Assembly (NCBI GenBank): GCA_900473045.1
Contig: UCKS01000014.1
Coordinates: 39,192-103,191, forward strand
Origin: Hyphomicrobiales bacterium
Lineage (GTDB): Bacteria; Pseudomonadota; Alphaproteobacteria; Rhizobiales; Rhizobiaceae
DNA length: 64,000 nucleotides
Direction of reading: 5' to 3'
Shown here: positions 1 to 64,000 of the stretch, piece by piece
Position numbering within the stretch: position 1 is the stretch's first letter
How the letters are laid out: each line of letters starts with the position of its first letter
Notes under the pieces: generated by a model
The model's input: only the letters and a program-made list of their open reading frames with translations
The model's database searches: none
Told to the model about the DNA's origin: nothing
Made by a program: the position numbers and the translations under genes

Positions 1-23
1 GCTGCTTTCATGGTCTTGGTCAT
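1..23 (-). CDS. 5' end of a gene leaving the window (possible MDR-type dehydrogenase)
   Basis: An ATG on the minus strand at 23 is preceded by a good Shine-Dalgarno (AAAGGGA, about 7 nt upstream) and reads MTKTMKAA before the window ends; a second ATG lies at 11. The MKAA start is common in zinc/quinone medium-chain dehydrogenases, but eight residues cannot prove this. The gene would be divergent from the LysR gene at 165, the usual arrangement of a LysR regulator and its target. Confidence 0.3.
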
Positions 24-164
24 GGTATTATCCCTTTGATGGTGGCTTTGACTGGCTCGCCATACATGGCGCCGTCTTGGTGGCTCCTATTTGATCTTTC
101 ACGATTGCTTTCGGTAGCACCTCCGTTTTAGGATCAGTTTCAACAAACATTTGAAAGTCATCTC

Positions 165-1091
165 ATGGACGTGGACGATTTGAGTCTCTTCGTGCGTATC
201 GCCCAACTGCACAGCATCAGTGCCGCAGCCCGCGACTTGGGTCTGACGCCTGCTGGCGCGAGCGCCAAACTCGCCGCTCTTGAGCGGAAACTCAGCGCCA
301 GGCTTCTCCATCGCACCACGCGGCAAGCGACATTGACGGAGGACGGCCTCGCCTTCCTGCCACATGCGGAACATGTTGTGCTCGCGGCGGAAGCTGCCCG
401 AGCGGCGCTTGGTAGAGGGCAGGCTGCGCCTCGCGGCACCTTGCGAGTAGCCGCCCCCGCCTCGTTCGCGCGAATGCATATTGTGCCGGGTCTGGCTGAA
501 TTCTGCAGGCAATATCCCGAACTGGCACTTGATTTGCGTATTTCGGACAGCATCGTTGATCTGGTCGAAGGTGCCTTCGATGTGGCGGTTCGCTATACCG
601 ACCTCAGCGACTCATCCTTTGTCGCGCGGCGGCTTGCTCCGGACAATCGGGTGCTGGTCGCGTCGCCCAAATATCTCGAAAAACACGGCCGACCTAGTAC
701 GCCCGACGACCTAGCGGAACATACCTGCCTCGTCGTCGGCACGCTCGATCTCTGGACGTTTCGAGGGAAAGGTTCGGAGGTGATCGAGCGGCGTGTCACG
801 CCGAGCCTTCGCATCAATGACGGCACTGCAGTGCGCGACGCGGCTTCTGCCGGGCTTGGCATCGCTCTTATGGCGACGTGGTGCGCGTCGAACGAGCTGC
901 GATCTGGCGCACTCGTCCCAGTCGTTTCAGAATATCCGCTAATCTCAACACAGACACTTTGGGCGTTGTATCCCAGTTCTCGGGAACTGGCACCGAAAGT
1001 GAGAGTGTTCATCGACTGGCTTATCAATCGGTTTGGCAATCGACCCTACTGGGATAAAGGACTAGAAGACATCCTCGATCACCGTCGATGA
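165..1091 (+). CDS. LysR-family transcriptional regulator
   Basis: A 308-residue LysR-type regulator of normal family length. Residues about 1-60 form the winged helix-turn-helix (DLSLFVRIAQ, SISAAARDLG, LTPAGASAKLAALE, LLHRTTRQATLTEDG), followed by a linker helix and a periplasmic-binding-protein-like effector domain (about 90-290) with the usual VASPKYLEKHGRP and AGLGIALMATW segments. It probably senses a small molecule and controls the gene that leaves the window on the left, from which it is divergently transcribed. Effector and target cannot be read from the sequence. The start at 165 places the HTH directly at the N-terminus, as expected in this family. Confidence 0.9.
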   Translation: MDVDDLSLFVRIAQLHSISAAARDLGLTPAGASAKLAALERKLSARLLHRTTRQATLTEDGLAFLPHAEHVVLAAEAARAALGRGQAAPRGTLRVAAPASFARMHIVPGLAEFCRQYPELALDLRISDSIVDLVEGAFDVAVRYTDLSDSSFVARRLAPDNRVLVASPKYLEKHGRPSTPDDLAEHTCLVVGTLDLWTFRGKGSEVIERRVTPSLRINDGTAVRDAASAGLGIALMATWCASNELRSGALVPVVSEYPLISTQTLWALYPSSRELAPKVRVFIDWLINRFGNRPYWDKGLEDILDHRR

Positions 1092-1385
1092 TACGTGATT
1101 ACTGTCCAGTTCCGATGCGCGCGCGAACACGAGTTCATAGCGGAGCGACGCGGTTTTGCGCTTGAACGACATGATGTCACGATCTGATGGATCAGTGACA
1201 AAGCAGAAAACACCTTGGGACGTAAACAGTTCGATCTAACGGAAGGCGAGGGACTGAGTTCGGAGCAGGATCGCAACGAATTGCTGCAGGTGGCTGAAGG
1301 AAACCGGCTTCATTATGCGCTGTCGCTTTGAAGAGCCTTGTATATTTATCTGCCAATTGTTGACCCTTAGATCGACCCTCGTCAC
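1092..1385. other. intergenic stretch, no gene recognised
   Basis: It lies between the 3' ends of the convergent LysR gene and MFS gene. Short open frames exist on both strands but none has a credible start, ribosome site or recognisable protein. No clear rho-independent terminator is visible. Confidence 0.4.
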
Positions 1386-2573
1386 TCACTGCCTCTTGAA
1401 CCCGAGGATGACCATCGCTCCAATAAGGGCCGCCGAGGCCGCGTAAAGTGTTACACCAGTAGAGCCGAAGCCGTCGATGATGAGGCCGCCAAGACCCGAT
1501 CCTGTCGCAATCGCGACCTGGAAAATCGACGCCAGAAGTGCACCGGCACTTTCGGCGTGATCAGGTGCCGCGCGGGCATTCCAGATCGAGATCGCAACGG
1601 GGAAACTGCCGAAAGCAAATCCCCACAGAGCGGTCGACGCGAACGCAATACCCGCAACGGCGCCGAGAAGGGTGAGCGCAAATGCGGCACTCGATATCAG
1701 GAATGCGGACAAGGCGACGGCCCAACCAGGATTACGCTCGGCGATGACGCCCCCTGCGAAATTTCCCAGGAAGCCGGCAAGGCCGAAAACCAGGAGAGCA
1801 AGTGAGACGGTTGAAATGTCGAGGCGCGTAACCTCTTCCAAAAATGGGCGGACGAAAGTGAAACCGGCGATGTGGCCTGATACGACGAGGAATGCCGTTC
1901 CAAAACCGAGGGCTACCGAGCGGCGGGACAGCGCCGCTTTGAAGGAGCTCAGGCTAGGCGCGGCGGTGGGGGGTAGCTTGGGAAGGGTTAGTATCTGGAT
2001 CACCAGCGCAACCAAGCCAATGCCGGACCCGGCAAGGAAGGCGGCGCGCCATCCCCACAGTTCTCCAAGGAAAGTGCCAAGCGGTGCAGCAAAGACTGTG
2101 GCGAGGGAGATACCCATGATGATGATCGAAATAGCCCGCGGCACCTTGTCGGCAGGGACCAAACGCAAAGCAAGCGCGGCCATCATGGCCCAAAAACTAC
2201 CGAGAGCGAAGCCCAGAATCGCGCGAGAGGCCAGGAGTACTGTGATGCTGGGGGCATAGGCCGAAAGGACGTTGGAGATGATGAGCATCGCCGTCAGGCC
2301 AAAAACAATCTTTTGGCGGTCCAGCTCGCCTGACACTAGAATGAGAAATGGCCCGGCGATCGCAGCCACGGCGGCTGTAGCCGTGATAGCCTGGCCAACC
2401 ACACCCATTGAAACGCCCAGTTCGGTCGCTATCGGCGTCAGCAGACTGATTGGCAAAAATTCCGCGGTGACGAGACCAAATGCCCCAAAGGCAAGCGATA
2501 CTACGGCTGGCCACGAAGCAGGTGACGCTGTAGGCAGATCATCGCGCTCATTTGAATATGCTGTCTCAGACAA
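1386..2573 (-). CDS. MFS transporter, DHA1 (drug:H+ antiporter) type
   Basis: A 395-residue polytopic inner-membrane protein with about twelve hydrophobic segments, of normal length for the 12-TM DHA1 subfamily (AraJ/Bcr-like arabinose or drug exporters). The N-terminal half starts with a short cytosolic tail and TM1 (WPAVVSLAFGAFGLVTAEFLPISLL); the first cytoplasmic loop SGELDRQK stands in for the MFS motif A. It is probably a proton-driven exporter of small sugars or toxic compounds; the substrate is unknown. It lies downstream of, and in the same direction as, the SDR gene at 2760 and the LysR gene at 4621. Confidence 0.85.
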   Translation of the reverse strand: MSETAYSNERDDLPTASPASWPAVVSLAFGAFGLVTAEFLPISLLTPIATELGVSMGVVGQAITATAAVAAIAGPFLILVSGELDRQKIVFGLTAMLIISNVLSAYAPSITVLLASRAILGFALGSFWAMMAALALRLVPADKVPRAISIIIMGISLATVFAAPLGTFLGELWGWRAAFLAGSGIGLVALVIQILTLPKLPPTAAPSLSSFKAALSRRSVALGFGTAFLVVSGHIAGFTFVRPFLEEVTRLDISTVSLALLVFGLAGFLGNFAGGVIAERNPGWAVALSAFLISSAAFALTLLGAVAGIAFASTALWGFAFGSFPVAISIWNARAAPDHAESAGALLASIFQVAIATGSGLGGLIIDGFGSTGVTLYAASAALIGAMVILGFKRQ

Positions 2574-2759
2574 AGGAATTTCTCCGGATTAAGGCGAAGG
2601 TTAGCCCAAGGTGGTTGTTTTCGGGGCGCGCCGAACTGCGATCCCTGCAGCGTCGCCTCGCGCGTTCCGTCATTGCCCATACTGAGTATTGGTAGATTGG
2701 TGAGGTGTTAAAACTGAAAGGGTCGTTGGAGCGCGGTTTGCCCGTTGCTCCGGGATATT

Positions 2760-3524
2760 TCAGGATGTGAAACCGCCATCAGCCCGGATGTCAGCACCCG
2801 TAACAAAGGAGGCCTCTGGACTTGCAAGGAATGCGACAACGCTCGCAATTTCCTGAGGCTTCCCATAGCGGCCGGCCGCGATACGCGAGATTTGCATAGC
2901 CGCAAACTCGCCATCGACAGGATTCATATCGGTGTCGGTTGGGCCCGGATGTACTGTGTTGACTGTGATGCCGCGTGGCCCGAGGTCATGTGCCAGGCTT
3001 CGGTTGAAGCCGGCGACAGCGCCCTTGGTGAGGCCATACGCTGAGAGCCCAGGAACCCCGGCATATTTCGTAATTGAACTGCCGATCTGTATGATCCGGC
3101 CGCCATCCTTCATATGACGCACGGCTTCCTGCGTAGCAACGAAAACGCCTGTTACGTTGACCGCGAGCATTGCCTGATAGTCATTGAATGCGATTTCGTC
3201 GATCGGGCCGGCGAAGGCGATCCCGGCATTGTTTACAAGAATGTCGAGGCCTCCGAACCTATCGACAGTCTCTGCGACGGCGGCTCGTATTGCATCCGGA
3301 TTAGCGGCATCGGCTGCAATAGCCAGGGCGCGTCCCCCCGCTTTCTCGATGGCGAGGGAGACTTCCTCAGCCTTCGCAGGTGATCCGCGATAGGTGAAGG
3401 CGACCTGAGCGCCGTCAGCTGCCAAACGATGGACGATTGATGCCCCAATCGACCGTGAGCCACCGGTAACGAGTGCGATCCTGCCACTTAATGGCAAGTT
3501 TCGAGAGAAGGATTCTTCAGTCAT
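2760..3524 (-). CDS. SDR-family NAD(P)-dependent oxidoreductase
   Basis: A classical short-chain dehydrogenase of 254 residues. The Rossmann nucleotide motif TGGSRSIG is at residues 20-27 (the usual TGxxxGxG with Ser in place of the second Gly), NNAG follows in beta-4, and the catalytic Ser...Tyr-Gly-Leu-Thr-Lys lies around 155-171. It should reduce a carbonyl or oxidise an alcohol with NAD(P)H; 3-oxoacyl-ACP-reductase-like enzymes have this layout, but the substrate is not predictable. It resembles the second SDR at 6526 (both carry MNPxxGEF after the active site), so the two look like diverged paralogues. Confidence 0.88.
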   Translation of the reverse strand: MTEESFSRNLPLSGRIALVTGGSRSIGASIVHRLAADGAQVAFTYRGSPAKAEEVSLAIEKAGGRALAIAADAANPDAIRAAVAETVDRFGGLDILVNNAGIAFAGPIDEIAFNDYQAMLAVNVTGVFVATQEAVRHMKDGGRIIQIGSSITKYAGVPGLSAYGLTKGAVAGFNRSLAHDLGPRGITVNTVHPGPTDTDMNPVDGEFAAMQISRIAAGRYGKPQEIASVVAFLASPEASFVTGADIRADGGFTS

Positions 3525-3584
3525 GATTCACTCCGTCCAGTTCATGTATTTGGTGGAGTGATATTTGCGCAGTCCCTTTCTAGA

Positions 3585-3594
3585 CCACTAGTGG
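3585..3594. repeat. 10-bp palindrome upstream of the SDR gene
   Basis: CCACTAGTGG is a perfect 10-bp palindrome about 60 bp upstream of the start of the minus-strand SDR gene, in the 167-bp gap after the second LysR gene. It could be a regulator-binding site; nothing in the sequence proves it. Confidence 0.2.
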
Positions 3595-3691
3595 AGAGTC
3601 GATTGGATCACATTCAAGCGTCTGTTGAATATGGAGTAATTGATGCGGTTCCGGTGCCACCTTTTTTCGCGAGTGGCAAAGACGGTGAGCG

Positions 3692-4621
3692 TTACGTAAG
3701 ACTTCCGGCAAGCCGAGCACTTAGGCGCTCGCGACGAAAATACTCTGTGTAGAAATCGATGAATGCGCGCGTCTTCAACGGTTGAAGCACGCGGCCCGAA
3801 TAGTACAGCGATATAGACCCGGCATCGGCATACCACTTCGGAAGGACGCGTTCGAGCGCTCCACTTTCCATTTGCGGCAGCACGTCGGGTACCGCCAACA
3901 GTGCGATGCCTAACCCCGCGATCGCCGCCTGCGCCATGGCCGCCGCGTCGCTCATCACGATCGTCTCGTTGAGCAGCGCGCGCTCTTCGCGCCCTTGGGC
4001 GTCACGCATCATCCATTGCCGTATCCGGCCCGAATTCGAGGACCGCATCAAGATTCCGGAATGATCGGCCATATCAGCAGGGCTAATTGGCCGGCGACGT
4101 GCAGCAAAATAGGCGGGCGATGCGACCGCGATAACGTGAACCGGTGCGAGCGTCGTGGAAACGATGCCCGGATTGAGCTCAAAACCACCGCCGATAGCGG
4201 CGTCAAAGCCCTCGGCAATAAGATCGACCTTGCGGCTGTCAAAATGCCAGTCAGGTCTGATGCCTGGATAACGAGCCAGAAAATCGGGCAATGCGGGGAG
4301 AACGTATCCCATCGCGAACGACAAACTCATGCTGAGCTTCAAAACGCCGACGGGCTCGCCCTTCGTTTGTGATGCCCCGTCGATTGCCCCCTGAAGGTGG
4401 TTCAGGCTGTCGCCGATGCTTACCAGAAACGACTCCCCGGCCTCGGTCAGGGTCAGCTTCCGCGTTGAGCGGTGAAACAGCCGTATACCGAGGTTCCTTT
4501 CCAGCATTGCAACATTCCGGCTGACTGCGGCCGGTGTGATCGAGAGACGCCGTGCAGCCCCAGAAAAGCTGCTCGCTTCTGCACTTCGAACGAAGGCTTC
4601 AAGGTTCGCCAGTGTCTCCAT
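3692..4621 (-). CDS. LysR-family transcriptional regulator
   Basis: A LysR-type regulator of 309 residues if started at the ATG at 4621 (METLANLEAFV), which has GAAGG about 9 nt upstream and puts the helix-turn-helix at the N-terminus; the longer open frame to 4663 adds residues not typical of the family. HTH landmarks are SFSGAARRLSITPAAVSRNVAMLE and LFHRSTRKLTLTEAG, followed by an effector-binding domain. It belongs to the AaeR/DmlR-like group that often controls adjacent oxidoreductases. It is divergent from the reductase/quinone-oxidoreductase genes starting at 4812 and upstream of the SDR-MFS pair, so either set may be its regulon. Confidence 0.88.
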   Translation of the reverse strand: METLANLEAFVRSAEASSFSGAARRLSITPAAVSRNVAMLERNLGIRLFHRSTRKLTLTEAGESFLVSIGDSLNHLQGAIDGASQTKGEPVGVLKLSMSLSFAMGYVLPALPDFLARYPGIRPDWHFDSRKVDLIAEGFDAAIGGGFELNPGIVSTTLAPVHVIAVASPAYFAARRRPISPADMADHSGILMRSSNSGRIRQWMMRDAQGREERALLNETIVMSDAAAMAQAAIAGLGIALLAVPDVLPQMESGALERVLPKWYADAGSISLYYSGRVLQPLKTRAFIDFYTEYFRRERLSARLAGSLT

Positions 4622-4811
4622 AAACGTAACCTTCAAACGTTGATTGAAACTAAAACAATTCATTTATGACTTATGCTGCGTGTATTTGCCAGCCATATTC
4701 CAGCCAACAGCAGCACCGGTTTTCTGCAACGCCAACCGCATCAGGCCCAGGATGCAGCGGGAAAACCGACCGTCGCAGACAAAATTCTCACGAACCGTAA
4801 AGGAGTGGGTC

Positions 4812-5408
4812 ATGACCGTAGGAATTATCGGAGCCGGCAATATAGGCGGTGCATTTGCCACTGCGCTTGCCAAGGCGGGAATCGAAGCCGTGATCGCAAA
4901 CAGCCGAGGACCGGAAAGCCTCACGATGCTTGTTTCGAAGCTAGGCAGCACGATCCGGGCTGGAAGCCTGCAAGAGGCCGCGGCGCAAGACATCGTTCTC
5001 GTGGCGGTCCCGTGGTCAAAGATACCTGGTGCGCTCGCCGGTTTGAACTTCGACGGTAAGATCGTAATTGATTCCAACAACTCTATCGAAGCGCCGCTTT
5101 ACCGGCCGGCGGACCTTGGCGGCCGCACCTCAACGGATATCTTCACCGCCCTCGTGCCAGGCGCGCGCGTCGTCAAAGCGTTCAACCACCTGACGCCAAA
5201 GCAACTGTCGGGCGACCCCCGCTCTGAAGGAGGCAGGCGCGTCCTGTTTTACTCGGGCAACGATATGAGGGCGAAGGCTGAGGTCGCCGCCATCATTGAT
5301 CGCCTCGGCTTCTTCGGGATCGATCTCGGCGGCCTCGCGGTCGGCAGCCAGTTGGTTCAGTTCCCCGGCGGCCCGCTGCCCGCACTCAACCTCGTCAAGT
5401 TCGATTGA
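4812..5408 (+). CDS. NADPH-dependent F420 reductase-like, dinucleotide-binding protein
   Basis: A 198-residue protein starting at the ATG at 4812, immediately after a strong ribosome site (AAAGGAG, 6-7 nt upstream); the longer upstream frame is rejected because the Rossmann motif GIIGAGNIGGAFATALA must sit at the N-terminus. The fold is the NADP oxidoreductase coenzyme-F420-dependent family (ProC/6PGDH-like): GAGNIGG at residues 7-13, VAVPW in the substrate-side strand, and VKAFNHL. Such small proteins are common next to LysR and quinone-reductase genes, where they are presumed flavin or nicotinamide reductases. It is followed after 67 bp by the quinone oxidoreductase. Confidence 0.82.
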   Translation: MTVGIIGAGNIGGAFATALAKAGIEAVIANSRGPESLTMLVSKLGSTIRAGSLQEAAAQDIVLVAVPWSKIPGALAGLNFDGKIVIDSNNSIEAPLYRPADLGGRTSTDIFTALVPGARVVKAFNHLTPKQLSGDPRSEGGRRVLFYSGNDMRAKAEVAAIIDRLGFFGIDLGGLAVGSQLVQFPGGPLPALNLVKFD

Positions 5409-5475
5409 ACATCGCTGCGCTCCTTCCTTCTGCAATCGGAACGCCGCGCGCCATCTGGAATAGGGAGACAAGATC

Positions 5476-6429
5476 ATGACAAGATTCATTCAAATACAGT
5501 CGGCCGGCGGACCGTCGGTCTTGCAAATCATCGAGAAAGAACTGCGCGCGCCTCGTGCCGGCGAGGTCAGACTCATTCAAGATGCGATCGGCCTCAACTT
5601 CGTCGATACGATGGTACGAAAAGGTCTGTATCCGATGGCGTTGCCAGCGGTCCCCGGTTTTGAAGCGGCCGGGACGATCACCGAGGTCGGATCCGGCGTC
5701 GAGGGGCTGTCGGTCGGCGATCGGGTCGCCTACTTCTTTTCGGAAGGCGCGTATGCCACCGAGAGGATCATTCCGATCGGGCCGCTCATCCGCCTGCCCG
5801 CCGATATCTCGAACGAGATCGCGGCGACCTACCTGGCAAAGGGCGGGACAGCTTGGATGGGGATGCGTGGTCTCCACAATCTGAAATCCACCGACACAGT
5901 GCTGGTACTTGGGGCATCGGGGAGCGTGGGTGCTATCCTGTCTCGCTGGGCGAAGTCGCTGGGTGCTACAGTGATTGGCGTCGGCGGATCGCCGGATAAG
6001 CTCGACAAGGTCGCGGCCGGTGCTACTCATGCCTTCCACGCTGGCGAGCCAGATATCGCCGCCAAGATCCGTGCGATCGCACCTGACGGTGTCGACGTCG
6101 TTTATGATTTCGTCGGCCGGGCGACCTTCTCGTTGGGCGTGTCAAGCGTCCGAGATGGTGGTGTAATTGCCGCGATCGGAGCCGCGACGGGTCAGCCAGC
6201 GCCGGCCCCCGATCTTGTGCGACGAGGCGTTGATGTCCGCAGCGGCGGCACCCCGCAATACGTCCGGGGACCGACAGTCGAGATCGCGACCTCTCAGCTA
6301 TGGGATGCGCTGCGCTCAGGCATCTTCAGTGATCTCGAAACCGTCCTCTATCCGTTCGACGAGATAGCCCGCGCGCATGACGACATGGACAACCGCCGCT
6401 TGAGCGGTCTGCCGGTCCTGATCGCGTAA
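5476..6429 (+). CDS. zinc-independent quinone oxidoreductase (MDR superfamily)
   Basis: 317 residues, medium-chain dehydrogenase/reductase of the zeta-crystallin/QOR type. The N-terminal GroES-like catalytic domain contains IGLNFVDTMVRKGLYP and PGFEAAGTITEVG; the Rossmann domain has the NADPH loop VLGASGSVGAILSRWAKSLGA at about residues 150-170. Cysteine/histidine zinc ligands of the alcohol dehydrogenases are absent. It should reduce quinones or alpha,beta-unsaturated carbonyls with NADPH in the cytosol. A GGGAGACAAG ribosome site precedes the ATG. It is probably co-transcribed with the reductase upstream and the SDR downstream. Confidence 0.9.
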   Translation: MTRFIQIQSAGGPSVLQIIEKELRAPRAGEVRLIQDAIGLNFVDTMVRKGLYPMALPAVPGFEAAGTITEVGSGVEGLSVGDRVAYFFSEGAYATERIIPIGPLIRLPADISNEIAATYLAKGGTAWMGMRGLHNLKSTDTVLVLGASGSVGAILSRWAKSLGATVIGVGGSPDKLDKVAAGATHAFHAGEPDIAAKIRAIAPDGVDVVYDFVGRATFSLGVSSVRDGGVIAAIGAATGQPAPAPDLVRRGVDVRSGGTPQYVRGPTVEIATSQLWDALRSGIFSDLETVLYPFDEIARAHDDMDNRRLSGLPVLIA

Positions 6430-6443
6430 TCCGAAAATAATTG

Positions 6444-6485
6444 TGCGGCGGCAGGCCGCACGGACGCCCGCCGCAAGGCGGCGGG
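6444..6485. repeat. two adjacent GC-rich hairpins
   Basis: Between the quinone oxidoreductase and the SDR lie two small inverted repeats: TGCGGC/GCCGCA (6444-6460, 5-nt loop) and CCCGCCGC/GCGGCGGG (6467-6485, 3-nt loop). The second is followed a few bases later by TTTTCCCC. They may act as an attenuator or mRNA-stability element, or be a REP-like unit; there is no long T tract, so full termination is doubtful. Confidence 0.4.
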
Positions 6486-6525
6486 GCGAGACTTTTCCCC
6501 TGTCGATAACGAAAGGAATAAATCG

Positions 6526-7263
6526 ATGAGTGAACTAGCAGGTAAACGTGCGCTTGTGACTGGTGCGTCCCGCGGCATTGGAGCCGCGATCGCAATCGCA
6601 TTGGCCGAAAAAGGTGCTGACGTAGCGATCACATACGAACGCGCCGCTGATCGGGCAGCGCAAGTGGTCGCAACGATCGAAGGCAAAGGGCGCAAGGCGT
6701 TGGCTATCCAGGCTGACAGCATGGACCCCAATGCGGTCAAGCGGTCGGTTGATGAGGCGGCGCAGGCGTTGGGTGGCCTCGACATATTGGTGAACAATGC
6801 CGCTATCGCGATCTACAAGGATGTGGCGGATTTCACCGTCGCCGAGATCGACGCCCTCTTCGCCGTCAACGCTCGCTCCCCGATCCTGGCATCGCAGGCC
6901 GCGATGCCGTATCTCGGCCAAGGCGGCCGGATCGTCACAATCGGTTCCGCAGGCGCAGAACGCATTGTGGGACCATCGACGGTTTATTCAATGACCAAAT
7001 CGGCACTCCAATCATTTACCCGCGGTCTGGCGCGAGAACTTGGCCCCCGTGACATTACTGTCAACCTCATTCAGCCGGGATCAACCAACACGGAAATGAA
7101 CCCGGCCGAGGGCGAGTTCGGAGATTTCCAGCGTGCTCTAATTCCGCTCGGCCGGTACGGCGAGCCGGAGGATGTCGCGGCTGCAGTGGCATTCCTCGCA
7201 TCTGGTGCGGCCCGGCAAATCACCGGAACCATCCTGACAGTGGACGGCGGCACGCTAACCTAA
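6526..7263 (+). CDS. SDR-family NAD(P)-dependent oxidoreductase
   Basis: 245 residues, a classical short-chain dehydrogenase close to FabG-type enzymes: TGASRGIG at residues 12-19, NNAA in beta-4, and the catalytic Ser (IGSAGAE) with YSMTK. The C-terminal half (PGSTNTEMNPAEGEF, GRYGEPEDVAAAVAFLAS, DGG) parallels that of the SDR at 2760. It uses NADP(H) on an unknown alcohol or carbonyl. AAAGGAAT upstream of the ATG is a good ribosome site. It is the last gene of the plus-strand run that starts at 4812, with a 500-bp gap after it. Confidence 0.9.
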   Translation: MSELAGKRALVTGASRGIGAAIAIALAEKGADVAITYERAADRAAQVVATIEGKGRKALAIQADSMDPNAVKRSVDEAAQALGGLDILVNNAAIAIYKDVADFTVAEIDALFAVNARSPILASQAAMPYLGQGGRIVTIGSAGAERIVGPSTVYSMTKSALQSFTRGLARELGPRDITVNLIQPGSTNTEMNPAEGEFGDFQRALIPLGRYGEPEDVAAAVAFLASGAARQITGTILTVDGGTLT

Positions 7264-7765
7264 GACATGCCGACGGATCCATGGCTTGTAACGTAGGAGG
7301 TCTCAGAGTGGGGGCTAGCCCGGTATCATCAACTACTAGCTTTCCACTCTCACTCCACGAGGTGGCTTTGGAGCATTGGATCGAATGGTGTGGTCGAACC
7401 GCGTCTAAGTCGCGCGTCTTTCAGGAACGGACTGGCCATCGGCTGGGGTACACCCTGCTCGGAATCGTGTTCGGTGAAACACTCCGATTGCAGTTCTCAA
7501 CGTGGCCAGCGGTCTGTGACCGCACTCACAGGCCGGACATTTTGACTACACCCTCTGAACGCGATTTGCGCTGAAACCCTTGCCTACCGACCGCTCCACA
7601 TATGGGTCAGAGCCAATATGCCATGTTGGAACATGAACTTGCACGGGGAGTGAAACGCATGTTGGGTGGGTTGCGGAGATAGCAACGTAGGGTTCCTCAA
7701 ATGGCGGCTTCTGCGACACCCGGGTATCAGTATCATCCTAACATCGATCATTTGGAGATCCCGAC
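7264..7765. other. 502-bp gap without a convincing gene
   Basis: A 97-codon frame at 7281-7574 has an ATG but no recognisable protein and a composition unlike the neighbours, so I do not call it. No tRNA, clear terminator or repeat is visible. The right end should contain the promoter of the hydrolase gene at 7766, which has a TTGGAG ribosome site. Confidence 0.4.
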
Positions 7766-8557
7766 ATGCCCGCAGTACTCGTCCACGGCGTACCTGATAC
7801 CCACCGACTCTGGGACACCGTCCGCTCTTATCTTCAACGCAAGGATATCGTTACGATCGATCTCCCCGGCTTTGGCAATCGGTTGCCGCCAGACTTCAGG
7901 TCAACAAAGGAAGAGTATCTCGACTGGCTTATCCACCGGATCGCTGAGATCGGCGAACCCGTAGATCTGGTCGGTCATGACTGGGGCTGCCTGCTGACAG
8001 GCCGTCTCACGTCGATCCGACCGGATCTGGTGCGGACCTGGACCGGCATCAGCGGACCAATTGATCCGGAATATCCCTGGCACTATCTCGCCAAGATCTG
8101 GCAGACCCCAGGTGAGGGCGAGCAATGGATGAAGGAGCTCGACCTCGATGAATTTGCGGCGAAACTCGTCGAGGCCCAGATGCCGAAAGATGCGGCGGAT
8201 GAATCGGTTCGGCATCTCGATGCCACCATGCGGGCGAGCATTCTCGCACTTTACCGTTCCGCAATCGAGGTCGGGGCGGAGTGGAAACCGGGTCTGAGTA
8301 GCATAACTGCGCCAGCCCTGGTGATCTGGGGCCTGGACGATCCGTTCCTGCCGCACCGCTTCGCCGACGAGCTCGGCAATGCCACACACGCACGCGCTGT
8401 CGTGAAGCTACGCGCCTCGCATTGGCCGATGATAGAGCGTCCGGCCGATGTCGCGCGCGAACTCGAGGCCCATTGGGCTCACGTTTACCTCCCTGCGCTT
8501 GCATCACGTGGGCTCAAACCCACGCAGCCGCAACGCACGGCAATGCTTGGTCACTAA
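7766..8557 (+). CDS. alpha/beta-fold hydrolase (epoxide hydrolase / haloalkane dehalogenase type)
   Basis: 263 residues with a complete alpha/beta-hydrolase core. The oxyanion-hole segment is HGVPDTHRLWD at the N-terminus, the nucleophile elbow is VGHDWGC around residues 69-75, the acid is in WGLDDPFLP, and the catalytic His is in ASHWPM at about 219. An Asp rather than Ser nucleophile in GHDWG points to epoxide hydrolases or haloalkane dehalogenases rather than esterases. No signal peptide, so cytosolic. It is followed after 87 bp (from the chosen start) by a Gfo/Idh/MocA oxidoreductase; the pair may act on one catabolic substrate, but this is inference. Confidence 0.85.
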   Translation: MPAVLVHGVPDTHRLWDTVRSYLQRKDIVTIDLPGFGNRLPPDFRSTKEEYLDWLIHRIAEIGEPVDLVGHDWGCLLTGRLTSIRPDLVRTWTGISGPIDPEYPWHYLAKIWQTPGEGEQWMKELDLDEFAAKLVEAQMPKDAADESVRHLDATMRASILALYRSAIEVGAEWKPGLSSITAPALVIWGLDDPFLPHRFADELGNATHARAVVKLRASHWPMIERPADVARELEAHWAHVYLPALASRGLKPTQPQRTAMLGH

Positions 8558-8644
8558 GCACCCGAGCATTTGTCCGAAAACGAAACCATGGTGAAGCAGC
8601 ACGGCGAGCATTGCCCGGGCTGCACCAGACTGGAGCACGCCTAC

Positions 8645-9763
8645 ATGACAAACTCAGCAAACACCCGGATTGGCGTCGGCATCATCGGCGCCAGTGCCGA
8701 TCGAGGCTGGGGCGGAATTGCCCACGTCCCCGCGCTGCGGGCGCTCGATGCATTCCAGATCCGCGCCGTCAGCACGACCCGTATGGAGAGTGCGAACGCG
8801 ACTGCCAGCCTCCTGGGCGCCGATCTTGCCTTTGACACACATCAGGCGTTAGTCCTGCGGCCGGAGGTCGACTTGGTGGTGGTTGCGGTCAAGGTGCCTG
8901 ATCACAAGCAGATCGTTACCGACGCGCTCGCCGCGGGCAAGATGGTCTACTGCGAATGGCCGCTCGCGCGAAACCTATCGGAAGCCGAAGCGCTGGAGGG
9001 GGTTGCCCGTGAACGGCGGCTGCGCACGGTCATTGGGTTGCAGGGCGGCCTGCACCCGCCGATCCGCTATCTCCGCGACCTCGTCCGGCAGGGCGTGATC
9101 GGCATGCCGCTCAGCACGAGCGTTCGGGCGCATCTGAACGACGAAATGTGGGTTGGCCGATATGACCCGCCATTCGAATACATGGCCCGCGCAGAGAATG
9201 GCGCCACGCTTCAAAGCATCATGCTCGGCCACGCACTCCAACCGCTCGCGCACGTACTCGGCTCGTTCGAGAGCCTGTCCGCCGTCGCGGCAAATCAGCG
9301 CGGCGACGGCGTCCGCCTCTCGGATGGCACGTCCCTCCTGAAGGACGCGCCGGACGAGATCATCGTCGCCGGCGTTCTCGAAGGCGGGATCGTCACCTCG
9401 CTGCACTACAGTGCCGGGCAGTCCGCCGGCTTGGTGTGGGAGATCCAGGGCACGGAAGGCAGTCTGCTCGTGGAGACGGCGTCGGGCTACATCCACTTCG
9501 GCGATGTGACCATCACGTTGCGCCGCGGCAGCGAGCCAGTCCAGCAGCTACGGGTCCCATCCGCATATGCGGCTCCGGACCTGCAACTCGAGGCGCCCGC
9601 GGCGGGTGTCGCCCGCCTCTACGCCCAGCTCGCCGCCGACCTCCGCGACGGAACCGCAGATGCGCCGGACTTCGCGGTCGCACTCGATCGTCACCGGGTG
9701 CTCGAGGCGATCACAAAGGCCAGTGAAACGGGTCATCGCCAACGTCTGTCCTATCCCGCCTAG
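8645..9763 (+). CDS. Gfo/Idh/MocA-family oxidoreductase
   Basis: A dehydrogenase of 372 residues from the ATG at 8645 (MTNSANTRIGVGIIGAS); a TTG at 8570 would add 25 residues but the Rossmann strand VGIIGAS should be close to the N-terminus. N-terminal NAD(P)-binding domain with VDLVVVAVKVPDHKQIVTDALAAGK and the CEWP segment equivalent to the family EKP motif; C-terminal beta-sheet domain for substrate. Family members oxidise or reduce sugars, inositols and related cyclic polyols. The glucose-fructose/galactose-1-dehydrogenase-like branch is likely, though the substrate is unknown. It follows the alpha/beta hydrolase in the same direction. Confidence 0.85.
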   Translation: MTNSANTRIGVGIIGASADRGWGGIAHVPALRALDAFQIRAVSTTRMESANATASLLGADLAFDTHQALVLRPEVDLVVVAVKVPDHKQIVTDALAAGKMVYCEWPLARNLSEAEALEGVARERRLRTVIGLQGGLHPPIRYLRDLVRQGVIGMPLSTSVRAHLNDEMWVGRYDPPFEYMARAENGATLQSIMLGHALQPLAHVLGSFESLSAVAANQRGDGVRLSDGTSLLKDAPDEIIVAGVLEGGIVTSLHYSAGQSAGLVWEIQGTEGSLLVETASGYIHFGDVTITLRRGSEPVQQLRVPSAYAAPDLQLEAPAAGVARLYAQLAADLRDGTADAPDFAVALDRHRVLEAITKASETGHRQRLSYPA

Positions 9764-10159
9764 TCAACACCAATCTCTGAAACCCTGTAGGGGCCTGACC
9801 ATGGTCCTCAACCGCCAGCAGAGGGTTCTCGCTGAAGGCGCGACCGCATGCCGGTTTGTCCGGCCTGCAAAAGGGGCGTGACCGGAGGCGGAGGCCGCTT
9901 GCGGGCTCCTTGAGCGTCAGCGAACAGCAACCGGCCGGCATCAGACGGTTCGCCCGAACACTTCGCAATCTCCAACGGACATCCACAACGGAAACGAATC
10001 GGAGGCAGCGGTTCGAGTGAGAAGTGTCGCTGGACGAGACTGTGAACACCGCCGATAATCAGGCCATGAACTCAGAAGCAGCCAGTTCTCCAGCTACTTG
10101 CGAGGCTGATTTCCAGTCGGAACTCCCTTCACTAGGCCATCACGCATGCTTTCCAGCCA
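9764..10159. other. 396-bp gap between convergent units
   Basis: It separates the 3' end of the Gfo/Idh/MocA gene from the 3' end of macB. Frames present on both strands look like noise. No hairpin followed by a T tract is evident, and no RNA gene is recognised. Confidence 0.4.
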
Positions 10160-12106
10160 TTAATCACGCGCCAAGGCCTCGATCGGATCTAGCTTTGCAG
10201 CGTTGCGGGCGGGAAGGAAGCCGAATACGATTCCGATCAGGGTGGAGCAGGCGAAGGCCACAATGATGGAGCCAGAAGAGAAGATCATTTTAAAGTCGGG
10301 GCTCAGCCAATTGAAAAGAGCGCTGATCCCGAGGGCGAGCATCACTCCCATAACGCCACCGACAAGGCAGACCAGAATGGCCTCGATCAGGAACTGGGAG
10401 AGGATATCGCTGCGGCGAGCGCCAACGGCCACACGAACCCCGATCTCCTTGGTGCGCTCTGTCACGGACACCAGCATGATATTCATTACGCCGATACCGC
10501 CGACAATCAGCGAGATCACGGCGACGGACGAAATCAGCAAGGTCAGGGTCTGCGTGGTGGCCTCGATCGTCTCGCGAATGGTCGCCGAGTTGGTGAGGAA
10601 GAAGTCCTTCGCGCCATGCCGACGCTCGATGAGGCGCGAAACTGCGGCCTCGACATTGCCTGGATCGACATCGTCGCTGATACGGACGGTTATGCCGTCG
10701 ACGTTCGAACGACCCAGCATGCGGCCCATGACGGTCGTGTAAGGCGCATAAACGGTCAACGTATCGACCGCCGGGCCGAAGGAGTTTTCCCGTTTCGTCA
10801 CCCCCACCACCCTTGCCGGCATCGTGCCCAGAAGGATGACCTGTCCCACCGGATCAACGCGGTCTGGAAACAGGTCCCGCGCGGCGTTGGCATCGATCAC
10901 CACATTCTGGCTGTAAGCGGTGACGTTCTGGGCGTCGAACAGTTGTCCATTCGCCAACTCAAGGCCCCGCACACGAAAGAAGTCCGCGCCAACTCCGGTG
11001 ACTGACGCATTGACGGCCACGGCGGCGCGCTTGACGGTTACGCTAGTTGAGACGGTTGGCGTCACGCTGTCGACATAAGGCTGGTTCATCAGTGCTTCGG
11101 CGTCGGCGGGAACCAGGGTCCGGATTTTGCCCGCTTCCAGATCGCCAATGCCTTTCCCGGCCCGCACCTCGATCGTGTTGGTGCCGAGCGAACTGATACT
11201 GTTCAGGATTTGCTGCTGCGAGCCGGCTCCCAGTGCCGAGATAGCCGCCACCGAGGCGATACCGATTATGATGCCGAGCATGGTCAGAAGGGAGCGGATT
11301 TTGTGCGCCCATATTGCTGCACCCGCCATACGAAAGGCCTCAGTCATCCGGTCAATTGCACCACGCCAGCCAGCGCCCGGTGCGTGTTCGCGGACGGGAC
11401 GGGCCGTCGTGGACTTGGATACATTTCGCTCGTCGGAAATGATAACGCCGTCGCTGATCTCTACAACCCGATCCGCGTGTTCGGCGATCTTCTTGTCGTG
11501 AGTGACGAGGATGATGGTGTGTCCTTCGGCGTGAAGCTCGCGCAGGATCTTCATGACTTCGGCGCCACTATGCGTATCCAGCGCTCCGGTCGGTTCGTCG
11601 GCCAGAATTATCTCGCCGCCATTCATCAGGGCGCGGGCGATCGACACCCGCTGCTGCTGGCCGCCCGAAAGCTTGCCCGGAATATTGCCCGTCCGCTCGG
11701 CCAGGCCCAGCCGGGTCAACAAGGAGAGCGCTCGCTTGTGCCGGTCGGATCGGCTGCGTCCGGCATAGATGGCCGGTACCTCGACGTTGCTGGCCGCGCT
11801 GAGATCGCCAAGCAGATGATAACGCTGGAAGATGAAACCAAAACGCTCACGGCGTAGCGCGGCCAGTTCGTCCACGGACATCTTCGAGGTCTCGCGTCCT
11901 TCGATCCAGTAGCTGCCGTCCGTCGGACGATCGAGGCAGCCAAGGATGTTCATCAGCGTCGACTTGCCGGAGCCAGAAGCGCCGATGATGGCCATCATCT
12001 CGCCGGCCTCGATGTCGAGGTCGACGTCTTTCAGCACCCGCACCATCTCGTCGCCTGCGGGGAAAGCGCGGGATACCCCACGTACGCGGATCAGTGGTTC
12101 CGTCAT
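10160..12106 (-). CDS. macB: MacB-type ABC transporter (fused ATPase and permease)
   Basis: 648 residues, the normal MacB length and architecture. The N-terminal ATPase has Walker [10 protein letters not shown] at 42-50, the LSGGQQQR signature and Walker [12 protein letters not shown]. After the ATPase comes TM1 (about 270-295), a large periplasmic domain, and three C-terminal TM segments ending with the FtsX-like IEALARD tail. With MacA it forms a tripartite pump with a TolC-type outer-membrane channel that exports macrolides, lipopeptides or heme-like compounds from the periplasm. No TolC gene is in the window. It begins 8 bp after the macA stop and belongs to one minus-strand operon with macA and the sensor kinase. 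Confidence 0.93.
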
Positions 12107-12114
12107 AGCGCGCC

Positions 12115-13308
12115 CTACCGCTTCGCTGCGGCCAGTTGAGCCTGACCATCCGTGCGTTTATCCGTGGATGCTCCCAGGACGATGGTCTCGCCCGCCTGAA
12201 GACCACTAAGGATCTGGATGTCCGCGCCGTTGTCGATACCGACCTGTACCTGCCGGATCTGGACCTCGCCCACCGCGTCCAATATGCGGACACGCGCCGT
12301 ATCGCCTGCCCGGGGCGCCCCTTCCACTGCGCTGAGCGGAACCAGCACGGCGCCGCTGACGCGGCTCAAGACGATGGACACCTGCGCCGTCATCGAAGGC
12401 CTCAGGACCCCGTCCGTGTTCGGCACGTCGATCAGCCCGGTGTAATAGACAGCCCCGTTGGTTGAGCCAACTCCGCTCGCGGCCGCGTTGCCCTCGTTGG
12501 CGATGGAGGCTGGGGCCGGTTCGACTTGCCGCAACTCTCCATCGAAACGGCGCTTCGGATCGCCAAGAATGCTGAACCAGACCGGCAGGCCACGGCTTAC
12601 ACGCACGACGTCAGCCTCGGAGATGTCTGCGCGCACCGTCATTGTGTCCAATCGCGCGATCATGACGATGGTCGGCGCGGTCTGCAGCGCATTCACGGTT
12701 TGACCCTCGTCAGTGACGATCGCCACCACGGTGCCGGCAATCGGGGCGGTGATACGGGTATAGCCCAGCTCTACACCCGCGGATTCGAGCGCGACCTGCG
12801 CCTGGGTGATCTGAGCCTCGAGTGCTTGGACCTCCGCCCGCGCATTGTCTCGCGTGGCGACCGCGGCGTCATACTGGGCACGCGGCGTCGAGCCAACTGC
12901 CAGCAGGTCACGCTCGCGTTCGAAATCCTTCTCGGCTTTCACCAGACCGGCCCTACGCGCGGCGTGAACGGCGCGGATGTTGGCCAAAGCCGCCTCGCGG
13001 TCCCTCAAGGTGTTGCGCCGTGTCTGGGAATCGATCTCGGCCACCAATTGGCCAGCCTCGACGATGTCACCGATCTTGACAGCCAGATGCTCAATACGAC
13101 CCGAGGCCTGGGCGCCGACACGCACCAGCTCGAGCGGTTCGAGGACCCCTGTCGCCAACACGACCTCTTCAATGTCACCCGTTCTCGCCTGTGTGGTCAC
13201 CAGTTCAGGCTTCGCTGGTGGACGCATAAACACGAGCCAGACAACCATTAGGCCGACAAGGGTCACTGCCGCCAGGATCAGACGCTTGCGGGTAATGTGT
13301 CGTGTCAT
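12115..13308 (-). CDS. macA: MacA-type periplasmic adaptor (membrane fusion protein)
   Basis: About 397 residues from the ATG at 13308 (MTRHITRKRLILAAV); the open frame reaches a TTG at 13332. Domains in order: short cytosolic tail, one TM anchor (about 7-29), beta-barrel/lipoyl half (ARTGDIEEVVLATGVLEPLE, VKIGDIVEAGQLVAEID), an alpha-helical hairpin (about 85-160, rich in Arg, Ala and Glu heptads), second lipoyl half (ITAPIAGTVVAIVTDEGQTV), and membrane-proximal beta-barrel. It bridges MacB in the inner membrane and an outer-membrane channel. An OmpR-type direct repeat lies 48-66 bp upstream of the chosen start (13356-13374), so the pump genes may have their own regulated promoter. Confidence 0.9.
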   Translation of the reverse strand: MTRHITRKRLILAAVTLVGLMVVWLVFMRPPAKPELVTTQARTGDIEEVVLATGVLEPLELVRVGAQASGRIEHLAVKIGDIVEAGQLVAEIDSQTRRNTLRDREAALANIRAVHAARRAGLVKAEKDFERERDLLAVGSTPRAQYDAAVATRDNARAEVQALEAQITQAQVALESAGVELGYTRITAPIAGTVVAIVTDEGQTVNALQTAPTIVMIARLDTMTVRADISEADVVRVSRGLPVWFSILGDPKRRFDGELRQVEPAPASIANEGNAAASGVGSTNGAVYYTGLIDVPNTDGVLRPSMTAQVSIVLSRVSGAVLVPLSAVEGAPRAGDTARVRILDAVGEVQIRQVQVGIDNGADIQILSGLQAGETIVLGASTDKRTDGQAQLAAAKR

Positions 13309-13355
13309 CAGGTCTTGGTCCACGCTATTCAAATCTGCCGGCTTTCTCTGTCACG

Positions 13356-13374
13356 AGAGTTACCGCAAAATTAC
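13356..13374 (-). promoter_or_regulatory. candidate OmpR-type operator upstream of macA
   Basis: On the minus strand this reads GTAATTTT-GCG-GTAACTCT: two GTAAYTYT half-sites with 11-bp periodicity, the spacing used by PhoB/OmpR-family dimers. A second site of the same kind lies at 15267-15285. The match between the two places, both at the heads of kinase/pump genes, is seen directly; binding by the lost regulator is inferred. Confidence 0.5.
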
Positions 13375-13529
13375 GTGTAGCTGTCGTCGCGCCTGGCCCG
13401 GTAGGCACGCGCTGGAAAATCAACCGATCGACAAGAGTGCTTGCAATGTGGATGACGTGCCAGAGATTGCCCGTCAGACGTCGGGCAATCGCGGCCGTGC
13501 CCAGCCAACATCGACGGATGAAGGCGGCC

Positions 13530-14894
13530 CTATCGCTGCTGAAGAACGCGCCTCTCGCGCCAGCGCACGATAAAGGTGCTGCCCTTGCCTGGCGCGGAAG
13601 AAAGCTCGACGTAACCGCCATGGCGGGTCACGATCTCGTTGACCATACTGAGCCCCAGTCCCGCACCTGAGCCGTGAGGGTTGACCCGGAAGAAAGGCTC
13701 GAATATGCGCGAATGCTTATCGCTGGCAATTCCAAAACCCTGATCGGCGACGGTCACGCTGCCGTCAGCCTCAATACCGACCGATATCTGTCCTCTTCCA
13801 CCTCCGTACTGGACTGCGTTCCGGACCAGATTGACGAACGCCCGCTCCAAAGCTTCGGCATCACCAGGGACGAACACGTCGTCCGCGTCGCTGTCGAACG
13901 AAATCTCGTAGCCTTCGGCGATCGCCAAGGGAGCAAGGTCGGCGACGACCTTCGCCACAACGCTGTTGAGATCGACAGGTGCATTCTGCTGGGGCTTCTG
14001 CCGGTACTTCTCGGTGTCGAGAAGCTGGTTTGCGATCGCTGTCAGTCGCTTGATGGCCGTCTGCAGGTGGGTCTTGTCAGAACTTGGTGAAAGGGTATCT
14101 ATCCTCACCTGCAGGACAGCGATCGGCGTTCGAAGTTCATGCGCCGCGTTGACGAAGAAGCGCTCCGTCGCCTCAAAGCCACTATCAAGACGGCGCAACG
14201 CCCTGTTGATATCGCGCACCAGGCGAAGCACCTCATTGGGCAAGCCACGCTCTTCCACCAAGGCGCCCCGTGTGTCGAGATCAATCCTGTCAAGACGCGT
14301 CGTCAGATCGCTGAAAGACCGCAAAGCCCAGCGTGTGACAAACGGGACGCCAATCAGGGAAATGGCGACGAGGATCAGCGCCGGCACGCCGACTGCAAGG
14401 TTCCCCAACAGCACAGTCACACCATATTGGGACATCGAAACGCCGCCAGCAAAAATTGTTGCCTCCCCGGCAGGGGTGTCGAAGCGCTGCATGCGGGCGA
14501 CACTCAACGGATCATTCAGATCGCCATGGAGCTCGAGACTTTTGAACGTCCGCAAGAATGGCATGTTGTCGGCAATTTTCCGGGGAGGCGCGCCGTGTGC
14601 GAAAACAATATCTTTGCCCAGATCTGCTACGAACCACAGTTCAGGAGCGTCCTCCATAATCTCCTGAAGCTTGGCCGTCGGCGCCAGATGGGTCCGGCCA
14701 TTCGGCTCAAGACGGACCGAGTTTGCGATTTCCTGAGACAGCCAGATGGATGTGATAGCGACATCAGGCTTGAGGCCGGAAAGGAGATAAAAAACCAGGC
14801 CCAGCGAGGTGATAACCGCGCAGAGCTGCAGGACAATAAAACCAAAAGTGAAACGCCAGCGAAGGGATGATCCGGCCGCCTTATTTGTGCTCAT
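13530..14894 (-). CDS. two-component sensor histidine kinase
   Basis: 454 residues, an inner-membrane HPK of the EnvZ/PmrB-like class. TM1 is at about 12-40 and TM2 at about 168-192, bounding a periplasmic sensor of about 125 residues; a HAMP linker follows. The dimerisation/phospho-acceptor box is AAHELRTPIAVLQ (His near 249), and the ATP-binding domain has the N box NLVRNAVQYGG, DQGFGIA and GAGLGLSM. All catalytic boxes look intact. The gene starts with ATGAGCACAAATAA, overlapping the stop of the broken response-regulator gene, so they were once a translationally coupled pair. It probably controlled macAB downstream; with its partner broken, output must go through another regulator or be lost. 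Confidence 0.92.
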   Translation of the reverse strand: MSTNKAAGSSLRWRFTFGFIVLQLCAVITSLGLVFYLLSGLKPDVAITSIWLSQEIANSVRLEPNGRTHLAPTAKLQEIMEDAPELWFVADLGKDIVFAHGAPPRKIADNMPFLRTFKSLELHGDLNDPLSVARMQRFDTPAGEATIFAGGVSMSQYGVTVLLGNLAVGVPALILVAISLIGVPFVTRWALRSFSDLTTRLDRIDLDTRGALVEERGLPNEVLRLVRDINRALRRLDSGFEATERFFVNAAHELRTPIAVLQVRIDTLSPSSDKTHLQTAIKRLTAIANQLLDTEKYRQKPQQNAPVDLNSVVAKVVADLAPLAIAEGYEISFDSDADDVFVPGDAEALERAFVNLVRNAVQYGGGRGQISVGIEADGSVTVADQGFGIASDKHSRIFEPFFRVNPHGSGAGLGLSMVNEIVTRHGGYVELSSAPGKGSTFIVRWRERRVLQQR

Positions 14895-15083
14895 GATGAT
14901 AGTAGCCTATTCCACGAATGTCTTTGATAGCAATCTCGGCCTCCGCTTCGCCAACTTTCGGCGCAGGCGGGACATTTTGAGTTCCAGTAAGTTCGACTGG
15001 ATCTCGTCGTCAACGGAATAGACCTGCCCCTCAAGGGACGAGCGCAACACGGTACGACCACAGTTTCGCAAAAAGTTTCGATG
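14881..15083 (-). pseudogene. response regulator (OmpR family), truncated and frameshifted
   Basis: Only the 3' end of an OmpR-type regulator remains. Reading from the right, NFLRNCGRTVLRSSLEGQ, VYSVDDEIQSNLLELKMSRL and RRKLAK match the recognition helix and wing of the DNA-binding domain. At about 14945-14950 the frame breaks: the continuation EIAIKDIRGIGYYHHEHK with its TAA stop (14881) is in another frame, as expected after loss of one base. The receiver domain with its phospho-accepting Asp is missing altogether; upstream sequence to 15140 is open but not homologous. The stop overlaps the start of the histidine kinase. A sequencing error could explain the frameshift but not the missing N-terminal 150 or so residues. 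Confidence 0.75.
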
Positions 15084-15524
15084 GAGAGCAGCTCCCCATA
15101 GTTGAGCGCACGCCAAACAAAATTGACATGGATAGAGCATGATACGCGATCATTTCTGACGTTTCCCGCCGAAATTAAGGATGGCCCGGCCGCCCTTCCG
15201 GTTCAAAGCTGCAAGGGCGTCCGTCAATCGTTGCTACGCACTAACGCGGAAAACGTATGGCCGCCGAAAATTACGTGAAAGTTACGCGGAATTGTCGGCC
15301 GTGACGCCGACCCATGAAGCTAGCGAGCCGGCCGAGTTGGCCGCGCGGTTGTCCATCAGCAACGGCGTTTCGAGAAGGAGGGAAGCGCCGTGCAGATCCA
15401 TGTGCATGTCGGCCTCACACTTGACGAGCCGGTCTAGTTTGCATCGTCATCCAGTATCATTATGGTTGATATGTAATGGGGGCGGATGTAAAGGCGGGAA
15501 ATTGCCGATCTGATTGTCAGCGCT
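15084..15524. other. gap between trbI end and the regulator remnant
   Basis: About 440 bp between the 3' end of trbI and the regulator remnant, holding an OmpR-type direct repeat (15267-15285) and no convincing gene. A 110-codon plus-strand frame (15181-15513) has no recognisable product. The deletion that removed the receiver domain probably joined the original promoter region to the 3' end of the regulator here. Confidence 0.4.
15267..15285 (-). promoter_or_regulatory. candidate OmpR-type operator upstream of the regulator remnant
   Basis: On the minus strand it reads GTAACTTT-CAC-GTAATTTT, two half-sites 11 bp apart and nearly the same as the site upstream of macA but with the half-sites in the opposite order. 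This fits an autoregulated promoter of the former response-regulator/kinase operon. Confidence 0.5.
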
Positions 15525-16832
15525 TCATCGATATTGGCTTGGAAAGACAATGTCCTGATCTATCAAGACATTGAATTTGTAGCCGGGCCGGATCTGTAAC
15601 GTCGGTTGCACGTCCATATTCCGCTGGATTGTCCGGTCGGCCACTCGCTCAAAGGTCTCGGCGAAATTCCGCCTCGCAGCGTCGGAGGCCGTATCCTGGG
15701 TGGCAAGCGTCGAGCTCTGGGGCACCGCCATGTCGATGCCCGTCCCGATCAACGCGATCATGACGGCCGAGCCGAAGGTTTTGAGATAGTGGTTGTTCAC
15801 CTTGTCATTGAAGCCACCGTACCCTTCAGCATCCGTGCCGGCCATGCCGCCGATTTGCAATGTCGACCCGTTCGGGAAGATGATGTCTGACCAGACGACG
15901 AGCACGCGGCTCTGGCCGAACGACACCTTGCTATCGTAACGGCCGAACAGTTTCGTGCCCTGGGGGATCAGCAGGCGATGGCCTGTTGCGCTGTCATAGA
16001 CATTCTGGCTGACTTGGGCAGTGATACGCCCTGGCAGGTCGGAGTTGATGCCGGTGATCAATGTCGCCGGAATAACGGAGCCGCGTTTCAGTTCGTATAG
16101 GGACTGCTGGGGTACGACACGATTCGGCAGGTATCCGAGATCCTTGAGATCGGCATTGAAGAAGTCTTCCTTGGAGCTCTGTCCGTTGGGATCGACGTTC
16201 TGTCCGCCCAGACCGGCGCGCAAGGCCGCGGCGTAAAGATCGGACGCGTTTCCGTTCGTGGCAGCTGGGGTCGTCATCCGGGCCGCGGCGGTATCATCTT
16301 TTTCCGACCGTGTATCCAGCTTGCCGCGATCGATGGCAAGCGGCGCGTCATAGGCGGAGTCCCGCGCCTGTATCCGGGCCATCCGCTGGCGTTGCTGCTC
16401 GCGCAGAACCTGCTCCTGTTGCTCACGGGCGAGCCGCGCCCGCCAAATCTCTTCGGGCTCTAGTTCCGATCCGCGCCGTTGCTCCTCTATTTGTTCGGGC
16501 TGCGTGAACGGATTGGCCACCTTCTCTTCGGCCTGCTTCGTATCGACTGGCGTCGGCTGGAACGTCGTCTGCTGCTGCGGCTCGCCAATGATACCGTCGG
16601 TGACGCCCCGCTTGATCTGGTCGGCATAGGTTGACGCCGGATTGCCCGAACTGGTGTCCGGACCGTTATCCTTGCCGAAGTAAAGCCCGCGCGAGGCGAG
16701 CCCAAAGAAGATTATGCCAAGAAAGGCGACGAGCAGCACGATCACGACGATGACCGGCAGACGGTTCACCCGCTTGATGCCGGACGTGGCCTGACTGTTC
16801 GCGGCACCACCAAGCTTGAGAGACTGCACCAT
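15525..16832 (-). CDS. trbI: TrbI/VirB10 core-complex protein of the conjugative T4SS
   Basis: 435 residues. A short cytosolic N-terminus is followed by one TM helix (about 26-48), a proline/glutamine/arginine-rich periplasmic linker (about 55-190, with an Arg/Gln-rich helix around 130-150) and the conserved VirB10-like beta-barrel domain (LKRGSVIPATLITGINSD, LLIPQGTKLFGRYDS, VVWSDIIFPNGS). In the mating-pair complex it spans both membranes and transmits energy from the ATPases to the outer-membrane pore formed with TrbG and TrbH. It is the last gene of the traI-trb operon, which is transcribed leftwards. Confidence 0.95.
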   Translation of the reverse strand: MVQSLKLGGAANSQATSGIKRVNRLPVIVVIVLLVAFLGIIFFGLASRGLYFGKDNGPDTSSGNPASTYADQIKRGVTDGIIGEPQQQTTFQPTPVDTKQAEEKVANPFTQPEQIEEQRRGSELEPEEIWRARLAREQQEQVLREQQRQRMARIQARDSAYDAPLAIDRGKLDTRSEKDDTAAARMTTPAATNGNASDLYAAALRAGLGGQNVDPNGQSSKEDFFNADLKDLGYLPNRVVPQQSLYELKRGSVIPATLITGINSDLPGRITAQVSQNVYDSATGHRLLIPQGTKLFGRYDSKVSFGQSRVLVVWSDIIFPNGSTLQIGGMAGTDAEGYGGFNDKVNNHYLKTFGSAVMIALIGTGIDMAVPQSSTLATQDTASDAARRNFAETFERVADRTIQRNMDVQPTLQIRPGYKFNVLIDQDIVFPSQYR

Positions 16833-16844
16833 GATGTTTCCCCC

Positions 16845-17327
16845 TCACCCGCGCCGCATGAGCGAAAGGGGGCTTGCCGGTGTCGCACCCGATGTCGTCA
16901 CTGTGTAGGCCCGGCCGAGTTCGATGCTGCTCGTCGAAAGGCGCGCGAGCACCTGGCCTTCGTAAGGCACGATGACGTAGGCGAGCGGAACGATCGCCGC
17001 ACCGCCATCCGTCTTCTGATCGGTGACAACGGCATAGCCCCATCCCTTCAGGGCTGCTTGAAGCGCCTGTCCGAATGGAGAACCATCCTGTTTGAGCGCA
17101 ACGGTTGCCTTCCCCTGTCCGATCTGTTCGGCAAGACGGCTGACCATATCGCCCGCAATGGCACCCGCCGCGGGTCCGGAGATTTCTGGAGGTGCCGCGC
17201 TGGAGGCGAGGACGTCGGCGTCCATCGACTGGCATCCGGAAACGAGGATGGCGAGGGCAGTCGTTGCGGCGAAGCACCGGATCGGGCCCAGACGGTTTCC
17301 TGTGCGACGGAGGAGCTTCAACATCAC
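16845..17327 (-). CDS. trbH: TrbH lipoprotein of the conjugative T4SS
   Basis: 160 residues with a lipoprotein signal peptide: positively charged start, hydrophobic helix and lipobox LVSGC at about residues 28-32, so it should be anchored by lipid to the outer membrane. Members act as VirB7-like stabilisers of the outer-membrane core. The start overlaps the stop of trbG (GTGATG/TGA), and trbI begins 12 bp after its stop, consistent with translational coupling. Low overall conservation is usual for this component; the call relies on the lipobox plus its position between trbG and trbI. Confidence 0.88.
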
Positions 17328-18199
17328 CGCCCTCCCCTGCTGATCTTCACCTTCTGCTGTTTCCAGCCGACGCCTGAGACAAGGACAGCACGATCAATAT
17401 TGTAATCGACCACCATTATGTTGTTCTTCATGCGATAGTTGACGATGCGGTTCTGTCCGCCGGAGACGACGAATAGAACCGGGGCATCCTGACCGGAGAT
17501 TGATCGCGGAAACTGGATGTAGGTTTTTTGCCCATCCGAGTAGACCCGCGTCGGCCGCCAGCCGGCACTACCCGACACGGAATAGGCAAAGCTCAATTGC
17601 TCGGCCGGAACGCCGGTGCCGGGAATGGTGCTGGCTTCCAGCCGAGCGTTGACGTCTGCAAGCTTTGCCGAGACGTCCTCCGGATATTCGAAACCGACGC
17701 GCGCCATATACTGCGTGGCATGTGATTTCAGCTGGATGTGATAGGTCCGGCGGGAAGTGGTCACGACCATCGACGTGACCAGACCCGGTTCCGACGGCTT
17801 GACGATCAGGTGGATCGCCTGCCCACCGGCCGCACCAGATGTCGCAGGCTCCACCTTCCAGCGCACAGTGTCGCCGACGAGCACATCGCGAACGACCTCG
17901 CCACCCTGAAGCTCGATGTCGCAGACCTGCAGTGGCGAGCAGACGACTGAGGGCTGCACTTCGCCATAGAGGAAAATGACCTTTCCATCCGCTCCTTTTG
18001 TCACGAGGCCGCGGCTTCCGCGCCATTGTGTCGAAATCCCCATGCCTTTCGCCTCATTGGCGGTGACACCATCGGCGGCGAGCGAAGCAGACGGGAGAAG
18101 GGTTAAAGAGACAGCAACGGCGATAGCAATGATGCTGGCGCTCATCGTGACCCTCGATAGTTCGTGCGTTCTGTTCATGTTCGGGGCCATGTCTTTCAA
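17324..18199 (-). CDS. trbG: TrbG/VirB9 outer-membrane core protein of the conjugative T4SS
   Basis: 291 residues. A signal peptide is visible ([26 protein letters not shown] region), and the true start may be an internal Met because about 15 charged residues precede the hydrophobic core. The mature part has the VirB9/CagX domain: [23 protein letters not shown] near the N-terminus and the C-terminal [33 protein letters not shown]. With TrbI and TrbH it forms the outer-membrane pore ring. It overlaps trbF by 4 bp and trbH by 4 bp. Confidence 0.94.
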
Positions 18200-18876
18200 A
18201 GCTGTGCAGTCCAGTCGAAGTCCCGGAGATAGAGACCGATGGGATTGAGGCGGATGACGCCCTCGTCCTGGGGCGGCGTCAAAGTCACGGTGGCGATCCC
18301 GCGGAAGCGGCGGGTGGCGGTCTCCTTGCCGCGGCGATCCCGCTCAAACTCGGTCCAGTCGATCTGGTAGCTCTGGTTTGATAGAGCGACGATGTTGTTG
18401 ACCTCGATCGCCACCGTTGCGGTCTTCGCCTTCTCGAAGGGCGAATTCGAGCGAAACCAAGTGTTGACCTTTTCTGTGGCGGGATCAGAAGTGCGCAGCA
18501 GTCCGTAGGTGCGGTCGATATATTGCTTCTGCACAACCGCGTCGGGCGTCACTGAGCGGAAGTTCGACACGAAACTGCCGAGTGTCGCGCGCACCACACG
18601 CGGATCGGCATACTCGATCTGCTGCGGGAACCCGGCATTGACTGATGTGCCGAGCTTGTCGACTTCGACGATATAAGGGATCAGCTTGACCTGCGTGCTC
18701 TGGTAGAGCGCGTAACCAAAGCCGATAACGGCCATGGTCATTCCGGCTATACCGACGACGCGCCAAGCGGCGGCCGCTTTTACGTACGAGCCATAACGCT
18801 CGTTCCATTCGTTGCGAGCAGCAACATAGGGATTATCGGGAATATTCTGTCCGGCCATTCTGTAGCGTTCCGTCAC
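18196..18876 (-). CDS. trbF: TrbF/VirB8 inner-membrane protein of the conjugative T4SS
   Basis: 226 residues: cytosolic N-terminus ([21 protein letters not shown], a hallmark of TrbF), one TM helix (about 35-57), then a periplasmic NTF2-like VirB8 domain ([20 protein letters not shown]-like C-terminal strand). It is an assembly factor of the mating-pair machine and contacts TrbG and TrbI. It overlaps trbL and trbG by 4 bp each, so translation of the block is probably coupled. Confidence 0.95.
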
Positions 18877-20063
18877 TTACTGTCGTTGATCGGCGGTGGT
18901 GGAGGCGGTGTGCCTGGCCGGCCGGATGGTTGATCGAGTTTGGCGTTGGCAAGGCCGAGCATCGATCCGGCATAGGCGCCGGGCGAACCAATCGCCTTTT
19001 CCTTTGCTGCCGAGCCGACGGCACCAGCGGCTCCGCCAATCCCGGCTTGCATGCCGCGCAGGGCCGCACTGGCAAGAGACGCGCCCCCTGCCCTTGCGGC
19101 ACTGGCGGCCCCGAATCCTCTGTTGGCAGCACCGATCGTCAGGAAGCCGGCGCCGAGTGCCGCGGATGCCGCTTGCCCGCCGTGACGAATGGCCTCCATG
19201 CCGCCGCCGACCGATGCGCCCTGGACCACGCCCTGCAGGATCGGCGGCACATACATGGCGATGACGAAGACAACGACCGAGATTCCGGCGATCGCTAGCG
19301 TGGTGATGAACTGTTCCGATGTCGCGGTTGGTACCTCTGCCAGACCGAGAAGGATGTCCGAGCCCATCTTGGCGATCATCACCAGCGCCATTAGCTTCAT
19401 GCCGACGGAGAAGGCGTAGACTAGGTACTTGATCGCGAAATCCTTGGTATGGGAAGAGCCGCCGAGCCCAAGCATGATCATGCCGGCGAGCAAGCCGACA
19501 TACATCTCGACCATGACGGCCACGAAGATCGCAGCGACGAGGCTGAACGACACCACGACCACGACCATGGCGAAGACGGCAGCGATCGCCAACGCGTTAT
19601 CCTCCCAGAGACCGAACTTCGCCTGTTCTGACATCTTCGTCGCGACACGAATGCCGGCATCGAAGATGTTGGCGGGAGATGCCGAGCCGCCACCGGCGCC
19701 GATCTGATAGAGACTGTCGACCACGGCCTTGGCGAACTCCGGCCCCCTGTCGAGGATAAAGGCGAACAGGCCGATAAACATGATGCGCTTGACGAGTTCA
19801 GCAAACCAACTGTCGAGCGAGGCGGCGTTGATTGCCAGCCAGACCGCAGCGATCCCGACCTCGATGCCGGCTAGGATCCAGAATAACGAGCGGGCGGCAT
19901 TCATCACCGTGGTCTCCCAGCCCTTGGCGGCGGTGACGACGGAATTTTCGAGTGTGGTCAGGACCTGGCCCTGTTGTGCCAACGCCGGCGTGGTCGCCAA
20001 CAAGACGACTGCGGTCGCGATAAACATCCGTTCAAGCGTGCGGGAAGACGGAGCAACTACCAT
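18873..20063 (-). CDS. trbL: TrbL/VirB6 polytopic T4SS protein
   Basis: 396 residues. Signal-like N-terminus, about six hydrophobic segments between residues 40 and 285 (for instance [20 protein letters not shown], and a pair around [22 protein letters not shown]), then a Gly/Ala-rich cytosolic or periplasmic tail ([12 protein letters not shown] to the proline stretch PPPPPP). VirB6-like proteins form the inner-membrane part of the DNA-translocation channel. The tail composition and the terminal proline run are typical of TrbL and vary in length between plasmids. Confidence 0.95.
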
Positions 20064-20281
20064 CGCGGCTTCATCTCCTGGCCTCCGCGAATGTCGCGGT
20101 TGGCGTCTCCACCGAAGAACTCTTCACGATGTCGGCGCCGGTCTTCGGAAGGAGAGCCTGTCGCGATGGCGCCAGATCCCAAAACTGACTCCGGTCGAAA
20201 CAAGCCCGAGGTTATGGCGCTTGCACCCGCCGCGGAGACGACCGCTACAAGGGCGATAATGACGATCAGACGGGGACTCAC
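20057..20281 (-). CDS. trbK: TrbK entry-exclusion-type small protein
   Basis: 74 residues with one N-terminal hydrophobic helix (LIVIIALVAVVSAAGASAI). Position between trbJ and trbL is the position of trbK on Ti-type plasmids, where the product is implicated in entry exclusion. No lipobox cysteine is present, unlike RP4 TrbK. The C-terminus [20 protein letters not shown] repeats the C-terminus of TrbJ encoded just upstream (FFSGTERDIRGGQTMEPRW), a notable similarity between two otherwise unrelated proteins. It overlaps trbJ and trbL by a few bases. Confidence 0.8.
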   Translation of the reverse strand: MSPRLIVIIALVAVVSAAGASAITSGLFRPESVLGSGAIATGSPSEDRRRHREEFFGGDANRDIRGGQEMKPRW

Positions 20282-21087
20282 CAGCGTGGCTCCATCGTTT
20301 GGCCGCCCCTGATATCGCGCTCGGTCCCACTGAAAAATTGTTCGCGCCGCGCTTGCGCCAGATCCTTTTGCGCCTGTTCGGACTGGTACCAGGTTCCCAT
20401 CATCGTCATTTGCTGGGAGACCAGACCCCGCAGTTTCTGCATCTGCGCGACCTGCTGCGCGGCGATCTCGTGCCCGACCTGCAGCGCCTTCATCTGGCCG
20501 TCGGACGATTCCGACATTGACCTGAGCTGCGACATGGTGCTCTCCTCGCTGGAGAACTGATCGGCCGTAAGGTTGGCGGCCTTCAGGGTGCCGGCAATCG
20601 TGTCGCGATTGGTGTCGGACCAGTTTTGGTACGTGGTCGAGAAGCTCGCTCCATCCGGCAGGTTGCTCTTCATCTCGGCAAAGCTTTGGAAGCGCTGCTT
20701 GAGCAAATCATCGACATTGCCCATGGAGAAGGCGACGCCCTGGCCCTGGTTGACGACATTCTGGAGATTCTTCAGGTCGTCTTCGACCTGGCCCCAGATA
20801 TGGTTCGGAAGCTGCGCCGTGTTCTGCAGCATGTTGTTGTAGATGTTGAGCTGGTTCTGGATCTGTTCAGCGAGCTGCGAGATCTGAGTGATCTGGTTGT
20901 TCACCTGCTCGGCGGACTTGCCGACTAGGCTGATCAGTTCGGCATTATTGGCAAGCTGCGTCCATTCGGTTGCTTGCCCCGTGACACCCCCGGCTTGCGC
21001 AGGAAGAGAAAGAGCAGACGAGAGCACGAGAGCCGCACCAACCGCGGCGCGCGATGTCCTAGTGGATGGGAATGAGCGTGTCGGCAT
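20278..21087 (-). CDS. trbJ: TrbJ/VirB5 pilus-tip or adhesin-like T4SS protein
   Basis: 269 residues when started at the ATG at 21087, which gives a proper signal peptide (TSRAAVGAALVLSSALSLPAQAGG); the open frame continues upstream into trbE but those residues are Arg/Ser-rich shadow of trbE. The mature protein is almost entirely alpha-helical coiled coil (NNQITQISQLAEQIQNQLN, SQLRSMSESSDGQMKALQVG), like VirB5/TrbJ minor pilus subunits. It overlaps the end of trbE by 29 bp. The tail RDIRGGQTMEPRW is shared with TrbK. Confidence 0.92.
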   Translation of the reverse strand: MPTRSFPSTRTSRAAVGAALVLSSALSLPAQAGGVTGQATEWTQLANNAELISLVGKSAEQVNNQITQISQLAEQIQNQLNIYNNMLQNTAQLPNHIWGQVEDDLKNLQNVVNQGQGVAFSMGNVDDLLKQRFQSFAEMKSNLPDGASFSTTYQNWSDTNRDTIAGTLKAANLTADQFSSEESTMSQLRSMSESSDGQMKALQVGHEIAAQQVAQMQKLRGLVSQQMTMMGTWYQSEQAQKDLAQARREQFFSGTERDIRGGQTMEPRW

Positions 21088-23521
21088 GGGCGATCCCCCT
21101 TTGCTGGAGCCAATGGAGAGGCCAGCTGGCCCCATGTTCAAGATGCAGAGCGCGGATGCGCTTGAGGTCTTCCTTTCCGGACGCTCCGACAAAAGAGAGC
21201 GCCACCGGCCCAAGCGCCATGTCGAACAGTCGGCGCCCCTCGGGCGAGACGACGTAGTAGTCACGCTTCGGGATCGCGGTCGCGACGATCTCGATCTGCC
21301 GCTCGTTGAAGCCGATGCGCTCGTAGAATTCGCGCGTGCCCGGCTCCCGCGCGGCGCCATTCGGCAGGCAGATCTTGGTCGGGCAGGATTCCTTCAGCAC
21401 ATCGATGATGCCGGACCGTTCGGCATCAGAGATCGACTGTGTGGCGAGCACCACAGCGCAATTGGCCTTGCGCAGTACCTTCAGCCATTCCCTGATCTTG
21501 TCGCGGAACACCGGGTGGCCGAGCATCAGCCAGGCCTCGTCAAGAATGATCAGGCTGGGCGCACCGGTCAGGCGCTTTTCGATGCGTCGGAAGAGATAGG
21601 TCAGAACGGGCACAAGGTTGCGCTCGCCCATATTCATCAGCTCCTCGATCTCGAAGCACTGGAAGGCGCCGAGCGCCAGCCCGTCTGCTTCAGCGTCGAG
21701 CAGCTGACCCATAGGCCCATCGACGGTGTAGTGATGCAGAGCGTCCTTGATCTCCCGCATCTGGACACCCGAGACGAAGTCCGAGAGCGAGCGGCCGCGG
21801 GACTCGGCCATCAGGCCGACCTGCCGTGAAATGGCATTGCGGTAGTCCGGAGTGATCGTCACGCCCTGCAGTGCCACCAGCATCTCGATCCACTCGGAGG
21901 CGAAAGCACGATCGCCATCGGTCGAGAGCTCGGCTAGCGGGCAGAACGAAAGTGCCCTCCCCTCCCCTGCTTCCTGAGCGTCGCCACCGATCTGATAATG
22001 ATCGCCGCCTAGCCCCAGCGTCAGCGGAAGCATCGAGCCACCCTTGTCGAAGGCGAAGATCTGCGCACCCGCGTAGCGTCGGAACTGGGCTGCGATCAGT
22101 GAGAGCAGCGTTGATTTGCCGGAGCCGGTCGGGCCGAAGATCAGCGTGTGGCCGACATCGTCGACATGCAGGTTCAGCCTGAACGGCGTCGATCCGCTGG
22201 CAACCTGCATCAGCGGGGGCGCTCCGACCGGATAGAATGGGCACGGTGCTATCGGGCTTCCGGACCAGATCGAATTGAGCGGGATGAGGTCGGCGAGATT
22301 GCGCGTGTTGATCAGCGGTTCGCGGATATTGGCATAGGACACGCCCGGCAGGCTGCCGAGAAAGGCATCGGTCGCGTTTATTGTCTCGATCCGTGCGCCA
22401 AAACCTTCCGCCTGGATCAGCCGGCGGACCGCCTCACACTTTTCTTGAAGACGGATTTGATCCTCATCGAAGAGGATGATGACCGGCGTATAGTAGCCAT
22501 AGGCCACGAGCTGCGACGACGCCTCTGCGATCGCGTCCTCGGTCTCGGCCACCATGAGCATGGCATCCTGGTCGAGCGACCGCGACTGCGTCTGAAACAG
22601 TTGGTCGAAGAAGGGCCGCACCTTTTGTTGCCATTTCTTGCGTGTGCGCTCGAGCCTTGCGCGGGCTTCCTCGGCGTCAAGGAATACGAAGCGGGACGAC
22701 CAGCGATACGTCAGCGGCATCAGGTCGAGACTGTTGAGGATTCCCGGCCAGCTTTCCGCGGGCAGGCCATCGATCGCTACCACACCGAGAAACCGGTTCT
22801 CGACCAGTGGCGTCAGACCGTGCTGCAACTCCGCCGTGACCAGCCAGTCGAGGTACATGGGGATCTCTGGGAGACGCACCGGGTGGTTCTCGCCGGTGAT
22901 GCAGAAGCGGATGAACTGGAAGAGCTCGTCGTAGCGGGCGACGCGATGACCGCCGCGCTCTGGCGTTTCGCGAGTCATCATCCGTCTGATCGATACGACG
23001 TTGGCGAGATATTGCTCGACCTCGCGGATCGACGTCAGAAAACTTGTCCGCGCCTTGTCGGCATAGGTGGCGGATCGGCTGCCGACGTCGGAATAGACAT
23101 AGCGCGTCAGTCCGGACCGCCGCGGTTCCGGTGGGCGCCAGGTCAGTATCAGGGCATGACGGCTTTCGTAATGCCCTCTCTCCTTCTGGAAATGCGCCCG
23201 CCGTTCCGCATCGATGGCGCGGGTGACCGGATCGGGGAAATGGCTGGCTTCCTCCGTTGGATAATCCCCCGTCGGCACCCTGACAGCCTCAACCTGGATC
23301 ATCCAGCCCGAGCCGAGGCGCGACAGGATGGCATTGATCTGGCGTGAAACCTCGTTGCGCTCGACGTCGGTCGAACTTTCGCTGTCCGGTCCGGCAAAAT
23401 ACCAGCCGGCCATCAGCGAGCCGTCCTTCAGGAGAATGACGCCATTGTCGACCAGCCCGGCATAGGGAACGAGATCGGCAAAGGACGGTCCGGAATGGCG
23501 GAAGGATTTGAGAGCAACCAT
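21059..23521 (-). CDS. trbE: TrbE/VirB4 ATPase of the conjugative T4SS
   Basis: 820 residues from the ATG at 23521 (MVALKSFRHSGPSFADLV, the usual TrbE start, with GAGGG upstream); an ATG at 23548 would overlap the end of trbD. The N-terminal half is the VirB4 docking domain, the C-terminal half a RecA-like ATPase with Walker A FGPTGSGKST near 460 and Walker B LIILDEAWLMLGH, plus VLATQSISDAERSG. It powers pilus assembly and substrate passage at the inner membrane. Confidence 0.95.
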   Translation of the reverse strand: MVALKSFRHSGPSFADLVPYAGLVDNGVILLKDGSLMAGWYFAGPDSESSTDVERNEVSRQINAILSRLGSGWMIQVEAVRVPTGDYPTEEASHFPDPVTRAIDAERRAHFQKERGHYESRHALILTWRPPEPRRSGLTRYVYSDVGSRSATYADKARTSFLTSIREVEQYLANVVSIRRMMTRETPERGGHRVARYDELFQFIRFCITGENHPVRLPEIPMYLDWLVTAELQHGLTPLVENRFLGVVAIDGLPAESWPGILNSLDLMPLTYRWSSRFVFLDAEEARARLERTRKKWQQKVRPFFDQLFQTQSRSLDQDAMLMVAETEDAIAEASSQLVAYGYYTPVIILFDEDQIRLQEKCEAVRRLIQAEGFGARIETINATDAFLGSLPGVSYANIREPLINTRNLADLIPLNSIWSGSPIAPCPFYPVGAPPLMQVASGSTPFRLNLHVDDVGHTLIFGPTGSGKSTLLSLIAAQFRRYAGAQIFAFDKGGSMLPLTLGLGGDHYQIGGDAQEAGEGRALSFCPLAELSTDGDRAFASEWIEMLVALQGVTITPDYRNAISRQVGLMAESRGRSLSDFVSGVQMREIKDALHHYTVDGPMGQLLDAEADGLALGAFQCFEIEELMNMGERNLVPVLTYLFRRIEKRLTGAPSLIILDEAWLMLGHPVFRDKIREWLKVLRKANCAVVLATQSISDAERSGIIDVLKESCPTKICLPNGAAREPGTREFYERIGFNERQIEIVATAIPKRDYYVVSPEGRRLFDMALGPVALSFVGASGKEDLKRIRALHLEHGASWPLHWLQQRGIAHADTLIPIH

Positions 23522-23532
23522 GCCGTAGGCCC

Positions 23533-23832
23533 TCAATACCTGCGCCACGGCGATGACGTCGCGCGGTAGAAGGTCTTGTAGGAGATATGCCGGATATAGA
23601 CCCTTCGCATCAGCGGATCAGCCTTGGCCATCGCTCGAAGGGCTGCGACCGTTACCACCCAGATTGCGATGCCGAACAGCGCCGCATACCAGGTCAGGAC
23701 GACGAAGATCAGGATGACGGCGGCGAGCGCCGTCACAAGCACAAGCTCGCGATCGGCGCCCATCAACAGACTTGGGCGCGACAGCGCTCGATGCACCCGC
23801 GACCGGATGAGGTTGGAACCGACTTCAACCAC
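23533..23832 (-). CDS. trbD: TrbD/VirB3 small membrane protein of the conjugative T4SS
   Basis: 99 residues from a GTG at 23832 that overlaps the trbC stop codon (23825); the longer frame upstream is a trbC shadow. The sequence [22 protein letters not shown] followed by two hydrophobic helices ([36 protein letters not shown]) is the TrbD/VirB3 signature, and 99 residues is the family length. It works with TrbE; in some T4SS the two are fused. The stop is 11 bp from the trbE start. Confidence 0.88.
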
Positions 23833-24235
23833 GTCCCCCCTCCCCTGCCACGGACAGCATCGTCCCTGGGACAGAGATAACCGAAGCAAAACCTGCCTCG
23901 GCTTGATGCTCGCCAATCGATGCGCCGGTCGCGCCGAACAGGGCGACGATCTGGGTGGCGCCGAGCAGAACGCCGCCGACCAGGGCGACGTAGCAAAGGC
24001 GACGGGCGAAATCGTTGAGTTCGCCGCCAAAGATCAGCATGGCGCCGGCGATCGCGACGGCGGCAAGCGCGATGAATCCGGCGACGGGGCCTGTGATCGA
24101 CTGCTGGATCTGCTGTAGCGGCGATTCCCACGGAAGGCCACCGCCACCTGAGCCCGCTAACGCAGGCTCCGAAAGGCTTAAGGAGACGGCAGTAAACACG
24201 CTCAATGCGAGAATGGAATAGGTCTTACGCGACAT
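23825..24235 (-). CDS. trbC: TrbC/VirB2 pilin
   Basis: 136 residues from ATG 24235 ([11 protein letters not shown]), which has GAGGA 6 nt upstream; an ATG at 24259 is an alternative. Signal peptide to about the PALAGSGGG region, then two long hydrophobic helices ([21 protein letters not shown] and [20 protein letters not shown]) separated by the short charged loop [10 protein letters not shown], the pattern of VirB2/TrbC propilins. It forms the conjugative pilus after processing. A C-terminal Gly-rich tail overlaps trbD. Confidence 0.92.
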
Positions 24236-25196
24236 GGCTGTCCTCGTCGATCTGGGCATAGTGTTCTGTCTGATAGTGGCTGTTGCGGTATCCCTCGATG
24301 TGGATCACCTCGCGGACCCGCCTCCCCTTTCCCGTCCGCTCGATCGAGACGACCAGATCGACCGCCTCGCCGATCACCTCCTGCATTGGCTGCTGGCTCA
24401 CTTCTGCCGTTAGCTGTTCCAGCCGGCGCAGCGCCGACATCGCAGTGTTGGAGTGGATGGTGGTGACCCCGCCGGGATGGCCAGTGTTCCAGGCCTTCAG
24501 GAGCGTGAGCGCTGCACCGTCGCGGACCTCGCCGACGATGATACGGTCCGGCCGCAGTCGCATGGTGCTTTTCAGGAGGCGGGCCATATCGATCGTATCG
24601 CTGGTATGCAGGCCCACTGCGTTTTCGGCTGCGCACTGGATTTCGGCGGTATCCTCGAGGATGACCATGCGATCGTCGGGTGCGCTCAAGACGATCTCGG
24701 CGATGATTGCGTTAGCGAGCGTGGTTTTTCCGGAGCCAGTGCCCCCGGAAATGACGATGTTCATGCGAGCGTCAATCGCGCTACGGATGGCAGACGCTTG
24801 CGCCTCCGTCATCACCTTCGAGGACACGTAATCACTGAGCGGTATGAGACGCGAGGCGCGGCGTCGGATCGTGAAGGCGGGTCCGGATACGATTGGCGGA
24901 AGCAGACCCTCGAAGCGATGGCCACCGATCGGCAGTTCGCCGGAGATGATCGGGCGCTCGTCATCTGCCTCCGACTGCAGTGCGTGGGCCACACTGCCGA
25001 TCACGACTTCCGCAGCCGCTGGCGCCATGACCCCGGCTTCGGCTACACCGTGACCGAGGCGTTCAATGAACAGTCGGCCGTCAGGGTTGAGCATGATCTC
25101 GACGACTGTTGCATCGTCGAGCGCTACGCAGAGCTGGTCGCCAAGTGCGTCCTGGAGTTTGCGGACAAGTCTTGTGTGGGAGCGAAGCTGGGTCAC
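24225..25196 (-). CDS. trbB: TrbB/VirB11 traffic ATPase of the conjugative T4SS
   Basis: 323 residues, a hexameric VirB11/GspE-type ATPase at the cytosolic face. N-terminal domain with [22 protein letters not shown]; Walker [12 protein letters not shown] at about 147-157, the Asp box [10 protein letters not shown], Walker [29 protein letters not shown] (in part), and a His box [11 protein letters not shown]. It controls pilus biogenesis and substrate translocation. First trb gene after traI, overlapping it by 4 bp. Confidence 0.95.
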
Positions 25197-25828
25197 GCTG
25201 CGCTCCTCTCCGAATGATCTTCAGTACGAGAGAGAGCGGACCGATAGCTCGATGGGCGAACCTGTTCGAAGCTCTCCTGATCCGCTGGAAGTGTGCCGGC
25301 AATGGCGACAGTGTTGCCAATTGCCACCGGTTCACCCAACCGCGCCATTGGCCAGCCTGCCCGGTTCAGGATGCGCTCGAAACGAAGATCAGTGGCGGTA
25401 ACGATCCTGTGGTAACCATTCGCCATCGACCATTCGATGATACCGGCGAACATGGTGAGTGTTGCCAGGTGGAGCTGACCCCCTCCCCTACCTGCGGGCA
25501 AAGTCGTATCAACGCAGAAGCGCGAACTCTCGATCATTGCGCCGTTTGCATTGAGCGAACCATCCCTCAAGAGTTGCGGAAACGTCAGCTCCAGCATGGT
25601 CGGGCCCACAGCGGGAAGGAGGCGTGCGCATCCGACCACCTTGTTGCTGGAGGTGGCGAGGATGTAGGTTGGATTGAGTTCGTCGTACTGATCCCGCTCG
25701 CCACCATCCATGACGGTGACGTCCCATTCGAGCCGCCCGCCAAATACGTCGGCGCGCAGCCTGTACATCTGCTTGAGAAGAGTCTGATGCTCGACATATC
25801 GGTCGGGCGAGATGGTGAAAACCTGCAT
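25193..25828 (-). CDS. traI: TraI, LuxI-family acyl-homoserine-lactone synthase
   Basis: 211 residues, the standard length for autoinducer synthases. The invariant LuxI residues are present: Arg25 and Phe29 (YRLRADVF), Trp35 (LEW), Asp46 and Asp49 (ERDQYDELNP), the ArgLeuLeuPro segment (CARLLPAVGPTML) and Glu-Ser-Ser-Arg-Phe (IESSRFCVD). It makes an N-acyl-homoserine lactone from SAM and an acyl-ACP; on Ti-type plasmids this is 3-oxo-C8-HSL, but the acyl chain cannot be read here. It heads the trb operon, and two tra-box palindromes lie 62 and 151 bp upstream. The LuxR partner TraR and the antiactivator TraM are not in the window. Confidence 0.95.
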   Translation of the reverse strand: MQVFTISPDRYVEHQTLLKQMYRLRADVFGGRLEWDVTVMDGGERDQYDELNPTYILATSSNKVVGCARLLPAVGPTMLELTFPQLLRDGSLNANGAMIESSRFCVDTTLPAGRGGGQLHLATLTMFAGIIEWSMANGYHRIVTATDLRFERILNRAGWPMARLGEPVAIGNTVAIAGTLPADQESFEQVRPSSYRSALSRTEDHSERSAA

Positions 25829-25889
25829 CCTTGTCTCCGCGTGAACTTCGTCAGCCGGATGAAGATCATCTCAATCCACGGTTGGCCAT

Positions 25890-25903
25890 CTGCAGATCTG
25901 CAG
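25890..25903. promoter_or_regulatory. tra box 1 (TraR-type LuxR binding site)
   Basis: CTGCAGATCTGCAG is a perfect 14-bp palindrome whose central TGCAGATCTGCA equals the core of the Agrobacterium tra box. It is 62 bp upstream of the traI start, in position to activate traI-trb. Confidence 0.8.
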
Positions 25904-25978
25904 GCGGTGATTCTGGTGAGTCGGGGTAGCCGAGTTGTGAATCAAACCACGGCGGGGTGTGCGAAATGCGCTGGATTT

Positions 25979-25992
25979 CTGCAGATCTGCAG
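25979..25992. promoter_or_regulatory. tra box 2 (TraR-type LuxR binding site)
   Basis: A second identical CTGCAGATCTGCAG palindrome, 89 bp to the right of the first and about 200 bp upstream of repA. It may activate repABC, the leftward operon, or both. Confidence 0.8.
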
Positions 25993-26137
25993 TTTCCACC
26001 GAGTTTACCTCCTGGATTAATTCTGCCTAACTGTCAGTAACACCTCGCAGATTCGGCGGAGGCCCGCCGGTCGGGGTAATGTCGTTAACTCCTTGTTAAC
26101 CCTATTTTCCTTGCCACGGTTTGAGAATCGGGCGATT

Positions 26138-26176
26138 GTCACGATAATTGGATCAAATCCTGAAAATTATCGTGAC
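26138..26176. promoter_or_regulatory. inverted repeat upstream of repA (candidate RepA/RepB operator)
   Basis: Two perfect 12-bp arms, GTCACGATAATT and its reverse complement, are separated by 15 bp and end 17 bp before the repA ATG. RepA (helped by RepB) autorepresses repABC at a site near the repA start in related plasmids, so this is the natural candidate. Its overlap with the repA leader also makes an mRNA hairpin possible. Confidence 0.5.
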
Positions 26177-26193
26177 TGAAGGCGAATAGCTAA

Positions 26194-27381
26194 ATGAACG
26201 TGAAAATGGCCGCTTTGGAAAAAGTGACGAGTTTCGCGGATACCATTCTCGCACAAGGCGGGGATATTTCCTCGAAGCTCGACATGCTGAGGCAGGAGAA
26301 ATTCCCGCCGAACGCGCAAAAGACGCTTCGCCAATTTTCGCTGGCGGAAGTCGCGGATTTTGTCGGCGTTTCGCAAAGCTATCTGAAGAAGCTTCACCTC
26401 CAAGGAAAAGGCGTCGAGCCGACAACTACTTCGACTGGCCGACGTTACTATACAGCCGATCAGGTCAACGAACTTCGCCAACTTCTCGATCGTGTCCCGC
26501 ATCGCCAAGCCCATGAAAAGCTTCAGGTCATCGCGGTCGTCAACTTTAAGGGTGGCTCGGGAAAGACCACGACGTCGGCTCACCTGGCGCAGTTTTTGGC
26601 GCTGAAAGGCTATCGTGTGCTTGCGGTTGATCTCGACCCCCAAGCCTCGCTAACGGCGCTTTATGGCATCCAGCCGGAGCTGGACGAGAAGAAGTCTTTC
26701 TACGAGGCACTGCGTTACGACGATCAGCGCAAGTCGATCAAAGACGTCATCCAGCCCACGAACTTTCCTAACTTGGATGTGGTGCCAGCCAACCTTGAAC
26801 TGCAAGAATACGAGTATGACACGCCGATCGCGATGCAGCGCAAGGATTCGACTGCGGGCAAGCTCTTCTACACCCGCATTGGCGATGCGTTGGCAGAAGT
26901 CGACGATCAATATGATGTCATCGTCATCGACTGCCCTCCCCAACTCGGTTATCTCACGCTGACAGCGCTGACTGCGGCAACATCAGTCCTTATTACCGTG
27001 CATCCCCAAATGCTCGACATCATGTCGATGTCCCAGTTCCTATTGATGCTTGGCGAGATCCTCAAGAGTGTTGAGGGTGTGGGCGTCGATGTGTCGCTCG
27101 ACTGGTTCCGCTATCTCGTCACTCGCTACGAGCCCACCGACATTCCGCAACAGCAAATGGTCGGCTTCATGCAATCAATGTTTGCGCAGCAGATGATGAA
27201 AAATCACATGGTCAAGTCGACCGCGGTGTCCGATGCAGGACTGACGAAGCAGAGTTTGTACGAGGTCGAGCGTGCGCAGTTCACCGCGACCACATACGAC
27301 CGAGCGCGTGAATCGATGGATGCCGTGAACAACGAAGTGATCGAACTCCTGCAGAAGGCATGGGGGCGACGTCATGCGTAG
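26194..27381 (+). CDS. repA: RepA, ParA-type partitioning ATPase and autorepressor
   Basis: 395 residues, the usual RepA length. An N-terminal DNA-binding region with a MerR-like helix-turn-helix (LRQFSLAEVADFVGVSQSYLKKLHLQG, then RRYYTADQVNELRQLL) precedes the ParA/MinD ATPase: deviant Walker A KGGSGKTT at 119-126, switch VLAVDLDPQASLT, and VIVIDCPPQLGYLTL. It positions the plasmid together with RepB-parS complexes and represses the repABC promoter. Followed by repB after 74 bp that hold a candidate parS. Confidence 0.96.
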   Translation: MNVKMAALEKVTSFADTILAQGGDISSKLDMLRQEKFPPNAQKTLRQFSLAEVADFVGVSQSYLKKLHLQGKGVEPTTTSTGRRYYTADQVNELRQLLDRVPHRQAHEKLQVIAVVNFKGGSGKTTTSAHLAQFLALKGYRVLAVDLDPQASLTALYGIQPELDEKKSFYEALRYDDQRKSIKDVIQPTNFPNLDVVPANLELQEYEYDTPIAMQRKDSTAGKLFYTRIGDALAEVDDQYDVIVIDCPPQLGYLTLTALTAATSVLITVHPQMLDIMSMSQFLLMLGEILKSVEGVGVDVSLDWFRYLVTRYEPTDIPQQQMVGFMQSMFAQQMMKNHMVKSTAVSDAGLTKQSLYEVERAQFTATTYDRARESMDAVNNEVIELLQKAWGRRHA

Positions 27382-27385
27382 TCGA

Positions 27386-27401
27386 TTGTCAGCGGTACAA
27401 A
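27386..27401. promoter_or_regulatory. candidate parS (copy 1, repA-repB gap)
   Basis: TTGTCAGCGGTACAAA occurs here and again, identically over 16 bp, just after repC (29834). The outer bases TTTGT/ACAAA (TTGT here) are inverted, so it is a partial palindrome of the size of a ParB/RepB site. In Ti-type plasmids RepB binds sites in the repA-repB gap. Confidence 0.5.
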
Positions 27402-27455
27402 CCGTACTTTTCGGAAATGAAAACAGCAGTTTGAGTGACTACGGGGTGCAATTCA

Positions 27456-28442
27456 ATGGCACGTAAGGATGTTTTCGCGAACATAACGTCGCCCGCAAAT
27501 TCAGGCGCCGAGCGGCGGGCAACGCCGGGCTATGCGACGCACGGGGCTTCCCGATCCATGATCAGTTCGTTGAGCGAGCTACGCGACAAAGTCGCGCAGG
27601 CCGAACAGCAGATTTCCGGCGAGGTGATCATCGAACTTGATCCTGAACTCTTGGACTCGTCATTTGTCGCCGATCGGATCGGGGCGGACGATCTTGCTTA
27701 CGGCGAGCTTCTTGAGGGTATTCGCGAGCGCGGACAGGACACACCGATAATGGTGCGCCCTCACCCGACAGCAGATGGTCGCTATCAGATTGTCTTTGGA
27801 CACCGCCGAGCGCGCGCCGCGAAGGAACTCGGTCGCCCTGTTCGCGCCGTTGTAAAGCCGATGTCCGACGCGGATCATATCATTGCCCAAGGACAGGAGA
27901 ATTCGGCTCGTGAGAACCTCTCCTTCATCGAGCGTGCGATGTTTGCACAGCGGCTAACTGAGCTTTCCTACGAGAAATCGGTCCTCCAGGTGGCGCTTTC
28001 CGTTGACGCGCCGATGTTGACGCGAATGCTGTCGGTGGCCGGTCGCGTTCCAGCGGATATCGCAAACGCGATTGGAGCGGCAAAGTCTGTCGGCCGCAAT
28101 CGCTGGACCGAATTCGCTCAGTTGATCGAGAAGCCTTCAACGCTCGAACTTGCACGAACGTTCATCAGCGATGCTTCCTTCTCGTCACTGGAGTCGGATG
28201 CGCGATTCGAGCGCCTTCTGGCCGAAATCAAGAAATCCTCGAGACCTGCAAAGCGTCCGAGCAACGCTAGCGAATGGCGTGCCGAGGACTCAAGTGTCCG
28301 TGCGGAATTCAAAGGAAGCGGGAAGAGCTACTCGATCGCCCTGAAAGCGAACGACGCCGGTAGGTTTGGGCGGTTCATCGCCGATAACCTTGACCGCTTG
28401 CATCAAGAGTTTCTGACATCAACCAAAGCAGAGGGAAAGTAG
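27456..28442 (+). CDS. repB: RepB, ParB-type partitioning protein
   Basis: 328 residues from the ATG at 27456 (MARKDVFANI, the typical RepB start); the frame also contains a GTG 21 bp upstream. N-terminal Arg/Ser-rich segment, ParB/Sulfiredoxin-like nuclease-fold domain (SSFVADRIGADDLAYGELLEGIRERGQDTPIMVRPH, YQIVFGHRRARAAKELGRPV), then a HTH domain (FAQRLTELSYEKSVLQVALSVDAPMLTRMLSVA). It binds parS-like sites and, with RepA, segregates the plasmid and modulates repression of repABC. Confidence 0.96.
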   Translation: MARKDVFANITSPANSGAERRATPGYATHGASRSMISSLSELRDKVAQAEQQISGEVIIELDPELLDSSFVADRIGADDLAYGELLEGIRERGQDTPIMVRPHPTADGRYQIVFGHRRARAAKELGRPVRAVVKPMSDADHIIAQGQENSARENLSFIERAMFAQRLTELSYEKSVLQVALSVDAPMLTRMLSVAGRVPADIANAIGAAKSVGRNRWTEFAQLIEKPSTLELARTFISDASFSSLESDARFERLLAEIKKSSRPAKRPSNASEWRAEDSSVRAEFKGSGKSYSIALKANDAGRFGRFIADNLDRLHQEFLTSTKAEGK

Positions 28443-28446
28443 CGGC

Positions 28447-28487
28447 AAAAGAAAAAGGCCCCCAAACGTCGCCGTCGTGGAAGCCTT
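28447..28487 (-). terminator. intrinsic terminator of the ctRNA
   Basis: On the minus strand AAGGCTTCC pairs with GGGGGCCTT (9 bp, two G-T pairs) with an inner ACG/CGT stem and is followed by TTTTTCTTTT. Confidence 0.7.
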
Positions 28488-28500
28488 CCTCATGTCTAAG
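28448..28500 (-). ncRNA. counter-transcribed antisense RNA (incA-type, represses repC)
   Basis: The 154-bp repB-repC gap carries on the minus strand a TTGACT -35 (28531-28536) and a GATTCT -10 (28508-28513) with 17-bp spacing, giving a start near 28500, and a strong intrinsic terminator at 28447-28487. The product would be about 50 nt, the size of the ctRNA that in repABC plasmids pairs with the repC leader to lower RepC translation and sets incompatibility. The exact start is inferred. Confidence 0.7.
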
Positions 28501-28596
28501 CAGCCTGAGAATCGCATTTCCATGAATCGCAGTCAAGAGTCTTTGGCGCCAGTTTGGTGAGCGGATTTTCTTTGCCTTTCGAAAGGTAAGAGGAAA

Positions 28597-29808
28597 ATGC
28601 AAACAGGAAATGTGACGACGCCGTTTGGGCGGCGGCCGATGACGCTTGCCTTGGTGAAAGGTCAACTCGCAACGGCAAACATCAAGGCAGGAAAGATAGT
28701 CGACAAGTGGAAGGTCTATCGTAGCACCTGCGAGGCGAGAGCGTTGCTCGGCCTGCGCGATCGAGCGCTCGCCGTCCTTAACGCACTGCTGAGCTTCTAT
28801 CCAGAACAGGAGCTGAGCGAAGACCGCAATCTTGTCGTGTTTCCATCGAATGCGCAGCTTGCCATCCGCTCCAACGGAATAGCAGGAACGACATTACGAG
28901 AAAACCTGGCGCTCCTGGTTGATGCGGGACTGATTCATCGCAACGACAGTCCGAACGGCAAACGCTACGCGCGTAAGGGACACGATGGTGAGATTGAAAC
29001 GGCCTACGGCTTTAGCCTCGCGCCTCTTCTTGCGCGCTCGGAAGAGCTCGCTCTGATGGCTCACGAGGTCGCCGAACAGAGCCGCCAGCTTCGAATTATA
29101 AAGGAACGCATTACGATAGCGCGGCGCAACGTACGTAAGCTGATCACGGCTGCTGTAGAAGAGGGCGCCTCTGGGAATTGGCAGGCAGTTGAGAGTGCCC
29201 TTGTCGCGGCTATTGCGCGCGTGAAATTCGCAAAGACAGCGTCGGCCTTGGAAGCTTGCCTCGATGAGCTCAACCTTCTCAACGAGGAAGCCGTCAACAT
29301 GCTGGAAATTCAGCTAAAACCGCAAAAATCCGACACCAATGATATCGAAATTCGTCACCACATACAGAATTCAAATACCGAATTATCTATTGAACTTGAA
29401 CCTAGCTCTGAAAAAGAGCAGGGCGAGCCGGTGGTGCGTAAACCGAAACACATTGCCGAGCCGATAAAGGCGTTTCCGTTGGGTATGGTTCTGAGGGCAT
29501 GCCCTCAGATTTCCGACTACGCAGTCGGGGGGAGCATTTCGCATTGGCGCGACTTGATGGCCGCCGCGGTCGTCGTCCGCACCATGCTCGGGGTAAGTCC
29601 GTCAGCCTATCAGGACGCGTGCGAGATTATGGGACCGGAGAATGCGGCGGTGGCTATGGCTTGTGTTCTTGAACGAGCTGGGCACATCACGTCGCCGGGC
29701 GGCTATTTGCGAGATCTTACGAGGCGCACGGAGGACGGCAAGTTTTCGCTTGGGCCAATGCTGATGGCGTTGTTGAGAACGCAAGGCGGAGAGAAAATGT
29801 CGGCTTAA
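28597..29808 (+). CDS. repC: RepC replication initiator
   Basis: 403 residues, the normal RepC length. Typical N-terminus (TPFGRRPMTLALVKGQ), winged-helix DNA-binding part (VVFPSNAQLAIRSNGIAGTTLRENLALLVDAGLIHRNDSPNGKRYARK) and C-terminal domain (ACPQISDYAVGGSISHWRDLMAAAVVVRTMLGVSPSAYQDA, SPGGYLRDLTRR). RepC is the only protein essential for replication; oriV of repABC plasmids lies inside repC. An AGGTAAGAGGAAA ribosome site precedes the ATG and is the expected target of the antisense RNA structure. Confidence 0.96.
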   Translation: MQTGNVTTPFGRRPMTLALVKGQLATANIKAGKIVDKWKVYRSTCEARALLGLRDRALAVLNALLSFYPEQELSEDRNLVVFPSNAQLAIRSNGIAGTTLRENLALLVDAGLIHRNDSPNGKRYARKGHDGEIETAYGFSLAPLLARSEELALMAHEVAEQSRQLRIIKERITIARRNVRKLITAAVEEGASGNWQAVESALVAAIARVKFAKTASALEACLDELNLLNEEAVNMLEIQLKPQKSDTNDIEIRHHIQNSNTELSIELEPSSEKEQGEPVVRKPKHIAEPIKAFPLGMVLRACPQISDYAVGGSISHWRDLMAAAVVVRTMLGVSPSAYQDACEIMGPENAAVAMACVLERAGHITSPGGYLRDLTRRTEDGKFSLGPMLMALLRTQGGEKMSA

Positions 29809-29833
29809 ATGGCCGGTGCCTGAAGCCCGTTTT

Positions 29834-29849
29834 TTGTCAGCGGTACAAA
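29834..29849. promoter_or_regulatory. candidate parS (copy 2, after repC)
   Basis: A second exact TTGTCAGCGGTACAAA, 25 bp after the repC stop; with its flanks it reads TTTGTCAGCGGTACAAA, with TTTGT/ACAAA ends. A parS downstream of repC is known for several repABC plasmids. Confidence 0.5.
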
Positions 29850-29910
29850 TCGAGTTTTTCGTGAGTACAAACAAAGCGATATCCCGTCGAAAGCCTGTCT
29901 TAGGACGCCA

Positions 29911-30663
29911 ATGTTTTGTAATTTCGCCAAAGAGTTTGAAGCGCACTGCGCTAAGTCCCTGCAATCAGGCATCGAGATTGCCGAGCTAAGCCGTGCGGCT
30001 TTCGGCTCGCGGACCAGTTCAGCCATGCACGAACCGTCCCTCACACAACATCTGATGTTCAAGCTGCACGAGCTGGGCTCCAACCGGCTCAGGGTGCTTC
30101 TTCCGCAGGAGAAGTTCACCGGAGGAGACATCGAGATCCATATGCTCCTTCCCGGAAACAAGTGGATCGGGCTGATCATCCAGGCCAAACGAGTCGATCT
30201 GGATAAAAGCGGCCGCTATGAGATCCTGGAGTTAGGGCATAATGAGGGACAGCAGTACGCGGATCTTATCGCTTTCGCAGACAGCACGAACATGCTTCCG
30301 TGCTACATGTTCTTTCTACCGGAGAAAGCAGCAGGGGTATCTCCCAACCGGTCCGGAGCGATGATCTGCAACGCGGATCAGTTAGCCACCTCGATTCAGA
30401 AACGCCCACATCTTCTCAAGGATCTCTTACAGTATACGCGTAAATTCAGTACCTTCCTGTGTTGCCTGGATGAAGACAAGGAACATGAACTGACACATCG
30501 CCTAGCGAAAATCTTTGTGACTCGGCGCATGGAAAAGCACCCGCGTATGCCTGGTATGAATCCTCCTCCTGATTACATCGTCGAATTCATGAACACTGGG
30601 AAGATAGCAACGAGGTGGCGGAGCAAGGGGCTCGGAGTCGCAACAATCGACCTGCGGCCGTGA
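29911..30663 (+). CDS. hypothetical protein, DUF6615-like (possible nuclease fold)
   Basis: 250 residues. After a helical N-terminus comes EPSLTQHLMFKLHEL, then FTGGDIEIHMLLPGNKWIGLIIQAKRVD: an Asp-x-Glu followed after a strand by Gln-Ala-Lys, the spacing of a PD-(D/E)xK nuclease core, and GQQYADLIAFADSTNMLPCYMFF. This resembles the DUF6615 family as I remember it; no function is established. No signal peptide or TM segment. It lies just after repC on the same strand, which on repABC plasmids is a common place for accessory cargo. The start could also be the Met at residue 38. Confidence 0.6.
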   Translation: MFCNFAKEFEAHCAKSLQSGIEIAELSRAAFGSRTSSAMHEPSLTQHLMFKLHELGSNRLRVLLPQEKFTGGDIEIHMLLPGNKWIGLIIQAKRVDLDKSGRYEILELGHNEGQQYADLIAFADSTNMLPCYMFFLPEKAAGVSPNRSGAMICNADQLATSIQKRPHLLKDLLQYTRKFSTFLCCLDEDKEHELTHRLAKIFVTRRMEKHPRMPGMNPPPDYIVEFMNTGKIATRWRSKGLGVATIDLRP

Positions 30664-30926
30664 TGCCCATCACTGCGTCCGAGCTGCGCGCGCGCCTGTC
30701 CCAGTAAACCAACGATACCGTGTCGCTGACGTCCGCAGCGGGCAGTGTCATCAGATCGCAGGCATGCCAGCGCTGCCAATGGCGTGCGTTCTGGCAAACC
30801 TGCCCGGGGAGCAACCCCCAGTCTTCCAGCTCTTGGAAGCCTAACTCATAGCGAAAGTGGATTTTGAGCCACCCGAGTTTCCATGTTGACGATCTGACGA
30901 GGCAACGCTTGCGCTGTCATGACACA
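30573..30926 (-). pseudogene. possible protein remnant on the minus strand
   Basis: The frame from about 30926 leftwards is open and reads protein-like (LGWLKIHFRYELGFQ, ELEDWGLLPGQVCQ, HWQRWHACDLMTLP, VSLVYWDRRARSSD) without a credible start codon; further left it runs into the end of the DUF6615-like gene. It looks like a fragment of a decayed gene of unknown function. The part that overlaps the upstream gene may be chance. Low confidence. Confidence 0.25.
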
Positions 30927-30962
30927 TGAGGGATGCTAGTTCACGGGTCCCAAGGTCATTTC

Positions 30963-31970
30963 ATGCGTCCGGTTGTTTTTGCTATCATCTCCGTTGTCAT
31001 GATCACCGTCGGGGGTGTCGCGAGCGCGCAGCCTTGGAAAAGCGTTGAGCCTTCATCCGTAGGCTGGTCCGCCGGGGAGTTGAAGGCGGCGCTGGACTAT
31101 GCCGCCAGCCTGAAGCCGACTGCGGTTATGGTGGCGCAGAACGGAAAGCTGATCGCCAGTTGGGGTGAGGTGACCCGAAAGGTAAATGTCGCTTCCGTGC
31201 GTAAGAGCCTGCTCAGCGGACTTTATGGTATTGCGATTTCAGAAGGTCGCATCGATCTCGGCAGCACCCTTGCCGATCTCGGCATCGATGACAAAACGCC
31301 GACTCTTACCGGATCGGAGAAACAGGCGACGGTGCGCGATCTGCTCATGGCGCGATCGGGCATCTATCATACCGCAGCTTACGAAACCGCCGACATCCGT
31401 CAGAAGCGCCCGGAGCGGGGAAGCCATGCGCCGGGTACGTTCTGGTTCTACAACAACTGGGATTTCAACGCGCTGGGGACGATTTATCGCCAGCGGACCG
31501 GCGAGGACATTTTCCGGAACTTCGTGGAACGCATCGCTGAACCCATTGGCATGCAAGACTTCGAAGCTCGGGACGGTCGATATGTGACCGAACGTCAGTT
31601 GGAGCATTCCGCCTATCCGTTTCGCCTCAGTGCCAGGGACGCGGCCCGCTTTGGCCAGCTCTATCTGGATGGAGGGCGCTGGAGCGGGCGGCAGGTCATT
31701 CCGGCGGCATGGGTCAGAGCATCCACTACAGCATACTCCGTGACCGATCGCGGCAGCATGGGATACGGCTATCTTTGGTGGACGTTGAACCCCGCTTCAT
31801 TCGGCGCTGGTGCGGCGCTGGCGTCCGGTTATGGCGGCCAGGCGATTGCTATCGTGCCGTCAAAGCACCTGGTCGTCGTCCAAACAGTGGACCCGGCCCA
31901 AAACGCGAAGGGCGTCAGGACGAGCCATTTCATCAAGCTGTTGCAGCGGTTCGTCGCCGCCGCGCCGTGA
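30963..31970 (+). CDS. secreted serine hydrolase, beta-lactamase / PBP family
   Basis: 335 residues from the ATG at 30963, which gives a clean signal peptide (VVFAIISVVMITVGGVASAQPW); the upstream ATG at 30933 adds ten polar residues. Class C beta-lactamase-like fold (Pfam Beta-lactamase): SxxK as SVRKSL near residue 78, a Tyr-x-Asn-type second motif in WFYNNWDFNALG, and GYGGQAI as the third-motif region. Many such proteins are esterases or D-aminopeptidases rather than lactam hydrolases. Exported to the periplasm. Not obviously linked to its neighbours. Confidence 0.82.
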   Translation: MRPVVFAIISVVMITVGGVASAQPWKSVEPSSVGWSAGELKAALDYAASLKPTAVMVAQNGKLIASWGEVTRKVNVASVRKSLLSGLYGIAISEGRIDLGSTLADLGIDDKTPTLTGSEKQATVRDLLMARSGIYHTAAYETADIRQKRPERGSHAPGTFWFYNNWDFNALGTIYRQRTGEDIFRNFVERIAEPIGMQDFEARDGRYVTERQLEHSAYPFRLSARDAARFGQLYLDGGRWSGRQVIPAAWVRASTTAYSVTDRGSMGYGYLWWTLNPASFGAGAALASGYGGQAIAIVPSKHLVVVQTVDPAQNAKGVRTSHFIKLLQRFVAAAP

Positions 31971-32174
31971 CGAACTCTGGTTTAGGGCGCGCGACGGCTT
32001 TCCATACGTTGGAACGCTCTCCCATGATCGGGAAAGATGATGGACTTGATGGAGCGAAAATTCTAGCAGAACTCCGAGACTTAAAGCCTGCTGTCGGGCG
32101 ACGTGAGGGATTGACCTTGCGTTCCCCGAGCGTTTGTATTGCCGAAAACGTTGCACGCCAGAGAAGGAAGTTCC

Positions 32175-32789
32175 TTGAAAACTGCGATCATATTCGACTG
32201 CGAATTTCTCTGCCTCGAAGGCTCGCAACGCAGGTTTTGGTGCGCAGCCCATGACCCTGATCCTGTTATCGCTCAGATCGGCGCTGTAAAGCTTGGGCTT
32301 GAAGGCGATATTCCAATTGTCGATACCTTTAAAGCCTATGTCCGTCCGATAGATCGATTTGGCAAAAGGTATACGCTCGATCCTTTTTTCACAAAGCTGA
32401 CCGGCATCACCGAAGAAGATATCGAAAGCGAAGGCCTGGCTTTGGAGACCGCACTTGCGCAGGTCGACAGCTTTTCCGATGGCTCCCGGTTCTGGTCATG
32501 GGGTAAGGACGAACTGAACATGGTAGCGATCAGCTGTTATGTTGCCGGCATTCAGGCACCAATCCCCGCTCATCGCTTTGATAATGCCGTTAAGCTCCTC
32601 CTCGCGGCCGGAATGCCTGTTGAGGATCTCGCAAAAACACCGAGCAACAAACTCGCCGAATACTTTGAGATCGAGCACCCACCTTTGCAGGGTCATGATG
32701 CGCTCGACGATGCGCTCTCGGTTTCATATACGCTGCAGCACCTAATGAAGGCTGGAAGATTGCAGCCGCACGTGTTCGATGGCGAATAA
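32175..32789 (+). CDS. DnaQ-like 3'-5' exonuclease (DEDDh)
   Basis: 204 residues from a TTG at 32175 that has GAAGGAAG just upstream; another TTG at 32139 extends the frame by 12. Exo I is IIFDCEFLCLEG (Asp and Glu two apart), Exo II is in FWSWGKDELNM, and Exo III is LQGHDALDDAL with the His and Asp of the DEDDh class. It should degrade single-stranded DNA or RNA ends from 3'. Plasmid-borne members occur beside integrases and defence genes; here it precedes a convergent recombinase gene. Confidence 0.82.
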   Translation: MKTAIIFDCEFLCLEGSQRRFWCAAHDPDPVIAQIGAVKLGLEGDIPIVDTFKAYVRPIDRFGKRYTLDPFFTKLTGITEEDIESEGLALETALAQVDSFSDGSRFWSWGKDELNMVAISCYVAGIQAPIPAHRFDNAVKLLLAAGMPVEDLAKTPSNKLAEYFEIEHPPLQGHDALDDALSVSYTLQHLMKAGRLQPHVFDGE

Positions 32790-32875
32790 TGTCATACCGA
32801 GGCCAAAACGTAGGGCTTGGTGGCCGCTGGCACAAGACTTTTGCCGCGGTCCAAATCTAGTAGTGGATTAGGTCT

Positions 32876-34024
32876 TCACAGCATTCGGGCGGCACGCCCA
32901 CTTCGTCGCATTGCGTTATTATAATAGCTCGAGGCTTGTTGGACCGATTGATGGCGTGACTGTTCCATCGCCTCGGGGAGGGGGATACCGCGGTTCGCGG
33001 CCTCGGTCAGATATCCCGACCGCAACCCATGCGCCGAAAACTCCCCACTGTCCAACCCTGCCATCTCCGCCCGCTGCTTCAGGATCGCATTGACCGACTG
33101 CGGATCGATCTGGCGCCGCGACACAGTGCCCCACCGCCCGATCGCCCGAAACACGCTGCCACTGTCGATCTTCGCCGCCACCAGCCAGGCATTCAATGCC
33201 TCAACTGGTCGGCCGGTGAGATAAACGACGTCGTCCTGCTCGCCGGTCGTGGTCTTGGTGCGGCCGAGATGGATGGCCAAAGAGGGGAGGGGAGGGCCGT
33301 CGGCCACCTCGATCGGTGGCTCGTCGGTCAGCTGTTCGCGTCGCAGTCCGGCAATCTCGCTGCGCCGGCGGCCGCCGGAGGCAAAGGCGACCATCAGGAT
33401 GGCGCGATCCCTGACATCACGCAGGCTGTCGGTTGAGCAGGTGGCGAGAAGCTTTGCCAAAATATCGCCGGTCACGGCTTTCGCGCTCTTGCGCCCCCGG
33501 GTCCGGGGGACCGCGCGCACGGTCAGGCGGATGGCGGATTTGAGGGCAGGGGAGGCGAAGGCGCCGTCGAGGCCGCGCCATTTGGTCAGCGTCGACCAGT
33601 TGGCCAGGCGCCGGCGCACGGTCGCCGGCGCATGCGGGCCGACGGATTTGAGAAAACCCTGGCGCCGAAGGTTCTCGTCGACATCGGCCGGCATGCCGTG
33701 ATCGGCATCGGTCTCACGCCGCTGCGGGTCCCAGAGGTGGTGAGCGACGAATTTCAAAAGCAGGGCCTCGGGCGCCGGCCAGGGCAGGGAGCGTCCGGTG
33801 GCGGCCATCCCCCAAGCTTCGATATAGGCGAGATCCGAAGTCAGGGCGCGCAGCGTATTGTCGCCCATGCCCTGGTTGACGAGATGGCGGAGCGTCTCGA
33901 CATCCTGGTCGGTCAACAGTTCGGCGAGCTCGTCGCGACGCTCTATCGGCAGCACGGCGGCGATGGTGTCGAGTTCCTCCGCGCGTCGCTCGACGGCGGC
34001 CAGTGATGTCTTCGGTTTGGCCAC
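32876..34024 (-). CDS. tyrosine recombinase / integrase
   Basis: 382 residues from a GTG at 34024 with TTGGAG upstream; the open frame continues to a TTG at 34105. N-terminal SAM-like core-binding domain (NTLRALTSDLAYIEAWGMAATGRSLPWPAP), then the catalytic domain with Arg I in FASGGRRRSEIAGLRREQL, the beta-hairpin Lys in LGRTKTTTG, SAHGLRSGYLTEAA (His-x-x-Arg), SRHQSV and the nucleophile Tyr in ASSYYNNAMRR. It should cut and join DNA at an 11-7-11-type site; a candidate lies at 34108-34136 just upstream. Divergent from the DUF1612 gene, an association seen on many rhizobial plasmids. Confidence 0.9.
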   Translation of the reverse strand: MAKPKTSLAAVERRAEELDTIAAVLPIERRDELAELLTDQDVETLRHLVNQGMGDNTLRALTSDLAYIEAWGMAATGRSLPWPAPEALLLKFVAHHLWDPQRRETDADHGMPADVDENLRRQGFLKSVGPHAPATVRRRLANWSTLTKWRGLDGAFASPALKSAIRLTVRAVPRTRGRKSAKAVTGDILAKLLATCSTDSLRDVRDRAILMVAFASGGRRRSEIAGLRREQLTDEPPIEVADGPPLPSLAIHLGRTKTTTGEQDDVVYLTGRPVEALNAWLVAAKIDSGSVFRAIGRWGTVSRRQIDPQSVNAILKQRAEMAGLDSGEFSAHGLRSGYLTEAANRGIPLPEAMEQSRHQSVQQASSYYNNAMRRSGRAARML

Positions 34025-34107
34025 AGGCGCTCCAAAAGGACGGTTTCGGCGGCCTCCAGGGCCATGATTTGCCCCGATTCTGCGTGATTTGCGACTGGAT
34101 ATCAACT

Positions 34108-34136
34108 ACCATCGATAAACGCTTGTTATCGATGGT
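34108..34136. repeat. dif-like palindrome, candidate recombinase core site
   Basis: Left arm ACCATCGATAA and right arm TTATCGATGGT are perfect 11-bp inverted repeats around a 7-bp spacer. The inner ends ATAA...TTAT match those of XerCD dif sites, and 11-6/8-11 is the layout of tyrosine-recombinase crossover sites. It lies between the recombinase gene and the DUF1612 gene. It could instead be an operator for either gene. Confidence 0.5.
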
Positions 34137-34212
34137 TAGACCTCCAACCAGCGATCGTACCATGTAGCGAACGATAATATTTAGATAGAGTTCCTATAAG
34201 AAATCATTTACC

Positions 34213-35343
34213 ATGATTTCAATGTCTTACGATCTATCAAAGTTGCCCATCCAGATCCTGCTGCAGCCGATTTCCGACGCCGGCATCGCGCTGGCCCGTC
34301 TCGATGAGCGCATCGCCCGTTCGCCGGTCGGCGAGGGTTTTGTCGAACGCTCGCACTTCACCGATGCCTGCGCCTCGGTTTGGATCGACGGCGAACTGGT
34401 CCATCTCGAGGACCTGGTTTTGCATGACGCCACCAAAGATATCCGCACGCCGACCCATGAGCTGACCATCGCCCGCGACGTCTTGCGAACTCGCCGGCGC
34501 ATCGCCGGCCAGTCACCGGACTGGGCGCTTTCGGCCGAGGGCATTCGGACGCTGCGGAAAACTTCCGAGATCACATCCGCGGACACAGGCGAGGTGGAGC
34601 CGGCCGGCATCATTCGGCCCCCGGTCGCTATCGATCCGGAAGGGGATGGGGAGGAAGTCGACAACATCGAAAATCTCCCTGGCGTCGACTATGCCGCCAT
34701 CGATGCGCTGCTCGCCCGTTCGGAGGCGGCCATCAAGCAGGCAAAAAAGCCCGGCCGGGCTCCGGCCGATCCGCTGGTCTATGATCTCGACTGGGACGAG
34801 GATGCCCGCCTCGACGAATGGCACGGCTTCCTTCGCCAGGCCGAAAACTTGCCGGCGGTGCTGCAGGCAATCGTCGCCCTCGATGCCTGGAACGAACTTT
34901 CCGTCCTTCAGCACGCGCCCTGGCTCGGGCGGCTGCTGGCCGCGTCGATATTGCGTCAGGCCGGCGTTACCACCGGTGCCCATCTGGCGGCGATAAATCT
35001 CGGCCTGAAAACGATCCCCGTCGATCGCCGCCGGCATCGCGATCGCGAAACCCGGCTGCTCGCCATTGCCCATGGTCTGATCGCGGCTGCAGAGATCGGA
35101 CTAAAGGAACACGATCGGCTGGCTTTGGCGCGACAGATGATGGAACGGAAACTGACGGGAAGACGAACGTCTTCAAAACTGCCGGAACTGGTCGAGTTGG
35201 TTATGGCGCGGCCGCTGGTGTCGGCCGGCATGGTTGTGAAGACGCTGGGCGTCACGCCGCAGGCGGCGCGGCGGATTGTGGGCGAGCTGGGGCTGAGGGA
35301 GATGACGGGGAGGGGGAGGTTCCGGGCGTGGGGCATAATATAA
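34213..35343 (+). CDS. DUF1612 and helix-turn-helix protein
   Basis: 376 residues (or 373 from the Met at 34222, [11 protein letters not shown], the usual start of this family). The N-terminal part ([47 protein letters not shown]) and the C-terminal DUF1612/HTH part ([74 protein letters not shown]) are intact. It resembles Fic-associated/plasmid proteins of rhizobia of unknown role, and the C-terminus has a DNA-binding look. Its C-terminal half is duplicated at 54746-55315. Confidence 0.85.
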
Positions 35344-35650
35344 TTAGCATCGATCGCTTTTGCGCCTTGGATGAGCATGTAGCCGATGCTTCGGGCTCAC
35401 ACCGCTCTATAGCATAGTCGTCGGGTACCGAAGCAGCGCTGCGGCTGCCGCTCCTGCACCGCCGGGGATGAAGAAAACCAATACGCCTGCAATACTGAAG
35501 CCGCGGCGCGGCTGATCGAAATACCCGGTGGATTATTCCCTTATTACGCGAAAGACACAACAACTCCACATTGACGAATCACTTCCGTCACTGTCCTCAT
35601 GGTGGCAATGCGGATCGGGTACTGCGTGCGCTTAGTCTTGTGGGGGACCT
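35344..35650. other. intergenic region before the giant genes
   Basis: A 307-bp region that should hold the promoter for the giant-gene operon. A TTGACG at 35571 is the best -35 candidate but no good -10 follows. A strong ribosome site (GGGGGAC) stands 5-6 nt before the ATG at 35651. Confidence 0.4.
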
Positions 35651-38600
35651 ATGGCACAGGCGCTTGTCGAACTTGTTCGCTTTTCACCCGATTCCGCGTT
35701 GACCGCTGTCTGCGAGCACGATGGTGAGCGGTTTACGGTTCAGGAAATACTTGCCGAGACCGCTGGCGCCAGGGCTACTCTGGCGTTGGACGGGGTCCTG
35801 CCGTTCATTCCGGCACGATTGATCAATGACAATCGCCTCAAGACGCCAGCGGAAGTCGCGGACGACCTGCGCGGCGCATACGCCGCTCTGCGTTCCAGAT
35901 TGTCAAAACTGGAGATCAGACGCAGCGCCGCGTTTTTTGGTCTCCAGCTTGCCGCAGATGCGGGCCTGAGCCTTTCGCTTGTCCTTCCGGAACTGCCGGG
36001 CCAGACGGCGAACCTGCAACCTGTGGGCCTGAAGGCATCCGTCGATCTGACCGCATCGGCGGGTCCCGTGCGTGGCCGCATCGGCCTCCAGATAGAAATC
36101 ACCGCAACAGGCCCGAAGATAGCGGGAGAATTCGGTTGGCCGACCTTCGGGTTCTCTTTCCCAGGCCTCGATTTCGGATCGCTTTCGTTGCCGGATATGA
36201 GGTTGACGCTCCCGAACATGCCTGCATGGCTGCCCGGGTCGAAAATCAGCTGGGCCAGCAATCCTGTCCTTCGTATCGATACATCAGCCGGCTTAAGCTT
36301 CTACATCGACGATGGCGGCAGCCCCGGGCTGCCCGTATCCGCCGCCATCGAAGTCGAGAACGCACCTTTATTGAAATTGGAAGCATTTCAGGTCGGCGGT
36401 CCCGTCAATGCCTTGACCGTGACCGTCTCGCTTTCGGTCGCGGCGATGAACGGGTCCCTGCCGAACGGACGAAAGTCCATCGGGCCTGTCAATGTGACAT
36501 GGACGGACGTTAGACTGGAGGCAACCCTGACAGGGTCAGTCCTGGTGGTAACGACGGTCGTACCGTCTCTGACCGTCGAGGGATCGAATTGCGTCATCGA
36601 GGTCACCTTCGATCTCGTCAGCGAGTATGATCTGAGGCTCGGCTCGAACAGGCAGGATGTGCGCAATTTCGCGGTCCGGCAACCGACGGGAAGCCAGATC
36701 GCACAAATTATTGTCAAGGAACTGCGCGGTCTCACGCGGGTAATCGTTCCGATCGAGCTGCCGAACGTCGGAATGCCCGACCCGTTGCTGAGAGCGCTCG
36801 GCGGACTGGTGGAAGATGTCATGAAATGGCTTGGGACCGGCGCCGCAGCGATCGGGCAGGGGCTCGTCGGCCTCGCCCGCGGCGTCGCTGATCTCGGCAA
36901 ACGGCTCTTCGACGCGCTGGGTAACCTCGGAACCGCGGGTGCCGGCATCCTGCTGGAAATCCGTTGGGACAGCACGGCAGGAAAAATAAGACAGATCATC
37001 CTGTCCCGAAAGGGCGCTGACATACCCGCAGGAGAGATCAGCCGCGGCGAGCTGACCGTCAAATTCTCAGGGGGAAGCGGGCCATTTCTTGTCTTCGACT
37101 TGATCGACAACTGGAGTGCGATCGTCGTTGCTCCTTCGGCAGATGTCTTCGAGGCAAGCCTTTCGACCGATCTTTGGCTGACCGGAGACATGGGAAACTC
37201 ACCGGCGCGAGGCGACGATGCGGAACCGCTTTTGACAGTGAAGGCGGTCGTGCGGCCACCCGCCGCAGGACAGCCGTCTTCTCCGGTGGCAATTGCCATG
37301 CTGCAACATGGCCAGGCCCGTTTCTTTCGCGGTATGGGGGCGGGGCCCGCCGAGCCGATCGCCGGCGGCATAAGTATCGCGGCTCCATTCATTCCTGGAC
37401 CGCTGCCCATAGACGTCAATTTCGATATTCACCTCAACGAAAACAAGATCGCATCGATCTTCCCGAGCGGGAGAGGCAGTTCCGTCGGCGGGAAGTCGAA
37501 TTCGCCGACCGTCAAGATACTGAGATGGCGGCAGGTTTCGGCCCAGGGCAGTTCGCGCCAATTCGACCTGGACCTGGAAGTCGATCCGCGTCTGGGAGGG
37601 CGCACGCTTAAGCCTACGATCAGGGCGACCCTCGATATGGAGCGATTTGCACTGCAATTCGACGGCGTGGACATTCCCATCGACGTTGCGGACACCGTTG
37701 ATGTCTTCGGAGCCAGGTTGAGCATTGATCCGCCCAATGGCGGGTTGTTGCTACGTCTTTCCGAAGCACCTTCTCTTCGACTGGGAAAGGGTACACGCGC
37801 CGTCTTGGCATTCGATCAGATCGGCAGCGGCGAGGAGGCCCTGAGCTTCGAAGCGACAGGGGAGGCGGGCTTTGCTCTGGGGGCAGCCGGGCTCGATCTC
37901 GTGGCCCGCGTCGTAGACCGTCCGATACGGTTACGAGGACTGGACACACCGTTCCGCTTCACAAGTGGAGATCTGCGCGTCGAGCGGGGGCGGTTGCTTT
38001 CCGCCGCAGTTGTCGGCAGCGGGGCTCTTCCACCGGCCTTGTTGGGCGAAGCCAGAATCGATGTCGGCATTCAAATCGGTCAGGACGAGAACACGAATGC
38101 CCTTACCATCAAAAGCGCAACCGCTCGCCTTGAGCGGGCAGGCGAGCCGCTTGTCTGCGAAGGCACGAGGTTCCACTTCGAATTGACGCATGTCGGCCTG
38201 GGCTTCAAGCTCATCGACAGTCAGGTCCATTTCTACGGCGAGATCACCGGCAGCGCCACGTTTCGCCCAAATCCCGGAGAGCTTGCCGGCGGACTTCTGT
38301 CGCGATTGCCCGAAGCAAGGATCAATCTCGATCGCGCGCCTATCGCCGGAGACGGACGCGCACTCGCCAGGGCCATAAGCTTCCAGGTCCCCGTCGAACC
38401 GCCGGCCCGAGCGAATCTGTTCAATCTTTTCGATTTCGAGCTGCGAGGGGTCGGTTTTCATCCGTCCTACAATGGCTGGAGCGACAACCCGCCGGCGCTG
38501 TCGCTATCCGGCCAGGTCCGCTTCACGGACGCTTTTGACGTCATCGAGCCAAGTTTCGAATTCCACAAGATGTGGATCACGCGTCCCGAAAGTGGCAAGA

Positions 38601-41600
38601 CTCTGCCTCGGATCAGACTGGATGGCCTTGGCGTCGGGTTGCGCATCGGTGCGATGGGCGAGTTCGCAGCCACGGCGGTCGCGGTCGATGGATCGCTTCC
38701 AAGCTTGTATGCCCCTGATGTGTTGCCGGCAAACGTCACCGCCCACGGCTTCCTCGCATCAGGTCGCCTTATGCTGAAAGGCTGGGCGGCGATGTCGGGC
38801 GCGGCCGGGTTTCTGGAACTCGAGCGTTCGGAGGAACCGGGAAAGCGTAGATTGACGTTTTTCGTCTACGCGCAGCAGGAGCAGCTCGCCGAACCGATAC
38901 CGACGCCGGTCGGTACCTTGTATCTTCGGGAAGTCGGATTTGGGCTGGGTTATCGGTTCACGCTTGCGGGACTGGCACAGACGGACGCCGTTTCTGACCC
39001 CAGGGATCTTATCAAGGTCCTCGATCCCATATCAAAGCGCCAAGGCGATCTCGGGAGTTTCCCGGCCTGGCAACCCGAGCTCGAAGGCGATCGAATAACG
39101 CTGGCGATGCGCGCCCTGTTCAGCGTCACGACGGCATCGTCGCCGACAGTCTACGATGCCGAGCAGGAAAAGGAACTCGACAATCCGGTGCTGTTCGACG
39201 TCGTTGCGGCGCTGCGCAGTGACCTGACATTCCTTCTGTCGGCGCGGGCATGGATCGCCGTCAACTATGCGGATTGGAGAAGCGTCAAGAACGACTGGCG
39301 TGAAAAGCCGCTCCTGCGCGGCTATCTCTACATCTCGGCTCCGAAGAAGACCTTCCTCGGGCGGTTCCTTTCCGATCGGACAGGCCATATCGGCCAGCAT
39401 CCGAAACTGCCTGAACCGCTGACCAAGGCTCTGACCAACGTCCAGTTCAGCTCGACACTCTATATCACGCCCGGTCTCTACCATCACGAGTTCGGCTGGC
39501 CCTATGAACTGAAGTTCGACCTCGGGAGCCCGGATGACAAATTCTATGCCAGCCTGAGCGGCGGCATGGTCACGAGGATTGAAGATGGCGCGATACTGAA
39601 CGGCATTGCGTTTGCCGCACGCGGACATGTCAAGGTAGGGGGACGCGGGGGCGGCAGTGTCGGCGCTTCGGCGGAAGCAACGGCCGAATTCTCGCTGGAC
39701 AGCAAGTTCATCGCCTACATCAGTGCGCAGCGACCCGTTGAAAGCCTGTTCTACGGTCGTATCCAGCTTGCCATCAGCCTCGAATTTTCAATCCGGTTCT
39801 GGGTGGACCTGCAATTCTTCAAGGCAGAGGCGAGCTGGAGCGAGCGGGTCGATGTCGAGGTCGATCTTGAAGTGGCCATAGGTCCGCGTGGGCTTGGTGC
39901 TCACGCGCGAGCATCGATCTCTATCCGACGCTTTGGCAGGGGACTTAGGCTTGGCGTTTCAGTCGGCATGAACGAGGGCATGCTCAACAGTGCACGAGCG
40001 CGTGTCGAACGTTTCATGGCGCTCGGGCTCGGAGCCACGGTTCCCGACCCTGCAAGCGGCCTTGCGCCACTGCCCGAACCGGCTCGAAAAGCAAGAGCCG
40101 ACGCTGGAGACACGGCGCTTGAGAATCTTGCGGATCGCCGAGATGCCCTTCCCCTGCCCGAAACGGAAGACGCTGGTCCACAGAAACCCGCGGGACCGCC
40201 CGAGATCGGGGATCTCGTTACGGGTTGCGATTTCTGGGCTATCGTCATTCCGGTAGCCGGCAGAGAGGATCGCGCGATCCTTCAGTTCGTTCCACGCGAC
40301 GGCGACCTTGTGCAAAGGGCGACGTTGTTCGAAACCCGACCGCATGGAGACTTTTTCGTTTCACCCTATCCGGTCGCAAGTGGACAACACATCACCGACG
40401 GGCACGAGTATATATTCGATGCACCGGATGATATCCTGCACGAACTCGGCTTTCTTCCGGGCCAGAGGACCAGGAAGCCGGACTGGGCACGTCAGATCGA
40501 CGCGAAGTCCGGAGGGACCGTCGGCGATCTCGTGTCTGCCGGTTTCCTTTTCCCGGTATCGGGGCGTTTTACCCAGCCAAAGGCGAACCTGCCGAACGAT
40601 GTCACGCCCAAGGAAAAGGCCGATACGCTGGGATGCCTGGAGGCTCGCGGCAGTTTGATCGGTCTGGTCTGCGACCGCGCCCATCAGCTGGCGCAGGCGT
40701 TGACGGAGGACAGAAACGCTGCTGCTCCGGATGTGATCGATCCACGCTGGTTCGGCCTCACTTATGTGATTGGCAACGATGGTATCGCCTTGACCGATAC
40801 GCTCGAAAAGCTCTTTCCGACAAGGGGCGGCAGTCCGCGCCCGGCGGCATTCACTATTGCGAAGTCCGACGATATCGGGGGCGGCGCACCCTCAAGCCAC
40901 CAGGTCGCACTGTTCAATCCTGTCGAGCGCTGGTTTGAAAATGCTCAGCCGCAACCAACTGACCCCAGGGCTTTCGTCAGGAACAGGGTAATCTGGCTGG
41001 ATTGGGACCTCGAGCCGAACTGGGGTGCGTCGGACACGCATTTCGACGATCCTGAAAGCCATCTTCTCCACTACGTCGTGCAACGCCACATACAGGTCGG
41101 CAGTGAAGTGAAGCGGCAATTCCATACCAGCTGGTTCGCCAAACGTGGCGAGGTGGCCGAGCTGATCGAGACCGAGCAGGGCGATAAATTCCAGGCCCTC
41201 GATCGACTAGCAGATCTTCCGGGCGAGCTTCGACAGGCACTGTTGTTCTTCCAAACCTACCGCGCCGATCAGGACGTCAATGCTGCACAGCATGACGAAT
41301 ATCGCAAGCACTTCGAAGTGTGGCAGCAGACATTCTCAACGGACGAGCCGATCAGACTGGTGTATTCCGTCATCGCGATCGACAACGGCAATACCCGGAC
41401 AAGCCCCTCAGTTCCATTCTTCTTCAAGATCGGGCTTCCGCCCAAACCTCGAGCCCTGCCGCTTACCAGGAGTTCCATTGAATTCTCCTACGTCCCGGTT
41501 CAAGGTCAGACGTTCCGGTTCCCGACGACGGGCGCCGAACTGCCGGCGAAACTCTCCATGTTTCTCCAGACCGCCCCTGGCCACGACGAACCGATCCTGC

Positions 41601-44600
41601 CGGACATCGAGCTCTACTTCGATACCGACGACGGCGAGCGCTCAGGTATCTACGGCGCGGATCTTCTTGACGCGCAACGCCATTACAAGAAGCGCATTGA
41701 CGCTGACGAAACCGCGCCGACTGCGATTATCTCCCGTTCCAGGCCACGTGGCGCCACCGTGCCGGTTTATGTCTATGTGGTCGACCCCGAACGGCCCGAT
41801 CCTGCACTGCAACCCGAGCTTTTCTATTGTTCCTCGCTCGAGCTTGAAGAGCTTGCGGTCTTGCCTGGTCGATCGACCCAGATATTTGCGAGACTGAAGC
41901 GATCGGATGCGGAACTGAGAGACCCGCAATGGACGCTGTGCGACCTGAAGCTCCGGATCGCGCGGCGCCCGAACAACATCGCCAAGATGCCGCTCGACAA
42001 CCAGCGCGACGATTTCATCGCGCCGGTAGCCGAGTTTGAAATGCCGCGTGTACGAGACGCCCGCCTTCTGGGATCCAGTGCTCTCGCCGCCCAGAAAGGC
42101 CTGCTTCACAAACTGGTTCCGCGCCCCGATTCCTCATGGACACAAAGATCATCCATGCTGCAGACGGACCATGAAAATCGAAGTGCCGTCCGCTTGATAT
42201 GGCAGGCGCGGCCGTCGACCTTGTGCGACAACTCACCGGCGTTTGCGGACCTGATCGGCGGTTTCGACGTCTTCACGTCATCGCGCCACCGTGAACCACC
42301 GCAGAAAGATCCGTTGACGGCAATGGAACTGGCCCGCATTGCGCGGCCACTTGGGCGCATTCTGGTGAAGCCGCGCGCATTGCTGAGCAGCGAACCTGCA
42401 CTGGTCGAAGACTTTTCCAAACTCCAAGTCTTCTATCCCAGCGAGACCATGAGGTCTGGATGGAATGGATGGTATTCCTCGGCCGAATCCCGATTGATCT
42501 GGCCGGAGCGCACGCAGCGGCGGGCGCTTTGCCTGGTGCCGGACGAGGGATTGATCGGAGAAATCTTCGGCAGCGGTCGGCCGACCGATCTCGAACTGCG
42601 ATTCGTCGAGTTCAAAGGTGAGGGGAGCAGCCTCGGAAGGCCAGCCAGCCTTTCTCTTCAGGCAATCGGCGACCTCAAGCCGGAGGGAAGCCTTTCAGGC
42701 CCGGACGTTGACGGATGGCAGAAAATCCACCTCGACGAGATCAGGCCCGCCGCGCTTCGGGGACTGCTGCAGCAGCTCAACCGACCAGTTGTTCCCGAGG
42801 GGGCCCCTCCGGAACGAGGCACGCTGCAGGTTCGCTACACGTCTGGAGGCAAGCAGAGATCGTCGGAGAACAATGTGGGGCTGGCCAGCGACCTCCACCC
42901 GCTGCTGACCGACATGCTTGATCTGCTGAGGTATGAGAAGGAGAGCTTCGAAACCGGTAACGGATATCGCCGGTTTGAACCGATTCTGGAAGGCGCGCCG
43001 GCTCCACAACAGGGTATCGTTCAAAAGAGCGACGCGGGCTCGGAGACAGGGAAGTTGCCGGCTGCCCAACTGCTCAGCGACACGGCGCCTGAGCGCGACA
43101 AGGCGGGATGGTCCGCATTGCGCCAGCTGGGTCTGGCGACAGGTTTCCGGCTCTGGGACACGGAGACCGACGACTGGGTAAACCCGCGCGACATGGACTC
43201 TCATTTCAACTGGGCTTGGGCACATGCCGTCGAGCGGAATTTCATAGAGACGTGGACATTCGGGGCACCATTTCTCGAGCAATTCTTCGACCCGGAAGAA
43301 GTGTATGTCCTCGGTGGCGAAGATCGAACCAACTATCCGAGATTTACCGAACCGAGGGGCCTTCCGCTTCTACAACTGTCGCTGAGGCCGATCATCGATC
43401 GCTTGCAGCAGAAAGTCTTCTGGAGACGGCCAGAGCACATCTACTACGTGGAAATAAAACCAAAAGCTGCGGTGACAATCACTGCTGCGGCAATCAAGGC
43501 AGCGTTCGAATGCGAGGCGCTGATAGAATTCCGCACCAGTAAAACGGGATCCTACGGCGATCCCGGGGTGTGGGTTGGTGAGAACCTTACAGGAGACGAC
43601 CGGTTCCGGCCAGTGGCAGAATACACTGTTCCGGCGGCACCGGAGGCGCCATCTGCAATCTCAAGAATCGTTCTACTCGACCAGCAACTCTCTCCGGATC
43701 AAATCGTCGCCAAATTAAGAGCGAGCTTCAATACGGTCGACCTGCCGATCTCGGTCATCACATGGTCGCCTGCCGATCCGATCGCCGACAAGCCAGCCAT
43801 CAATCCTTACGTGTTCTTTGATGCGCTGCCGGCTGCGATCATCAACCGCGTGGAAAGGGCGAAGCTCTTCGAAAATGGGCATCAACGGCTGAAGAAGCTT
43901 GCAAGCAATCGGTATGGCGGCTGGACTGGGACCGTGGATGAAACGGCGGCGATCCAGTTGTGGGAGCGTCGGTTCTTCGAATACGGTCTGGGCGGCGCCT
44001 TGGCAGTTGACCGTGGCGCGCGCTTTGCGAGCATGGGCGCTGCCGCCGCGACGATCGACGCACCCGCCTCGCTGCGTCGAGCACCCGACGAAAGAGGGCG
44101 CGTCAGCGTTCTGCTTCTCGACAACAGTGGGCTTGGGTCGTGGCGGCGTTTCTATGTTCGTCCGTTCGGCCGGTACGACCACCTCGCGGAAGCAAGCGGT
44201 TGGCCCTGTTCCGACCCGAACCTCCTGACAGAGGCGGATCTCGCCAACGGCATGCTTTCGAAGCCCTGGATTGATGTCACACTGGATCGAACCCGCGACG
44301 TCGCCAAACCGGTGCTCCTCGCCAGCGCATATGCGATCGAGGCAAAGGCTCTCGTCGCGGTTGTCGCGCATTCCGACGAGGAAATCCTGGCCGCCGCAAA
44401 CATTCCCCAGGCGGGGGCCCGCCAGATTGGTTCATCCGATATCGGATGGGAGCATCAACTGGGAACGGTGGCCCACAAATGGGCCCAAGGTTTTCTTCCC
44501 GGCGTGCCGAAAATTCCCGAGCTCCAGGCGAAGCTCCTGGAGCCCCAGGACGCGGGACCGCTGCTCGAATGGATCATCAAGCAGGCGACCCCGCCCGAGA

Positions 44601-45226
44601 AACTCGGGAGCCCGGGCGTCGCTGGGGCCGGTCTTCCCGACCTATGGCGAGGCGCGAATGCTGTCGCCGCCTATGATCTCCCGTATCTGTTCGACTACGA
44701 GGTTCTTCTAGCGAACGGAGCTGGCGCAGCGATCTCCCCTCACACGCGCTCGGCGCTTCCCAGTCCCCGAGCGATGTCGCAGATCCGCTGGCAACACGAT
44801 GCGACGCTGGAGCGTACCGACAACGAGGTGGTGATCGAGTTCCCGCTCGCCCGTTATGTTGATTGCATGGAAGAGGGAAGCCGAGATGCCTGGTACGAGC
44901 CGGCACACGAATCTGCAGCCCTCTTCGAGCTTCCTGATCCCGCCATCATCTACCGGTTCCAAATGAAGACGGCCGCCGGCGATATCCGGTCGCCTGAATT
45001 CGATCTCGAAGCCGACGCGGAAGACGCCGTCTACCGCCTTACGGTCACAGGCCGAATGTTCAGATTGAAAAGCCTGGGCCGGCCACGCAAAACCGGGCGC
45101 GACTGGTCCATCCGGCTCGTCCTTGAGCGCATGAGCACCGACATCGCCGGCGACGTCCTCCTCGAAGCCGTTCCAGTCCGAAACATCGAGCAAATGTCCC
45201 CCGTCGAAATAAGGAACGTACCATGA
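35651..45226 (+). CDS. giant protein of unknown function (3191 residues)
   Basis: A single uninterrupted 9.6-kb gene. No signal peptide, no clear TM helix, no nucleotide-binding, protease, glycosidase or NRPS/PKS motif is visible. The sequence is mostly short alternating hydrophobic/polar stretches as in beta-strands. Landmarks: a Leu/Pro beta-repeat-like part (about 120-330); one amphipathic, glycine-rich helical stretch at about 381-435 (GAAAIGQGLVGLARGVADLG); a glycine-rich turn GGRGGGSVGA near 1330 followed by aromatic beta-strands (ISLEFSIRFWVDLQFF) reminiscent of DUF6603-type proteins; a proline/charged linker near 1465-1520; fibronectin-III-like pairs (LLHYVVQRH... RLVYSVIAIDNG) near 1790-1925; and further beta-rich modules to the end. 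It overlaps the next giant gene by ATGA. Function unknown; a scaffold or exported structural/toxin-like protein are guesses. Confidence 0.85.
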   Translation: MAQALVELVRFSPDSALTAVCEHDGERFTVQEILAETAGARATLALDGVLPFIPARLINDNRLKTPAEVADDLRGAYAALRSRLSKLEIRRSAAFFGLQLAADAGLSLSLVLPELPGQTANLQPVGLKASVDLTASAGPVRGRIGLQIEITATGPKIAGEFGWPTFGFSFPGLDFGSLSLPDMRLTLPNMPAWLPGSKISWASNPVLRIDTSAGLSFYIDDGGSPGLPVSAAIEVENAPLLKLEAFQVGGPVNALTVTVSLSVAAMNGSLPNGRKSIGPVNVTWTDVRLEATLTGSVLVVTTVVPSLTVEGSNCVIEVTFDLVSEYDLRLGSNRQDVRNFAVRQPTGSQIAQIIVKELRGLTRVIVPIELPNVGMPDPLLRALGGLVEDVMKWLGTGAAAIGQGLVGLARGVADLGKRLFDALGNLGTAGAGILLEIRWDSTAGKIRQIILSRKGADIPAGEISRGELTVKFSGGSGPFLVFDLIDNWSAIVVAPSADVFEASLSTDLWLTGDMGNSPARGDDAEPLLTVKAVVRPPAAGQPSSPVAIAMLQHGQARFFRGMGAGPAEPIAGGISIAAPFIPGPLPIDVNFDIHLNENKIASIFPSGRGSSVGGKSNSPTVKILRWRQVSAQGSSRQFDLDLEVDPRLGGRTLKPTIRATLDMERFALQFDGVDIPIDVADTVDVFGARLSIDPPNGGLLLRLSEAPSLRLGKGTRAVLAFDQIGSGEEALSFEATGEAGFALGAAGLDLVARVVDRPIRLRGLDTPFRFTSGDLRVERGRLLSAAVVGSGALPPALLGEARIDVGIQIGQDENTNALTIKSATARLERAGEPLVCEGTRFHFELTHVGLGFKLIDSQVHFYGEITGSATFRPNPGELAGGLLSRLPEARINLDRAPIAGDGRALARAISFQVPVEPPARANLFNLFDFELRGVGFHPSYNGWSDNPPALSLSGQVRFTDAFDVIEPSFEFHKMWITRPESGKTLPRIRLDGLGVGLRIGAMGEFAATAVAVDGSLPSLYAPDVLPANVTAHGFLASGRLMLKGWAAMSGAAGFLELERSEEPGKRRLTFFVYAQQEQLAEPIPTPVGTLYLREVGFGLGYRFTLAGLAQTDAVSDPRDLIKVLDPISKRQGDLGSFPAWQPELEGDRITLAMRALFSVTTASSPTVYDAEQEKELDNPVLFDVVAALRSDLTFLLSARAWIAVNYADWRSVKNDWREKPLLRGYLYISAPKKTFLGRFLSDRTGHIGQHPKLPEPLTKALTNVQFSSTLYITPGLYHHEFGWPYELKFDLGSPDDKFYASLSGGMVTRIEDGAILNGIAFAARGHVKVGGRGGGSVGASAEATAEFSLDSKFIAYISAQRPVESLFYGRIQLAISLEFSIRFWVDLQFFKAEASWSERVDVEVDLEVAIGPRGLGAHARASISIRRFGRGLRLGVSVGMNEGMLNSARARVERFMALGLGATVPDPASGLAPLPEPARKARADAGDTALENLADRRDALPLPETEDAGPQKPAGPPEIGDLVTGCDFWAIVIPVAGREDRAILQFVPRDGDLVQRATLFETRPHGDFFVSPYPVASGQHITDGHEYIFDAPDDILHELGFLPGQRTRKPDWARQIDAKSGGTVGDLVSAGFLFPVSGRFTQPKANLPNDVTPKEKADTLGCLEARGSLIGLVCDRAHQLAQALTEDRNAAAPDVIDPRWFGLTYVIGNDGIALTDTLEKLFPTRGGSPRPAAFTIAKSDDIGGGAPSSHQVALFNPVERWFENAQPQPTDPRAFVRNRVIWLDWDLEPNWGASDTHFDDPESHLLHYVVQRHIQVGSEVKRQFHTSWFAKRGEVAELIETEQGDKFQALDRLADLPGELRQALLFFQTYRADQDVNAAQHDEYRKHFEVWQQTFSTDEPIRLVYSVIAIDNGNTRTSPSVPFFFKIGLPPKPRALPLTRSSIEFSYVPVQGQTFRFPTTGAELPAKLSMFLQTAPGHDEPILPDIELYFDTDDGERSGIYGADLLDAQRHYKKRIDADETAPTAIISRSRPRGATVPVYVYVVDPERPDPALQPELFYCSSLELEELAVLPGRSTQIFARLKRSDAELRDPQWTLCDLKLRIARRPNNIAKMPLDNQRDDFIAPVAEFEMPRVRDARLLGSSALAAQKGLLHKLVPRPDSSWTQRSSMLQTDHENRSAVRLIWQARPSTLCDNSPAFADLIGGFDVFTSSRHREPPQKDPLTAMELARIARPLGRILVKPRALLSSEPALVEDFSKLQVFYPSETMRSGWNGWYSSAESRLIWPERTQRRALCLVPDEGLIGEIFGSGRPTDLELRFVEFKGEGSSLGRPASLSLQAIGDLKPEGSLSGPDVDGWQKIHLDEIRPAALRGLLQQLNRPVVPEGAPPERGTLQVRYTSGGKQRSSENNVGLASDLHPLLTDMLDLLRYEKESFETGNGYRRFEPILEGAPAPQQGIVQKSDAGSETGKLPAAQLLSDTAPERDKAGWSALRQLGLATGFRLWDTETDDWVNPRDMDSHFNWAWAHAVERNFIETWTFGAPFLEQFFDPEEVYVLGGEDRTNYPRFTEPRGLPLLQLSLRPIIDRLQQKVFWRRPEHIYYVEIKPKAAVTITAAAIKAAFECEALIEFRTSKTGSYGDPGVWVGENLTGDDRFRPVAEYTVPAAPEAPSAISRIVLLDQQLSPDQIVAKLRASFNTVDLPISVITWSPADPIADKPAINPYVFFDALPAAIINRVERAKLFENGHQRLKKLASNRYGGWTGTVDETAAIQLWERRFFEYGLGGALAVDRGARFASMGAAAATIDAPASLRRAPDERGRVSVLLLDNSGLGSWRRFYVRPFGRYDHLAEASGWPCSDPNLLTEADLANGMLSKPWIDVTLDRTRDVAKPVLLASAYAIEAKALVAVVAHSDEEILAAANIPQAGARQIGSSDIGWEHQLGTVAHKWAQGFLPGVPKIPELQAKLLEPQDAGPLLEWIIKQATPPEKLGSPGVAGAGLPDLWRGANAVAAYDLPYLFDYEVLLANGAGAAISPHTRSALPSPRAMSQIRWQHDATLERTDNEVVIEFPLARYVDCMEEGSRDAWYEPAHESAALFELPDPAIIYRFQMKTAAGDIRSPEFDLEADAEDAVYRLTVTGRMFRLKSLGRPRKTGRDWSIRLVLERMSTDIAGDVLLEAVPVRNIEQMSPVEIRNVP

Positions 45227-48200
45227 GCCAGCTGCGCGCAGTGAGTATCCTCGCTTCGGCGACGCGTTCGCCGTTGTGGCAAGCGGACGTGGCCGTGGCC
45301 TATGCCGGGCGTGACCCCGACCCGAACAATCCGCGCCCGGTCGTTCAGAAAACGCAGGCCTTGCGCGTCCTGGTGCAGTCGGCAGTGGCCGAAGACCTTG
45401 TCATCGCTGGTCAACACTATGCCTTTCATAAACCAAGGTTGCTTGTGGCGGCGGTGGAAGCAAAAGGCGACGAAGACAGTAACTGGGCCAAGTTGACTGT
45501 CGGCCTCGGCGGTGCGAACGCGGAAAAAATCGTCCTCATGGACACCCGTGCAGACGTGAACGATATTGTCGTGACGCCGACCAGACCTGGGGACGCCTGG
45601 TCTGTCCACAAGGACGAGATCGAGGTCCCTGATTTCGCACTGGTGGCGGGGCAGATCCGGACCTGGTTGCGGTTGAGGACGTTGGGGAATGGTCAAGCTC
45701 CGTCGCAAGAACCGTGGTTCGGTTACCGCAACATCAACGGTGGCGACCGGTTGTTCTGCAGCTCGTCCAACAACGACGGACTTGAAGTGTTTACGCGCCA
45801 CGATGGAGGCGTGTCCTGGCTCCCTGTCGTGCTGAGCGGGGAGGGGATTACGTTCCTGGCCAAGGTCTCGGATCCGCGACAAGCTTTCACGGGAAAAGAG
45901 GAAGCGATCTGGGCCTGGGTCCAGATTTCGCAGGCAGTGGATGGGGCGGAGCCACGCTACCTCGTCAGGTTTGTCGAGGCCTGCGCGGCACCCGCCCCCG
46001 CGACGGACTGGTCGTTTCCCTGTCCCTTACTTGACCAAAATTATCCGCTCGACGTCGAGCGGCGGTTCCACGAACTGTTCCAGGCCACCCGGCTCAATTA
46101 CGATATTCGCGTCGATTTCGACGATCGCCCAAGCGTTCCGCCATTTCGATGGGAAATGAAGTTGCGCGAGGGGAGCTCGAGACCGCTTTTCCCAGAAATG
46201 CAGTCCGAGTGGTCGGTCCAGTTCGATTCGGCACTGTTTCGGATCAACATTCTATCCACCATCGACGGGATTGCGAGCACAGCTTCCGTGCGATGTGACA
46301 AGGCAAGGTTGAACATCGTGCCTGCTGGATCAAGGAGCCTCAGTAACCTGACTTTGGAGAGCGCGTCCGACGCAAGCAATACAAGACAATTGCAGTTGTC
46401 CCGAAGGGCGTCTCAGGTGTCGTGGTCGGCGTCAAACCCTGGTCGCGCCACATTCGCGACCGGGCGGCTGGAACTGGAGGAAGTTTCAAAGCGTCTGAAG
46501 GCGATGTACGGTGCGGCCGGCATCTACAATGACGATCAAGACGGCCCTGGTCAGGCGTTTCTCCCAGTCCGGCACGGCTGGATGCAGCTACCCCTGTCGC
46601 AATCGACGCCCGGCCGCGACTTTGCTGGTCTCAAAGATCCAGTAATGATCGGAGATGCCGCTTTCATACTGGATCAGGATCGCGGTTTTGCGATCGAAAT
46701 AGGCGAGGCGAGTGCAGGCAAGCTCGTCCTGGCAATCGGCCAGAACAAATCCGACGCGTGCCCAAGGATCGACCTTGCGTTCGACGATATCAGCGGCAGA
46801 TTAAGGGGCCTCGTGCATGTGGCCGACTGCTCCCCGGCCAACGGAGAAATCCTGCCGACCCTGCGGCGAGGCGCGACGCGGGAGTGGCCGGTCCGATTTG
46901 GGGCAGGCCCAGGGGAGGGCTTCATCATGGCCCCAACCAATATTCTAAAGCGCGAGGTGCAGATCGATACGAGCCCAAAGGAGAATGCAGCGATCGAGCG
47001 GGGTGGAGTTGCGTGGTTGAGAGCGGGCGCATGGATCTCGACAATCAACCTTGCCCAAAGCACGGGAAGCGGTCTTCCCGTCGCGGCGCGCAGCTATGTT
47101 CCCCGCAGGTTGAAGCGCACCAGCAAGCTGCGATGGGATGCCGCGAGCGTTTTGCCGACGGTTGACCAAAGCGCGCTCGGCGATGTCTGGGAGATCTGGG
47201 AAGGCGCTCCCGGTGCGACCCAGATTCTGCCGTCGCTGGCTGGGATCGAACGCCATGGCCTTCTAGAGGAGTTCACCTACACGCTTCGTCACGACCTGCC
47301 GCCGCTCGACGATCTGAATGCCGGGATGGAACTCGATGACACGCCCATGCTTCTGCTGGGCGAGAAGGCCGATAACGCGAGAGCACCCGCGGCCCTTGCG
47401 ACGGCAGTTGCGCCAAATCGCCTGATAGAGGCCTGGCACAAGATCCGAAACAATGCGCGTTTGACAGAAACGCGTTTGCGGACCGCTTTCGCGAGTGCCG
47501 CATCTGATTCAAAGGTGGACGTAGGTGGCCTCGCGGAGCCCTTCACCTGGTCTCAGGTCAAATTTCAGTTCGACCAGAACAACGAGCACGGTCTGCCCCT
47601 TGGTGCATTCACGCTCGACGGGGAGCGCTATGAGGGTGACGGAGCTCTGGCGGGTGTGAATTCGCCTGCGCTGCAGCTTGAACACGATGGGCACAAACTC
47701 AAACTCCCGGTGACGGGCAACGCAACGCCCCGCTGGCGCGCGTCACGATCAAGATTGCTTCACGACGTTGCCGGAATGGGCATGGACCAGCGGCCAAGCC
47801 TTGCCAGGCCGGTTGAGGTGCTGGGTTCGGCGACGACCAAGGTCGTTCTCAAGACCTTGCCCGATCCGGTCTTGTTCCGCGAGGGTGTAAATTTCTGGTT
47901 CCGCGATCTTCCCCTGACGCAAGCAGGAGTATTCGATGGCGAAGATGGGCCAGACCAGCTGGGCCCGGCGACCGACAGGTGGTCTCAGCAAAGCTTTGCG
48001 CGCAGTCTTTACGAATGGCGGATCTGGTCGACCGACTCCAACTCGCAGACAAGCGGGGACATACCGCTCTCGCTCGGCTTTGTGGCACGTCCGCTTCGGC
48101 TGCGCCGGGTCGAAACAGCATCCGGGAGGCCTTCCCTTGTGGAGATCATCGCTTCCGTCATCGCCCCGCTGTCGCTTGATGCCAGCGGGGAGAGCGAAGC

Positions 48201-51200
48201 GGGAACAACCGCTCCGGCCCGTAATCTGGTCCTCCTCAGTTATACCCTTGCCAAGGGGAAAGGGTACGTTCTCAAGGTCTCCCGCATCAGGATCGAAGAT
48301 GGCCAGGTTGTTCCCGTCGACACAGCAGGGAACGGGGACAGGAGCTTCGTTTCCTTCGACATAGCTCCCGCAATATCGCTCCGAAGATCGGAAGAACAAG
48401 GTGTTGCGCGTCCCGCTGTCCTCCGACTGAAATTCAGGGACAACGGTGAAATCGACGACGCGAAACTGTCGATTACGCTGTTTGGACAGAGACTGGAGTT
48501 CGAGCCGTCTGGATGGGGCGATGGTCCCGATGAATCATCATTCGATTTCAGAATCGTCGGTTCGGGAGAACCCGGCAAGCTCGATTTTACGCAGTTCGAG
48601 TTGCGCTGGTCCAAGAGTCCAGATCGTCCTGCTCCACGCCCGGAGCTTCACGCTCGGCCCTTCCTTAGAATTCCCTTCAAGGTCGCAGACAAGCGCGATG
48701 CGCAGATCACGATAAGTCTCTCTGACGGTTCGATCGGATGGTTTGGAACGAGCATTGACGGAGTTCTGGTGCATCTGTCCGTCGACGATCCCGAAATCCG
48801 GCTCGAACCCGGACACGTGAGAATCTGGAACAGCCCGATCCGGGGGCTGGTATTCGATCAGGCGACGGCATCCGGACTGCTATGCCTCGCCCAGGACCGA
48901 ACCGTAACAGGGCTGTTTCAGCTGGAGGCATCGCGGACCTCTCGGGGAAAGGACATCTTCTCATCCCGGCTGCGCCACAGCTTCCTTTTTTCCGAGAAAA
49001 TCTGGAAAACCACGCTTGATCTTGACCTTGAAGGGGAGGGGGAGAGCAGGCTTGAGTGGCCCCTTGACGTTATACCGTTGACCGACAGCCATCCGGAGAC
49101 GGAGGCTGGCCGACCATTCACCGTCAAGATCAGCGCGGGGCAGGCGCTGACCCATTTCGTGCGGTGTACCGTCGAGTGTGCGCGCGTTCCGCTCGAGGTT
49201 CTGACGGGGGACGGTGTCCTGCAGCAGCCTTGGTACCTGCCTATACGCGTACAACATCGTCTGGAAGGCGGTGATGGCAGCCAGGCGACATGGACGACCC
49301 TGGACGAGGCGTGTCTGGCCGATCTCGAGAAGCTGACATCGCCGCGACCGACGGTCTATGGCTTCGCGGCCCGGTACAGGGGGTCCTATCGGGGCAAGAC
49401 AGCGAGCGGTCCACCAGAGAGGATCGGCGGCGGCCTCTTCGAAAGAGCACTCGCGGCCGCGGGCTTTCCCGACAGCTTGGTGCTCGAAGAACTTCGCGGA
49501 AAGAAGAGCGTGTCCGGCCTGGTGCTGACGGGCGCCGGCACCACGCTTGTTCAGCTCGGCGACAGGGTCGGAAATGGCGAGGCACCCGACAATCCGATCG
49601 GAGAAGCATCAATACTGCTAGCCATGCCATGGCTGATCGGGATCGAAGACGCATCGCTGGGGCCCTTGCAACGGCTCAGACAGGCGCCAACCAGTGGCAC
49701 CAGAGAATGGTCGACGGCCTGGTTCGATAGCCGAGCGCCGCGTTTGACCGCCTCGGCGCGCGTCGTTCCTCTGGCCCTGGGAAGGCCGTCCTCGGCCATC
49801 ATGGCCGCGCAGTTGTCGCGACGTCTCACCGATGTCGTCGACGAATCCCTCGCGTCCGTCGAGCAGCCTTTCTTTGAGACAACGGACAAATTCAAATTGT
49901 CCGAAGCCCCTCTCTTCATGCGATCCGTCGTCGTGCTCAGCAGATACTGGAGCGGCCTTTCAGCGATCGGAGACCTGCAGGCCCGAATTTTTCAGCCCAT
50001 CGTTCGCGGGGACGGAACGGCGATCCTCTTCGCCCCTACCTTGAAATCAACGTCTAGAAGGGCGCAGCGGAAGACGCGGGCAATCGGTGTGCATCCGAAC
50101 GGGGTCGTCTTTACCGAATTAAGAACCGATCTTGGCCTGGAGGCAGCTGACGTTACTTCAAGCGGATTGATGCGCACCTTGCGCGACTCGCTTGATCCGG
50201 AAGCACTCCTGTTCGGTATCGTAGGCGTCGAGGATGACACTGGAGCGAACCTTGGCAATGGCCCCTGGGAGGGGTTGACGTTCTCACCTGTCATGGTCGG
50301 AAACAGCCGCCAACGGCCGTCGCCGAACGCCTTCGGTATCCACGATGAAACCGACGAATTAGTTGCCGCGTCGTCGCTTGGTTGGCCGGAACCACCGCTC
50401 GTGGGCGAGCCCCCCCGGGCCATTGCACTCGGCGACAACAAACCGTTTCAGAGTGCGGATGCTGCGCTGGCCGGAAGATTTGCGAGCTATTCGGTGGACG
50501 CCGGGGCCAATGCGGCAGGCAGTCCCTGGCTGACGCATCATCATCCGGTCGTTTTTGCGATGGCTGCAGTTCCAGCGGCTTCGGGGTCGGCGCCGCGGCA
50601 TCAGGATGTCGTCCCCCGCCGGCCGCGGCTTCCGCTTGTCGATCATCCCCCGACGATCGTGCCGGGCCGCTTCGCGATCGCCACCATGGGCCGTAGGCCG
50701 GGGACGGTTTATGCGGATGTCGTCGCATTGAAGTCCGCCGGTACCGCAATTTCGACCGTCGAGGGGGTTTCGCTGGCGTATCGGGCGACACTCCACCCCG
50801 TGGCAGCTGGACAGGATCGGATGCCGCGCGCTACGGCTTTTCCAGCGAATGTCATCGATCTGGACTGGCGCCGCGAGACGTTCGTGGTCGGGAAGGATCG
50901 CAAGTGCCGGCTCGATCAGGTCCCTGCAGTCTCATTCAGAACCTATCCCCCGACCGATAACGGAGGCAGGAACCCAGGGCCGGACAAGCTGGTCACATTC
51001 CGGCTCAGGACATCGTCACTGGCACTGGCCAGCGCCACCGAAATCGAACTGATCATCGACGGCCCGCTGCCTTCGGAGGGATGGGCGCCTTACGAATGGC
51101 ATGAATTCCGGTTTCGCGTCGGCGACAGGTACTGGCCACTGGGCCGCTACGTGCAGCGTGGCCCGGGGCATATATCCCTGGCGATAACCCCGGTGCAATC

Positions 51201-52125
51201 CGAGGAAGTCCTGGAAGCGACGCGTCGTGCGACCGGAGACACGATCATTGCCTGTGAGCTTCAACTCGCAGCGAAGCCGCCGAATGCAAGCGGATTGACG
51301 GCCGCTCCCAGCCTGTTGCTGAGATTACCGATCGCCATTGCTGAACACGATCAGCCGCGACTTGATATCAGCCAGTCAACTGTGACGTTCGGTGATCCGG
51401 CCTATGATCGGATGCTTTCGAGCATGACCGTCTCGGACACGCGCAGAGCAGGGCAATCGCTCGTGGTTCTGGCTTCTGACCGAGAAGCCTACGATCGATC
51501 GACACCCATTCTTTTTGGTCTCGCCAGGCGGGAACCGAATGGCTCTGTCACCTGGCCGGTTTTCGACTTCACGATAAGCTGGACCCGCGACGGGGTCAGC
51601 AAACCGCCGTCCAGTCCGTTCACCTCTTCCGGCATCACGGCTCTGACGCTCGACGAGATATCACAAAGACTAGACGTGCCCGCCCTTGCGCCCGGCGACA
51701 GACTTGGCATCTCGGCAACCTACACGGACCCGGCGACCGCGGCGCCCATCGAGCTGGCCTTGCAAATCGTGGTCTCGCGAGAACCAGTCGTGCCGCCGGC
51801 GCCTGCGATATATCACCTGATAACACGCCATGGCTCGGCGCTGCCAGACGCGGCGACGGCCCTGTCGGCAAGCGGACCGCGTCCCTCGATCATCGAATAT
51901 GGTTCGCTGGAGCAGGATCTGTTGAGCGGCTATGTCAGGCGCAGGGGATTGTTCACGTGGTATTTCACACCCGACGTCGATCCGCAGTTTGATCGGTTCG
52001 GCTATCTGATCAAGATGGATCGGTCCGGTGCTGCTCAGATGCCGAAGCGGGTCGAGGATTTCGAGCCGGCGCAGGAGATCTCGGTGGCGATACCCATCGA
52101 AGCCACCAGAACCGCATGGAGATAA
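45223..52125 (+). CDS. giant protein of unknown function (2300 residues)
   Basis: A 6.9-kb uninterrupted gene whose ATG is the ATGA overlap with the stop of the 3191-residue gene, so the two are translationally coupled and probably form one complex. No signal peptide, TM helix or recognised catalytic motif. Composition is again beta-rich with many Trp/Phe/Asp-Gly turns (VSWLPVVLSGEGITFLAKV, LDLDLEGEGESRLEWPLDV). The N-terminal 120 residues and the segment around 1560-1680 (SRYWSGLSAIGDLQARIFQP, TILFAPTLKS-like) look like separate folded units; a Pro/Arg-rich low-complexity linker (PRHQDVVPRRPRLPLVDHPP) is near 1790; the C-terminus ends with an immunoglobulin-like stretch (VTWPVFDFTISWTRDG to AIYHLITRHG). 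I do not recognise the family. Confidence 0.85.
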   Translation: MSQLRAVSILASATRSPLWQADVAVAYAGRDPDPNNPRPVVQKTQALRVLVQSAVAEDLVIAGQHYAFHKPRLLVAAVEAKGDEDSNWAKLTVGLGGANAEKIVLMDTRADVNDIVVTPTRPGDAWSVHKDEIEVPDFALVAGQIRTWLRLRTLGNGQAPSQEPWFGYRNINGGDRLFCSSSNNDGLEVFTRHDGGVSWLPVVLSGEGITFLAKVSDPRQAFTGKEEAIWAWVQISQAVDGAEPRYLVRFVEACAAPAPATDWSFPCPLLDQNYPLDVERRFHELFQATRLNYDIRVDFDDRPSVPPFRWEMKLREGSSRPLFPEMQSEWSVQFDSALFRINILSTIDGIASTASVRCDKARLNIVPAGSRSLSNLTLESASDASNTRQLQLSRRASQVSWSASNPGRATFATGRLELEEVSKRLKAMYGAAGIYNDDQDGPGQAFLPVRHGWMQLPLSQSTPGRDFAGLKDPVMIGDAAFILDQDRGFAIEIGEASAGKLVLAIGQNKSDACPRIDLAFDDISGRLRGLVHVADCSPANGEILPTLRRGATREWPVRFGAGPGEGFIMAPTNILKREVQIDTSPKENAAIERGGVAWLRAGAWISTINLAQSTGSGLPVAARSYVPRRLKRTSKLRWDAASVLPTVDQSALGDVWEIWEGAPGATQILPSLAGIERHGLLEEFTYTLRHDLPPLDDLNAGMELDDTPMLLLGEKADNARAPAALATAVAPNRLIEAWHKIRNNARLTETRLRTAFASAASDSKVDVGGLAEPFTWSQVKFQFDQNNEHGLPLGAFTLDGERYEGDGALAGVNSPALQLEHDGHKLKLPVTGNATPRWRASRSRLLHDVAGMGMDQRPSLARPVEVLGSATTKVVLKTLPDPVLFREGVNFWFRDLPLTQAGVFDGEDGPDQLGPATDRWSQQSFARSLYEWRIWSTDSNSQTSGDIPLSLGFVARPLRLRRVETASGRPSLVEIIASVIAPLSLDASGESEAGTTAPARNLVLLSYTLAKGKGYVLKVSRIRIEDGQVVPVDTAGNGDRSFVSFDIAPAISLRRSEEQGVARPAVLRLKFRDNGEIDDAKLSITLFGQRLEFEPSGWGDGPDESSFDFRIVGSGEPGKLDFTQFELRWSKSPDRPAPRPELHARPFLRIPFKVADKRDAQITISLSDGSIGWFGTSIDGVLVHLSVDDPEIRLEPGHVRIWNSPIRGLVFDQATASGLLCLAQDRTVTGLFQLEASRTSRGKDIFSSRLRHSFLFSEKIWKTTLDLDLEGEGESRLEWPLDVIPLTDSHPETEAGRPFTVKISAGQALTHFVRCTVECARVPLEVLTGDGVLQQPWYLPIRVQHRLEGGDGSQATWTTLDEACLADLEKLTSPRPTVYGFAARYRGSYRGKTASGPPERIGGGLFERALAAAGFPDSLVLEELRGKKSVSGLVLTGAGTTLVQLGDRVGNGEAPDNPIGEASILLAMPWLIGIEDASLGPLQRLRQAPTSGTREWSTAWFDSRAPRLTASARVVPLALGRPSSAIMAAQLSRRLTDVVDESLASVEQPFFETTDKFKLSEAPLFMRSVVVLSRYWSGLSAIGDLQARIFQPIVRGDGTAILFAPTLKSTSRRAQRKTRAIGVHPNGVVFTELRTDLGLEAADVTSSGLMRTLRDSLDPEALLFGIVGVEDDTGANLGNGPWEGLTFSPVMVGNSRQRPSPNAFGIHDETDELVAASSLGWPEPPLVGEPPRAIALGDNKPFQSADAALAGRFASYSVDAGANAAGSPWLTHHHPVVFAMAAVPAASGSAPRHQDVVPRRPRLPLVDHPPTIVPGRFAIATMGRRPGTVYADVVALKSAGTAISTVEGVSLAYRATLHPVAAGQDRMPRATAFPANVIDLDWRRETFVVGKDRKCRLDQVPAVSFRTYPPTDNGGRNPGPDKLVTFRLRTSSLALASATEIELIIDGPLPSEGWAPYEWHEFRFRVGDRYWPLGRYVQRGPGHISLAITPVQSEEVLEATRRATGDTIIACELQLAAKPPNASGLTAAPSLLLRLPIAIAEHDQPRLDISQSTVTFGDPAYDRMLSSMTVSDTRRAGQSLVVLASDREAYDRSTPILFGLARREPNGSVTWPVFDFTISWTRDGVSKPPSSPFTSSGITALTLDEISQRLDVPALAPGDRLGISATYTDPATAAPIELALQIVVSREPVVPPAPAIYHLITRHGSALPDAATALSASGPRPSIIEYGSLEQDLLSGYVRRRGLFTWYFTPDVDPQFDRFGYLIKMDRSGAAQMPKRVEDFEPAQEISVAIPIEATRTAWR

Positions 52126-52229
52126 GAGCGGATCGATAAGAACGACCTGTTAATGTTGATCAATGTCGTTCAATTACTGGGCTAAGCCAGCATATCGAAT
52201 GACCGTGCCAGATCGAACTTTTGGAGTAC

Positions 52230-52259
52230 AACGGTAATAACCAAATTGGTTTTACCGTT
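52230..52259. promoter_or_regulatory. inverted repeat upstream of the protease gene
   Basis: AACGGTAAtAACCAA and TTGGTTTTACCGTT pair over 14 bp with one bulged T and almost no loop. It is 78 bp before the protease start, in the 211-bp gap after the second giant gene, and could be an operator; no regulator gene is adjacent. Confidence 0.4.
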
Positions 52260-52336
52260 CCTGTTGAACCCAGTGAAAAAGCGTAGTCTATTTCAGACAA
52301 TATTTACGTCTCTGAAGCCAGAATGGAGGAGGAACG

Positions 52337-53110
52337 ATGTTCTTTAAATTTGGAGTAGTCTTGGTCGCGTCGTTTATGGCGATCGACGTCGCGCACGCTG
52401 ATCTGTCACTTCGTCAGATTGAGCGATCTGAATCCCTCGCACCCTTTATAGTTGGGGGCGCTCCCGCTGATCCGGCATTGTGGCCGGCGACGTTGGTTTT
52501 TGATACTCCTGCGCGTTGCACGGCTACGGTCGTCGGGCCGAAAGCCTTGATAACGGCCGCGCATTGTTTAGACGCGAGCAACACCGGTAGCGCCATCCTT
52601 GCAGGTCAAACGATTAGTTTGACCTGCAAAGTTAATCCAAGCTACCCCAATGACCAAACTGCCGACGTGGCGATGTGCGCTACCTCGGCAACGATTACGG
52701 CACCGGGGCTGAAATACGAAGTTCTGAACAATGAACCGGGGTTGGTCAAAGTCAAGGACAGCGTGGTTTTGCTTGGTTTTGGCTGCACAACTATCGGCGG
52801 AAACGTCAGCGATGTCCTGTTCGTCGGCAGCGCAGCCATAAAAAGGACCCCTTTGAACTTTCAGCGGTATGAAGCAGAGGGGGGAGCACAGATTTGCGAA
52901 GGTGACAGCGGTGGCGCCGGTTATCGCGTGCTAAGTTCCTCGAAGAGAGTGGTTTTCGCTGTGAACGAGTCTCGAGCGCCCCACGAACCCCTCTCATATT
53001 TGAGTAGCGTAACAACGCCCGATAACATGACATTTATCAGATCGTGGGCCGTCTCAACAGGGAACAGTTTATGCGGCTTTGACACGGGCGTGTCAGGGTG
53101 CCGCCACTAG
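52337..53110 (+). CDS. secreted trypsin-like serine protease (S1 family)
   Basis: 257 residues with a signal peptide (FFKFGVVLVASFMAIDVAHA). The mature enzyme starts after a short pro-region at IVGG (PFIVGGAPADPALWPATLVF), the classical activation site. Catalytic triad: His in ALITAAHCLDAS, Asp in QTADVAMC, Ser in CEGDSGGAGYRV. Six or more cysteines suggest disulphides. Exported to periplasm or outside. GGAGGAGG upstream of the ATG is a strong ribosome site. It follows the giant genes in the same direction and could process one of their products; that is inference. Base composition is visibly less GC-rich than the giant genes. Confidence 0.9.
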   Translation: MFFKFGVVLVASFMAIDVAHADLSLRQIERSESLAPFIVGGAPADPALWPATLVFDTPARCTATVVGPKALITAAHCLDASNTGSAILAGQTISLTCKVNPSYPNDQTADVAMCATSATITAPGLKYEVLNNEPGLVKVKDSVVLLGFGCTTIGGNVSDVLFVGSAAIKRTPLNFQRYEAEGGAQICEGDSGGAGYRVLSSSKRVVFAVNESRAPHEPLSYLSSVTTPDNMTFIRSWAVSTGNSLCGFDTGVSGCRH

Positions 53111-53314
53111 CGTTAGTCTATTACAAGGCTTGCTGAAGTTGGACTGCTTAGGCGGCCTTTTTTGGCGCGCCTGTCCAGCGACTCGATCGTGAGGATAGGT
53201 GCGTCGCGAAGCCACGTTGGAAGCGGTCATCAGGTTGAGTTCGATTCCCAGGCGAATTTGTCGTAGCGGATGCCGCGAGCTATGTGGAATCTCGAACCAA
53301 CGGGGGAGGTTGAT

Positions 53315-54148
53315 ATGGAATGGTTGGCAGTGATCTTGCTAGTCTTTTTCGTGCTGATCAATATCATTGGGACGTGGTGGTTCGTGCGTGCCACCAGTGT
53401 GGATCCTCGCTTCCCCTTGCCCGCAATTTCAGGGAACGTCGAGCGCTTCTGGTTCATCGTCGACTGGATCACGCTCCTGCTTCTGCCGGCCCTACTCTGC
53501 GGCGCTGCATCCGTCGTTGTACAGAACCCTGATGCGGCGGGGTTTCGCAATTTTTTGTACGGATGGCTGATCGGCCGCGTAGTGGCACCAGTTATCGCGC
53601 CTGAGGAAGACGCGTCGATCCAAGAGGTCGGGTTGCTCGGATATCTCGCGCATCGATATCAGGAATTTGGCCGCTCGCTTTTCATGGTCCCGCTGATGCA
53701 GATCGTCGTTCTTGTCGCCGTCGCGTGGGTCATGGACTGGATTTTATGGGGAATTGGAATTCGCGAACTGTTGCAGAATTCGTCTGACTATCTGCTGCCG
53801 GTCGCGGGTGTTCCAATCATGATACAGGGCATGACCAATCCGCCGGTCTTGACGCCCATGCCGGTGGCAGGCTTGATGGCATTCGCGCTTGTCCTCAACA
53901 TGAGGCTGACGCCCATCGGCCTCGCCCGATCGAAACATGCAATGGGGATAACGTTTATCGCTTTGATTGCCGGCACATGTTTGCTCGGCCGGATCCAACT
54001 CTTCTCCGGGATAGAGTATCGGGCGTGGCCTGGCTTGGAGTGGTCCGAGCTAGCCGTCGGTTTGATCGCCCTCGCGCTCGGAACCGTTCCGCCGCTGACG
54101 ATCGCGTTCTTCCAAAGGAAGTCATCAGGCCGCGGAGCAATTGCATAG
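53315..54148 (+). CDS. polytopic membrane protein of unknown function
   Basis: 277 residues from the ATG at 53315, chosen because of GGGGGAGG 6 nt upstream; the open frame reaches 53270. About seven hydrophobic segments: WLAVILLVFFVLINIIGTWWF, FIVDWITLLLLPALLCGAASVVV, MVPLMQIVVLVAVAWVMDWILW, LLPVAGVPIMIQ, VAGLMAFALVLNM, ITFIALIAGTCLL and ELAVGLIALALGTVPPLTIAFF, with a cytosolic-looking charged loop (APEEDASIQEVG). I do not recognise the family. It closes the block of the giant genes and protease before the repeat cluster at 54.4 kb. Confidence 0.7.
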   Translation: MEWLAVILLVFFVLINIIGTWWFVRATSVDPRFPLPAISGNVERFWFIVDWITLLLLPALLCGAASVVVQNPDAAGFRNFLYGWLIGRVVAPVIAPEEDASIQEVGLLGYLAHRYQEFGRSLFMVPLMQIVVLVAVAWVMDWILWGIGIRELLQNSSDYLLPVAGVPIMIQGMTNPPVLTPMPVAGLMAFALVLNMRLTPIGLARSKHAMGITFIALIAGTCLLGRIQLFSGIEYRAWPGLEWSELAVGLIALALGTVPPLTIAFFQRKSSGRGAIA

Positions 54149-54414
54149 AAGCTCGTAAACGATTCTTGATATGGAATTGGAGGCAGCGCGCTCTACGCCC
54201 AGAGCCAGCAGAGCAGCTAGCACAGAAGTTACTTACAAAGGCTGCCGGGAAAAAAACGTGGCGCGTTTGGCGATTTTTTTGGCGGATTGCTCAACCCGGT
54301 TCTGGCTTTCCTCCAGCAACGCGAGATCCAAAGTGCGAAGCAAGACGCGTTAGACTGATCCTAACCTGTCATTTGGCACTTAATCGCAAGAATGCGGCTG
54401 TTTGGATTTCGCTT

Positions 54415-54697
54415 GGCAGATAATTTGAGATTCGCGACGAAGAGAATCTCAAATTACGTGCAAATGCCGAGACTTGCGTGGGCCGCGATGTCGTTGAAAA
54501 TGCTGCCAAAGCAATCTCTATTCCCGCCCGCGTGTCATTGCGAAGTCACTGAGGAACATTGTCGATTACTTCGGCGGCTGATTCTCATATTAAGTGCCAA
54601 AATCCGCACAACAATCTCATATTAACTGCCTCGTCTCAAATTAAGTGCCGCGCTATCTTATTGAAAATATTAAGGTGAGAGTCTCACGGTTAACTGC
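54415..54697. repeat. cluster of TCTCA(A/T)ATTA(N)(G/C)TGCC motifs (IS21-like end?)
   Basis: Six copies of a roughly 16-bp motif: 54415-54430 (minus), 54447-54461, 54583-54598, 54615-54630, 54634-54649 and 54682-54697 (plus, the last degenerate, TCTCACGGTTAACTGC); a seventh partial copy is at 54375-54385 (minus). Several similar 16-20-bp repeats inside each end are a hallmark of IS21-family insertion sequences, so this may be the relic of one or two ends; no transposase (istA/istB) is present. Confidence 0.45.
54421..54456. repeat. perfect inverted repeat, 13-bp arms
   Basis: TAATTTGAGATTC and its exact reverse complement GAATCTCAAATTA are separated by 10 bp. The arms are two head-to-head copies of the TCTCAAATTA motif of the surrounding cluster, as would arise where two element ends abut. 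Not T-tailed, so not a terminator. Confidence 0.5.
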
Positions 54698-54708
54698 AAA
54701 ACGACACG

Positions 54709-55318
54709 AGCAAGGAAGCCCGGCCGGGCTGCCGAACAAAATCCGATGATCTATGATCTCGACTGGGATGAGGACGAACGACTGGAGGAATGGCGCGGCG
54801 TGCTGCGGCAGGCCGAAAACTTGCCGGCGGTGCTGCAGGCGATCGTCGCCCTCGATGCCTGGAACGAGCTGTCCGTCCTTCAGCATGCGCCCTGGCTCGG
54901 CCGGCTATTTGCGGCCTCCATCCTGCGGCAGGCCGGCGTCACCACCGGTGCCCATCTGGTCGCTGTCAATCTCGGACTGAAAACCATTCCCGTTGATCGC
55001 CGCCGCCATCGTGATCGGGAAACGCGGCTATTGGCGATCGCCCACGGGCTGATCGCGGCCGCCGAGATCGGGCTGAAAGAGCATGACCGGCTGACGCTGG
55101 CGAAAACGATGATGGAGCGGAAGCTGGAGGGGCGTCGGACGTCGTCAAAGCTGCCGGAACTGGTCGAGTTGGTGATGGCGAAGCCACTGGTGTCCGCCGG
55201 CATGGTTGTGAAGACGCTCGGGGTGACGCCGCAGGCGGCGCGGCGGATTGTTTTGGAACTGGGCTTGCGCGAGATGACCGGGCGGGGGAGGTTTCGGGCC
55301 TGGGGGATTATCTGATCG
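54709..55318 (+). pseudogene. truncated second copy of the DUF1612 gene
   Basis: From about 54709 the DNA matches the C-terminal half of the DUF1612 gene (from 34745), and the 189 residues read from ATG 54746 to the stop at 55315 differ from the other copy at about 14 positions (roughly 93% identity by eye); the last 20 residues ([12 protein letters not shown] end) are the same. The N-terminal 175 or so residues are missing and replaced by the repeat-rich junction. It is open and could make a C-terminal fragment, but no ribosome site is clear. Best read as a truncated duplicate marking the right edge of an insertion. Confidence 0.75.
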
Positions 55319-55584
55319 CAATAATGTTGGCAGAGAGTAGGGGGGAATACTGACTACAAAATTGTCCGCTCCCTCCGGTTTGGACGCTCAAATCGCCTGC
55401 TGAATGGTGCTTACAAAAGACTTCTCAAAAGGGACAGGTCGACACTTGCATGTGGATCAAATATTCTCAGGTTTGATAAGACCACGTCCAACTCGAACAG
55501 CGGCTCGAGGTTTGCACGTATTTTCCTCTATTACATCAGCAGACCTGTCGCTAACGGAGAGGCAGCCCCTCGCCGCGGTCGCAG

Positions 55585-56697
55585 TCAAACTTCCTGCGAC
55601 GCCTCAAAATCGACGAACGCGCCTGCAAAGAAAAGGTGACGCTTGGCCGGCCCTCTGTTGGTCTTTGGAAGACCGGCGATTGTCGCGTGCGATCGTTTGA
55701 GCAGCGCGATCAGGAAGAGGTCGCAGCTCTCGACCACCAGCTTTGGACGGAGCTGCTGCGTAGCTTTCAGGTGCCTCACGAATGCCGGCATGGTCTTTTT
55801 GACGGTGTCCTGCAGCAGGGCAGGAGACAGGAATTGGAAGAGCTCTTGGGGCTGCGTGAGCTTCAGCGCCTCAACCGTGTCCCAGAGAGCATCGGCATTG
55901 AGGCGATAATTGATGGTCTTTCCGGATACAGTTGGCCCGAAATGATCTTCGAGTGCTTCGGTCAGCGCCCTAACATCCTTGATCCGGCCTTTACTGAGGA
56001 TTTCCTGCTGACGCTGCGCTTCTACACGACGCGCATTCGCATTGATCAAGCTGGATATGATGTGATCGCCTGATTCCGTCAGCAGCCCAAGGGAGTCCAG
56101 CATCAGGACTTCGTCATCGCTCAGGGATCGGCTGTCGCCCTTGTAGCGCATGTCGTGCTCGATTTCGTTCCAAACATGTGCAAGCATACTGGTAATCTGG
56201 ATTTCGCAGTGAACGCCCCTCAGGTTTAGAAAGCCTTCGGTCAGATGTTCTGGCCGAAGACAGACCTGCATATGGGTCGCTCGATAGAAGTTGGACTTGT
56301 CGTGCTTAACGCGCGCACTTTCTTCCTTTCGCTCGGTATCGAAGTCGGTCTTGCCAACGGGATTGGCAAAGATCTCTTTGACAAGTTTGTAGACCAACTC
56401 ACGGTCATGCTCGGTATAGGTCATCACACGAACGCCCGCCAGGTCGCCGACGCAGTTGAAGACGTCACTCCTCGCCTTGAAAAGCGCGGCCTTTTTCTTC
56501 TCGTGCGACCATTTGGTTAGCTTTCCACGAAGACTGGCTACGCTTTTCGCACGGCCGGCGACTCTCGCCATGACATTTCTCTTCTTCAACTCCCCTTCCA
56601 GCAAGGCGACGACAAAAAGGTAGAGCTTTGTCAGGCGGTCGTGTGAATTCGAGTATTCCTCGCAGCATTCCGTCACCATTTTTGTGTCGAGCGGCAC
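55585..56697 (-). CDS. RelA/SpoT-domain protein (ppGpp-synthetase fold)
   Basis: 370 residues. The synthetase-type nucleotidyltransferase core spans about 40-190: RAKSVASLRGK at 49-59 (the Arg-x-Lys-Ser motif), GDLAGVRVMTY at 84-94, FYRATHMQVCL at 138-147 and CEIQITSMLAHVWNEIEHDMRYK in 164-186, all matching (p)ppGpp synthetases. No HD hydrolase domain is present, so it is a single-domain small-alarmone-synthetase type enzyme with a C-terminal helical extension of about 180 residues. Such proteins occur as stand-alone enzymes, as toxins (toxSAS) and in phage-defence islands. It is divergent from dpdF with a 636-bp gap. No obvious antitoxin gene is adjacent. Confidence 0.88.
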   Translation of the reverse strand: MPLDTKMVTECCEEYSNSHDRLTKLYLFVVALLEGELKKRNVMARVAGRAKSVASLRGKLTKWSHEKKKAALFKARSDVFNCVGDLAGVRVMTYTEHDRELVYKLVKEIFANPVGKTDFDTERKEESARVKHDKSNFYRATHMQVCLRPEHLTEGFLNLRGVHCEIQITSMLAHVWNEIEHDMRYKGDSRSLSDDEVLMLDSLGLLTESGDHIISSLINANARRVEAQRQQEILSKGRIKDVRALTEALEDHFGPTVSGKTINYRLNADALWDTVEALKLTQPQELFQFLSPALLQDTVKKTMPAFVRHLKATQQLRPKLVVESCDLFLIALLKRSHATIAGLPKTNRGPAKRHLFFAGAFVDFEASQEV

Positions 56698-57333
56698 AAC
56701 CAGTTTCCTCCAAGCTTGATTTTTCCGGTTGTAAACCGCCGGACTTAACAGACGATGATTTCGTGCCTCCCCGCAGCGATAGGAAATGAAAAACTAGAAC
56801 GCGGATGCTGGGAAGATCCGGGTGCCCTTCGGAAACCCAGCAAGCGGACCCGAAAGACGACGCCAAGCCGTTGCAGCGGGCATTGACTTTGCCCGCTGCA
56901 ACGTTTGTATCGTGGGCGTTAAATCGAAATTCGGCTCGGTTATCTTGTGTATAGAGCTCGGTCCGGCATCTGACTCGCGCAATGATCGCATTCGAAATTC
57001 CCTCCTTGGAGAAAACGAAGATAGGCACTGGTTCGCAAAAAGGTCCACGAGCCGAGACGCCTGCAGCCGAAACAGCGGTCCACGGCAGGTTGCGTCGTGT
57101 CCTTCTCGTCGGGTGGTTGTTCCGGGGCGCACGGGAGTTCGACATCGGTATCGTGACCGCAACGGCTTCGCGCAACTGCCGATCGGCCTTACCCCGGCGC
57201 GGGGTATGCGTTTTGTAATTGGAACACCAGCATTGATACCAGACTGCAGCAGATGTGTCGGCCGATTTCATAACGTTATTTGCCAAGAAGAAACGTGACG
57301 GCGCAAAGTTCGTCATGCTAGATCTACAACTCT
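56698..57333. other. rel-dpdF intergenic region
   Basis: 636 bp between divergent genes. Frames of 122-158 codons exist on both strands here but none reads like a recognisable protein. The only clear structure is a long hairpin at 56869-56903. Confidence 0.45.
56869..56903. repeat. long perfect hairpin (14-bp arms, 7-nt loop)
   Basis: CGTTGCAGCGGGCA and its exact reverse complement flank a 7-nt loop. It is very GC-rich and followed by TTTGT on the plus strand. It could be an intrinsic terminator, an operator, or a recombination site marking the island edge. Confidence 0.45.
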
Positions 57334-59850
57334 ATGGGGCAGGTCTTGAACGATTCGACGGAGGTTAGCGACGATTGGCTCGGCCAGTCGCGCGATGTCT
57401 GTCGCGCGCGGATGTTGCGTTCGCACGGCGCTGATCGGATGGCCTTGCTGCGCAGCTACATACGGCTGAATGATGGTCGAATTAGTCTTGGGGACGTAGG
57501 TTTAGACCTCTCCAGCGAGGAACTCGCGACGGCAAGCCGTTTCGGGATCCAGGTTGCCAATGGAACGGCCAGGCTTACCGTTGAAGAGTGGAAGGACAGT
57601 TGCGGGACCTTCCGACCGCTCATTGACCTAGACTCCCACCTGCGTCGCATTGACGAAAGCTGCCCTGCGGACGCCGTTCTTCTACGACACACAACCCATT
57701 CGGGGTATCGTTCAAGCACTCAGAAATCAGCTGTGCGGGCGATGCTTACCATGCCAGACGCAAGCAGTCTGATGGTCTGCATGCCAACCGGCGCTGGAAA
57801 AAGCCTCCTTTTCCAATTGGCTGCTCTCGTGGAGCGGGCGGCAGATCCAGGTGCCTGCGTTCTCGTTATCACCCCGACCATTTCGCTCGCCCTTGATCAC
57901 CAGCGCACCTTGCACGGGATTCCGGGGCTGGAGAATGCTCGCGCACTTGTCGGCGTATCAACCGCGGCCGAGAGAAACGCTCGCCTTGAGACGTTGAACG
58001 CTCTCCGTCGAGGCGAAGTCCCCGTCCTCTTCCTGTCGCCAGAACTCGCGCTCGGTGACGCTCGCGCTGATCTTCTTGATGCCGCTGCCTCAGGCGATGA
58101 AAAATTGTCGCGGCTTGCAGGCCGGATCACGTCCGTCTTTATTGACGAAGCTCATATCGTCGAGAGCTGGGGCCGAACGTTCCGGCCGGACTTTCAGCGA
58201 CTTCCGTCTCTTTTTTCTGATCTCAGGCGCAGGCAACCGAAACTGAAGACCGTTCTGCTTTCGGCAACGCTTCCGCCGGCCGCTCGAAAGGTCCTCCAAC
58301 AGGCTTATGCGAGCGCCGGCGAGTGGCTGGAGATCGACGCGCGTGTGCCGCGCCGTGAGTTCGACATCGCGATCAAGTCTTTTCCCGACAATGAAACGCG
58401 CCACCACGACCTTGACTGGCTCATCGATCGCGCTCCCCGCCCGCTGATCGTCTATACCACGCTTGCAAGTCGCCGTTCTCTCGACGAGGAACGAGGAAAG
58501 GAAGAGCTTTCCGCCGTCGAGATATTCGACCGTCAAAAGAGCCGTGGGTTCAATCGAATAGCAATCTTTACTGGCGAAACCGGCACCGCTGAGCGCAAAG
58601 CGATCGTCGATGGTTGGGCGGCGGGTCACATCGATTTTGTCGTAGCAACATCCGCCTTCGGGATGGGTGTTGACAAGAACGACGTCCGAACCGTCATCCA
58701 CGCTTGTTTGCCCGACGGTCCATCGAGGTACTATCAGGAGATTGGCCGTGCGGCGCGTGACGGCAGACAGGGGTTGGCGATAGCCCTTTTCACAGATACC
58801 GCAGAGGAGGGCCAAGACGACGTTCAATCGGCGATTTCGATTGCGTCGGGTTCGTGGCTTACGCGCGCGAAAGCTGAGCCTCGCTGGAAAAGCCTTTATG
58901 AGAACAGGCTCCAAGGCATATGGCAGGGGAGCACTTTCATGCTTACCGCCGACCTCAATGCCCTTCCGGAGAAATTGCGTGGTCGGCGCTCCTCGGATTA
59001 CAATCGCAGTTGGAACATGAGCCTGCTTAACCTTCTCCAGCGCGCCGGAATGATCCGCATCGCGTCATGTGATGCGAAGGAGCAGAAGGAAACCTGGGAG
59101 ATCGAGGTTACGGACGAGCGCTTACTTGCAGAAGATATCGCTTCTGTCTGGGACGAAGTGTTCGACCTGCGTTCTTGGGAACAAAAACAGTCGGCAAGGG
59201 AGGTTCGGAAGTTTGCGCGCATCATGCAAGATCCGGGAAAGGCGTGTGTCCTTCGAAGCGTGTTCGCGTCCATCCAGCACGCTGAGGCCGAATACATAGA
59301 GGAATGTGGACGTTGCCCAGCATGTCGCCGACGCGGCATCAAACCGATCGTTGTGCGCGAAGGGCGCGGGTTTGAGGCGAGTTGGGCTACCGAAAACAGT
59401 TCTGCACATTTGTTGCCTGCCGGCATCACGATCGTGGCGCCCGATGATCCCAACATGGATCACGGTCTCGGCGAAATTGCTCAACGACTCGCACACTTTG
59501 GCGTCGAACAGTTCATCGTTGCGAGCGATCTCGCTGACAGATTTGCAGAAGCTCTCATCCCGACGACAGCGCAATTCGGGTTCGTCCTCGATCATGACAG
59601 CGTTCTCGGTGTGCGTCCCGTGGCTGTCGCACGTGTTCCAACAGCCTTAGTCATAAGGCCCCATGACAAAGCGATCGAAGGGCTTCTCAACACTGTCCTG
59701 TCTTGGATAGAAAATGGGAATATGAACCAGCTACTGTTGATCGTCGAACCGCATACCGAGTTTCTGGGCCGTCGGGTGGATCAGGTGATGTCGCGTCGGG
59801 CTCCCTATGACATTTCTTTTTTTGACGTTTTGGAAGGCGAATTCCAATGA
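57334..59850 (+). CDS. dpdF: DpdF, RecQ-like helicase of the Dpd 7-deazaguanine DNA system
   Basis: 838 residues. After about 120 N-terminal residues comes a RecQ-type superfamily-2 helicase: Walker A CMPTGAGKSLLFQL (about 149-160), DEAH box FIDEAHIVESWG (about 268-279), LLSATLPP, ATSAFGMGVDKNDVRTVIH and motif VI YYQEIGRAARDG (about 466-477). A cysteine cluster (CGRCPACRRRG near 655) is followed by a C-terminal domain not found in housekeeping RecQ. Size, C-terminal extension and the following dpdG and dpdH identify it as DpdF, a restriction-side component of the Dpd island that discriminates DNA lacking 7-deazaguanine. No strong ribosome site precedes the ATG at 57334, so the start is uncertain. 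It overlaps dpdG by ATGA. Confidence 0.8.
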   Translation: MGQVLNDSTEVSDDWLGQSRDVCRARMLRSHGADRMALLRSYIRLNDGRISLGDVGLDLSSEELATASRFGIQVANGTARLTVEEWKDSCGTFRPLIDLDSHLRRIDESCPADAVLLRHTTHSGYRSSTQKSAVRAMLTMPDASSLMVCMPTGAGKSLLFQLAALVERAADPGACVLVITPTISLALDHQRTLHGIPGLENARALVGVSTAAERNARLETLNALRRGEVPVLFLSPELALGDARADLLDAAASGDEKLSRLAGRITSVFIDEAHIVESWGRTFRPDFQRLPSLFSDLRRRQPKLKTVLLSATLPPAARKVLQQAYASAGEWLEIDARVPRREFDIAIKSFPDNETRHHDLDWLIDRAPRPLIVYTTLASRRSLDEERGKEELSAVEIFDRQKSRGFNRIAIFTGETGTAERKAIVDGWAAGHIDFVVATSAFGMGVDKNDVRTVIHACLPDGPSRYYQEIGRAARDGRQGLAIALFTDTAEEGQDDVQSAISIASGSWLTRAKAEPRWKSLYENRLQGIWQGSTFMLTADLNALPEKLRGRRSSDYNRSWNMSLLNLLQRAGMIRIASCDAKEQKETWEIEVTDERLLAEDIASVWDEVFDLRSWEQKQSAREVRKFARIMQDPGKACVLRSVFASIQHAEAEYIEECGRCPACRRRGIKPIVVREGRGFEASWATENSSAHLLPAGITIVAPDDPNMDHGLGEIAQRLAHFGVEQFIVASDLADRFAEALIPTTAQFGFVLDHDSVLGVRPVAVARVPTALVIRPHDKAIEGLLNTVLSWIENGNMNQLLLIVEPHTEFLGRRVDQVMSRRAPYDISFFDVLEGEFQ

Positions 59851-60743
59851 GCATTCTCTCGAGCACCCAAGGGACTCCTGAGCGGGTCTGGTCTTTGGTG
59901 TCGATCATCGCGGCAGGCGAAGGCGAACTCGAGCGATCTGAGGCATCAGATTGGCTCAATCCCGGCTACATGAAGGATCAACAGAAGATCGTCGAAAAAG
60001 GCGAGGCGTTTGGCCAGGTGTTGGGTGCTGCGACTGCGCTCGGCGCTGTGCAAGCTGAGGGCAAGCTTCTCCGACTTCATCCGACCTGTCCTACCACCGA
60101 CATCGCGGCTTTTGCAGACTGGTGCCATGAACAACTATGCTCGCTCGCGAGCGACCAGAAAGATGCCGTGATCCTTGAGACCTATGCCTGGGTCGCGTCG
60201 CGCTCCCTTGAATTGAGGGAGACACGTTGGTTCGGTGCGATGTCGCGTGATGAATTTGCCGACGCTGCCGCTCGAGCCCTGCCGGATGGAAAGGATGACG
60301 ACGGTGACCGCCGCATTAACACATCGAAGTTGGCGAGTTGGCGCAGATGGCTCAGATTTTTCGGCCTGATGGAAGAGCTGCCGCTGCCGGTGGCCAGGTC
60401 CCAACCTTCGTCGACACTCAGGCTGGCCAAGGAAATTTCAAGAAGCTCTCTTCCACGCGAGACCGTCATTCCTGCGGACGACTTCCTCGCGGCCTTCAGG
60501 ACCACTATGCCTTATCTTGATGGGGGACAAATGTTTGCTGAGTATATGCGGCGCCAAGGCATCAACGCTGCTCCCAAGACCCTTTCCCCTATTCTCAGTT
60601 CGGCCTTACGTGATCTTCACGATGCCGGCACGATTGAGCTGAAAACTTTGGGTGACCTTTCCTCTTACGTCCGAATGACAGGCGATTCCAAGCATGGTGT
60701 CAGCGATTTCTATGCTGTCGAGATACGCGGAGCGCTCCAATAA
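59847..60743 (+). CDS. dpdG: DpdG, protein of the Dpd 7-deazaguanine DNA system
   Basis: 298 residues, without a recognised catalytic motif. The protein is mostly helical with winged-helix-like segments (LASWRRWLRFFGLMEELPLP; LRDLHDAGTIELKTLGDLSSYVRMTGDSKHGVSDFYAVEI at the C-terminus). Its start lies in an ATGA overlap with dpdF and its stop in a TAATG overlap with dpdH, so the three are one translationally coupled operon. The call rests on size and position between DpdF- and DpdH-like genes; on sequence alone it would be hypothetical. Confidence 0.7.
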   Translation: MSILSSTQGTPERVWSLVSIIAAGEGELERSEASDWLNPGYMKDQQKIVEKGEAFGQVLGAATALGAVQAEGKLLRLHPTCPTTDIAAFADWCHEQLCSLASDQKDAVILETYAWVASRSLELRETRWFGAMSRDEFADAAARALPDGKDDDGDRRINTSKLASWRRWLRFFGLMEELPLPVARSQPSSTLRLAKEISRSSLPRETVIPADDFLAAFRTTMPYLDGGQMFAEYMRRQGINAAPKTLSPILSSALRDLHDAGTIELKTLGDLSSYVRMTGDSKHGVSDFYAVEIRGALQ

Positions 60744-63700
60744 TGACGGTCCCTTCGAAAGCCTGCTGGCGTTCTGACGAAGTCGCCCGAATTGTCGCCA
60801 ACGAGGCCCTCGAACATCAAGAGGCGATCTTTTTGGCAACCCATAGTCCCATAAGGGGCTTTGAGGTGACAGGCAGCCACCAGAACGAGATAGCATCTCC
60901 AGATGAGCAGGCCGTCCTCGAAACGCTTTCAGACCGGGATCGAAACCATGCTTTTTGCGTGGTTCAGGGAGAAGCTGGGTCGGGAAAGTCGCATCTCATC
61001 CGCTGGCTCGCGGTCAACTGGCCGTATGAAGACGACCTGACGCTTCTGCTTCAGCGAGCGGACGGCAGCCTTGAAGGTGCACTAAGACAGTTGCGGCAAC
61101 GACTTCCCGACGAGTTCAAGGCGCTGTTTGATCGTCTGGGACGGCGTCAGCGCGCCACAGAAGACGGGCGTGCCAAGAGCTTTCTCAGCAACCTCGCCAA
61201 CGCGCTGCGCCCAAATTACTACGAGAAGGCTCCCGAGGATGTCGCTTGGTGCGCCGAGTATTTGCCGGGAGCCCTGATCGACAATCTAACAGTGAAGGAA
61301 GAGTGGGAGGGGCCCGCGCGGATCCTTCGGCTACTTGACGGAAAAGGCGCGGATGGAGAGGACGAGCGGAATTCGCAGTCAGCAGTTTTCAACCTCTTTG
61401 ACATGGTCACTCTTGCTGCGGCGGCAAGAAATGTCAGCGGTTCCGGCGTTAGGGGTGGCACGGAGCGCCTTACAACCAAAATCCGCGACGAGGCGGACAT
61501 CATTGAGGACTATCGGCTTCAGGGCTGGGACGATCCAGACGAATTGGAAGGTAAGATCAAAAAGGAGGTGCCCGCCAGCATCGCTCTGATGGAGGCCCTC
61601 AACCGCCGGCGCAATGACGCGATCCAGCATCTCCTTGGTGTTTCCGCAGAAGGGTTGAAAGATCTGTTTCGGGAGGTTCGGACTGCGCTTGCAAGCCGCG
61701 GTCAACGGCTGGTTCTTCTCCTTGAGGACATCACAAGCTGGGAAGGGATCGATAATAGCCTGATCGACGTGCTTGTGACGAACGCCGATACGCGCGCCAA
61801 CGAAGGGGATTCCGATCTTTGTCCTCTGATCTCCGTCGTCGGCGTCACCCCGGCATATCGAAACAAGCTGCCGGCTAACTATCGTGGGCGCATCACCCAT
61901 GAGCTGAAACTTGGTTCATCTCGCCACGAAGGTGAGCTGCAGGATGTCGCCGCTCTGCGCGAGGAAAACGCCCGCCTCGAATTCGTTACACGTTACCTCA
62001 ATGCAGTCCGCGCCGGCTCGGGGGCGTTGTCGGACTGGCGCGAACTCAGACGTGGCAGCCTCCACGCGGACCTCCCCAACCCTTGCACGCATTGTGAGTT
62101 CCGTGAGGGTTGTCACGCAACCTTCGGCGCACAAGACGACGTCGGATTGTTTCCATTCACGGCAAGGTCACTTGGAAATCTGTTTGCCGCATTGAATGAC
62201 AGAGACAATGGTCTGACCTGGAGAACGCCAAGAGGGATGCTGCAAGCGGTGGTGACGCCAGTCCTCACGCAGGCAGACGCGATCCAACTGGGGCAGTTTC
62301 CGACCCGGTTGCTAGACAGTCGGGCGCTTCTGCCAGAAAGCCGGAACCTGTCGCCGCTTGCGGAAACTATGCTGACCACCCGGCTGTCGGGAACTGGCGT
62401 AGACAGGACGCAGATGTCCCGGCTTATCGCCTACTGGGGTGACCGAAACCGGCCAGTGACGACAAGTCTCGACGCCGACGAAATGGCTTTTGCCGGCATC
62501 TCGCAGAAAATATATGAAGCGTTTGGGTTGCCTTGGCTCGGCGACGACACGGCAGAGATCCAGGTCGAAAACGCCACTCCGGCGCTGCCTCTTGACGAAG
62601 AGCCGCCGGCCGCCCCACTCGAAACCAGCGGTGGAGAAGTCAAACGTGAGTGGATGCCACGCGCTCAGCCACTGAAGACAAGAACGACTCCGACTCCGCC
62701 AGCCCGTGGTCCGGTCGTCAACAAGACCGATCTCCAGCGGATGCGTGATCAACTCCAACTGTGGAGAGAAAAAGGGGTCCTTGAGGACCTATCGGGCTGG
62801 AACCGCGTGCTTCATCGGCTTGTTCACGCTGTCGACCCGAGCAGTGTGGGGCTTGACCAGCACACGTTTGAAAAGCTGTTTACTGATGCACAGGTTAAGC
62901 TTGAGGGAACTGGGTCGAGCCGGCGACAGTCCTTCTGGATACCCAAGGATGAGTGGGTATTAAACGGTCTCGACGCATTCCAGACCCTCTCCCTGGAGAA
63001 ATCCCTCACTCTGTCGGAAACGGAATACTACCGGCGATCCCTGGCAACCATGCTGCGGCGCCTTGCGCCAGCGATGGGTGACTACGCGAACTTGCGCCTC
63101 GGCTTTTCTTCAGAACGTGAACGATGGGAGCCGTCTGTATCCTGTGCCCAAATCCTCCTGGCTCGGGCATGGCTGCGTGGCACGACGACCCCAGATCTGC
63201 CGCTTCCTATCCAGTTCCGGGCGATCCTCTCCGATGAAGATGGTCCGGAAAGCGACCCGCAATCCCGCACGACCAATTGGCAGGGATTCCTCAGCAAAAC
63301 CCACCCCCACAATAAAATGCTGCGTGGCGCTCTTCGCGAAATGCTCTCGCTCCCACAGGGCGAGTCGAGGGCATTTGGCCTGGCCGATCTTTCGAAGGTT
63401 GCCCCGCATCTGACTTTGTTTCGCGCGACTCTGCGGTTTTCTCCTTTGCCCAAGGAGACTGACTCAGGCATCCCGCTGTTTGAGACAATGAAGGAGATCA
63501 TCGACAGCGTCGGAGGGTCATTGCAACCTTTGCTTCGATACGAGCGTGAGCGGCTCGACAATCAAGTTGAAAGCCTGGAAAGCCTGCGTCGCGGATACGG
63601 AGTTCGTGCCCATATCGAACGGTTGGAAAAGGTGATTGATGCGGTCGCGACGCATGTACCGGGCGCAAGTCCGGATGCCGTGAAGAGATGGAAAGCCCAG

Positions 63701-64000
63701 TTCGATCGGGTCAAGCCTCGCTTTGAGACGAATGCCGCGAAAGACGTCCAGCTTTTCATGGCTGAAGTCGCAGATCTTAAAAGTGAAAACAAAGTCTTAG
63801 GGTTGAAAGGCGCGGTTCTGGCCCCCTCCCGTGACCTGGCGCTGTTTCGTGAACTTGCGTTTGACGGCGAAAACCTCGTCAAGGCATTGCTTGACCACGT
63901 GCGAGACAATCTCGATCTGAAAGCCGAAACAGGCCGGCTTGCGAAAATACACGCGTTTGGAAACATGCTTTCGGGAGCACAACAGCAGGCGATGGCGGAG
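60743..64000 (+). CDS. dpdH: DpdH, large ATPase of the Dpd system (runs off the right edge)
   Basis: The frame from ATG 60743 (TAATG overlap with dpdG) stays open for 1086 codons to the end of the window, and I read no stop in it. It begins MTVPSKACWRSDEVARIVAN. P-loop: VVQGEAGSGKSHLIRWLAVN (Walker A Gly76-Lys82); the Walker B-like LVLLLEDITSWEG is at about 323-335. A Cys/His cluster CTHCEFREGCH is near 447-457, and the C-terminal half is helical with a Pro/Thr-rich linker near 640-655. This matches DpdH, a large AAA-type protein downstream of dpdG in Dpd islands. Its partners dpdA (base-exchange transglycosylase), dpdB and dpdC and the remaining dpd genes should lie to the right. Confidence 0.75.
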   Translation, partial: MTVPSKACWRSDEVARIVANEALEHQEAIFLATHSPIRGFEVTGSHQNEIASPDEQAVLETLSDRDRNHAFCVVQGEAGSGKSHLIRWLAVNWPYEDDLTLLLQRADGSLEGALRQLRQRLPDEFKALFDRLGRRQRATEDGRAKSFLSNLANALRPNYYEKAPEDVAWCAEYLPGALIDNLTVKEEWEGPARILRLLDGKGADGEDERNSQSAVFNLFDMVTLAAAARNVSGSGVRGGTERLTTKIRDEADIIEDYRLQGWDDPDELEGKIKKEVPASIALMEALNRRRNDAIQHLLGVSAEGLKDLFREVRTALASRGQRLVLLLEDITSWEGIDNSLIDVLVTNADTRANEGDSDLCPLISVVGVTPAYRNKLPANYRGRITHELKLGSSRHEGELQDVAALREENARLEFVTRYLNAVRAGSGALSDWRELRRGSLHADLPNPCTHCEFREGCHATFGAQDDVGLFPFTARSLGNLFAALNDRDNGLTWRTPRGMLQAVVTPVLTQADAIQLGQFPTRLLDSRALLPESRNLSPLAETMLTTRLSGTGVDRTQMSRLIAYWGDRNRPVTTSLDADEMAFAGISQKIYEAFGLPWLGDDTAEIQVENATPALPLDEEPPAAPLETSGGEVKREWMPRAQPLKTRTTPTPPARGPVVNKTDLQRMRDQLQLWREKGVLEDLSGWNRVLHRLVHAVDPSSVGLDQHTFEKLFTDAQVKLEGTGSSRRQSFWIPKDEWVLNGLDAFQTLSLEKSLTLSETEYYRRSLATMLRRLAPAMGDYANLRLGFSSERERWEPSVSCAQILLARAWLRGTTTPDLPLPIQFRAILSDEDGPESDPQSRTTNWQGFLSKTHPHNKMLRGALREMLSLPQGESRAFGLADLSKVAPHLTLFRATLRFSPLPKETDSGIPLFETMKEIIDSVGGSLQPLLRYERERLDNQVESLESLRRGYGVRAHIERLEKVIDAVATHVPGASPDAVKRWKAQFDRVKPRFETNAAKDVQLFMAEVADLKSENKVLGLKGAVLAPSRDLALFRELAFDGENLVKALLDHVRDNLDLKAETGRLAKIHAFGNMLSGAQQQAMAE

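What the first reader, a model, noticed from the sequence alone, without database searches (positions are those of the whole stretch)
35651..52125. Two giant, translationally coupled proteins of unknown function (3191 and 2300 residues)
Seen: 16.5 kb of uninterrupted coding sequence in two genes joined by an ATGA overlap, no signal peptide, TM helix or known catalytic motif, beta-rich with fibronectin-like and aromatic strands. Known: coupled genes usually make partners of one complex; the sizes are far above normal for plasmid cargo, and NRPS/PKS, RTX and Rhs hallmarks are missing. Inferred: a two-component giant structural or exported system, perhaps with the secreted trypsin-like protease and membrane protein downstream.
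Basis: partly seen in the sequence, partly recalled or inferred. Interest (0 to 1): 0.85.

Follow-up and report, generated by a model that had tools for sequence, protein, structure and literature searches.

The report
Giant protein pair with swappable enzyme
Two giant bacterial proteins that match no known family are encoded side by side in 46 of 47 gene neighbourhoods examined, next to a gene that changes from strain to strain and in about a quarter of them encodes a predicted cell-wall enzyme; the pair is likely a new kind of carrier that would deliver such enzymes against other bacteria.

Summary
In detail: two intact genes, A (3191 aa) and B (2300 aa), joined by ATGA, on a repABC/Trb-type plasmid contig. 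Neither matches Pfam or NCBIfam, and profiles of parts of them match no solved structure convincingly. They belong to a sparse but widespread family (Proteobacteria, actinomycetes, cyanobacteria, Chloroflexi, Bacteroidota, Planctomycetota, Verrucomicrobia). A and B are adjacent in 46 of 47 loci and co-vary (r = 0.984). No other neighbour family was shared by more than 7 of 48 loci. Instead, the adjacent gene varies: Tae4, Amidase_6, M23, YkuD, Tlde1, phage lysozyme, PLD, PhoD, papain-like C70, glutaminase or, in the window, a trypsin-family protein (20 of 47 loci have such an enzyme). Two plasmids with 97.5% identical A carry YkuD in one, M23 in the other. A SLOG-Tae4 gene is 64% identical between loci whose A is 34% identical. 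Four of 8 Tae4 domains in 35 genomes sit in the first gene after B. Domains encoded separately after B in one locus are fused to B's C-terminus in others. Core models are amphipathic antiparallel beta-sheets. I read it as a giant vehicle with exchangeable envelope-attacking cargo; delivery is inferred. Defence or envelope-opening roles remain possible.

The parts
35651..45226 (+). Giant protein A, 3191 aa
   Evidence: no Pfam/NCBIfam match
37748..40000 (+). Most conserved core of A (about residues 700-1450): run of antiparallel beta-strands, the last seven 11-22 residues long with one strongly hydrophobic face
   Evidence: conservation; model of residues 361-1560 (mean pLDDT 72.9, pTM 0.46); face hydropathy
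45223..45226 (+). ATGA overlap of the stop of A and the start of B
   Evidence: A-B gap is -4 in 7 of 36 pairs and between -4 and 289 bp in all 36
45223..52125 (+). Giant protein B, 2300 aa, partner of A
48013..49644 (+). Beta-strand run in B (about residues 931-1474), predicted antiparallel, partly amphipathic
   Evidence: no solid PDB match
52012..52044 (+). Conserved C-terminal motif of B (KMDRSGAAQMP in the window); extra domains are fused just after it in some relatives
52337..53110 (+). Trypsin-family protein with signal-peptide-like N-terminus, 211 bp after B: the window's presumed cargo
   Evidence: Pfam Trypsin E 2.7e-12; TAAHC and GDSGG in the alignment
53270..54148 (+). 292-aa membrane protein (about 7 hydrophobic segments), role unknown
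   Evidence: no Pfam or PHROG match
34213..35343 (+). RHE_PE00001-family gene upstream of A (DUF1612 + HTH_13)
54746..55315 (+). Partial second copy of the RHE_PE00001-family gene; with 34213-35343 it brackets A, B, trypsin-family gene and membrane-protein gene
   Evidence: direct repeat 34769-35068 / 54741-55040, 300 nt, 84% identical; translation

Best explanation
Genes A and B are the fixed pair of a mobile gene module whose neighbouring gene, often for an enzyme, is swapped from locus to locus, and the A-B complex is likely a large beta-sheet-built vehicle that would hold that enzyme near B's C-terminal end and deliver it to the envelope of another bacterium. Shown here: the pair is conserved and co-varies; the adjacent enzyme differs between near-identical backbones; about a quarter of the loci have a peptidoglycan-acting enzyme family there; small domains are found either as separate genes after B or fused to B's C-terminus. 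Inferred: A and B bind each other and the enzyme; their sheets with one hydrophobic face form a common shell, barrel or groove; the enzyme acts on competitors. In the window the cargo would be the trypsin-family protein at 52337-53110.
For: A-B adjacency in 46 of 47 loci (36 of 37, the exception being a contig that ends inside A; 2 of 2; 8 of 8, B split into two ORFs in two of them; homology of these ten B's checked). A-B distance correlation r = 0.984 over 35 pairs, 0 of 2000 permutations. Cargo swap on a near-constant backbone: R. ruizarguesonis pRlX1 versus R. leguminosarum pRLN3, A 97.5%, B pieces 98-99% and TM-Ig gene 95.7% identical, next gene YkuD versus M23 with no blastp hit at 1e-3 (M23 E 2.4e-19; YkuD E 2.6e-4, just under its cut-off). 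SLOG-Tae4 64% identical over 330 residues where the best segments of A are 34% and of B 25%. Genome-wide control: 4 of 8 Tae4 domains in 35 carrier genomes lie in the first gene after B (0.0023 expected in 2-kb windows), one of the four (G405) unseen before the search; the only Gln_deamidase_2 domain in those 35 genomes lies in the gene after B. A recognised enzyme adjoins the pair in 20 of 47 loci, 11 of them peptidoglycan-acting families. Fusion evidence: a 156-aa C-terminal extension of B in G390/G391 matches a separate gene after B in G391 (67-69%, E 6e-60 to 5e-63); another in B. japonicum p1S06B matches a separate 112-aa ORF of G391 (59%, E 6e-44). Beta-sheet models and one-face hydropathy. 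Eight of 11 plasmid records with A are typed conjugative.
Against: No secretion signal or known export apparatus is tied to A or B. No immunity gene was assigned (I only read the ORF lists). In 27 of 47 loci no recognised enzyme adjoins the pair at E <= 1e-3; several have transposase-like, TonB-receptor-like or metabolic genes there. The Tae4 of G387 and G392 are not independent (A 92.8% identical), and the Tae4 search was prompted by three of its four adjacent hits. A second Tae4 of G395 lies about 9 kb from its B. The same control with Tlde1 gave only the adjacent hit already known, 1 of 21. SLOG and SLATT domains and defence-gene neighbours (Dpd, AbiE, Avs1c, STAND) point to an intracellular conflict system as much as to a weapon. 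The window's trypsin has its own signal-peptide-like start and may not need a carrier. The beta models have modest confidence (pTM 0.46 each); many earlier strands of A and B are only weakly amphipathic.
Confidence: 0.45

Rival explanations
1. Intracellular defence (anti-phage or anti-plasmid) system: A and B form a giant sensor or scaffold and the variable neighbour is an effector that wrecks the own envelope on infection.
For: SLOG cluster-4 domains in four loci (Pfam for G387 and G407, fused to Tae4, and for G586, alone; G392 by 64% identity to G407), SLATT_4 before A and a STAND NTPase after B in G400, defence genes nearby: DpdF/G/H in the window, AbiE in L120 and L123, Avs1c in L121, sparse presence (4 of 297 family genomes, counting the window's own and a fragment).
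Against: No NTPase, nuclease or cyclase family in A or B; cytosolic peptidoglycan enzymes cannot reach their substrate without a membrane breach (established knowledge); defence islands also collect weapons and plasmid cargo.
Confidence: 0.25
2. Envelope-spanning or lysis-released structure: the wall enzyme only opens the producer's own wall so that the giant complex can be assembled across it or let out.
For: Recurrent peptidoglycan enzymes of unrelated families and TM-bearing neighbours (TM-Ig in G390, G391 and L119; TM plus M15-like motif in G396 and G699), as specialised lytic enzymes accompany secretion systems (established knowledge).
Against: Trypsin, glutaminase, PLD, PhoD and C70 neighbours do not open walls; in all five actinomycete loci examined the neighbour is PLD-like.
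Confidence: 0.15
3. Lipid-handling groove: the hydrophobic-faced sheets carry lipid, like bridge-like lipid transfer proteins or apolipoprotein B.
For: Strands A 1298-1440 have one face of mean hydropathy +2.0 to +3.3 and the other -0.7 to -1.3; Foldseek's list for A includes SlpA, ApoB100 and LptD.
Against: TM-scores about 0.1 and rmsd 29-65 A in the 14 rows with E <= 1e-3; no lipid gene is constant beside the pair; no AsmA/TamB family match.
Confidence: 0.08
4. The enzymes are ordinary type VI secretion effectors and A-B is a T6SS accessory.
For: Tae4 is described as a T6SS effector family (Pfam); Tlde1 likewise from recall and the listings.
Against: VipB found in 18 of 40 carrier genomes and not in the window's own genome nor in the five actinomycete genomes (some genomes are incomplete).
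Confidence: 0.02

Closest known systems
T6SS effector modules (Tae4, Tlde1 and similar)
   Same: Some of the same enzyme families appear as the swappable neighbour.
   Different: The module has no T6SS gene in the stretches read, the genome of the window has no VipB match, and the constant part is A-B.
Polymorphic toxins and Tc/RHS toxins
   Same: Large beta-rich carrier with a variable enzymatic end; fusion at a C-terminus (recalled knowledge).
SLOG/SLATT conflict systems (eLife 2020, PMC7159879; passages only)
   Same: SLOG and SLATT domains beside some pairs; [quoted passage not shown]
   Different: The paper's main text does not contain the words 'giant' or 'Tae4', and none of the passages seen describes a pair like A-B.
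Large amphipathic beta-sheet or barrel proteins (SlpA, LptD, FimD usher, porins, ApoB100)

Membership tests
T6SS accessory or effector | Carrier genome has a T6SS sheath (VipB) | tested here: not met
   18 of 40 genomes, not G000; incomplete genomes are a caveat
RHS/Tc toxin | RHS/YD repeats by sequence | tested here: not met
   0 Pfam families at E <= 1 for A and B
RHS/Tc toxin | Cocoon fold | tested here: inconclusive
AsmA/TamB-like lipid transfer | Family sequence match | tested here: not met
   0 Pfam families at E <= 1
AsmA/TamB-like lipid transfer | Continuous hydrophobic groove | tested here: inconclusive
Outer-membrane beta-barrel | Signal peptide and closed barrel | tested here: inconclusive
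Exchangeable-effector system (kind, not family) | Constant backbone with unrelated enzymes at one position | tested here: met
Exchangeable-effector system (kind, not family) | Cognate immunity gene | tested here: inconclusive
   small and membrane ORFs follow some enzymes; none assigned
Exchangeable-effector system (kind, not family) | Delivery and toxicity | not testable with these tools
   needs bench work
Known anti-phage defence system | Match of A or B to a PADLOC model | not tested
   PADLOC was run on eight neighbours, not on A or B

The most novel reading that the evidence does not exclude
A new class of bacterial weapon: a two-protein, about 600-kDa beta-sheet or barrel-like vehicle, unrelated to contractile systems, Tc/RHS toxins or T6SS, that spreads on plasmids and occurs across phyla, loaded at B's C-terminal end with interchangeable peptidoglycan enzymes, proteases, phospholipases or deamidases.
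Probability: 0.38. Interest if true: 0.93.

Novelty: categorically new. Interest (0 to 1): 0.8.

Why it matters
If true, bacteria own a delivery machine built from two giant proteins that has escaped annotation because both halves are called 'hypothetical protein' in every record seen here that names them. The swappable enzymes give a direct handle on its function, and the gene pair can be used to find new wall-acting enzymes. Even under the defence reading, it would be an unusually large two-protein conflict system spanning many phyla.

Tried and rejected
Sequence families: Pfam and NCBIfam and profile searches of the PDB with four sub-alignments gave nothing beyond a weak Ig-like match in B. 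Fold searches: for A only partial barrel-like matches, for B nothing solid. T6SS dependence disfavoured. Fixed protease-plus-membrane-protein partnership not upheld. Neighbours left unidentified: G389 (Pfam, PHROGs; no PDB search), G397 (Pfam, PDB, PHROGs), G398 (Pfam: only amfpi-1 at E 0.09; PHROGs), the B extension of G402 (Pfam: only SapC at E 0.17; PDB: best E 0.27), and the TM plus M15-like protein of G396/G699 (Pfam: G396 only sub-cut-off PpoB2 E 6e-4 and ABA4-like E 0.008; G699 piece none; PDB; PHROGs). Their lysozyme- or M15-like character is my reading of motifs from recall. The Amidase_6-like group had no PDB match. Tlde1 as a control gave only the adjacent hit that prompted it, 1 of 21. 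A third protein search with a B profile returned 5 proteins, two of them new. Literature: five searches (I saw listings and starts of abstracts) and passages of PMC7159879 and PMC12419801 showed no description of this pair; subscription papers and preprints are not held, so this is weak evidence of absence.

Full report
1. What is there. A (35651-45226, 3191 aa) and B (45223-52125, 2300 aa) are intact and overlap by ATGA. Neither has a Pfam or NCBIfam match at E <= 1. The window is G000:C111:39192-103191; the protein table gives 143,614 bases for the contig of A. TrbI, CagE_TrbE_VirB, ParA-type and RepC genes lie in the window (10 window genes scanned), so it is read as a repABC conjugative-type plasmid. 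Downstream lie dpdF, dpdG and dpdH homologues. A 300-nt, 84% direct repeat of an RHE_PE00001-family gene brackets A, B, a trypsin-family gene and a membrane-protein gene, which suggests a unit inserted with a duplicated flank (inference).

2. Distribution. Presence is sparse: 2 of 385 class genomes, the window's own included; 4 of 297 family genomes, the own genome and a 280-aa fragment at E 5e-4 included; 2 of 396 genomes of the phylum of G414 with an actinomycete query, one being G414 itself and one a fragment at E 1e-4. Yet a scan of species genomes found 48 loci in Alpha-, Beta- and Gammaproteobacteria, actinomycetes, cyanobacteria, Chloroflexi, Bacteroidota, Planctomycetota, Verrucomicrobia and others. 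Eleven plasmid records carry A, 8 typed conjugative; no phage record does.

3. A and B are one unit. I read the surroundings of 47 loci: 36 of the 48 loci, the window, two further family genomes (G586, G699), and eight annotated plasmids (pRLN3 is already among the 36). B follows A on the same strand in 36 of the 37 (gaps -4 to 289 bp; the exception, G418, is a contig that ends inside A), in 2 of 2 and in 8 of 8. B is split into two ORFs in two of the eight plasmids, and the called B of G412 is short (944 aa). Homology of these B's rests. Pairwise distances of A and B correlate at r = 0.984 over 35 pairs, 0 of 2000 permutations reaching it; the test does not remove shared species history.

4. 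The neighbour is exchanged. Apart from A and B, no family within the 10-kb flanks was shared by more than 7 loci (the 7-locus one is a 600-aa TM protein). Enzymes recur beside the pair. Peptidoglycan-acting families at E <= 1e-3 or by close similarity: Tae4 in G387, G407, G392 and G405; Amidase_6 in G403, with G388 87% identical to it; Tlde1 in G395, under its cut-off; M23 in G390/pRLN3, second gene after B (the record also names it M23); YkuD in B. japonicum p1S06B and, under its cut-off and as second gene after B, in R. ruizarguesonis; phage lysozyme before A in G410. That is 11 of 47. Other enzyme families: Gln_deamidase_2 in G385, trypsin in the window, C70 in S. chiapasense, PhoD before A in G417, PLD before A in five actinomycete loci (three scanned; all five 61-86% identical to each other). 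Together 20 of 47. Weaker: M23 in G586 (E 0.003), NlpC/Amidase_6 in G386 (E 0.03), PG-binding/M74 in G418 (E 0.02 and 0.08), CHAP in L120, divergent (E 0.03), and motif readings only for G396, G397, G402 and G699. In the rest nothing recognised adjoins; G394, G399 and G419 have transposase-like genes, G393 a TonB-receptor-like gene on the other strand (my reading), and G411 a xanthine-dehydrogenase-type gene upstream.

5. Controls. A search of 35 carrier genomes found 8 Tae4 domains; 4 lie in the first gene after B against 0.0023 expected for 2-kb windows. The search was prompted by three of them, and two of those three sit in loci with 92.8% identical A; the G405 copy was unseen before. One more, in G395, lies about 9 kb beyond B. 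The single Gln_deamidase_2 domain in the same genomes lies after B. Tlde1 gave only the known adjacent hit, 1 of 21. Direct swaps: two Rhizobium plasmids with A 97.5% and TM-Ig 95.7% identical and B pieces 98-99% identical carry unrelated next genes, YkuD and M23; SLOG-Tae4 is 64% identical between G392 and G407 although the best segments of A are 34% and of B 25% identical, and these loci lie in separate well-supported clades of the A tree.

6. Contact point. B ends in a conserved KxDRxGxxQxP-type motif in many members. In G390 and G391 a 156-aa extension follows it; most of it (141 aa) matches a separate gene after B in G391 (67-69%). In B. japonicum p1S06B a different domain follows it and matches a separate 112-aa ORF of G391 (59%, E 6e-44). 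Fused in one genome and separate in another is classical evidence of physical association (established reasoning), so downstream products likely dock at B's end. What these two domains do is unknown; they are not the enzymes themselves by any match found.

8. Reading. The best fit is a giant vehicle with interchangeable enzyme cargo aimed at envelopes. It is not tied to T6SS: VipB in 18 of 40 genomes, none in the window's genome. SLOG, SLATT and STAND neighbours and nearby defence genes keep a defence role open at 0.25; an envelope-opening role is given 0.15.

Noticed in passing
window 57334-64000: dpdF, dpdG and dpdH homologues (PADLOC E 8e-212, 3e-6, 1e-261): start of a 7-deazapurine DNA modification (Dpd) island right after the giant module.
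   Followed up: partly
window 34769-35068 and 54741-55040: 300-nt, 84% direct repeat of an RHE_PE00001-family gene bracketing the module, possibly the scar of its insertion.
   Followed up: partly
window 55585-56697 (-): RelA/SpoT-domain protein (Pfam E 5e-15), weakly matching PADLOC PDC-S33 (E 4e-7).
   Followed up: no
L094:1590-2195 and the B C-termini of L010 and L011: A 141-aa domain occurs both fused to B and as a separate gene in the same locus (G391); function unknown.
   Followed up: partly
L118:4757-14584: C25 cysteine peptidase, large ATP-binding and CHAT-domain genes near the pair in Sinorhizobium terangae: looks like a further conflict system.
   Followed up: no
L117:2015-14200: S8 peptidase, PLD-like and M20-type genes upstream of the pair on Mesorhizobium plasmid pOM4.
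   Followed up: no
L069:562-1068 and L102:11711-15760: SLATT_4 gene 60 bp before A and a 1349-aa nSTAND/S1 protein 280 bp after B in Pseudomonas japonica.
   Followed up: partly
L008:7108-8946, L009:8074-9861, L013:7869-9794 and relatives: About 600-aa multi-TM protein without Pfam match next to A in seven loci (mostly divergent), possibly an immunity or anchor protein.
   Followed up: partly
L051:5143-6570: A second, short A-like ORF (475 aa) on another contig of the Pseudomonas rubra genome that also has a full A.
   Followed up: no
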